Origin: a virus
DNA length: 29,811 bases
Virus record (IMG/VR): IMGVR_UViG_3300020187_000144
Location: 1 to 29,811 of that record
Reading direction: 5' to 3' (one strand)
Under the pieces are notes generated by a model. That model saw nothing but the letters and a program-made list of their open reading frames with translations, was not told the origin of the DNA and did not search any database. The number at the start of each line of letters is the position of its first letter. Position 1 is the first letter of the stretch. This document shows positions 1 to 29,811 of the stretch, piece by piece. Position numbers and translations under genes: made by a program.

Positions 1-387
1 GTCGTTCTTTGTTTGTTATCTAGTTCAGTTGTAGCCGACAACAGCTCTCTTTCACTTGCTTTGCCAAGCCCGCCAATGAACTACCAGTCAGATTCGTTTT
101 CCACAGGCAATATGCGATGTAGTAACGCTGTAGGTGGGGGTGTAAACCTAGAGTATGGCGTGACAGGTGTGTTGTCAGGTTTAGATACTAGCAGCCGTGG
201 CAAAGATATAGGTGTATACGCACGTATTGTTATACCGCTTGATAAACCAAAGGCTCGGATTAATTGTGATGATCTTTACCAAATAGAGCTAACTCAACGC
301 CGTTTAGAGATACAAAAGTTACGCGATGAACTAGAAGAACTAAAGAACCTACAACGTGCAGGTGGCGAGATGGAGTTCGAAAACTGA
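1..387 (+). CDS. Secreted phage protein of the lysis region, 5' end cut by window
   Basis: The reading frame is open from base 1, so the true start lies outside the window. The first visible residues (VVLCLLSSSVVA followed by DNSS) look like the end of a signal peptide with an A-D cleavage site, which implies export. The middle is Gly/Ser rich with two cysteines. The C-terminus (about the last 40 residues) is a charged helix likely to form a coiled coil. From memory, similar secreted proteins occur beside holin genes in marine phages, but no enzymatic function is known to me. Its stop overlaps the next start by one base (TGATG), so the pair is probably translationally coupled. A TTG at 13 could be mistaken for a start, but it falls inside the signal peptide. 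Confidence 0.7.
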   Translation, partial: VVLCLLSSSVVADNSSLSLALPSPPMNYQSDSFSTGNMRCSNAVGGGVNLEYGVTGVLSGLDTSSRGKDIGVYARIVIPLDKPKARINCDDLYQIELTQRRLEIQKLRDELEELKNLQRAGGEMEFEN

Positions 388-896
388 TGGATACTACCAA
401 GATAGCAGATAACATTGATGGTCTTGCAGATCGTGAGTTTAAGACTGGTGGCATGAAGATGTCGTTTGGTTCAATCGTAGCTATATTTGCGTTTTTATCT
501 ACAGTTGTGGGTGGCCTATACGGTGGGTTCGTCATGTATCAAAAGATAGAAGAGGTCGCGGGGCTAGACCTAGGAGAGTATCAACTGCAAATGGACGTGA
601 TGGATGCTAAGGTTAGTGGCATATCTGAAAAGGTTGAAGAGTCCGTGGAGTACAGTCGTGACATTAAAAACGGTTTGCGTTCGGACATATTGAGTATTGA
701 GAAGCAAACGGATCGTGTGGAGGATATGGTTCGTGAGGCTGAAGACAAGGTACGCAAGATGATAGACGCCGCAGAAGTCCGCTTTGAAAATCAACGAGAA
801 CGTGTTAGAGTTTCACAAAGTGGTGATATGAAAGAACTAGAAGATAAGTTAATGGATAAACTACAAAGGGCATTAGACAACCCCCTTGCTGATTAG
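387..896 (+). CDS. Membrane-anchored coiled-coil protein
   Basis: This is a 169-residue protein with one clear membrane segment near residues 26-50 (IVAIFAFLSTVVGGLYGGFV). A long charged region follows with heptad-like spacing (KVSGISEKVEESVEYSRDIK and onward), predicted to be a coiled coil. It sits between a secreted protein and the holin/endolysin genes, so a role in lysis or in spanning the envelope is plausible. It has no lipobox and no recognisable spanin signature, so I do not call it a spanin. The start overlaps the upstream stop by one base. Confidence 0.75.
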   Translation: MDTTKIADNIDGLADREFKTGGMKMSFGSIVAIFAFLSTVVGGLYGGFVMYQKIEEVAGLDLGEYQLQMDVMDAKVSGISEKVEESVEYSRDIKNGLRSDILSIEKQTDRVEDMVREAEDKVRKMIDAAEVRFENQRERVRVSQSGDMKELEDKLMDKLQRALDNPLAD

Positions 897-905
897 GAGA
901 CTAAT

Positions 906-1229
906 ATGACTGAGTTTGAAAAAGCTGATGTAGACGGTAATGGTTCGATAGACCAAGCTGAATGGGATCGCATGGCGTTTGAAGATAAGCGTTTAAAAAT
1001 GCTAGATGACGATGCACAAAGAGATGCCCAAAGAAAGATGGCGTGGTTCGCATTGTTTGGTATGTTGCTATACCCGCTTTCTATAATTATTTGTAACTTG
1101 GCTAATCTTGATGAAGCCATGAACTCACTGGCGTCTATTGCTGGTGTTTATTTTGTTTCTGTAGCTGCTATCGTTGCCGCCTTCTACGGTAAGGAAGCAT
1201 ACACAAAAGGAAAGGCGAATAACGAATGA
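906..1229 (+). CDS. EF-hand membrane protein in lysis cassette
   Basis: The N-terminus contains a canonical calcium-binding loop: D8, D10, N12, S14, D16 and E19 occupy the six coordinating positions, with G at loop position 6. Two hydrophobic segments follow (about residues 46-66 and 76-94). The EF-hand precedes the first membrane segment, so a soluble Ca-binding tip is tethered to the membrane. TAGGAGA precedes ATG 906 at good spacing. The stop overlaps the holin start (ATGATGAG). Two membrane spans beside a holin would fit a second holin or antiholin; this is inference. Confidence 0.8.
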   Translation: MTEFEKADVDGNGSIDQAEWDRMAFEDKRLKMLDDDAQRDAQRKMAWFALFGMLLYPLSIIICNLANLDEAMNSLASIAGVYFVSVAAIVAAFYGKEAYTKGKANNE

Positions 1230-1630
1230 TGAGTCTCGTAAGCAATTTAGTAGGACCTGTTACTGGACTACTAGACAAAGTTATTGAGGATAAAGATCAG
1301 AAGGCCAAGTTAGCCCACGAGATCGCTACAATGTCCGATAATCATGCCCAGCAAGCCTTAATGGGGCAATTAGAAATAAACAAAGCTGAAGCTGCATCAG
1401 GGTCTTTATTTAAAGGCGGATGGCGTCCATTCATAGGTTGGGTGTGCGGTGTTGCTTTCGCTTACCATTTTGTATTGCAGCCATTAATTGTTTTTGGTGT
1501 AACTGCCGCTGGTGTTGATATACCTGCACTACCAGAGTTTGATATGGGCAGTTTAATGACTGTCATGATGGGAATGCTCGGATTGGGCGGACTTCGTAGC
1601 TATGAGAAGAAACAAGGAATTACAAAATGA
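1226..1630 (+). CDS. Holin, GTA 3-TM family (PF11351-like)
   Basis: This 134-residue protein has an N-terminal amphipathic helical region with many Lys/Glu, then the GGWRPFIGWVCG motif and hydrophobic segments at about 67-90 and 100-122. The WRPF-x-GW signature and layout match the family 'Holin of 3TMs, for gene-transfer release', common in alphaproteobacterial phages and gene transfer agents. It would form inner-membrane lesions that release the adjacent endolysin. Start and stop each overlap the neighbouring gene by four bases (ATGA), showing tight coupling. A second ATG at 1229 is an alternative start. Confidence 0.85.
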   Translation: MMSLVSNLVGPVTGLLDKVIEDKDQKAKLAHEIATMSDNHAQQALMGQLEINKAEAASGSLFKGGWRPFIGWVCGVAFAYHFVLQPLIVFGVTAAGVDIPALPEFDMGSLMTVMMGMLGLGGLRSYEKKQGITK

Positions 1631-2136
1631 AAGAGAACTTTGATAAATGCTTAAAAATGCTTCTTGCTCACGAAGGAGGTTATGTAAACCATCCTAGCGA
1701 CCCCGGAGGTATGACAAATTTAGGTGTAACTAAAAAGGTGTACGATGAGTGGACTGGTCGTGAGTCTACAGAACAGGAAATGCGTGATTTAACGCCTGAA
1801 GACGTGGCTCCGATATACAAGAAAAACTACTGGGATCGAGTCAAAGGAGATTCACTTCCATCTGGTTTAGACTGGGCGTGTTTCGATTGGTGTGTGAATT
1901 CCGGATCGGGTAGACCTGCAAAAGCTGTGCAACGTGCAGTTGGGGCTACGGCAGATGGAGCTATAGGACCAGCTACACTGGGGCTTGTTATGGAAAAAGA
2001 CCCTAAATTTATTATTGAGTATGTTCATGATGTAAGACAAGATTTCTATAAAAGCTTAAAGACATTTGAGACGTTTGGACGTGGATGGACTCGTAGAAAT
2101 AAAGAGACTTTGCATCAAGCTTTAGAGATGTTGTAA
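1627..2136 (+). CDS. Endolysin, GH108 N-acetylmuramidase
   Basis: The 169-residue protein begins with the glycosyl hydrolase family 108 signature HEGGYVNHPSDPGGMTNLGV; E16 in the EGGY motif is the expected catalytic acid. The C-terminal half (from about residue 90, with CVNSGSGRPAKAVQRAVG and DGAIGPATL) matches the paired peptidoglycan-binding_3 domain. It hydrolyses the glycan backbone of peptidoglycan. No signal peptide is seen, which fits delivery through the upstream holin. AAGGAATTACAAA precedes the ATG, which overlaps the holin stop. Length is typical of the family. Confidence 0.93.
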   Translation: MKENFDKCLKMLLAHEGGYVNHPSDPGGMTNLGVTKKVYDEWTGRESTEQEMRDLTPEDVAPIYKKNYWDRVKGDSLPSGLDWACFDWCVNSGSGRPAKAVQRAVGATADGAIGPATLGLVMEKDPKFIIEYVHDVRQDFYKSLKTFETFGRGWTRRNKETLHQALEML

Positions 2137-2246
2137 TTTGTTCGGATTATTTTTAAAAAATTAATTAAAAAAACAATTGTTCGGCTTAAAGCTTACTCTA
2201 GCATAAGTCGAACTTTTGTGTATAATCCACCTAACAGGAGCTGCCG
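2137..2246 (+). promoter_or_regulatory. Late-region intergenic: two operator-like sites and a -10 box
   Basis: Between the endolysin and the tail hub gene lie TTGTTCGGATT (2138-2148) and ACAATTGTTCGGCTT (ending 2187), both close to the window-wide TTGTTCGGG motif. A perfect TATAAT at 2221-2226 stands upstream of AGGAG and ATG 2247; its -35 is poor. TCTAGCATAA (2197-2206) resembles the TTCTAGYAAA leader element. Together they suggest a regulated start point for the virion operon. Confidence 0.45.
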
Positions 2247-4370
2247 ATGACGTTACAAAAACTTCAATTTCGCCCCGGTGCAAACCGCGAAACTACGTCT
2301 TATAGTAACGAAGGCGGTTGGTTCGACATGGACAAGGTTCGTTTTAGGTTTGGTTTTCCAGAAAAAATTGGAGGTTGGATAAAGCAATCTAGTAATTCTT
2401 TTCTTGGAACGTGTCGCGCTCTTCATCCTTGGCTTGCATTAGATGGAACAAACTATCTTGGAGTTGGAACTCACCTAAAGTATTATATAAATCAAGGTGG
2501 TGCATATAACGACATTACACCTATCAGAACAACAACCGCTGCTGGCGATGTAACATTTTCAGCTAATGCAACAACACTTAACGAAACCTTATCAGCTATA
2601 GACACAACAATAACTGTGGCTTCAGCTTCAGGATTTCCGTCTTTTGGCATTATAAAGATAGGCTCTGAGCATATTACTTTTGCAGGTCTTAACGGAAACA
2701 ACCTTATAGGTTGCGTTAGGGGTGCAGATAATACTGTAGCAACTACTCATTCATCAGGCGCTGCTGTTACTATGTCTACTATAATAGTAACAGATACAGA
2801 TCATGGAGCTTTAGTTAATGATTTTGTTACAATTTCTGGTGCAGCAAGTCTTGGAGGACTTGTAACAGCTAACGTTCTTAACCAAGAGTATCAAATTACA
2901 GGCGTTATAAACGATGACAGCTATCAAATTGACGTTCGTGAAGTTGCTGATATTCAAAGTATTACTACTACAACTGGCTTAAATGCAACTTATGTATTTG
3001 CCAATTCTTCAGATAGCGGTAATGGTGGTAGTTCTGTTGTTGGATCTTATCAAATTAACACTGGATTAGATACAACTATTGCTGGAAATGGTTGGAGCGC
3101 AGGTACTTATGGTCGTGGAACTTGGGGTTCAGCAGCAAATTTATCTGCTTCTGGTCAAACTCTTAGAATATGGTCACATGATAACTTTGGTGAAGACTTA
3201 ATCATTAATGTTAGAGATGGTGATATATTCTATTGGGACAACTCAACAAGCTCTGGAACTCCATTTTCAAGAGCTGTTGAGCTTGCTAGTTTAGCTGGAT
3301 CAAATAAAGCACCTGTAATAGCAAAGCAAGTTCTTGTATCTGATAGAGACAGGCATGTAATTGCATTTGGTTGCGATTCTGAAACAAATCCCGGAGTACA
3401 AGACCCTTTATTAATTAGATTCTCTGATCAAGAAAATATTCTTGAATGGCAATCACTTGTAACAAATACTGCTGGTGATTTGCGTATCGGCTCAGGTTCA
3501 AAGATTGTTACTGCTGTAGAAACAAGACAGCAAGTTCTAGTATTTACTGACGTTTCATTGCACGCAATGCAATACTTAGGACCACCACTTACCTTTGGTA
3601 TTAACGCTATTTCTGAAAATATCACAATTGCAAGTCCTCTTGCAGCTATTGCTATTGAGGATAATGTATTCTGGATGGGTGCAGAAGAGTTCTATGTGTA
3701 CGGCGGTGCCGTTCAAAGACTTCCATGCTCAGTAAGAGATTATGTGTTTTCAAACATTAATAGTGATCAAATAGAAAAGGTTACTGCTTCTCTTAACTCT
3801 GCATTTTCTGAAGTTACTTGGTATTATCCATCTGCTTCTAGCTCTGAAAACGATAGTTATGTAACTTATAATTACGATCAAAAAATATGGTATTATGGAA
3901 CTCTATCAAGAACTGTATGGTTAGATCGAGGTGTAAACGCAGAGCCTATAGCTGCGGGTAGCGATCATTATCTATATTTACACGAAATTGGCTTTGATGA
4001 TGGAAGCACAAGCCCAGCTACAGCGATTTCATCATACATTGAAAGCAGTCAGATGGACTTAGGTGATGGTGAGCAATTTGCGTTTATGCGTAGATTAATA
4101 CCAGATATGACCTTTAGAAACTCTACAGCTCCAGTTCCAAGTGCTACTATGACGCTTAAAGTTAGAAATTTCCCCGGCGGAAACTATTTGGACTCTAATG
4201 CAAATACAATTACAAAAACAGCCAGTGTTCCCGTAGAACAATTTACAGAACAGGTATTTGTTCGGCTTAGAGGCAGGTCGTTTGCTTTTAGAATTGAAAG
4301 CGAAGATACTGGTGTAGCTTGGAGATTAGGCTCTCCAAGAGTAGATATTAGACCTGATGGGAGACGGTAA
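2247..4370 (+). CDS. Probable tail hub / packaged-DNA stabilisation protein (P22 gp10-like)
   Basis: This 707-residue protein is rich in beta-prone segments. The N-terminus (RPGANRETTSYSNEGGWFD, then RFRFGFPEKIGGW) and the C-terminal half (SDQENILEWQS, VLVFTDVSLHAMQYLGPP, DNVFWMGAEEFYVYGG, YNYDQKIWYYG) resemble the beta-propeller-type head-closure/tail hub proteins of the P22 gp10 group found in podoviruses. Residues about 100-250 are a Thr/Ser/Ala-rich insert (ITVASASGFPSFGIIKIGSEH), probably an extra surface domain, which explains why it is longer than P22 gp10. AGGAG precedes the ATG. It heads the run of virion genes. The assignment rests on motif resemblance and context only. Confidence 0.55.
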   Translation: MTLQKLQFRPGANRETTSYSNEGGWFDMDKVRFRFGFPEKIGGWIKQSSNSFLGTCRALHPWLALDGTNYLGVGTHLKYYINQGGAYNDITPIRTTTAAGDVTFSANATTLNETLSAIDTTITVASASGFPSFGIIKIGSEHITFAGLNGNNLIGCVRGADNTVATTHSSGAAVTMSTIIVTDTDHGALVNDFVTISGAASLGGLVTANVLNQEYQITGVINDDSYQIDVREVADIQSITTTTGLNATYVFANSSDSGNGGSSVVGSYQINTGLDTTIAGNGWSAGTYGRGTWGSAANLSASGQTLRIWSHDNFGEDLIINVRDGDIFYWDNSTSSGTPFSRAVELASLAGSNKAPVIAKQVLVSDRDRHVIAFGCDSETNPGVQDPLLIRFSDQENILEWQSLVTNTAGDLRIGSGSKIVTAVETRQQVLVFTDVSLHAMQYLGPPLTFGINAISENITIASPLAAIAIEDNVFWMGAEEFYVYGGAVQRLPCSVRDYVFSNINSDQIEKVTASLNSAFSEVTWYYPSASSSENDSYVTYNYDQKIWYYGTLSRTVWLDRGVNAEPIAAGSDHYLYLHEIGFDDGSTSPATAISSYIESSQMDLGDGEQFAFMRRLIPDMTFRNSTAPVPSATMTLKVRNFPGGNYLDSNANTITKTASVPVEQFTEQVFVRLRGRSFAFRIESEDTGVAWRLGSPRVDIRPDGRR

Positions 4371-4666
4371 TGTCTCGTAACTTAAACTTACCATTTTTTC
4401 CCATACCACCAGATGAGTATGATCAAAGATATTTTGCAGAAGTTTTGCGTTCATATTCCACATACATGCAAAACATGCAAAATCCGGGTGAAGGGCGTAA
4501 TACTTTTACAGTATTTACGAATTTGCAAACAGACGATTCAGGACTAGAAGATGGAAGTGTTTTTCAACACGATGGGCAATTGCGTGTTCCCGTATTAAAT
4601 ATACCCTATGTAAGAGGTTCTTCAGCAATAGGGCAAGTAGGAGAGGTAACGGTGACTATATCATGA
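4370..4666 (+). CDS. Small hypothetical virion-associated protein
   Basis: This 98-residue protein overlaps the tail hub gene by one base (TAATG) and the next gene by four (ATGA). The N-terminus is Pro-rich (LPFFPIPPDEYDQRYFAEVL), the middle is helical (RSYSTYMQNMQNPGEG), and the C-terminus is beta-prone and ends in a short Val/Thr strand. No family is recognised. Position and coupling suggest a small connector, tail or chaperone-like component; function unknown. Confidence 0.7.
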   Translation: MSRNLNLPFFPIPPDEYDQRYFAEVLRSYSTYMQNMQNPGEGRNTFTVFTNLQTDDSGLEDGSVFQHDGQLRVPVLNIPYVRGSSAIGQVGEVTVTIS

Positions 4667-4893
4667 GCGATACAATTATTACAATGGATGACGGTTCAAC
4701 ATGGAAGCCAGCAACTAGCGTGGATGTAGTTTCTTGCGCAAATTGTGAAAATAAGGTAGACACACCTGAAGAGATTGCGTCATACCCAGACGGTAACTGT
4801 CCAGATTGCGGTGAAAGCTGGACTGGAACAGAAGAAAGAAGCACAAATATTAAAGTTACGGCTCCTGAAGGAATTTCTGGGTCAACGCTCTAG
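4663..4893 (+). CDS. Small zinc-ribbon protein
   Basis: This 76-residue acidic protein carries two CxxC knuckles (CANC at about residues 24-27 and CPDC at about 46-49), a zinc-ribbon arrangement with an 18-residue spacer. It starts in an ATGA overlap with the upstream gene. A zinc ribbon among virion genes is unexpected; it might act as a small nucleic-acid or protein-binding regulator. No specific family is recognised. Confidence 0.7.
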   Translation: MSDTIITMDDGSTWKPATSVDVVSCANCENKVDTPEEIASYPDGNCPDCGESWTGTEERSTNIKVTAPEGISGSTL

Positions 4894-4946
4894 TATTTTA
4901 AATAAATATTTGGTAACTTATATATATTAAGTACGAGGTTAGTATA

Positions 4947-5924
4947 ATGCAGAACATGGCTAGATACGGTAGAAACGGCGATACCACTATGGGACACCTA
5001 ACTCCGGGTGAAACAATTGTCCCACAAGCGGTACTCCAAAGTAATCCACAAGTAGCTCGTGGCCTTGGTCGTGCGTTTAAAGATGTAGGCGCTGATCCTC
5101 GACGATACGTTGTTGGATCAGGGCAAAACAGCATAAACCCTGTAACTGGTAAATCTGAATTCTTCTTAGGTAATTTAATTGGTGCTATCGTAGGAAACCC
5201 TGCAATATCAGGTGCGATTGGTAATTTAGCATTAAGAAAAATACAAGGAAAAGACGTATCTCTTCGTGATGCTCTAATAGGCGGTGCCGCAGGTGCTGGT
5301 CTTGGAGCTTTGTCAGGAGGTGGTACAGGCATACCATTTTTGGATAGCATGGTGTCTGGAGTTGATGCTGATAGTGGAATTTTTAAAGGAATGAATGTTG
5401 GAGGCCGTGGTTCAGAAGTAGCTAAACAAGCAGCAAAAGAAGCAGTTAATCAGTCACAAAAAACCGAAGGTCTTTTAGGCATAGGACAAATGTTCGGTTT
5501 AAATCCTGATGAGGGTATAGGAAGATTTCTTAATACAAAAGCAGGAGAAGGTATAGCTTCTGGTCTTGCGGCTCAGTTGATGGATAGCCTATTTAGTGAA
5601 GAAGAAGACCCTGATCCATATGGAAACATGGCTAGATTTAATAGAGGCGCAGGTCAAGCACCTGTAACTCTAAGAAGACGCGCTCCGCGTCAACAGACAG
5701 ACCTTTTATACGCCAATAAAGGCGGTGTAGCTCACTATCCTCGTAGAAATGGTGGTATAATGCCAAGCGAAGGCTCTGGAACTAAAGATGACGTACCTGC
5801 AATGTTAACTGCTGGTGAGTTTGTTATGACCCGTGATGCCGTTAAAGGCGCAGGAAATGGAAACTTACAAAACGGTATAAACAAAATGTACGGCATGATG
5901 GATAACTTGGAAAGGAAAGCGTAA
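4947..5924 (+). CDS. Gly-rich putative internal virion protein with two TPGE-type modules
   Basis: This 325-residue protein has an N-terminal module RYGRNGDTTMGHLTPGETIVP and a C-terminal module around DDVPAMLTAGEFVMTRDAV, a motif common in phage tape-measure or ejection proteins. Between them lie Gly/Ala-rich hydrophobic stretches (GGAAGAGLGALSGGG near residue 112), able to insert in membranes. MARYGRNG near the start is echoed by MARFNRGAG near residue 227, suggesting internal duplication. GAGG precedes ATG 4947; ATG 4956 is an alternative. It overlaps the next gene by one base (TAATG). A DNA-ejection role is inferred. Confidence 0.65.
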   Translation: MQNMARYGRNGDTTMGHLTPGETIVPQAVLQSNPQVARGLGRAFKDVGADPRRYVVGSGQNSINPVTGKSEFFLGNLIGAIVGNPAISGAIGNLALRKIQGKDVSLRDALIGGAAGAGLGALSGGGTGIPFLDSMVSGVDADSGIFKGMNVGGRGSEVAKQAAKEAVNQSQKTEGLLGIGQMFGLNPDEGIGRFLNTKAGEGIASGLAAQLMDSLFSEEEDPDPYGNMARFNRGAGQAPVTLRRRAPRQQTDLLYANKGGVAHYPRRNGGIMPSEGSGTKDDVPAMLTAGEFVMTRDAVKGAGNGNLQNGINKMYGMMDNLERKA

Positions 5925-7315
5925 TGGCTGATAGTGTAACAACCATACGGCAATTGCCAGCTTACATGCAGGAATACGATGAGGCGTTGCTTCAACGTAT
6001 TTTTGGCGCTCCTGATGATGAAGGCGTTTTAACAGGTGGGATTATAGATGATCCTAACCTGTTTAATATTCCTGATTATGTTCAAGCAGGAAGAAATCCA
6101 TTACAAGAATCTGTAGTTAATTCATTTGGCACTGAAGAACAACGTCAAGCATTTATGGATCGCTATCAGCCTTACTTTACTGACGAAAGTGGCATAGCAA
6201 GATACTTACCTCAAGCAAGTCAAGGCTTAGGTACTGGCGCGTCTACTATAGCCGATTCACTTGCTAATTATTTTCCAGAAGCTCAAGCATACTTACGTCA
6301 AGGCGTTGGTGGTATAGGTGCAAAGGGAATTTACGACACAGAAACAGCAGAAGCTAAGGCAAGAGCTGATCAATCTACACAATTATTTGATGCTCAACAA
6401 CGTGCAAATGAACTTTTAAGCGATTCTCGTAGCGCAATAAAAGGTGGTTTGGGTCAGTTTGATCCATCATCTGTTGATAAATTTATGAACCCTTATAAAG
6501 AGCAAGTTCTTGATACAGCCTTGGCTAAAATAGATCGTCAAGCTGCACAAAGGCGTCAAGCTGATGCGGCGAACGCTATAAGCAAAGGTGCGTTTGGTGG
6601 TTCACGATCTGGTGTTCAAGCGGCAGAAACAGAAAGAGCCGTTGAAGAGGCAAGGCAAGGCACTATAGCTAATTTAATGTCTCAAGGATATGATAAGTCT
6701 TTAGCCGCAGCTCAAGCCTCTTATGAAAATGCCGCAAAGCGTGGTATAGCTGGTGGTCAGCAACTTGGTTCTTTATCTACAAGTCAGCTCGGCGCAGAAG
6801 CTAAATCATTTGAAGGCGCTGAAGGCAGAATGCTAAAAGCCGCTGATATGTATCGTAGTATGGGTCTATCTAGCGCACAAGCACAAGCTCGTGCCGCAGA
6901 AGATGAACGCAAGCGAAGTTTAGAAACTGGTCGATTAATGGGTGGCCTTGGTGCATCTACAGGTCAACTAGGTGGTGCGCAAGCTGACATAGGTAAAGCA
7001 TACGGTCAATTGGCTGGAACATCTGCTGATATTGGTCAAGTGTATGCTGGAATGGCACCTAAAGACTTAGGATTTATGTATGAAGTAGGCGGAAAAGAAC
7101 AGCAATACGATCAGCAAGCTCAAGACTTCTATCGTCAAAACCAGTTGGCAACTACACAGCAGGCTTTAGCTCCTTATAGTTATGCTCAAAACTATTTAAC
7201 TGGCGCTCCATCTGCGTCAATGTATAGTCAATACTCACAAGGTCCTTCGACTGCTCCTAATCCTTTCCTACAAGGTGTTGGTATGTATGCAACCTACCAA
7301 GGTGCGAATAGATAA
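5924..7315 (+). CDS. Ala/Gln-rich helical virion/ejection protein
   Basis: The 463 residues are dominated by long Ala/Gln/Gly helices (for example LAAAQASYENAAKRG and AQARAAEDERKRSLETGR) with repeated GQ-L/GA-D-IG units around residues 340-385. The C-terminus is Tyr/Ser/Pro-rich and disordered-looking. This composition is typical of internal head or ejection proteins of podovirus-like phages. AAAGGAAAGC lies just before the ATG, which overlaps the upstream stop. No defined domain is recognised. Confidence 0.65.
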   Translation: MADSVTTIRQLPAYMQEYDEALLQRIFGAPDDEGVLTGGIIDDPNLFNIPDYVQAGRNPLQESVVNSFGTEEQRQAFMDRYQPYFTDESGIARYLPQASQGLGTGASTIADSLANYFPEAQAYLRQGVGGIGAKGIYDTETAEAKARADQSTQLFDAQQRANELLSDSRSAIKGGLGQFDPSSVDKFMNPYKEQVLDTALAKIDRQAAQRRQADAANAISKGAFGGSRSGVQAAETERAVEEARQGTIANLMSQGYDKSLAAAQASYENAAKRGIAGGQQLGSLSTSQLGAEAKSFEGAEGRMLKAADMYRSMGLSSAQAQARAAEDERKRSLETGRLMGGLGASTGQLGGAQADIGKAYGQLAGTSADIGQVYAGMAPKDLGFMYEVGGKEQQYDQQAQDFYRQNQLATTQQALAPYSYAQNYLTGAPSASMYSQYSQGPSTAPNPFLQGVGMYATYQGANR

Positions 7316-7328
7316 AAAGGTAAATAAT

Positions 7329-9077
7329 ATGGCTGATCCATCAGGAATTTACGGTGAAAACCCATTTGCAAGCATGACTCCACAAGAATTTTTAAAAGAG
7401 GCTTTGGGTAAAGGCTTGGGTAAAACTCCAATTAGCACTGAGTTTCCCGGCTTAGGAGACGATTTTTCTGATATAGCAGGTATAGATTCTTTTTTTGAAG
7501 ATAGGGCTGAAAACGCTTACAAAGGAATTGACCCTAGTGTTCTTGCAAATCAAGCCGAAGCTGGAAACGAACTTGCTGCGGCTGAAATAGAAAAACGTAG
7601 TAAATCATTACTAGGTGAGTTTGGCGGTCTGGAGCCAATCACAGAGATTCCTAAAATAGATATGTCTGGTTTAGATGTTGAATATCAAATGGAGCAAGCT
7701 GAAAAAGAAAAAGCACAAGGAGAAGCTGCTGAAGCTTTTAGAGCGAATGAGGCACAACTCGTAGATTCTCAAGGTGGACTAAACTCCATGAGTATTGCTG
7801 ATTCTAATACAGTTACTCAAGAACAAGCAGATGAAGGATTTTTATCTGCTATGGATGACTTTCTTGATGCCGCCGTTGGCACTGGTCCGGGCAAGCCAAA
7901 AGAACGCACAATCGAAGAATATAAAAGAGTTTTTTCTGAAGCAACTGGCATTGATACAAGCGGCAAGGTAGATAAAAGTGACGCTCTTATGGCGTTTGGT
8001 CTTGCTTTAATGCAAAATAAAGCTGGAAAAGGCTTTAATGTTTCTAAAATGTTGCAGTCTGTTGGTGAAGCTGGTGACAAAGCGTTACCTGCGCTCACGA
8101 AAGCTAAGGCTGAGGCTAAAAAAGCAGGATTAGCTGCTGGTCAATATGCGCTTACGGCAAAAAATTCTGACAAAGCTAAAGATGAAGTTAATGCGGAAAA
8201 AGCCAGACAACGTTCAGATTACTACATAGTTCCAAAAAGTAAGGGAGTAAGTGGATTTCTTGCTAACATGGATCAAGGGCAATTAGAATCACTAAACTCA
8301 TTTGAGCTTGATGCCCTTATGACCAACAAGTCTTTTAGAGAAAAGTTTGATGTTTTGCCCGGCGGAACATGGTCTGGAATAGTTTCAGAAGCAATGAAAA
8401 CGCCTGAAGCAGAAGCTCTTTACTTGACTAAAGATGCAAACAAAATTTCACTAATTCCCGGTGTTGAAAATGATCTATTTACAATTAAAACTTTCTCCGC
8501 AGACCCTAATGTTGAAGGTAGTGAGGGAAGACCAGCACGCTTAGATGGTGATGGGCAAGCAACATACAAGGCCTTAGCTGCGGCTTCACAAGACCTTCAA
8601 AGAGCAAAAGAAAAATTTATGGAAGGGTTTGGACTGGCTGAAGGCACAAGTGCTTTTAGGTTTACTCTTGATAAAGTCGATTCTTTAGCAGGCGCATTTG
8701 GTATTAATGTAGATGGAATCGCAAATCCTACAGAAAAATTAAAGTTATTTTTAAATAAACTTAAAGCACAAAATGCCAAAGAAATTTTAGGAGAAGCTGG
8801 TAAAACAATTTCAGACGCGGACCGTTTGCTTGTTGAGTCAATTGTTGGTGATGTAAGCGTTTTAACTAATCCAGATGTTCTTGCCGAAAAAATGAGTCAA
8901 CTTTATAATGACGTAATCCTCAAAAAAGAAAGAGAAATATTTTCTGCGCTAGAGACTTTAGATAGATATTCTAACAGAAATATAGCATCTAGGCTAGGGG
9001 GCGGTGGTGAATTGAACTCAGAAGAGCAAGCAGAGTTAGATGCTGCCATAGCTGCAATAGGTGAAAAAAATGGATGA
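7329..9077 (+). CDS. Acidic helical putative internal virion protein
   Basis: I place the start at ATG 7329, preceded by AAAGGTAAATAAT, giving 582 residues; an in-frame ATG at 7275 would overlap the upstream gene and lacks a ribosome site. The protein is acidic and alpha-helical, with Lys/Ala/Glu-rich segments (LTKAKAEAKKAGLAAGQYAL). No catalytic motif was found. Its position between two ejection-type proteins suggests a virion role. The stop overlaps the next start (ATGGATGA). Confidence 0.65.
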   Translation: MADPSGIYGENPFASMTPQEFLKEALGKGLGKTPISTEFPGLGDDFSDIAGIDSFFEDRAENAYKGIDPSVLANQAEAGNELAAAEIEKRSKSLLGEFGGLEPITEIPKIDMSGLDVEYQMEQAEKEKAQGEAAEAFRANEAQLVDSQGGLNSMSIADSNTVTQEQADEGFLSAMDDFLDAAVGTGPGKPKERTIEEYKRVFSEATGIDTSGKVDKSDALMAFGLALMQNKAGKGFNVSKMLQSVGEAGDKALPALTKAKAEAKKAGLAAGQYALTAKNSDKAKDEVNAEKARQRSDYYIVPKSKGVSGFLANMDQGQLESLNSFELDALMTNKSFREKFDVLPGGTWSGIVSEAMKTPEAEALYLTKDANKISLIPGVENDLFTIKTFSADPNVEGSEGRPARLDGDGQATYKALAAASQDLQRAKEKFMEGFGLAEGTSAFRFTLDKVDSLAGAFGINVDGIANPTEKLKLFLNKLKAQNAKEILGEAGKTISDADRLLVESIVGDVSVLTNPDVLAEKMSQLYNDVILKKEREIFSALETLDRYSNRNIASRLGGGGELNSEEQAELDAAIAAIGEKNG

Positions 9078-12000
9078 TCGCACTAAGCTAACATTAATTA
9101 GAGGAATAAAGTCTGGCGCTTTTAATGACAGACAGAAGCTAGAAGCTTTTAGAGCCATCAAAGGTAATGTTGAAAACAATGACGTAGCTGATCTTATTGG
9201 TTCACTTTCGTTTTCTACTTTGAGAAGTGGAAAGAGCCTCAAGGATATGTCAGATGAGCGTCAAGGTCGAGACACTACAAACTTTGATTATAGTACAGGT
9301 GCGGATGGGACGCTACGATCTTTACTATCATTTGCAGAAACTGATAAAGACCGCGAAGCCATATTAAAGAAAATGGTTGGTGAGGCTGGATTTGTTAGAG
9401 ATGCGGGTGGAAATCTTGCCTTAACTCAAGAAGGTCAAAAAGTTCGTGGTATGGAGCCTATCGGAAAAAATCTTGTTATAGACGAAACTGGTTTTAGTAT
9501 GCGAGACATATCTGACTTAGCTGGAATAGTTCCAGAGACTGTTGGGTCTGTAGCTGGCGCAATAATTGGTGGAGGTCCAACTCTTGGTTTTGGCGCTGTA
9601 GCAGGTGCTGGAATAGGCGCGGGTTTAGGTCAAGCTGCTGAAGAAGTTATTGAAGGTTGGTTAGGTGTTCAAACTCAAAGCCTTGGTGATGTAACAAAAG
9701 ACGTTATGAAGGAAGCGGCTATTGGCGCGGCTGGAGAGGCTATTGCTGGAACTGTTATCGCTATAGGTAGAGGTGTTGTCGGTGGCGGGAAAAAGCTTGC
9801 AGGAAGAGCATCTGGAGCTATGGTAGAAGAGCCTATAGATGCTGCGGCAAGACTTCGACTTGAGCGCGGAGAATCTTTGTTAGAAAGAGGTTACATACCA
9901 TCCTTGGGTTCTTTGGGTGCTAACGAAAGATTAGCATACCTTCAAAAGTTTGGTGAAAATGCTGCAAAAGATACGGCTAGAATTCAAGCTAATTTAGCCG
10001 CAGCATTGCGTGATAAGCAGACATTCTTATCTGGAATTACAGATGATGCGGTAGAGACTTTAGGCTCTGAAGCTACAAAGATGGCTCCAATACGATTTAA
10101 ACAATTAAATGCAACTAAAAGAAAAGCTGATAGGCTTTATATATCAGCTTTAGACGATAGTATAAATTTAATGAGAAAAGCTGTAGATGAAAACTTTGAG
10201 TTAAACACTTCAACTCTTGGCGCAATTACAAAAGCATTTGATGGATTTCAAACATCTATGGTAGATGGTTATGGCTCTGTTGATGACATACTTGGAAAAA
10301 TTAAAGGCGAGATAACCTTGTCTGATGGAACGCAAGCGGCAAGAACAGGTGGACAACTTCGTATTTTTGATACTGAAAACTTGATGTCTAAATTTAAAAA
10401 CTACGAAGAAGATTTTGGTAGAGCATTGTTGGAAGGTCCAGTAGGCACTGCATATGATGCTCTAAAAGGTTTTCAAAAAAATCAACAAGGAAAAGCCTCT
10501 TTCAAAAACTTAGTTAATTTAAGAAAAAACGTAAATGACGAACTTATGTTCGGGTCTAGCACTGCCGGAACAAAACAATTGGATGAAATTAAAGGTGCGT
10601 TAGACACCATGCTTAATGACGATACTATTTTAAATGGTGTAACAGGTCTAAATAGAACAGATAAAGGTTTACTTGTGGACGCCGCAAAACGCAGGTTAAC
10701 TCAACAAAATATGTATAAAGAAGGCATTAAAAGATTTGAAGAGCTTTCTAACATTGGAGTTATTAAATCTATTAATGGATTAAAATCTTTTGGAGATTCA
10801 AGTCCTAGAGAAATTTCTGACAAATTCTTTAAAAAAGTTGTTCAGAACGACTCTCCGCAAAGGTTAAGGGCAGTTTTAAAAGCTACTGACAACCCAGATG
10901 AGTTACTTTCTAATCTTAGCCGTAGCTTTCTTGATGATGCTTTGGAAACGGCTGGTAGGGACCCGATAAATCCTGAAAAATTTAATGGCAAAACATTCGC
11001 CAAAAAAATAAAAGACCTTAAAACTACTGGTAAAGTTTTGTTTGGAAAAGATTGGAACAAAATTCAAAAGCTTGCTAACAGCATTAATCAAGCAGATATT
11101 AGTGGAAAGTTGTCTATAGATGATATTGCTAGGGTTAGCGCTGCTGGAGGAGACAAAGGCATAGTTGAGTCTATGGAAGCTGTTGTTCAAGCGCAAAAGC
11201 AGATAGATATAGCTGGATCAACATCTGTAGTTAAAAATTTAGACCCCAGAAAAGTTTCTATGTACTCAAGTTACGATGATGTTGTGGCGGCACTAACGAA
11301 GCCAAGCCTCACTGAAAGCGAAACTATACAAATAATGAAGTTTTTTGATGGTAACGATCAACTAATTCAAAGTATGAAAAATGTTGTACTTCAAGATATA
11401 ATGAAAGTCGTAGACGATACTGTCCTTGAAAGTGCGCAAAATGCAGGCTCTTTGCGTAAAACTTTAGATCAATATAAACCAAAATCTTTAAGTCGAATAT
11501 TGGGCGCAGATACATATAAGGCTTTAGATAGCTTTGCCGATGATTTAATTATGCTTGGAGACGCTGGAAAAGAAGGCTCAATCGCCGCTGGTAGTATATG
11601 GTCGCAGATGTTCAGTCATCCTTTAAATGTATTAGGAAAAATTGGTAAATTTAAAGTTATGGCTAGTATGTTTAGTAAGCCTCAAAATGTTAAAAAATAT
11701 ATTGAAATGAGAAAAGCTTCTGCAAATAACCCAGAGTCTCGTGGTAATGTAATGCTATCTATGATGAACCAAGCTGCGCTTGACGAGGGTATTGATGTCG
11801 GAGGTCAAGCAGCACTTGCAGGTCGAATTGCAAGTGGGGTAGGCTCCGCAACGGGTCAAGTTAGTCGTGCAGGTCTTCAATCTCAACCTCGTATAGCGGT
11901 TAATGAAGAAGGTCCATTTAGACAAAAAAGCCGAACAAGTGTTCCCAATGTTGAGCCTTTAGATTTAAGTCTTTTTGACGTTCCTGAAATAAGACAACCT

Positions 12001-12144
12001 CAAGCTACATATACTCCGCTAAGTCCAATTGAAAAAATACAACAAGAAGCGATTAGAAAAATGTCTCTTAGAGATCGCGCAAGACAAAGCCCTGCGGCAG
12101 CGGCTACTTTGTTAGGCGGTTTAGGTAACGCTGATCTTCTTTAG
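9070..12144 (+). CDS. Large putative internal virion / DNA ejection protein
   Basis: I choose ATG 9070, with AGGTGA six bases upstream, giving 1024 residues; GTG 9061 would add three residues and overlaps that ribosome site. Residues about 145-200 and 215-240 are Gly/Ala-rich hydrophobic segments (AGAIIGGGPTLGFGAVAGAG; GEAIAGTVIAIGRGVVGG) that could insert into membranes. The rest is helical and charged, with a Pro-rich tail near 950-1000. A huge helical protein with membrane-active segments at the end of the virion operon fits the largest ejection protein of podovirus-like phages (T7 gp16 or P22 gp16 by analogy of position). No lytic transglycosylase motif was seen. Confidence 0.65.
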   Translation: MDDRTKLTLIRGIKSGAFNDRQKLEAFRAIKGNVENNDVADLIGSLSFSTLRSGKSLKDMSDERQGRDTTNFDYSTGADGTLRSLLSFAETDKDREAILKKMVGEAGFVRDAGGNLALTQEGQKVRGMEPIGKNLVIDETGFSMRDISDLAGIVPETVGSVAGAIIGGGPTLGFGAVAGAGIGAGLGQAAEEVIEGWLGVQTQSLGDVTKDVMKEAAIGAAGEAIAGTVIAIGRGVVGGGKKLAGRASGAMVEEPIDAAARLRLERGESLLERGYIPSLGSLGANERLAYLQKFGENAAKDTARIQANLAAALRDKQTFLSGITDDAVETLGSEATKMAPIRFKQLNATKRKADRLYISALDDSINLMRKAVDENFELNTSTLGAITKAFDGFQTSMVDGYGSVDDILGKIKGEITLSDGTQAARTGGQLRIFDTENLMSKFKNYEEDFGRALLEGPVGTAYDALKGFQKNQQGKASFKNLVNLRKNVNDELMFGSSTAGTKQLDEIKGALDTMLNDDTILNGVTGLNRTDKGLLVDAAKRRLTQQNMYKEGIKRFEELSNIGVIKSINGLKSFGDSSPREISDKFFKKVVQNDSPQRLRAVLKATDNPDELLSNLSRSFLDDALETAGRDPINPEKFNGKTFAKKIKDLKTTGKVLFGKDWNKIQKLANSINQADISGKLSIDDIARVSAAGGDKGIVESMEAVVQAQKQIDIAGSTSVVKNLDPRKVSMYSSYDDVVAALTKPSLTESETIQIMKFFDGNDQLIQSMKNVVLQDIMKVVDDTVLESAQNAGSLRKTLDQYKPKSLSRILGADTYKALDSFADDLIMLGDAGKEGSIAAGSIWSQMFSHPLNVLGKIGKFKVMASMFSKPQNVKKYIEMRKASANNPESRGNVMLSMMNQAALDEGIDVGGQAALAGRIASGVGSATGQVSRAGLQSQPRIAVNEEGPFRQKSRTSVPNVEPLDLSLFDVPEIRQPQATYTPLSPIEKIQQEAIRKMSLRDRARQSPAAAATLLGGLGNADLL

Positions 12145-12371
12145 TCTTCTATAACAGATACTGAAGACAGGCCACCTAGACCAACTGTGCCATAGCTATT
12201 TGGAGCTTGACGCCTAGACTTGACACTAGCATTAATATGTTCGTATGTTTCATCTATCATACGCGCAAGTTGTCGCCCAATAGCACGATCTTCGCTTTCA
12301 GCAATGATAACCAGTTTATCATAAGCTTCAATAGAAACACCTACGGATTTATATTTTCCCGGGTTTGGCAT
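12141..12371 (-). CDS. Ribbon-helix-helix (CopG/Arc-type) regulator
   Basis: This 76-residue protein has the RHH layout: a short N-terminal strand (KYKSVGVSI) then two helices (AYDKLVIIAESEDRAIGRQL and ARMIDETYEH). The C-terminal 30 residues are Ser/Gly-rich and probably disordered. RHH dimers bind short palindromic operators through the N-terminal strand. GGAAGG precedes the ATG. It lies alone on the minus strand, overlaps the end of the ejection gene by four bases tail to tail, and is divergent from the next gene with 18 bases between starts. It is one candidate to bind the TTGTTCGGG sites, but that link is a guess. Confidence 0.75.
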   Translation of the reverse strand: MPNPGKYKSVGVSIEAYDKLVIIAESEDRAIGRQLARMIDETYEHINASVKSRRQAPNSYGTVGLGGLSSVSVIED

Positions 12372-12389
12372 AAAGGTTCCTTCCCATAA

Positions 12390-12764
12390 ATGACTTTTCC
12401 TACTGTATATAATCCCAAGCGGCGTGGGTCAAGACCCAAATACGGAAACAAGAAAGTTATCATACAAGGAATCAAATTTGATTCCAAGTGGGAGGGCGAA
12501 AGATACCTATACCTAAAGTCACTAGAACGCGCAGGAACTATAAGAGATTTAGAGTTACAGGTACGATTTAACTTAATGGTTAATGACCAGAAGATATGCG
12601 CTTACATCGCTGACTTCTGTTATGAACGTGAAGACAAAGATGGTGTATGGCACTACATTGTTGATGACGCTAAAGGCGTTGAAACGCCTGAATTTAAGCT
12701 AAAAAAGAAGCTTATGAAAGCCTGTCTAGGCATTGATATTCTATTATCGAAAAAAACTGCTTGA
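12390..12764 (+). CDS. DUF1064 PD-(D/E)XK nuclease-like protein
   Basis: This 124-residue protein matches the phage DUF1064 pattern: KYGNKKVIIQGIKFDSKWEG, LKSLERAGTIRDLELQ, IADFCYE and DDAKGVETPEFKLKKKL. E35, D75 and D93-x-K95 fit the PD-(D/E)XK active-site constellation. In other phages such proteins sit in replication or recombination modules and may act as junction-resolving or repair nucleases. No clear Shine-Dalgarno lies before ATG 12390, which is only 18 bases from the divergent RHH start. The stop TGA is embedded in the TTGACA of the next promoter. Confidence 0.8.
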   Translation: MTFPTVYNPKRRGSRPKYGNKKVIIQGIKFDSKWEGERYLYLKSLERAGTIRDLELQVRFNLMVNDQKICAYIADFCYEREDKDGVWHYIVDDAKGVETPEFKLKKKLMKACLGIDILLSKKTA

Positions 12765-12806
12765 CACAAACCCACTCTATATGGTTATAGTTGGGACTCT
12801 AGTAAA
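12761..12806 (+). promoter_or_regulatory. Sigma70-type promoter plus TTCTAG-class leader for the replication module
   Basis: TTGACA (12761-12766) and TATAGT (12786-12791) are separated by 19 bases, longer than the usual 17. TCTAGTAAA (12798-12806) follows, then AGAAAGGA and ATG 12825. The -10/leader stretch parallels the one upstream of 29038 (TATTGT, GGGAT, TTCTAGTAAA). Confidence 0.6.
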
Positions 12807-12824
12807 CAGCAGAAAGGATTCGAC

Positions 12825-13223
12825 ATGAATAGTCGTGAATTATTCGAAGTCCGAGAAGAGCTAAAGGCAGCAATTGATAAATTGCGTAGTGATTTGAAGG
12901 ACGTTGAGCAAAACTTAAAAGACACATATCTAACTCGTGCGAAAGAAGCATTAGGTGTCGATGGTAAAGATTTTGGCACAGCAAGTTTTATGGATGGCAA
13001 CCGCAAGATTAAAGCAGTTGTCTCTAAAAAGGTGTCTTGGGATCAAGATTCTTTGCGTGAAGCTTTAGGTAGTTTATCTGAAGAAGACGCTAGGCACTAT
13101 GGTAAGTTGACTTTTGCCGTAGAAGAGCGCAAGTTTACAAACGCTCCACCTGCAATCAGAAGCATTCTTGAAGAATGTCGTACAACAGAAGTTGGTCGCT
13201 TCACAGTAGAATTGGATACATAA
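12825..13223 (+). CDS. Hypothetical protein at head of Sak4/SSB module
   Basis: The 132 residues form an N-terminal charged helix (about 1-42; ELKAAIDKLRSDLKDVEQNL) likely to be a coiled coil, then a mixed alpha/beta part with SKKVSWDQDSLREALGSL and AIRSILEECRTTEVGRFTVE. I do not recognise a named family. It is the first gene after the 12761 promoter, has AGAAAGGA before the ATG, and stops one base before the Sak4 gene, so it is probably an accessory to annealing or replication. Confidence 0.75.
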   Translation: MNSRELFEVREELKAAIDKLRSDLKDVEQNLKDTYLTRAKEALGVDGKDFGTASFMDGNRKIKAVVSKKVSWDQDSLREALGSLSEEDARHYGKLTFAVEERKFTNAPPAIRSILEECRTTEVGRFTVELDT

Positions 13224-13224
13224 T

Positions 13225-14088
13225 ATGGCTTTACAAATAATCACAGCCGATCAAAGACTTGCCGAGAAGAAGGGTCATAAGATCGTAGTTTGCGGTGCAA
13301 GCGGTGTAGGTAAAACTACACTTGCTCGCACACTTAATCCAAGCACAACATTGTTTATGGATTTAGAGGCAGGGGATGCAGCTATTGAAGGTTGCGCAAT
13401 CGACGTTGTTCGTCCGAGAACTTGGGCAGAATGCCGTGATCTTGCTTGCTTTTTAGGTGGACCAAATCCATCATTAGCAGAAGATCAGCCATACAGCGAA
13501 TCACATTATAACTATGTTGAGCAGATGTATGGCGATGGCGCTGACGTGTGGCAAAAGTATGACACTTTATTCGTGGACTCGATTACTGTTGCAGGTCGTC
13601 TTTGTTTTCAATGGTGCTTACAGCAACCAGAAGTCAGATCAGAACGGTCTGGAAAACTAGATACACGAGCCGCATATGGTTTGCATGGTCGTGAAATGAT
13701 GTCTTGGCTTACTCACATACAGCACATTCGCTCTAAGAACGTTGTGTTTGTAGGTATTCTTGATGAAGTCACAGATGATTACGGAAGAAAACAGTACCAC
13801 CTTCAAATTGAGGGTAGTAAAACTGGAAGAGAATTGCCCGGAATTGTTGACGAAGTTATCACTATGTCTATCTTGACAGGTGATCACGGACAGTACCGTG
13901 CATTTGTATGTCAGCCTTTAAACGAATGGGGCTATCCTGCAAAGGATCGCTCTGGAAGACTTGACGTAATTGAAGAACCACACTTAGGCAAGCTCATGGA
14001 TAAAATGAGTAGCGGTGGACATAAAACTGACAAAGAATTAATCTTTGTTGATCCAACAACACAAAACACTAGCGAAGGAGAAGCGTAA
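13225..14088 (+). CDS. Sak4-like recombination ATPase
   Basis: This 287-residue RecA-fold protein has Walker A GASGVGKT at residues 24-31, an acidic strand MDLEAGDAAIEG around 45-56, and Walker B (TLFVDSI) near 114-118. The arrangement fits the Sak4 family of phage single-strand annealing proteins, which pair complementary strands with their phage SSB during recombination-dependent replication. Its overlap with an SSB-like gene (one-base TAATG) is the standard Sak4 context. Weak ribosome site upstream, consistent with coupling to the previous gene. Confidence 0.8.
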   Translation: MALQIITADQRLAEKKGHKIVVCGASGVGKTTLARTLNPSTTLFMDLEAGDAAIEGCAIDVVRPRTWAECRDLACFLGGPNPSLAEDQPYSESHYNYVEQMYGDGADVWQKYDTLFVDSITVAGRLCFQWCLQQPEVRSERSGKLDTRAAYGLHGREMMSWLTHIQHIRSKNVVFVGILDEVTDDYGRKQYHLQIEGSKTGRELPGIVDEVITMSILTGDHGQYRAFVCQPLNEWGYPAKDRSGRLDVIEEPHLGKLMDKMSSGGHKTDKELIFVDPTTQNTSEGEA

Positions 14089-14702
14089 TGCTTAATTTAA
14101 ATAACGTTCCACAGGACGATAACCCACAAAACCAAGAGTTTACATTAATCCCAAAAGGAGCAGTAGTTCGAGCAATCGTGTTAGTACAGCCGGGAGATAT
14201 GGAAATCCCTGAGTTTGGACAAGGGGCTTGGTTTAAGAAGTCTGCGAGTACATCTGCAAAGTGGATGAACCTTGAATTTACTATTATCGGTGGCGAGTAT
14301 GACCGTAGAAAGTTTTGGCACAGCATATTCGTTGATGGCGATAAGCTAGGTCAAAGTGGTATGCCATTGGCAAAAGAAATCGGTTTGCGCACATTAAAGA
14401 GTATTGTTGAGAGCGCGAGAGGTATCTTACCATCTGATATGACGCCACAAGCACAGCAAAACCGAAATATTACAGGTATGGCAGACTTGAATACATTGGA
14501 GATTTGTGCGAAAATCGGTATCAAGAAGGGTACTAATGGTTACGCCGATAGCAATCAGCTTATGGCGGCACTAACACCCGATAACAGAGAGTTCTTTACT
14601 CAAGGAGTGGCACAGCAGGGTTCAGCGCCTGTTGCCAACACAGCACCACAAGCGGCAAGTCCGCAACCAACTGGTGCAGTACCTTCTTGGGCGCAAAGTT
14701 AA
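14088..14702 (+). CDS. Single-stranded DNA-binding-like protein (Sak4 partner)
   Basis: The 204-residue protein has a beta-rich N-terminal half (LIPKGAVVRAIVLVQPGDM, KWMNLEFTIIGGEYDRRKFW) consistent with an OB-fold. The C-terminal 45 residues are Gln/Ala/Pro-rich, low-complexity, and end in GAVPSWAQS. This resembles the DUF669-type phage SSBs that neighbour Sak4. AAGGAGAAGCG gives a strong ribosome site. The C-tail lacks the acidic DDDIPF type tip of bacterial SSB, so host-protein recruitment would differ. Confidence 0.7.
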   Translation: MLNLNNVPQDDNPQNQEFTLIPKGAVVRAIVLVQPGDMEIPEFGQGAWFKKSASTSAKWMNLEFTIIGGEYDRRKFWHSIFVDGDKLGQSGMPLAKEIGLRTLKSIVESARGILPSDMTPQAQQNRNITGMADLNTLEICAKIGIKKGTNGYADSNQLMAALTPDNREFFTQGVAQQGSAPVANTAPQAASPQPTGAVPSWAQS

Positions 14703-14794
14703 TCTAGTGGCAGGGTCTATCTGCACCCGCTAGAACACGGACAGGGGGGCCGTGCGCCACAATCCCCCCAACTATTCTAGCAAATAGGTTTATT
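14703..14794 (+). ncRNA. Structured mRNA leader: hairpin plus predicted H-type pseudoknot
   Basis: Directly after the SSB stop, TCTAGTGG (14703-14710) pairs with CCGCTAGA (14727-14734) with one G-U, capped by CAG/CTG. Next, CACGG (14736-14740) pairs with CCGTG (14750-14754), and the G6 run in its loop (14744-14749) can pair with C6 at 14764-14769. That gives stems of 5 and 6 bp with crossing loops of 3 and 9 nt, a standard H-type geometry. TTCTAGCAAA (14775-14784), a weak AGG site and ATG 14795 follow. It resembles a riboswitch or protein-binding leader; no known class was recognised. Confidence 0.55.
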
Positions 14795-16477
14795 ATGATA
14801 TTACGTCCTTACCAAGAGGTAGCCGTTTCTGACGCGTGTAACGCATTAGACAAACACGGTAATACCCTAATCGTCGCTCCTACAGGAGCAGGCAAAACAA
14901 TTATGCTTTCTGCTTTGGTTGGTAAGAGACATGAAAAAGGCAGAAGAGTTTTAGTAATACAGCATCGTGACGAACTCGTTTCGCAAAACAAAGCGAAATT
15001 TGAGAAGGTCAATCCGTATATTACCACAAGCATTGTTAATGGCACTGTTAAGCATTGGGATGGCGAAGCCGTGTTTTCAATGGTTCAAACAATGTCGAGA
15101 GACAGAAACCTACGTGATCGCCCAATGTTTGATATGGTTGTAGTTGATGAAGGACACCATGCAGCCGCACCAACTTACATGAAAGTAATTAACGCTGTTC
15201 TTGAGGACAATGACAGCGCAGAGATCGTGGGTTTTACAGCTACGCCTAACCGTGGCGATGGCAAAGGTTTGCGGTCTGTATTCAATAATTGCGCACATCA
15301 GATTGAATTAGCAACTTTAATTCGTGAAGGATTTTTAGTGCGCCCTAAATCATTCGTGATTGATCTTGGCGTTGGCGAGCAACTTGATAACGTCACTAAG
15401 CGCGGCAAAGAATACGATATGGAAGAAGTTGCGGCTATCATGGATCGACAGGTGATTAATGATAGGATCGTATCTGAGTGGAAAGCCAAAGCATCTGGAA
15501 GAAAAACTGTTGTGTTTTGCTCTACAGTCTCACATGCCGAACATGTTTGTGACTCGTTTATAAACTCTGGTGTTAAAGCAAACTTTGTCACTGGAGAGAC
15601 AGACAAAGACGAACGCGCACAGATGTTACATGATTTAGAGTTTGGCGACTTACAAGTAATCGTAAACGTTGCCGTGCTTACAGAAGGGTTTGATGCTCCA
15701 CCAGTATCTTGCGTGATCTTAACCAGACCATGCTCACAAAAAGGCACAATGGTTCAGATGATAGGCAGGGGTCTAAGAATACTCGATCCAGAGCTATATC
15801 CAAATACTATTAAGACAGACTGTATCGTCATGGATTTCGGCACATCTATCATTACGCATGGTGGGTTGGACGAAACAGCTAACTTAGATGGCGCGCACAA
15901 GACTGAGGGTGGCGAAGCTCCTACCAAGATATGTCCTGATTGTGGAAGTGAAGTATCTGCAAATACGCGCATATGTCCTATCTGTGAGCATGAGTTCCAG
16001 AAAAAAGTTAAAGAAGCATTAGATAGTTTCATTATGACTGAGTATGACCTGATGAAGTTATCTCCGTTTATGTGGATTGATCCATTTGGGAACGGAAATG
16101 CTATGATGGCTATGGGCTTCAGTGGGTTTACTTTGGTAGGTAATATCGGAAAATACTGGATAGCTATCGTGAAGGCTCAGAATGGGCGTCCTAGAGTGGT
16201 TTCTATCGGTGAGAAGGTACAAGCGATGGCGGCAGGCGATGATTTTCTTCGTGAGATCGAAGACAGCAACGCGGCTAACAAAACTAAGCGTTGGTTAAAT
16301 CAAGCAGCTACCGACAAACAGAAAGAGCATTTACGCAGAAATGGCGTACAAATCAGTGCGATTGATTTCTCTTGGACAAAGTATAAGGCAGGATGTTGCT
16401 TAGGGTACTATTGGAATAAGCAAAAGATTGATAAGATAATTTCAGAACAAGTTAAAAAATTAACAGGGACTGAATAG
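14795..16477 (+). CDS. DEAH-box superfamily 2 helicase with C-terminal zinc ribbon (RadD-like)
   Basis: The 560 residues hold SF2 motifs in order: Q-like RPYQEVA near residue 4, Walker A APTGAGKT at 28-35, DEGHH near 115, FTATP near 148, and motif VI QMIGRGLRI near 325. A four-cysteine zinc ribbon CPDC...CPIC lies near 379-400, followed by a 150-residue C-terminal domain. This order resembles RadD/YejH-type DNA repair helicases, which cooperate with SSB. Lying just after Sak4 and SSB, it probably remodels recombination or replication intermediates. It is preceded by a structured leader, so its expression may be controlled separately. Confidence 0.88.
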   Translation: MILRPYQEVAVSDACNALDKHGNTLIVAPTGAGKTIMLSALVGKRHEKGRRVLVIQHRDELVSQNKAKFEKVNPYITTSIVNGTVKHWDGEAVFSMVQTMSRDRNLRDRPMFDMVVVDEGHHAAAPTYMKVINAVLEDNDSAEIVGFTATPNRGDGKGLRSVFNNCAHQIELATLIREGFLVRPKSFVIDLGVGEQLDNVTKRGKEYDMEEVAAIMDRQVINDRIVSEWKAKASGRKTVVFCSTVSHAEHVCDSFINSGVKANFVTGETDKDERAQMLHDLEFGDLQVIVNVAVLTEGFDAPPVSCVILTRPCSQKGTMVQMIGRGLRILDPELYPNTIKTDCIVMDFGTSIITHGGLDETANLDGAHKTEGGEAPTKICPDCGSEVSANTRICPICEHEFQKKVKEALDSFIMTEYDLMKLSPFMWIDPFGNGNAMMAMGFSGFTLVGNIGKYWIAIVKAQNGRPRVVSIGEKVQAMAAGDDFLREIEDSNAANKTKRWLNQAATDKQKEHLRRNGVQISAIDFSWTKYKAGCCLGYYWNKQKIDKIISEQVKKLTGTE

Positions 16478-16783
16478 ATGCCAAGATTTGAAATGTATCT
16501 TATGCTTGCTGAAAAAGAAGATGATAAAGTTGAGACTTGTGAATACGAGATGATTTGTTGGGTTAAAGACTCAACTAACATGGAAGAAATAAAAGCTTCT
16601 GCGAATGAAAAAATCAACGATCACATTGAAGAGGCCAAGAGTATTGTCCTGTTTGGCACCGCAAGTATTAGAGTTAAAGGTGAAGAAGTTATAAACATTG
16701 GGTTTAGAAACAGCGAAATAAATCCTGATGACATTGATGATGTCATAGATTTGTTCGACTTAAATGAGGAGACAGTACATTGA
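16478..16783 (+). CDS. Hypothetical acidic protein
   Basis: The 101 residues are strongly acidic, especially the C-terminus (NSEINPDDIDDVIDLFDLNE). The N-terminus has a short beta-rich part (PRFEMYLMLAEKEDDKVETC). AGGGACTGAATAG precedes the ATG. Overlap with the next gene (TTG start inside the TGA stop) places it in the replication operon. No family recognised. Confidence 0.65.
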   Translation: MPRFEMYLMLAEKEDDKVETCEYEMICWVKDSTNMEEIKASANEKINDHIEEAKSIVLFGTASIRVKGEEVINIGFRNSEINPDDIDDVIDLFDLNEETVH

Positions 16784-17016
16784 CAGCAGCAAGTAATGCA
16801 CCATCAGCACTACCGCCAATGAAAGAGTTGGCGTTCGTATTAGGTAAGTATGGTTGGGATAAGAGGTTTTGTGACCTCACAGAAGAAGAAGTACAAACAC
16901 TAATATTTGCAATACAGGAATCAACACCTCTAACTAAGGAGATAAACATTGGGAAACTCGAAGAAATCTACTATAAGTCAACAGGCGCTTGGCCTTCTAC
17001 TTCAATCCCATTCTAA
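16780..17016 (+). CDS. Hypothetical protein with TTG start
   Basis: The 78-residue frame starts at TTG 16780, overlapping the upstream stop and preceded by GAGGAGA. An in-frame ATG at codon 14 (MKELAFVLGK) is an alternative. It is helical, with DKRFCDLTEEEVQTLIFAIQ. It overlaps the next gene by 68 bases, a large overlap for this genome. From memory, similar short proteins precede PD-(D/E)XK nucleases in marine phages, but no function is known to me. Confidence 0.6.
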   Translation: MTAASNAPSALPPMKELAFVLGKYGWDKRFCDLTEEEVQTLIFAIQESTPLTKEINIGKLEEIYYKSTGAWPSTSIPF

Positions 17017-17737
17017 TGAAAATCCTGTAGCAGATAGTATTACTAAGGTCGTAGATGATGCGATTGTTGCGAATGAAGAAAAAAGGGAGAGACGCAAGTA
17101 TATCGGTGCTTCTAGCATTGGTGATGAGTGTCAGCGTAAAATACAATATCGCTATTTAAACTATGCGATTGATAAAGATAAAGCATTTAGCGCAAGAACT
17201 TTGCGTATCTTTCAGTTCGGTCATGAGATAGAAGAGTATGCTTCTAAGTGGTTAAAAGATGCAGGGTTTGATTTACGCACAGAACAAAAAGATGGAAAGC
17301 AGTTTGGTTTTTCTATAGCGGATGGGGAGATTCGCGGTCATATAGATGGCGTAATATGTGATGGTCCTGTTGAAATGGGCTACCCTGCTCTTTGGGAATG
17401 TAAGTCAGCAAATGATAGCAAGTTTAAGGCGTTTGTTCGTCATGGTGTAGCCAAGGCTAACCCAGTGTATGCTACGCAACTTGCATTATACCAGACCTAT
17501 ATGGAGCTTTATGAACATCCTGCGTTGTTTACTGTTATCAATAAAAACACGTCTGAAATATACTATGAGCTTGTACCTTATGATAAAAGGTTGGCTCAAG
17601 AGGCAAGCGACAAGGCAGTGAATATCTTGACTGCGGCGAAAGCAGGTGACATTCTACCTCGTATTGCTCACACCAAAGATTTTTTTCTTTGTAAGTTTTG
17701 TGAGTTTAGGGAAACTTGTTGGGGAGCAGATCAATGA
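16949..17737 (+). CDS. RecB/Cas4-like PD-(D/E)XK nuclease with Fe-S cysteines
   Basis: TTG 16949 with AAGGAGATAAACA gives 262 residues. The RecB-type nuclease motifs are complete: H92 (GHEIEE), D133 (HIDGV), E150-C-K152, and QLALY (Q177, Y181). C61 upstream and C248-x2-C251-x5-C257 at the C-terminus match the four cysteines that hold a 4Fe-4S cluster in Cas4 and AddB-type nucleases. The product is probably a 5' or 3' resecting exonuclease that makes single strands for Sak4. No CRISPR features are near. It overlaps the primase-helicase by four bases (ATGA). Confidence 0.88.
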   Translation: MGNSKKSTISQQALGLLLQSHSNENPVADSITKVVDDAIVANEEKRERRKYIGASSIGDECQRKIQYRYLNYAIDKDKAFSARTLRIFQFGHEIEEYASKWLKDAGFDLRTEQKDGKQFGFSIADGEIRGHIDGVICDGPVEMGYPALWECKSANDSKFKAFVRHGVAKANPVYATQLALYQTYMELYEHPALFTVINKNTSEIYYELVPYDKRLAQEASDKAVNILTAAKAGDILPRIAHTKDFFLCKFCEFRETCWGADQ

Positions 17738-19947
17738 ATATACTGAGCGTTGGCAAGTCACCTAAAGATGTAGCCGAGCGTATTTCGAGAGAAGTGCCTC
17801 GTAGCGTACAGCTACAAACATTGATAGATACATATCCAGAAGGCGTTCAAAGGGGTAAAGAATTTTATATTGGATCTCTTCGTGGTGAGGCAGGAAAGTC
17901 TATGGTTATTAACATAGACATGCAAAGTCCTTGGTTTCTTAACGGGAAAGATTTCGAATCAGGTGAAGGTGTCGGGGGCATATGCAAGATATTTAAAGAA
18001 GGTCGGGGCTATTCACTAGCTGAATGCGTTGAATACTTTAAAGAATACATAAGCCCAGACTACGTTGCCCCGCCAGAAAACATTGTTAAGCCGAACAATC
18101 CGTCAAACTTTGCAGTTACAACTGCGCAGCAGGGATTTCCACAGCAACAAAAGAGCATGAGCATCAACTCAAGCACAGATTTTGAGGATGAATACAACTA
18201 TACCGACGAAAATGGCATAGTTATTGTATCAGTTCGTAAGTATTTTGAGAAAAATGTAGAAGGTGAATTGGTACTTGACGCATCTGGTAAGCCTAAAAAG
18301 CAGTTTCGTCAGTTTATGGAAGGTCGCCAAGGCATTCCAGAACCTAGACCTCTATACAATATCCCGAACATTTTGGATTCAGACAAAGTTATTTGGGTTG
18401 AAGGTGAGAAATGTGCTGATGCGCTTACATCTCTTGGGTATGTAGCAACTTGCACAATTGGCGGTGCTGGTATGTTGTCAGAAAACACAGCATATAAGTT
18501 TGATTTCACGCCGCTAAAAGGTAAAGAGCTAATACTTTGGCCTGATAATGACGCCGCAGGCAAGAAGCTTGCATCTATTGTTGAAGCTCAAGCGAAAGAA
18601 GCGGGCGTAAAGTCCACAATGATTCTTAAAATACCTACTACTAAGTCTGAAAAGTGGGATGCCGCTGATGCCGTTGAAGAGGGCTTTAACATTGAGAAGA
18701 TGCTCAAGAAGAATGAGAGAAGTGTAAAGAAACCAATTAACTTACTTGATGAAAGCCTGTTAGTTGACCAATACTTTATCGGGTCAGTGCCTGAGCAGAA
18801 GTTTCTCATTGGTGATACAATACCTCTTGGAGTTCCATGCGTATTTGCGGCGGCAGGAGATAGCGGTAAAGGCATGATGACACTTGATTTAGCCATGAAG
18901 GTTGCGTCAGGTACATCTATGCAGTCTGCTTTTGGTGGTTTAGTTGCAGAACACGGCGATGTCATATTAATTACAGCAGAAGATGACAAAGACGAAATGC
19001 ACAGACGTATTTCTCGTCTTGACCCTCAAAGACATAGAGAAGTTTACAGCCATAAACTGCGCGTCTTACCATTGCCAAACCTTGGTGGTGTCTTTCCTAT
19101 CATGCAGAAGTTCGACAATACATACTTGATGGGTGAAGAGTTCTCTCGGATTTATGATCAGATGCTAGAGATGGAAACGTTAAAGCTAATCGTAATTGAC
19201 CCTATGGCCTCGTTTGTTCACGCAGATGTAAACGCTGATCCGGCGGCAGGGGCTGCATTCATGAGTTTACTTGCACAGATGGCTACTGAAACTGGTGCTA
19301 CTGTTATGGTTAATCACCATATGGCAAAGATCAAAGACAACGATCCAGTCACAACACCAGAACAAGCGCGTAGTCTTATTCGTGGTACTTCTGCTATTGT
19401 TGATGGCGTTCGGTCTGCATTTGCGGTCTGGTCTGTCGATGAAGGCACAGGAAAACAACGCTGTCGTGATCTTAATGTAGAATATACGCGTAATGGTGTA
19501 TTTGATGGAGCTGTCGTTAAGTCAAATGGTCCTGCAAATCGAGATATTAGACATTTTATCCGTAATCCAAATACAGGTTTGCTTGAAGATAGATCACAAG
19601 ACATAAGGTCTATAACGATGTCACAATCTGTTCGGGATAGACTAGCGCATATTGTTGAGTTTGTTAGAATTAGAGAATTAGATGGTCGTGCCGTTACACA
19701 TGGTGGTGTCAATAGTGGTATATTCCATGCTATTCGTGAGTCGGAAGCTATTGAGCCTTGTGTAGTTTATTTGAAAAATGCAGGCCGTGAAACAACTATC
19801 AAGAAAGCCGTTACTGAAGCTCTCGCTATGGGAATGATACGAAAGTATGCCCTATCAACAGGTGGTGATGAGAGGTGGCTTGGCGTTATGGATGGATCAC
19901 TCGCTAGAGGTGAGTATGAGCGTCAAACAGGTCGAGATAACATTTGA
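17734..19947 (+). CDS. TOPRIM primase / RepA-like hexameric helicase fusion
   Basis: ATG 17734, in an ATGA overlap and preceded by GGGGAG, gives 737 residues; an upstream start at 17716 is poorer. The N-terminal 100 residues resemble the region before phage primase domains. TOPRIM follows: VEGEK near 222-226 and the metal-binding PDNDAAG near 269-275. The RecA-fold helicase has a P-loop AAAGDSGKGMMTLDLA near 371-386 and Walker B LIVIDPMASF near 487. The residue after the P-loop Lys is Gly rather than Ser/Thr. It would prime and unwind at the replication fork, using a polymerase not found in this window. Confidence 0.88.
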   Translation: MNILSVGKSPKDVAERISREVPRSVQLQTLIDTYPEGVQRGKEFYIGSLRGEAGKSMVINIDMQSPWFLNGKDFESGEGVGGICKIFKEGRGYSLAECVEYFKEYISPDYVAPPENIVKPNNPSNFAVTTAQQGFPQQQKSMSINSSTDFEDEYNYTDENGIVIVSVRKYFEKNVEGELVLDASGKPKKQFRQFMEGRQGIPEPRPLYNIPNILDSDKVIWVEGEKCADALTSLGYVATCTIGGAGMLSENTAYKFDFTPLKGKELILWPDNDAAGKKLASIVEAQAKEAGVKSTMILKIPTTKSEKWDAADAVEEGFNIEKMLKKNERSVKKPINLLDESLLVDQYFIGSVPEQKFLIGDTIPLGVPCVFAAAGDSGKGMMTLDLAMKVASGTSMQSAFGGLVAEHGDVILITAEDDKDEMHRRISRLDPQRHREVYSHKLRVLPLPNLGGVFPIMQKFDNTYLMGEEFSRIYDQMLEMETLKLIVIDPMASFVHADVNADPAAGAAFMSLLAQMATETGATVMVNHHMAKIKDNDPVTTPEQARSLIRGTSAIVDGVRSAFAVWSVDEGTGKQRCRDLNVEYTRNGVFDGAVVKSNGPANRDIRHFIRNPNTGLLEDRSQDIRSITMSQSVRDRLAHIVEFVRIRELDGRAVTHGGVNSGIFHAIRESEAIEPCVVYLKNAGRETTIKKAVTEALAMGMIRKYALSTGGDERWLGVMDGSLARGEYERQTGRDNI

Positions 19948-19973
19948 CAATCATGGGAAAATATGGCAATAAT
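19944..19973 (+). promoter_or_regulatory. Sigma70-type promoter
   Basis: TTGACA (19944-19949), 18-base spacer, AATAAT (19968-19973), then AAGGAGA and ATG 19996. The primase-helicase stop TGA lies inside the -35 box, as at 12761. It would drive the two small genes that follow. Confidence 0.6.
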
Positions 19974-19995
19974 CCCATCTTTAAGGAGAAATAAA

Positions 19996-20223
19996 ATGAT
20001 TCACATTTTTAAAGATAAGAAACCCACATTGGAAGAGGCACAGTCTCTTGTAGATGGGTATGTTGAAATGGTTCGTTCACCTATTCATGGAGATATTCAG
20101 ATTCTCGTCAATGAAGAAGGGTTATTGAAAGGGCTAGATTATAATAAGGAAGCATCTGAAACTTATGGGACGGGCATTGTAGGCAATGCAGTTGTCCTTA
20201 AAGGCGATGCTAGGTGGGACTAA
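19996..20223 (+). CDS. DUF3846-like protein
   Basis: ATG 19996 follows a strong AAGGAGAAATAAA site, giving 75 residues; upstream ATG 19963 falls in the promoter and has no ribosome site. The pattern LVDGYVEMV, IQILVNEEGLLKGLDYN and GIVGNAVVL matches DUF3846, a small family widespread in phages with unknown biochemical role. The stop overlaps the next start by one base. Confidence 0.75.
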   Translation: MIHIFKDKKPTLEEAQSLVDGYVEMVRSPIHGDIQILVNEEGLLKGLDYNKEASETYGTGIVGNAVVLKGDARWD

Positions 20224-20546
20224 TGGATAAAATTCCACAAAAAGTTGTTGATAAGTATCAAGATGTATATAAGCAGTTTTGGGAAATTCAAATGAAGAAA
20301 GATCGCAAAGCTAACCCAAAGCTTGATTCAATATCGCCTAACTATAAAAAAAGAAGAGCATCGTTTCACATTGTTAAAGATGAAAGCAGTGAAAAAGAAC
20401 CAAAAGCCCTTACAAAGCAAGCAACTACAATTAATATGTTGTTGCTTCGGGGCTTCGGGATTAAAGAAATATCAGCAGTTATACATACTTCTGAGAAAGC
20501 AATCGTAAAGATTAAAGATAAATACGAGCTGCCAAGAGAAAATTAA
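20223..20546 (+). CDS. Small helix-turn-helix-like protein
   Basis: ATG 20223 (TAATG overlap, AGGTGGG upstream) gives 107 residues; GTG 20214 is a weaker alternative. The C-terminal part, with TINMLLLRGFGIKEISAVIH then TSEKAIVKIKDKY, looks like an HTH with a recognition helix. The N-terminal part is very basic (KKDRKANPKL, YKKRRASF). This suggests a DNA-binding regulator of the replication operon. It converges with the prion-like gene, and the two stops overlap by four bases. Confidence 0.6.
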   Translation: MDKIPQKVVDKYQDVYKQFWEIQMKKDRKANPKLDSISPNYKKRRASFHIVKDESSEKEPKALTKQATTINMLLLRGFGIKEISAVIHTSEKAIVKIKDKYELPREN

Positions 20547-21715
20547 TAGAATTGCTGCGCTGGCTGCTGTCCATAACCTGAGAAATTGTTCGAGTTACCA
20601 TACTGCTGCGGCTGGTACGGGTTTGACATCGGGGCAAAACTACTCTGACCACCATAACCTTGACTCATTCCGTACCCGCCGTATTGTTGCGGCTGGGGAT
20701 AAGGCTGTTGATAAGGACTTTGCTGGTATCCGCCACCTTGCATTCCGTATTGCTGGTAAGGTGATTGCATTGGCTGCTGCCCATAACCCGAATAATTCAT
20801 AGGCTGCTGCATTCCATAATTCTGCTGCGGGCGCTGCATACCATAACCCGAATAATTCATCATTGGCTGCGGGCGCTGCATACCACCATAACCCGAATAA
20901 TTCATTGGCTGCTGGGGCCTGAACATTCCGAATCCACCCATAATACCTTGAGGTCTTTGCGGAAATTGAGGTCTTTGAGGAAATCCACCAAACATTCCCA
21001 TGCCCGTAGGTCTTTGACCGCCAATACCCATACCCATGTTCGGGTTACGATACTGCTGAGTCGCTTGGTACGTTTGATTTGCACCATAACTTCCTACTAA
21101 ATTTTTTTGAGCTTGAGTTAATCCACCCATAAACTCATCAAAAGCGGATTGATCAAACTTAGGTCCAGTATAATTAGGATTCATTGGATTGTTTGGGAGA
21201 TGCGAACCACTGTGTGGTGGCCTTCTTGGACTGAAATCAGGTTGAGGTTGATTAGTTTTAAGAGGTGGTTGACCAGAAAATGAAGCCATAGAATTTTTAC
21301 GCTCATCTCTATACTCTTCAAAAGTTTGATTTTCAGTCGGCAAAACAACACGACCCATAAATCCGTTGGCTCTTTGATCTGCGGCTTCTTTCTTTAGCCT
21401 ATCATATTCTCGCCTTACTGGATCAGAAGAAGGAAAAATAGGTTGGCTAAATAAATTAGGTCTAAGATTTCCACCACTAGGTAAAAGGCCACCAAATTTA
21501 TCTCTATTATTTTTATATTCTTCAAAGGTTTGACCTTCGGTTGGCAAAACAACTTGCCCCATAAAGCCTCCGGCTCTTCTATCTGCCGCTTCCTTTTTTA
21601 ACCTATCATATTGACTTCTTATATCTTCTGTAGGTTGGGTCATAATTCCAGAAGACAAACTAGGTCGTCCCATCTGCATCGGTCTAATTGATTTTGCGTA
21701 AGGTGAAGCTACCAT
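20543..21715 (-). CDS. Prion-like Q/P/G/Y-rich protein with duplicated N-terminal module
   Basis: The 390 residues split in two. At about 33-75 and 99-140 there are two near-identical modules (YDRLKKEAADRRAGGFMG and YDRLKKEAADQRANGFMG, each followed by VVLPTE-x-QTFEEY). From about residue 215 to the end the sequence is low complexity, dominated by Gln, Pro, Gly, Tyr and Met with repeats MNYSGYG, MQRPQ, GYGQQP and PYQQ. No membrane segment or signal peptide is visible. It has its own promoter with an operator across the -10, GGAG before ATG, and lies alone on the minus strand. Disorder with Tyr/Gln repeats suggests condensation or adhesive scaffolding, either in a replication compartment or in the virion; not established. 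Confidence 0.8.
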   Translation of the reverse strand: MVASPYAKSIRPMQMGRPSLSSGIMTQPTEDIRSQYDRLKKEAADRRAGGFMGQVVLPTEGQTFEEYKNNRDKFGGLLPSGGNLRPNLFSQPIFPSSDPVRREYDRLKKEAADQRANGFMGRVVLPTENQTFEEYRDERKNSMASFSGQPPLKTNQPQPDFSPRRPPHSGSHLPNNPMNPNYTGPKFDQSAFDEFMGGLTQAQKNLVGSYGANQTYQATQQYRNPNMGMGIGGQRPTGMGMFGGFPQRPQFPQRPQGIMGGFGMFRPQQPMNYSGYGGMQRPQPMMNYSGYGMQRPQQNYGMQQPMNYSGYGQQPMQSPYQQYGMQGGGYQQSPYQQPYPQPQQYGGYGMSQGYGGQSSFAPMSNPYQPQQYGNSNNFSGYGQQPAQQFY

Positions 21716-21734
21716 GTATAATCTCCGAGTGAAC

Positions 21735-21771
21735 TTGTTCGGGTTATACCATTTATTTAGTTTTCGATCAA
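21735..21771 (-). promoter_or_regulatory. Operator-overlapped promoter of the prion-like gene
   Basis: On the minus strand TTGATC (21766-21771) and TATAAC (21743-21748) are spaced by exactly 17. The TTGTTCGGGTTA motif (21735-21746, plus-strand orientation) overlaps the -10 and extends to the expected transcription start. A protein bound there would block RNA polymerase, which is the best evidence that the motif is an operator. Confidence 0.65.
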
Positions 21772-21812
21772 TAATTGATTGACTGTGAATTTGTGTTGTT
21801 TATAAAAGCACG

Positions 21813-21926
21813 GCAAGGCGGTTAAATTTAATCAGATTTAAACGGGCAAAGTTAATATCAGATCAGAACTTAGATAAATTCGCTACCAAATGCGCTAACA
21901 TTTAAACGAATTCATCGCCGCCTTGC
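21813..21926. other. Noncoding spacer closed by a 9-bp inverted repeat
   Basis: GCAAGGCGG (21813-21821) and CCGCCTTGC (21918-21926) are perfect complements enclosing 96 bases that contain further short inverted repeats (TTAAAT/ATTTAA; ATTCG/CGAAT). The spacer lies between the end of the methylase operon and the start of the prion-like gene on the same strand. No convincing ORF was seen. It could fold as an RNA or serve as a processing or termination element; no U-run follows. Confidence 0.35.
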
Positions 21927-21930
21927 GCGA

Positions 21931-22149
21931 CTATTTCCCTAAATTGATAGGTCTTAATTTTGGCATAAGAGTGCTAGACGATACCCTGTCTGTTTCAATA
22001 CATTGCCCCATACTATCCATATCCTCATATGGTTTGTATGCTTCTGGCAGCGCATTTCCACACTCATATGCGTTTCTATACAAAGTTTTCTTTTGAACTT
22101 CTGTGCCTTCTATAACATATGTCAGCACAAGCATTGTGTAAAAAGTCAT
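21931..22149 (-). CDS. Small hypothetical protein
   Basis: The 72-residue product starts in an ATGA overlap with the upstream DUF6378-like gene, with GAGGAAGAATT as ribosome site. It opens with a hydrophobic strand (MTFYTMLVLTYVIEG) and has two cysteines (C30, C50). It is the last gene of the methylase operon. No family recognised. Confidence 0.65.
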   Translation of the reverse strand: MTFYTMLVLTYVIEGTEVQKKTLYRNAYECGNALPEAYKPYEDMDSMGQCIETDRVSSSTLMPKLRPINLGK

Positions 22150-22478
22150 AATTCTTCCTCATGTTTTTCGAACTTTCCGTTGGCATCAATTTTCGGGATT
22201 GTAGTACGCTTTCTCTTCCCTGCGATCTCACCGCCGCACGCCATGTAACCTGCACCATCGACCCAATTGTCGGGGTGTTCGGGATTTGATTTGATGCGTG
22301 CAACTTTTAATAGGTTCATCATAACTCCAACTTCATGCGGATTAATCACAATACCTAAATACGTTGACCAAAAATCCGCGATCATCTTGAAGTTATCTTC
22401 CATATCGCCATGATCAGACGCTCTGTCTTTGGTTACATACTGTTTAGCCATGTCCAATATATCTGCTCTGTTAGTCAT
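22146..22478 (-). CDS. DUF6378-like phage protein
   Basis: The 110 residues follow a pattern I recognise from many phages: DRASDHGDMEDNFKMIADFW, STYLG, VGVMMNLLKVARIKSNPEH, DNWVDGAGYMACGGE. The conserved His, Asp and Glu positions in a helical frame recall MazG/HisE-like all-alpha folds, but I would not claim nucleotide hydrolysis. It overlaps the methyltransferase stop by eight bases and the next gene by four. Confidence 0.75.
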   Translation of the reverse strand: MTNRADILDMAKQYVTKDRASDHGDMEDNFKMIADFWSTYLGIVINPHEVGVMMNLLKVARIKSNPEHPDNWVDGAGYMACGGEIAGKRKRTTIPKIDANGKFEKHEEEL

Positions 22479-23772
22479 TTTGCTCTTCCTCTTCTATTTT
22501 TTTTATTCTCTCACCAATCCATCTCATAACTGGAACTGCCATTGAATTACCCATAGCCTTATATCTATGACCATTTGGACAATCTTCTGGCTCTTTTCCG
22601 CGCCATGAAATTTGACTGTAATTATCAGGAAAGCCCTGCAGCCGTTCGCATTCTTTGGGTGTCATTCGCCTAACAATATTAGTACATATCATAGGTTTTG
22701 TCGCTAAGTCAGCGCCACCTTGTCCGTAGCTTGCAGTTAAAGACATAGTTACATCAGACAAAGTAGTTTCACCTGTAGCTACAGCAACAATAGGCATATT
22801 TCCACCACCTGTTCCATACTTAGCCGTTACTGTTGAACATACTTCTGGCAACTCCTTAACTCTGCTATCCTGAGCGTGATGTTCATAAACAACTGCGTGA
22901 ACATCAGTAGCTGTTTGACAAGGAGATAAATCTAAAAAAGGCTCTACTTGATTACCGCCATTTTCTGGCTTTCTTCCTATCCAATTTCCGGGCAAAGCAT
23001 ATGTAACTGCTAAGTTTTCAGAACCACCACCTATATCACCGCCTTGCGCCCTAAGTGTCCCAACACCTTCTTTATATCCTGCAATACTCGAAGGCGTAAA
23101 AACAAGCGCATCTGTCTCTACTCTGGAGTTTCCTGTGCGACTATAAGGAGGGCCTGTGCCAACTGTCGGGGCAACTTTTTGCCTCTCTTCTCTGCTCGGC
23201 GCAGGATTCCCTGACAGGCTTTCGGACTCAAATAAAACACTTGCGGCACTTCGCCAATCTCCAAGACATCCGACAACGAAGACACGGCGGCGTCTTTGTG
23301 GAACTCCGAAGTATTGAGCGTCCAAGATTCTCCATGAAAACCCATACCCGATTTTCCCCAACGCCGTGATGAAGGTTCCAAAATCTCGTCCTCCGTTAGA
23401 TGACAAGACTCCGGGTACATTTTCCCAGACAAGCCATTTGGGCTTAAATCGTTCAGCCATTGCAAGATAGGTGAGCATAAGGTTTCCTCTTGGGTCATCA
23501 AGTCCTTTGCGAAGTCCTGCGACTGAGAAGGATTGACATGGGGTTCCGCCAACAAGAAGGTCAATTGTTTTGTCATTATTCCATTCCTTAAATTTTGTCA
23601 TGTCTCCATGATTTGGTATTTCGGGGTAGTGATGTTGCAATACAGCACTTGGAAATGGTTCAATCTCGCTAAACCATTGCGGTTCAAAGCCTAAATCGTG
23701 CCAAGCTACTGTAGCAGCTTCAACGCCAGAACATACTGAACCATATTTTAATTTAAAATTTTTATCCCCCAT
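22471..23772 (-). CDS. DNA (cytosine-5-)-methyltransferase
   Basis: The 433 residues contain the C5-MTase motifs in order: motif I GSVCSGVEAA (11-20), acidic E36, motif IV GGTPCQSFS with catalytic C79, motif VI WENV (E117), motif VIII QRRRRVFVVG near 160, and motifs IX/X at the C-terminus (TPKECERLQGFPDNY; YKAMGNSMAVPV). About 200 residues between VIII and IX form the target-recognition region, including SESLSGNPAPSREE. It would methylate cytosine in a specific site, probably to protect phage DNA from host restriction. No partner restriction enzyme is visible. It overlaps the Fis-type gene by 11 bases and contains an overprinted ORF. Confidence 0.92.
   Translation of the reverse strand: MGDKNFKLKYGSVCSGVEAATVAWHDLGFEPQWFSEIEPFPSAVLQHHYPEIPNHGDMTKFKEWNNDKTIDLLVGGTPCQSFSVAGLRKGLDDPRGNLMLTYLAMAERFKPKWLVWENVPGVLSSNGGRDFGTFITALGKIGYGFSWRILDAQYFGVPQRRRRVFVVGCLGDWRSAASVLFESESLSGNPAPSREERQKVAPTVGTGPPYSRTGNSRVETDALVFTPSSIAGYKEGVGTLRAQGGDIGGGSENLAVTYALPGNWIGRKPENGGNQVEPFLDLSPCQTATDVHAVVYEHHAQDSRVKELPEVCSTVTAKYGTGGGNMPIVAVATGETTLSDVTMSLTASYGQGGADLATKPMICTNIVRRMTPKECERLQGFPDNYSQISWRGKEPEDCPNGHRYKAMGNSMAVPVMRWIGERIKKIEEEEQND
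23118..23576 (-). CDS. Overprinted protein nested in the methyltransferase gene
   Basis: This 152-residue frame lies wholly inside the methyltransferase gene on the same strand, shifted by one base. ATG 23576 has AAGGA ten bases upstream. The C-terminus (SLSDVLEIGEVPQVFYLSPK, then ACQGILRRAEKRGKKLP) matches, from memory, a recurrent phage hypothetical family (YxLSxxACxGILRRAxxRGKxLP) whose genes overlap Dcm-type methyltransferases. That recurrence, rather than ORF length, makes me list it as real. Function unknown; a basic C-terminal helix could bind nucleic acid or the methylase itself. Confidence 0.55.
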   Translation of the reverse strand: MTKQLTFLLAEPHVNPSQSQDFAKDLMTQEETLCSPILQWLNDLSPNGLSGKMYPESCHLTEDEILEPSSRRWGKSGMGFHGESWTLNTSEFHKDAAVSSLSDVLEIGEVPQVFYLSPKACQGILRRAEKRGKKLPRQLAQALLIVAQETPE

Positions 23773-24046
23773 CTTTAATATCCAGTCGTTTCATCCAATT
23801 TACTAAAACCTGATAGCTCTTTAACCCGAGCAAGTCTGCGGCTTCGTGTAATGTCGGGACTTTATTTAAAGCTCTGTTAACATAGTCACGTTTTAAATTA
23901 TCAACCGCTGCGGTAACATCAAAGTCCTCTTCGAACTTATCTAAAGGCAAGTAACCCTCAACATCGGACTTCAATGCCTCTAAATCTGATTGCGTTTTAA
24001 TTTCATTCAAGCGATCAAGAATGTATCTGAAAGTTGGTCTTTCCAT
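23762..24046 (-). CDS. Fis-type (HTH_8) DNA-binding protein
   Basis: ATG 24046 follows AAGGAGACAAGTAAT and gives 94 residues; the longer frame from 24082 lacks a ribosome site. The C-terminal 40 residues (RDYVNRALNKVPTLHEAADL, then LGLKSYQVLVNWMKRLDI) match the Fis-type HTH_8 pattern: AL, AA-x-LG, and a basic recognition helix. The N-terminal half is an acidic helix, perhaps for dimerisation. It lies just before the methyltransferase and overlaps it, so it may regulate this operon or the phage operators. Confidence 0.7.
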   Translation of the reverse strand: MERPTFRYILDRLNEIKTQSDLEALKSDVEGYLPLDKFEEDFDVTAAVDNLKRDYVNRALNKVPTLHEAADLLGLKSYQVLVNWMKRLDIKDGG

Positions 24047-24047
24047 A

Positions 24048-24194
24048 TTACTTGTCTCCTTCCAACTTAACAACAAGATCACGCTTAAACCTTACAGCTT
24101 CAGCCTTCGGGTCTTTCGCGTGAATAATATCGTTAAGACGCACAAGGACATCTTTAATGTCCATGCGCTCCCCTTTTAAATTCCATTTTGCCAT
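24048..24194 (-). CDS. Small basic/acidic hypothetical protein (48 aa)
   Basis: Reading the minus strand from ATG 24194 gives a 48-residue protein beginning MAKWNLKGERMDIKDVLVRL and ending VVKLEGDK, almost all helix-forming and charged. GGGAAGGAC lies at good spacing before the ATG. An internal ATG at 24164 has GGGGAG only three bases upstream and is less likely. The start overlaps the upstream stop by one base (TAATG) and the next ATG follows one base after its stop, so it belongs to the operon. Confidence 0.6.
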   Translation of the reverse strand: MAKWNLKGERMDIKDVLVRLNDIIHAKDPKAEAVRFKRDLVVKLEGDK

Positions 24195-24265
24195 TACCAG
24201 TCCTTCCCAAATATTTTTGCGAAAACCTCGTCAAGCATACGCTCAAGCTCTATGTCTTTTTTCAT
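24194..24265 (-). CDS. Micro-ORF (23 aa)
   Basis: ATG 24265 to TAA encodes 23 residues (starting MKKDIELERMLDEVFAKIFG, ending KDW). AAAGGAAGACCA gives a proper ribosome site, the start sits in an ATGA overlap and the stop in a TAATG overlap, as for its neighbours. It may be a true small amphipathic-helix protein or a coupling cistron that carries ribosomes to the next gene. Confidence 0.45.
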   Translation of the reverse strand: MKKDIELERMLDEVFAKIFGKDW

Positions 24266-24408
24266 TGGTCTTCCTTTTTCTTTTCGACTGAAATTAAAAA
24301 TTTTACATGAACAAAACCGCCCTGCATCGAACTGATTGTGTAATGATTTGGACAAGTCTTTAACCAAGTTAAAAACTCTTCTAAATTTTCTACTTGCGCA
24401 TTATTCAT
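24262..24408 (-). CDS. Small hypothetical protein (48 aa)
   Basis: ATG 24408 with GAGGGAGATTACTA upstream encodes 48 residues: a helix (MNNAQVENLEEFLTWLKTCP) then a beta-prone segment (HYTISSMQGGFVHVKFLISV) and a Lys/Glu tail. Start and stop overlap the flanking genes by one and four bases. No family recognised. Confidence 0.6.
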   Translation of the reverse strand: MNNAQVENLEEFLTWLKTCPNHYTISSMQGGFVHVKFLISVEKKKEDQ

Positions 24409-24740
24409 TAGTAATCTCCCTCTAATACTGGCTCCAACGCATCAAATTGCTCCTGCGCCCATTCGGGAACGCCGTTCTCCTCGTCATGAAGGTCTAAAAC
24501 GCTTTGCGCGATAAAGTATACAGCTTTGGCTGTTTGATCTTCAAAAGTGCCTGTATCCCGATCAAGACGTAAAACACGAATAGACGTGCAGTCCTTGCAA
24601 TGATCATATGCCATGTGGCAAGCATCTTTAAAATTTTCGGGCAGCTCCTCAGCATGGGCTAAGTTGTTGTAAAACTTCTTTTCCGTGCCGTGCATGAAGT
24701 GACCTGATGAAGTGATAAGCCATTGAAATGATTGTGTCAT
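24408..24740 (-). CDS. Hypothetical protein heading the methylase operon
   Basis: I choose ATG 24740, preceded by AAAGGTAATAAG, giving 110 residues. The frame stays open to 24938 but that extension crosses a promoter and a terminator. The protein is acidic with a helical C-terminus (VPEWAQEQFDALEPVLEGDY); the middle contains HMAYDHCKDC, a His/Cys-rich spot that could bind metal. It is the first gene after the 24754-24796 promoter. No family recognised. Confidence 0.65.
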   Translation of the reverse strand: MTQSFQWLITSSGHFMHGTEKKFYNNLAHAEELPENFKDACHMAYDHCKDCTSIRVLRLDRDTGTFEDQTAKAVYFIAQSVLDLHDEENGVPEWAQEQFDALEPVLEGDY

Positions 24741-24753
24741 CTTATTACCTTTC

Positions 24754-24796
24754 TTTGCTAGACCTAATACATAACATTTCTTATGTTCGGGGTCAA
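24754..24796 (-). promoter_or_regulatory. Promoter with operator core in the spacer
   Basis: On the minus strand TTGACC (24791-24796) and TATGTA (24768-24773) are 17 bases apart. The spacer begins with CCGAACA, the complement of TGTTCGG, so an operator-like core lies between the boxes. TCTAGCAAA (24754-24762) follows just before the ribosome site AAAGG. Confidence 0.5.
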
Positions 24797-24827
24797 GGGC
24801 ATAGATAAGAAAATTTATGTTCGGGAT

Positions 24828-24872
24828 AAAAAAACCCCGACATTGCAGTGCGAAACCTAGCCAGTCGGGGTT
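24828..24872 (-). terminator. Intrinsic terminator (leftward)
   Basis: AACCCCGAC (24833-24841) and GTCGGGGTT (24864-24872) form a perfect 9-bp stem around 22 bases. Read leftward the stem is followed by a run of T (seven A on the plus strand, 24828-24834, partly in the stem). It ends the candidate small RNA. Confidence 0.8.
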
Positions 24873-24920
24873 AGTTAGAGCAGTGTAATCAATACAGGTA
24901 AGGTTAAACTGATTACAATA
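24828..24920 (-). ncRNA. Candidate phage small RNA with own promoter and terminator
   Basis: A leftward transcript from the 24926-24954 promoter would begin near 24919 and end in the terminator at about 24828, roughly 92 nt. Its 5' half folds as a hairpin: TGTAATCA/TGATTACA (24917-24910 with 24891-24884), extendable by a G-U and a U-A pair, loop of 14. Its 3' half is the terminator hairpin. No start codon with a ribosome site lies inside. It does not fold as a tRNA and lacks a T-arm GTTCGA box. Layout is that of a free-standing regulatory RNA. Confidence 0.6.
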
Positions 24921-24925
24921 ATTAG

Positions 24926-24954
24926 AGGATAGTAACAAAAACCACGGGTGTCAA
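24926..24954 (-). promoter_or_regulatory. Strong sigma70-type promoter of the candidate small RNA
   Basis: TTGACA (24949-24954, minus strand) and TATCCT (24926-24931) are spaced by exactly 17 bases. It lies between two terminators, with no open frame using it before the 24828 terminator. Confidence 0.7.
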
Positions 24955-24975
24955 TAACACAGCAGTAGGTTGTAT

Positions 24976-24997
24976 AACCCGATGATTTGTTCGGCTT
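24976..24997. promoter_or_regulatory. Near-complete operator palindrome
   Basis: AACCCGATG then ATTT then GTTCGGCTT. The left arm matches 7 of 9 ideal positions (AACCCGAAC) and the right arm 8 of 9. It lies about 22 bp upstream of the small RNA -35 box. Confidence 0.5.
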
Positions 24998-25003
24998 ATG
25001 TAA

Positions 25004-25036
25004 ATAAAAAAGGCGGGAGATCCGCCTGATTTTTTG
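25004..25036. terminator. Bidirectional intrinsic terminator
   Basis: AGGCGG (25011-25016) pairs with CCGCCT (25022-25027), extendable by a G-U pair over an AGA loop. A-rich sequence lies to the left and a T-run to the right, so it can work on both strands. It directly follows the stop of the Myb/SANT-like gene and ends the second leftward operon. Confidence 0.75.
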
Positions 25037-25393
25037 TTATTTTAACCCGAATAATTTTTTTAAGAACTTTCGCAGCCTTGGAAACCATTTGCTCGGTTTA
25101 ATATCTTCTTCCATCTGACCCAGTAAATCGGTTAGTTGTTCAAAGCTTCCCTTTTCGTCTGGCTCACCGAATTCAATTTCTCCCTTGGCAAATGCTGTAT
25201 CCACAACTTCGCGAAATGTCAGCTCCTTGCCGTAAGGAATTTGCTTGTTTTGAATTCTATTCATAACCCCAGAAGGTGTACGGCCTAACGCTCTAGCAAT
25301 TTCTTTCGTTGGCGTCTTAGCCTCACGCATAAGGATTAACTCTGCATCGTCTGCGGCTGTCCAAGGTTTGTTATTTTTCTTTGTTTTAGTCAT
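25037..25393 (-). CDS. Myb/SANT-like DNA-binding protein
   Basis: ATG 25393 with GAAGGAGATTGCAAA gives 118 residues; the longer frame to 25444 is unlikely. The N-terminus has basic KTKKNNKPWTAADDAELILM, then TKEIARALGRTPSGVMNRIQ, a tri-helical Myb/SANT or GcrA-like domain (W11 start, recognition helix around residues 39-50). The C-terminus is basic (PRLRKFLKKLFGLK). It is probably a transcription regulator. Its last codons contain TTATTCGGGTTA, a one-base variant of the operator half-site. Confidence 0.7.
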   Translation of the reverse strand: MTKTKKNNKPWTAADDAELILMREAKTPTKEIARALGRTPSGVMNRIQNKQIPYGKELTFREVVDTAFAKGEIEFGEPDEKGSFEQLTDLLGQMEEDIKPSKWFPRLRKFLKKLFGLK

Positions 25394-25578
25394 TTTGCAA
25401 TCTCCTTCAAATGTTTTGTAGTTATTTTGCAGGCTAAATTCCAAGCCATCATTGAATATGTATAAGCAACAATTCTTTCTTCATTGTTTAAACGATCAAT
25501 CATATCTGTAAACTCTTTCATATTTTTGGGCGTGTGAACCAACTCGGTTGGTTGAATTGGGTTGTTTACTTCAATCAT
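25390..25578 (-). CDS. Small hypothetical protein
   Basis: The 62 residues are helical (MKEFTDMIDRLNNEERIVAY). AAGGAGCAAGCCGC precedes the ATG. Both ends overlap neighbours by four bases (ATGA). No family recognised. Confidence 0.6.
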   Translation of the reverse strand: MIEVNNPIQPTELVHTPKNMKEFTDMIDRLNNEERIVAYTYSMMAWNLACKITTKHLKEIAK

Positions 25579-25772
25579 GCGGCTTGCTCCTTTTCAATTT
25601 CAGTAAGTGCGCGTTTCAAACTACGTTTAACGCGTTTTGATCTACTAGGCAAAACGAGGGCATCTAAGCCCTCGATCAACCATGAAATTTCCATAGCGGT
25701 CATAGAAACCTTAATAGCGGGGATTAAATGAACTTTCCCGCTAGTGTCGGTTTGCTGCAAATGGTACATCAT
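25575..25772 (-). CDS. Small basic hypothetical protein
   Basis: I place the start at ATG 25772, in an ATGA overlap with the upstream stop and preceded by AAAGGAGCTAGTAGC, giving 65 residues (MMYHLQQTD...). A frame from 25817 has no ribosome site. The C-terminal half is a strongly basic helix (VLPSRSKRVKRSLKRALTEI), suggesting nucleic-acid binding. No family recognised. Confidence 0.6.
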   Translation of the reverse strand: MMYHLQQTDTSGKVHLIPAIKVSMTAMEISWLIEGLDALVLPSRSKRVKRSLKRALTEIEKEQAA

Positions 25773-26170
25773 GCTACTAGCTCCTTTGCATCTGCTCTCG
25801 CGCGGCGTAAATGCCAATCGTCAAGGCCAAAATCTTTGTAGCCTTCTTCAATCATACGATAATAATGCTCACTAGGTAAACTGGTGCGCGACTGATCAAC
25901 CATTTCGTAAATAATCCATGCGCCGTTTAGTTTACGCCTATTGTAAAAATGCGGGTAGCCCTCAAGTCTATCTAAAGAACGTAAGCAATCATGCGTAATT
26001 TCCCACAATACAACAGGCAAAACGCTTTCAACGTCTGGAACAAAATCAGCAACGCCGCGAAATACTAGCCTATGATCTGGCAGGTAAAACGCGCCCATTG
26101 GTTTTGCTTGTGGACACCGAACCGCCATAGATTCGCGGTTGGTGTTCATTCCATATGCCATATAAAACAT
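25769..26170 (-). CDS. Gamma-glutamylcyclotransferase-like protein (GGACT/AIG2)
   Basis: The 133 residues match the GGCT/AIG2 fold: the YGMN box at residues 6-9 (substrate loop), RCPQAKPMGAFYL, DHRLVFRGVADFVP, VLWEITHDCLRSLDRLEGYP with the expected catalytic E70, and YNRRKL. These enzymes cyclise gamma-glutamyl amides, releasing 5-oxoproline and the amine. In phages they are known to travel with amidoligases (genome-context work by Iyer, Abhiman and Aravind on amidoligases), and an amidoligase-like gene begins at 29776. GAGGAGG gives a strong ribosome site. Confidence 0.85.
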   Translation of the reverse strand: MFYMAYGMNTNRESMAVRCPQAKPMGAFYLPDHRLVFRGVADFVPDVESVLPVVLWEITHDCLRSLDRLEGYPHFYNRRKLNGAWIIYEMVDQSRTSLPSEHYYRMIEEGYKDFGLDDWHLRRARADAKELVA

Positions 26171-26316
26171 TACGCGGCCTCCTCTTCTGGCAATTCGACA
26201 TTAATGTTGAACGCAAAGCCTTCGGGGTCGTGCCCCATGTCAATTAATTTTTCTTGCACCAAATCACAAAGCCACTTGGCTTCTTGTTTGGTAAACTCAC
26301 ACAATTCAACTTTCAT
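26170..26316 (-). CDS. Small hypothetical protein (48 aa)
   Basis: Reading from ATG 26316 gives 48 residues (MKVELCEFTKQEAKWLCDLV and onward, ending VELPEEEAA), helical and acidic. GAGGAGAAAGA precedes the ATG, the start is in an ATGA overlap and the stop in a TAATG overlap with the GGACT gene. It is probably co-translated with GGACT. No family recognised. Confidence 0.6.
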   Translation of the reverse strand: MKVELCEFTKQEAKWLCDLVQEKLIDMGHDPEGFAFNINVELPEEEAA

Positions 26317-26450
26317 TCTTTCTCCTCTTCTGATAAAAACGAACGCAGGTTCTTTTCTGATACGTCACCAAGCAACTCCTCAATCGCGGTCATGTCACCT
26401 GCTTCCACATCTTTTTTAATTTGCTCTAAAACTTTGTTGATCAATTCCAT
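26313..26450 (-). CDS. Small hypothetical protein (45 aa)
   Basis: ATG 26450 with AAGGGGAGACAGTGTA encodes 45 residues (MELINKVLEQIKKDVEAGDM and onward), an acidic helical protein with the MTAIEELLGDVSEKNL pattern seen in short phage proteins. One-base and four-base overlaps join it to its neighbours. Confidence 0.6.
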   Translation of the reverse strand: MELINKVLEQIKKDVEAGDMTAIEELLGDVSEKNLRSFLSEEEKE

Positions 26451-26971
26451 TACACTGTCTCCCCTTCCTTCCATAAAGTTAAAGCATCAGAAAAATCCAT
26501 ATCATTTAAGATACGCCTAGTTTGACCCGAATGCTTGTTAGTTACCCATTCACCCTTGGTTACAGTTGGGTGAAATTTTGTTTGATAAATTCCGTCTTTG
26601 CCTTTGATTTGCATCAAAACATAAGACTTTAAATTGCGCTTCAATTCCTTCTCAGAAAGCCAATCGTTGACCTGATCACTGCACCATGACTCTAAAGATT
26701 GCTCCAAGCTATCATGGATCATAACGCCATTTGCGCCCTCGTAACTAAAAGGTGAAGGCGGCAAAGATTTGAAATGATCGTTAATCTCATTCATCTTAGC
26801 GCGATAGTCACCCTTAAACTTCGGGTGCGAATAATCGCGATCACAACCGCCGTGACCATCATTGCTTACAACAGCAACAGGCTTGCCATCTACATACAAA
26901 GACGCCTGATAACAATGCGTTTCTTGGCTCGCCCACTCAGTGCGCTTAATATTTTTAAGTTTAAGTAACAT
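26450..26971 (-). CDS. Conserved hypothetical phage protein
   Basis: The 173 residues include QETHCYQASLYVDGKPVAVV followed by SNDGHGGCDRDY, a pattern I recognise from uncharacterised phage proteins. The C-terminal half has YVLMQIKGKDGIYQTKFHPT. Clustered His, Asp and Cys (NDGHGGCDRDYSH) suggest a metal or catalytic site, but nothing more is claimed. It overlaps both neighbours by one base. Confidence 0.7.
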   Translation of the reverse strand: MLLKLKNIKRTEWASQETHCYQASLYVDGKPVAVVSNDGHGGCDRDYSHPKFKGDYRAKMNEINDHFKSLPPSPFSYEGANGVMIHDSLEQSLESWCSDQVNDWLSEKELKRNLKSYVLMQIKGKDGIYQTKFHPTVTKGEWVTNKHSGQTRRILNDMDFSDALTLWKEGETV

Positions 26972-27291
26972 TATGCGGCTCCTAGTGTTTCTGCAATTTC
27001 ATCAATTGATTTGGTTGTAGTTAATTTGGGCGCTTTGCTTGTTACTGTAAAATCATAAACAGGCCTTGCGTCTACAAAAACCATGCCATCTTTCGTGTGA
27101 CCGCCAATAAATTGACCATCCCAGTTAAGACGTTCAGCAAGCAACTTCGCGGCTACAATATAATTTTCCTCAGCATTTAACGCGTGATCATAACTCATGA
27201 TAATACTTGCGTAATTGCCAGAATGTGTGGCCTTAATTCTTGAGCATCTTCTCTCAGTTTCCCCAATATATTTTGTTGTAATCGTCTGCAT
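26971..27291 (-). CDS. Hypothetical protein heading the GGACT operon
   Basis: ATG 27291 follows CGGAG and a TTCTAGCAAA leader; the longer frame from 27360 crosses the promoter. The 106 residues include TKYIGETERRCSRIKATHSG, YDHALNAEENYIVAAKLLAE and FIGGHTKDGMVFV, a small alpha/beta protein. From memory, similar proteins are common in phages, without known function. It is the promoter-proximal gene of the leftward operon. Confidence 0.7.
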   Translation of the reverse strand: MQTITTKYIGETERRCSRIKATHSGNYASIIMSYDHALNAEENYIVAAKLLAERLNWDGQFIGGHTKDGMVFVDARPVYDFTVTSKAPKLTTTKSIDEIAETLGAA

Positions 27292-27304
27292 TTTATATAC
27301 TCCG

Positions 27305-27350
27305 TTTGCTAGAATATCCCATATATACCCAGATAATGCTCTATGGTCAA
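27305..27350 (-). promoter_or_regulatory. Early leftward promoter with TTCTAGCAAA leader
   Basis: On the minus strand TTGACC (27345-27350) and TATATA (27322-27327) are 17 bases apart. TGGGA and TTCTAGCAAA (27305-27314) follow, then CGGAG and ATG 27291. This is the clearest example of the shared promoter-leader arrangement. Confidence 0.7.
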
Positions 27351-27374
27351 GCAAAAACATAAGAAAACTTATGC

Positions 27375-27548
27375 ATTGATTTTAAACGATTTTCTACGTC
27401 AACTTTTTTCACGTCAAAACCTGACGCAGTTGATGTTGACGTAGAATTATGTTTGTTTTCAATGGTTTAGGTAGTTTACGTCAACTACGTCAGTTTTGCG
27501 TTTTGACGTAGAATATTGTTTAAAATCAATAGGTTATTTTACGTCAAC
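27375..27548. repeat. Iteron-like cluster, candidate replication origin
   Basis: A 28-bp element beginning TTGACGTAGAAT and ending TCAAT occurs three times: 27503-27530 (plus), 27436-27463 (plus, 22 of 28 bases identical) and 27375-27402 (minus, 26 of 28 identical). Extra GTTGACGT or ACGTCA half-sites lie at 27410-27415, 27478-27492 and 27541-27547. The outer copies form a long inverted repeat. The cluster fills the spacer between the divergent early operon and the terminase gene, where a replication origin or master control region would be expected. Confidence 0.55.
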
Positions 27549-27555
27549 CGCGTCA

Positions 27556-27591
27556 CCCCCCTTATAGGGGGGGTTATATAACCAACCCCCC
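27556..27591. other. C6/G7/C6 alternative hairpins around a 12-bp palindrome
   Basis: CCCCCC (27556-27561), GGGGGGG (27567-27573) and CCCCCC (27586-27591) are spaced so that the G-run can pair with either C-run (loops of about 5 and 12-13 nt). The perfect palindrome GGTTATATAACC (27572-27583) lies between. It could be a structural switch, a DNA-unwinding element beside the iterons, or a terminator shielding the terminase gene. Confidence 0.45.
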
Positions 27592-27713
27592 TGATGTGAT
27601 TTGTGATCTTGGGAAAGTTGTTCCAGTGTGGGAACTGTTGGTTAATTATGGGCTTGTTCTTTTTTATTTATCGCGTTATGTTTTAGAGGTGCTGTAAGTT
27701 AAAAGGTTTGTAA

Positions 27714-28235
27714 ATGCCAAAGGTCGGAGAACAAATAGAAAAGGGCGGACGTAGGTTGCAGCCACAACAGCAAAAGTTTTTAGATAATTATATTCACAAA
27801 GATATGACCCAAACGGGTGCGGCTCGGGCGGCAGGGTATAAGTCGCCGAATGTAAGAGCCGTTCAGCTTCTTAACAATCCAGTTGTTAAAGAACGAATGG
27901 AAGAAATGAGACAGGAACTCGAAAGCAAGTACGGGGTTTCTGTAACCAAATCTGTTCGGGATATGCAACGACTCAGAGATGAAGCATGGGAAGCAGGGAA
28001 CTTCGGGGCGGCTATTAAAGCAGAAGAACTCCGACTCAAGGTAACGGGGCTTATGGTAGCCCGTAGCCATGTAACGCATGAAAACGTTGATAATATGACA
28101 CGGGATCAAATCGTTAAACAATTGCAGGATTTCATGACTCGCGCTAAAGATCGCATGATTGATGTTACACCTGAACCAAATCCCACAAAACCCGAACAAA
28201 TCGACATAACATACGATAACGAAGAAGCTGTATAG
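27714..28235 (+). CDS. terS: Terminase small subunit
   Basis: The 173 residues match terminase_2: QPQQQKFLDNYIHKDMTQTG, AARAAGYKSPNVRAVQLLNN and PVVKERMEEM form the N-terminal HTH-containing DNA-recognition domain, followed by a helical region (SVRDMQRLRDEAWEAGNFGA, AIKAEELRLKVTGLM) that drives oligomerisation. It recognises the packaging site on phage DNA. AAAGGTTTGTAA precedes the ATG. Promoter signals upstream are weak (TTGTTC-17-TATGTT). The large subunit is not in the window and presumably lies beyond the right end. Confidence 0.85.
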   Translation: MPKVGEQIEKGGRRLQPQQQKFLDNYIHKDMTQTGAARAAGYKSPNVRAVQLLNNPVVKERMEEMRQELESKYGVSVTKSVRDMQRLRDEAWEAGNFGAAIKAEELRLKVTGLMVARSHVTHENVDNMTRDQIVKQLQDFMTRAKDRMIDVTPEPNPTKPEQIDITYDNEEAV

Positions 28236-28300
28236 CGCAGGTTGCGCTCCGTGTGGGTGGTCTGGCGGGGTCTTAGACGCCCAGAAACACACCGCCTAGC
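28234..28300. other. Stem-loops after terS, possible packaging or processing element
   Basis: Right after the terS stop, AGCGCA-GGT-TGCGCT is a perfect 6-bp hairpin. A second, bulged hairpin pairs TCTGGCG with CGCCCAGA, flanked by GTGT/ACAC. No T-run follows, so it is not a standard terminator. Its place beside terS makes a packaging site possible. Confidence 0.3.
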
Positions 28301-28313
28301 GCCTGAAGCAAAC

Positions 28314-28935
28314 TTGTTCGGGTTCAGGGTTGCAAACTTGTTCGGGATAGCCTCAGCGGGCTTTAAAATCCATTAGAAAAAAATAAAGATTCGGGCTGTC
28401 AGCTCTTTGCCTGAACCGTAACCCGACAAATTGTTCGGGATAGTGCTGCTAGATTTTTGATGCTATTCGCCGGGATATAAGCCGATAAATTGTTCGGGTT
28501 AGCGGCAGCAGCAAAACGCCCGGCGCAGCGAAGATTTTGAATCGGGGTTATAAACCGAAGAATTGTTCGGGTTCGGGGCAGCCAAAAGCAGCACACAGAA
28601 GAGAAACTGCTGCAACTTTTATCCCCATATCGTAAACTTGCTGCGAAAAATTTTTTCCGGCAGCGCAGCGCGGGATGACAAAGCGCACAATTGTTCGGGT
28701 TATTCGGGGTGCAGCTGAGTCAGCAGCAGCAAGATGACTCGCTGCCCGCAGCAGCAGAAAGTTAGAATTAGAAAACGCAGCCGCAGCAAGCAGCACAACT
28801 CGCACAATTGTTCGGGTTACGCCCGGACTCGCAGCAGCGCAGCGGCAGCACGCAGCAGATCCTGAAAAATTTCCGGCAGCCTGAAAAATTTCCGGCAGCT
28901 CGTGAGCAGCAACAACCCAAACAATTGTTCGGGTT
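28314..28935 (+). repeat. Array of eight TTGTTCGGG operator-like sites in a gene-free region
   Basis: TTGTTCGGG(T/A)T starts at 28314, 28338, 28431, 28490, 28563, 28691, 28808 and 28925, all in the same orientation (intervals 24, 93, 59, 73, 128, 117, 117). In the last six copies the left side also matches the complement, 6 to 8 of 9 positions; the best (28914-28935) is a 22-bp palindrome with one mismatched pair. Between sites lie GCAGC-rich sequence and hairpins such as 28711-28745. I see no credible ORF in 28236-29037. Confidence 0.7.
28862..28899. repeat. Perfect 19-bp tandem repeat
   Basis: CTGAAAAATTTCCGGCAGC occurs twice head to tail (28862-28880 and 28881-28899). A degenerate copy with a longer A/T block lies at 28641-28664. 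It is inside the operator array and may be part of the same regulatory or replication structure. Confidence 0.7.
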
Positions 28936-28977
28936 AGTCCAGCAGGACCGCAGCCGAATCTTTTTTTACTTTACCTG

Positions 28978-29023
28978 TTGACATATATATAGGTGTGGGA
29001 TATTGTGGGATTATTCTAGTAAA
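28978..29023 (+). promoter_or_regulatory. Sigma70-type promoter with TTCTAGTAAA leader
   Basis: TTGACA (28978-28983), a 17-base spacer, TATTGT (29001-29006), GGGAT and TTCTAGTAAA (ending 29023), then GAGGAG and ATG 29038. The last operator of the array ends 42 bp upstream of the -35, suggesting array-dependent control of this promoter. Confidence 0.7.
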
Positions 29024-29037
29024 GAGGAGAAAAACAA

Positions 29038-29247
29038 ATGATAGATGTAAAGTTTGGAGTATCGTCTAACGGAAATGGCGGTTTAATTGAACAGCCAAAA
29101 TTTAAGGGATTAGATGTTAGAGTGTTTGAGGTATTAAATAACGATGTAGTACAATTCAGATATTATAACGAATGGCATAAAGACGGCAAGCGTGCCAGAT
29201 CATATGGCTGTAACGTAAAACCAAATCAACTATCGGTGGGATCATGA
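29038..29247 (+). CDS. Small hypothetical protein
   Basis: The 69 residues are beta-prone (DVKFGVSSNGNGGLIEQPKF, VRVFEVLNNDVVQFRYYNEW) with a basic stretch HKDGKRARSYG. GAGGAG precedes the ATG. It is first in a rightward transcription unit with a strong promoter, and overlaps the next gene by four bases. No family recognised. Confidence 0.65.
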   Translation: MIDVKFGVSSNGNGGLIEQPKFKGLDVRVFEVLNNDVVQFRYYNEWHKDGKRARSYGCNVKPNQLSVGS

Positions 29248-29438
29248 CATATTCACAATATTGTAGAATTGAAACTAATGCAGGAGGAGTTGCCTGCACT
29301 AATCGGGAATTTATATCGGCGTGTTTGCAGTACATTTTACCGCAAGCAAGACATCACTATTTATATCGGAATGATAGGCATAAGTTTATTAGAGATGGAT
29401 TAAAGTATTTAAATAAATCTCGGAAACTTTATTGTTAA
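29244..29438 (+). CDS. Small basic hypothetical protein
   Basis: The 64 residues begin in an ATGA overlap. Three cysteines (C7, C18, C27) and a basic aromatic C-terminus (ARHHYLYRNDRHKFIRDGLK) are visible. No family recognised; DNA or RNA binding is possible from composition only. Confidence 0.55.
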   Translation: MTYSQYCRIETNAGGVACTNREFISACLQYILPQARHHYLYRNDRHKFIRDGLKYLNKSRKLYC

Positions 29439-29464
29439 TCGGAAATAAAAATCTAACCTGATCC

Positions 29465-29519
29465 TTCGGGTTCGGGGTCGGGCTTCGGGGATCGGGCTTT
29501 CGGGTTCGGGGTCGGGCTT
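29465..29519. repeat. GC-rich 21-bp direct repeat beside an AT-alternating tract
   Basis: A 21-base unit (TTCGGGTTCGGGG ... GGGCTT) occurs perfectly at 29465-29485 and 29499-29519, with a related 13-base spacer. It is followed at about 29520-29580 by alternating TA/CA (TATATAC, ACACATA) sequence. The unit is made of overlapping TCGGG blocks like the operator core. The spacer 29439-29775 has no credible gene. Confidence 0.6.
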
Positions 29520-29610
29520 ATATATACTATATAAATATAGATATATATACATACACATATACACATACACATATATGTTATTACATTATAATTGTAAAAA
29601 AAATCTAAAC

Positions 29611-29759
29611 TTGTTCGCTTTATTTAACCTATAGCAATGTTATGCGTTCCCGTGGTTTTAAAATAAACTTCACAATTGTTCGTTTTACCCTTGTTATATG
29701 GGATTATATGGGATAATGTCTTTTTAAGGGAGGGCGGCGTGCCTGACCATTCTAGTAAA
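29611..29759 (+). promoter_or_regulatory. Leader region of the amidoligase-like gene
   Basis: Two operator variants (TTGTTCGCTTT at 29611, and ACAATTGTTCGTTTT ending 29686) precede a weak promoter, TTGTTA (29691-29696), 17 bases, TAATGT (29714-29719). TTCTAGTAAA (29750-29759) and AAAAGG stand before ATG 29776, repeating the shared leader element, here about 30 bases from the -10. Confidence 0.5.
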
Positions 29760-29775
29760 AAAGGTAACAAAAACA

Positions 29776-29811
29776 ATGACTTACACATTTGGAATAGAAA
29801 TAGAAACAAGC
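29776..29811 (+). CDS. Start of an amidoligase-like gene (cut by window)
   Basis: Only 12 codons are visible, MTYTFGIEIETS. The F-G-x-E-I-E-T signature at the extreme N-terminus is typical of the phage amidoligase_2 family (glutamine synthetase-like fold), where the glutamates bind metal. Such enzymes form amide bonds with peptide or amine substrates. Ribosome site AAAAGG and the TTCTAGTAAA leader support this start. The GGACT gene at 25769-26170 is its known genomic companion. Certainty is limited by the short visible part. Confidence 0.5.
   Translation, partial: MTYTFGIEIETS

Follow-up and report, generated by a model that had tools for sequence, protein, structure and literature searches.

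Directly downstream of its terminase small subunit gene (terS), the phage genome fragment analyzed here, which belongs to a family of uncultured aquatic phages, carries an array of eight exact + strand copies of a short motif, TTGTTCGGG, at 28314–28933, and this array is kept in hundreds of related viral contigs. We lean towards reading it as a cluster of operator sites bound cooperatively by a phage-encoded enzyme-regulator, here termed Amid, following a logic like that of BirA. Amid is an amidoligase of glutamine synthetase (GS) fold fused to a C-terminal winged HTH, with ggct as its partner gene, and judging from sequence it is probably the ligand of the sites. This prediction rests on the sites themselves, on their conservation and helical spacing, on their disappearance together with amid and ggct, on the fusion of the two domains, and on a palindrome upstream of amid.

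As such, the sites supply a phage amidoligase, from a widespread enzyme family of unclear function, with a concrete candidate DNA ligand and a role that can be tested, and they suggest that a phage metabolic enzyme doubles as a transcription factor. Furthermore, the sites are ordered by genome position and not by transcription, which operator and stoperator models do not predict, and their losses in close sisters would allow comparative work when hosts come into culture. Cluster A mycobacteriophages already provide examples of dispersed, oriented repressor sites, and bacteria of enzyme-repressors. In a limited search of open-access literature, we found nothing on the motif, nor the combination of an amidoligase–winged-HTH fusion with a conserved array and position-dependent polarity, and it is in this sense that the combination is new.

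The array and its repeat unit

The window, that is, the whole stretch of 29,811 nucleotides that was analyzed, is a 29.8-kb viral contig in which the array is flanked by its fixed neighbor terS (27714–28235, +; Terminase_2, PF03592) and by a short set of small genes. This downstream set ends in the first 12 codons of the amidoligase–winged-HTH gene (MTYTFGIEIETS; 29776–29811, +), where the window also ends; homologues of this gene carry PF12224 and PF11994. A relative that is 99.1% identical to the window over 2 kb (L003) holds the full amidoligase gene of 364 aa, preceded by one extra small gene. The gamma-glutamyl cyclotransferase-like gene ggct (PF06094) occupies 25769–26170 (−). No convincing gene is found in the interval 28236–29037, in agreement with its earlier description as gene-free.

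The eight same-orientation copies reported in the initial annotation were all recovered on the + strand, with starts at 28314, 28338, 28431, 28490, 28563, 28691, 28808, and 28925 and spacings of 24, 93, 59, 73, 128, 117, and 117 bp. When one mismatch is allowed, TTGTTCGGG is matched 37 times in the window versus 4.65 ± 2.52 times in shuffled sequences, none of the 100 shuffles reaching 37. Two more exact copies lie outside the array, at 21735 (+) and, within terS, at 28191 (−).

The repeat unit is an imperfect palindrome, AACCCGAACAATTGTTCGGGTT, composed of a near-invariant right arm and a weaker, partly conserved left arm. Across 163 distinct array copies aligned from relatives, the consensus is AACCCGA..AATTGTTCGGGTTA, and 98% of the copies keep the A located two bases ahead of TTGTTC. 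A weight matrix derived with the window left out finds 26 window sites scoring at least 12, versus none in five Markov shuffles. Each array site contains the exact motif on the + strand. Site 1 (28302–28325, AACTTGTTCGGGTT; matrix score 18.9) is mostly a right half-site, and site 2 (28326–28349; 16.7) is likewise a half-site. They are followed by sites 3 (28419–28442; 29.1), 4 (28478–28501; 29.7), 5 (28551–28574; 31.2), 6 (28679–28702; 28.8), and 7 (28796–28819; 31.1). Site 8 (28913–28936; 31.8) is the best palindrome and stands 5′ of a promoter-like TTGACA near 28979; its 22-bp palindrome, AACCCAAACAATTGTTCGGGTT at 28914–28935, had already been singled out as the best of the set, and indeed departs from perfect symmetry by a single mismatched base pair. 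Mismatches between the left and right arms are one-sided and no compensatory pairs are seen, which indicates that the symmetry serves recognition of DNA rather than the folding of an RNA stem. An RNA hairpin was rejected on these grounds and on the absence of an Rfam match.

Other repeats accompany the array. Repeated TGGGATATTGTGGGATTATTCTAGTAAA... elements, promoter and leader in kind, precede two small-gene units at 28989–29037 and 29690–29772, and tandem TTCGGGTTCGGGGTCGGGCTT repeats, including two identical 21-bp copies, occupy 29465–29519. Repeats of ATCGGG/TCGGGCTT resembling the latter recur after small genes in relatives, with or without the main sites. Upstream of terS, a divergent region at 27360–27560 holds repeated palindromic TACGTCAAC/TTGACGTAGAA elements, possibly a second operator set.

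Conservation and helical spacing

The array is conserved at the same place among relatives. A close TerS is encoded on 80 contigs; almost every one that reaches past terS has the array there, the clear exception being L029. In relatives whose TerS is 50–60% identical to that of the window, the first site mostly falls 70–92 bp after the terS stop codon, with more sites before the amidoligase gene. A scan of the viral collection with the motif alone, TerS not being used, returned matches that all belong to the same phage family, except for L190, a contig that yielded none of the marker genes. A bacterial source of the motif was rejected, the sole match in genome_contigs being to the betaine-gene region of a Marinobacter MAG, where two TTGTTCGGGTT copies lie 98 bp apart (L204:158–268); it was judged to be probably coincidental.

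In relatives, the spacings between adjacent sites fall into clusters at 95, 104–105, and 115 bp, with a periodicity of 10.5 bp (R = 0.26 across 524 distinct pairs, with a probability value that is inflated by kinship); the spacings of the window's own array are more mixed than these clusters. This helical spacing, together with the imperfect palindrome and its one-sided departures, supports the original proposal of an array for a dimeric DNA-binding protein.

Under the operator reading, Amid would bind the palindrome AACCCGAACAATTGTTCGGGTT as a dimer and read the right arm, TTGTTCGGG, most strictly. In relatives, copies lie whole helical turns apart (about 95, 104, and 115 bp), an arrangement that would allow bound dimers to touch or loop, and the terS–amid interval may then serve as a cooperative switch over Amid's own promoter and the small genes there. 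A cooperative autoregulatory operator typically consists of sites on one helical face beside the promoter of the ligand gene. The ligase would be coupled to the operator as in BirA, with presumed repression by Amid and presumed metabolite sensing, and single sites elsewhere may widen the regulon or block elongation locally.

An amidoligase fused to a winged HTH

In a profile search, Amid matches Amidoligase_2 (PF12224) at 73.2 bits, versus a curated cut-off of 22, and the same domain is recognized in 24 of 24 homologues. The DUF3489 winged HTH is matched by 17 of the 24 (best E 4e-9) and other HTH profiles by others; in the one paper found to mention DUF3489, it is assigned by fold recognition only. 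An AlphaFold model of Amid (pLDDT 88.7) features a core that resembles glutamine synthetase (Z about 12) and, at the C-terminus, an H-H-H-strand-wing-strand unit, that is, an HTH plus wing, which modelled alone reaches a pLDDT of 81.5. Winged-HTH proteins, MepR and BrxR among them, make up most of the top Foldseek matches to this C-terminal model, although no match is significant (E 0.07 or worse). A sequence profile search with the winged domain likewise gave no significant match to a solved structure. Across these phages, mean pairwise identity is 0.45 in the winged domain versus 0.36 in the enzyme core.

In about 16 genomes, a near-perfect palindrome, CCGAACAATTGTTC (10–14 of 14 positions), lies 88–160 bp upstream of the amid start, its commonest position being −96 to −121. 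The window has a variant site, CACAATTGTTCGTTTTA (29664–29687, +; matrix score 15.6), in intergenic DNA about 100 bp upstream of the amidoligase start. Between the Amid recognition helix and the site logo no co-variation is visible, as the site hardly varies.

The closest parallel in function is BirA, which is both ligase and repressor (PMC6391492). Like Amid, it is a ligase fused to a winged HTH, with a palindromic operator and control of its own pathway, both of which are expectations in the case of Amid. It differs in having an N-terminal HTH, a biotin ligase fold, and one operator, whereas Amid combines a GS fold and a C-terminal winged HTH with many putative operators. Amidoligase_2 enzymes of Porphyromonas, Bacillus, and Arthrobacter phages share the catalytic domain at 25–30% identity; among the 20 listed of 32 amidoligase-bearing phage records, none aligns past residue 226, which precedes the HTH of Amid.

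Natural losses of the sites

Two phage lineages are without all or nearly all sites, yet their TerS proteins are close (97% and 92%). The first is represented by three contigs of one clade (G031–G033) in which TerS, TerL, and primase are 97%, 99%, and 90% identical, respectively, to those of site-bearing sisters. These contigs hold no exact site and only two weak matrix matches in about 61 kb. Unlike all site-bearing relatives examined, they are devoid of amid, ggct, and a downstream 83-aa gene; a small gene that ends the helicase operon is also absent. Downstream of terS, a GP88-family gene (PF17338) replaces amid (L318, L321–L324), and ATCGGGATCGGGG-type repeats remain there. The second, independent loss is that of L029, a 6.8-kb contig whose TerS is 92% identical to that of the window and in which the array is absent, with no amidoligase gene within 3.3 kb downstream and no ggct within its 3 kb upstream. 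Its downstream region carries a Mom-family DNA-modification gene (PF25680; 5892–6593) and, upstream of the genes that replace amid, a different palindromic array (L029:4580–4680) made up of five GTGATCACA about 20 bp apart, four of which are TTGTGATCACA. Modules of an array plus a gene appear to be exchanged in the terS–terL interval.

At 192 loci that span terS and 3 kb of sequence downstream, amid and the sites are both present. Two loci (L102 and L145) have sites and no amidoligase match; they probably end before the gene, considering that their sister L168 has amid 3.3 kb after terS. Five contigs with an amidoligase gene and no site begin at or just before that gene, so that the upstream interval is cut off. 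The regulator candidate amid and the sites were lost jointly in two events. These involve linked, neighboring genes, so that the effects of amid, ggct, and the 83-aa gene are confounded; moreover, few remote sites went missing, at one or two per genome in the G031–G033 clade. Among the three co-lost proteins, a DNA-binding domain is recognizable only in the amidoligase. The product of the gene starting at 29776 is the probable cognate, in place of the RHH, Fis-type, Myb-like, and 20214 proteins that were originally put forward.

The G031–G033 clade keeps near-identical TerS, TerL, and primase without the sites, and therefore packaging and replication by TerS and primase do not need them, which is strong evidence against a pac site bound by TerS and against an origin that depends on primase. 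For the same reason, TerS alone cannot be the ligand and was rejected as such; a C5-methyltransferase was rejected as well, its gene being absent in the site-bearing genome G001. The array follows terS in nearly all relatives, with its first site about 70–110 bp past the stop codon, an arrangement that would suit a packaging site (pac/cosB-like) bound by the TerS encoded next to it. Given that TerS is 97% identical in the site-less clade and that sites are spread over the whole genome, such a function is very improbable. Replication origin iterons bound by the primase-helicase, an option named in the initial annotation, would be in keeping with repeats in an intergenic region and with a primase that is RepA-like. 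However, the losses leave TerS, TerL, and primase nearly unchanged, the primase being 90% identical in site-less lineages, and spacings of about 100 bp are unlike those of iterons, so that we give this option hardly any credence.

A further possibility is that the host SOS regulator controls the phage through LexA boxes. The site core, CGAACAATTGTTCG, fits the Gram-positive LexA consensus, CGAACNNNNGTTCG. This is most unlikely to be the explanation, because the sites are lost with amid and ggct in close sisters and their GGGTT flank and AATT center are conserved beyond a LexA box.

Dispersed sites and their orientation

Beyond the array, sites are found across the genomes of these phages, as exemplified by the 54.6-kb genome G003, which has them over its whole length. 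The window contains an intergenic site 70 bp before gene 2247–4370 (2165–2188, +; matrix score 20.6), a site of opposite orientation on the other arm within gene 9061–12144 (11927–11950, −; 21.8), and one within gene 20543–21715 (20574–20597, +; 24.4). Two more are intergenic: one upstream of the − strand gene 20543–21715 (21723–21746, +; 17.3), present at the same place in G001, and TAACCCGATGATTTGTTCGGCTTA (24975–24998, +; 24.5). In coding DNA outside the terS–amid interval of 19 genomes, 37 copies occur versus 1.76 in synonymous codon shuffles, about 21 times the expectation, and the motif accordingly survives codon correction. With the array also kept at its place in relatives, it has come through both of the refuting checks set out in the initial annotation. 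By strand, 16 of these copies are sense and 21 antisense. Dispersed matrix sites lie within genes in 73% of cases, and 46 of 173 are intergenic where the intergenic share of sequence is 8.1%, which amounts to intergenic enrichment.

In the scaffold gene region of the structural gene block, a site recurs in similar context in five genomes (G003 at 8816, G013 at 6064, G019 at 15805, G024 at 16549, and G028 at 17570). With gene orthology assumed, G003 and G024 appear to read different frames at this site, which would suggest selection on DNA and not on protein.

The dispersed sites point to the array from both sides, regardless of local gene direction, in 84 of 107 distinct contexts, although context clustering leaves some shared descent in these counts. 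In the helicase-to-terS arm, + sites account for 53 of 65 distinct contexts, and in the arm from amid round to the replication genes, − sites account for 31 of 42. Sites in + orientation outnumber − sites in the former arm over + genes (33:3) and − genes (18:3) alike, and hence orientation does not follow transcription; beyond amid, − sites prevail over + sites by 31:8 over + genes. All 13 sites of G003 obey the rule, with the switch inside the array. Overall, the orientation reverses at two places in the genome irrespective of the genes there, with about 20% exceptions (roughly one site in five), one of which is the window site at 2165. Coding-strand preference was rejected as the cause, considering the sense and antisense counts and the gene-independent orientation. 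This polarity was unexpected and no ordinary operator model accounts for it: simple operators do not predict an orientation that tracks genome position. The large share of dispersed sites inside genes also counts against the operator reading.

Stoperators, at which a repressor bound to dispersed sites stops elongation in the manner of cluster A mycobacteriophages, were among the options first proposed. They remain the nearest of these in that the copies here are dispersed and oriented, many of them inside genes above codon expectation. The likeness does not extend to orientation, which in cluster A is held constant relative to transcription (PMC6550527) and here is independent of it. In cluster A phages, too, a single repressor site recurs in many oriented copies across the genome, some of them intragenic, but these are 13-bp asymmetric elements with one main orientation to transcription and a dedicated repressor that binds as a monomer, whereas the present sites are palindromes that cluster next to terS and whose orientation follows genome position. 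An integrase or lysogeny module was not identified here, and we regard stoperators as distinctly unlikely.

In Tus/Ter and KOPS systems, too, the sites are oriented and reverse their direction at two positions on a circular map. The present sites could similarly constitute a polar, genome-wide DNA signal (Tus/Ter-, KOPS-, or Chi-like), with the array where the orientations meet and the winged-HTH amidoligase or another protein serving as a directional block or guide. The strand counts in both arms and the full agreement in G003 speak for such a signal, as does the lack of any site from the aaa24 start to the helicase end. We nevertheless deem it unlikely. Site-less lineages replicate and package with nearly the same proteins, so that the oriented set would have to be an optional layer; the rule is broken at a fifth of the sites; the arms are very unequal (about 12–16 versus 40 kb); and GC skew follows gene direction and marks no origin. 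Unlike in Tus/Ter and KOPS, no Tus, RTP, or FtsK-like partner was found here, and the sites are optional. A more specific version, in which an amide-forming enzyme with a DNA-binding domain acts on polar sites aimed at a hub beside terS, would represent a directional genome signal (a fork trap, a translocation guide, or guided modification) not described in phages, and we consider it rather doubtful.

Named relatives

By TerL, the nearest named phages are the Pelagibacter phages HTVC027P and HTVC023P and the lake phage DSL-LC04, at 55–60% identity, and no DNA similarity to the window was found in named phages. All three resemble the present phages in having terS upstream of terL and differ from them in other replication genes. 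Among these cultured relatives, HTVC027P has unrelated GCTTGAA repeats near terS. In DSL-LC04, TTGTTCGGG is not enriched in the first 31 kb, the half that was tested, and the position of amid is taken by what reads from its sequence as a DUF932-like protein. Between terS and terL, DSL-LC04 carries TGTTTGT...TACAAACA palindromes (L207:17160–17183 and 18860–18915), possibly an unrelated array at the same place.
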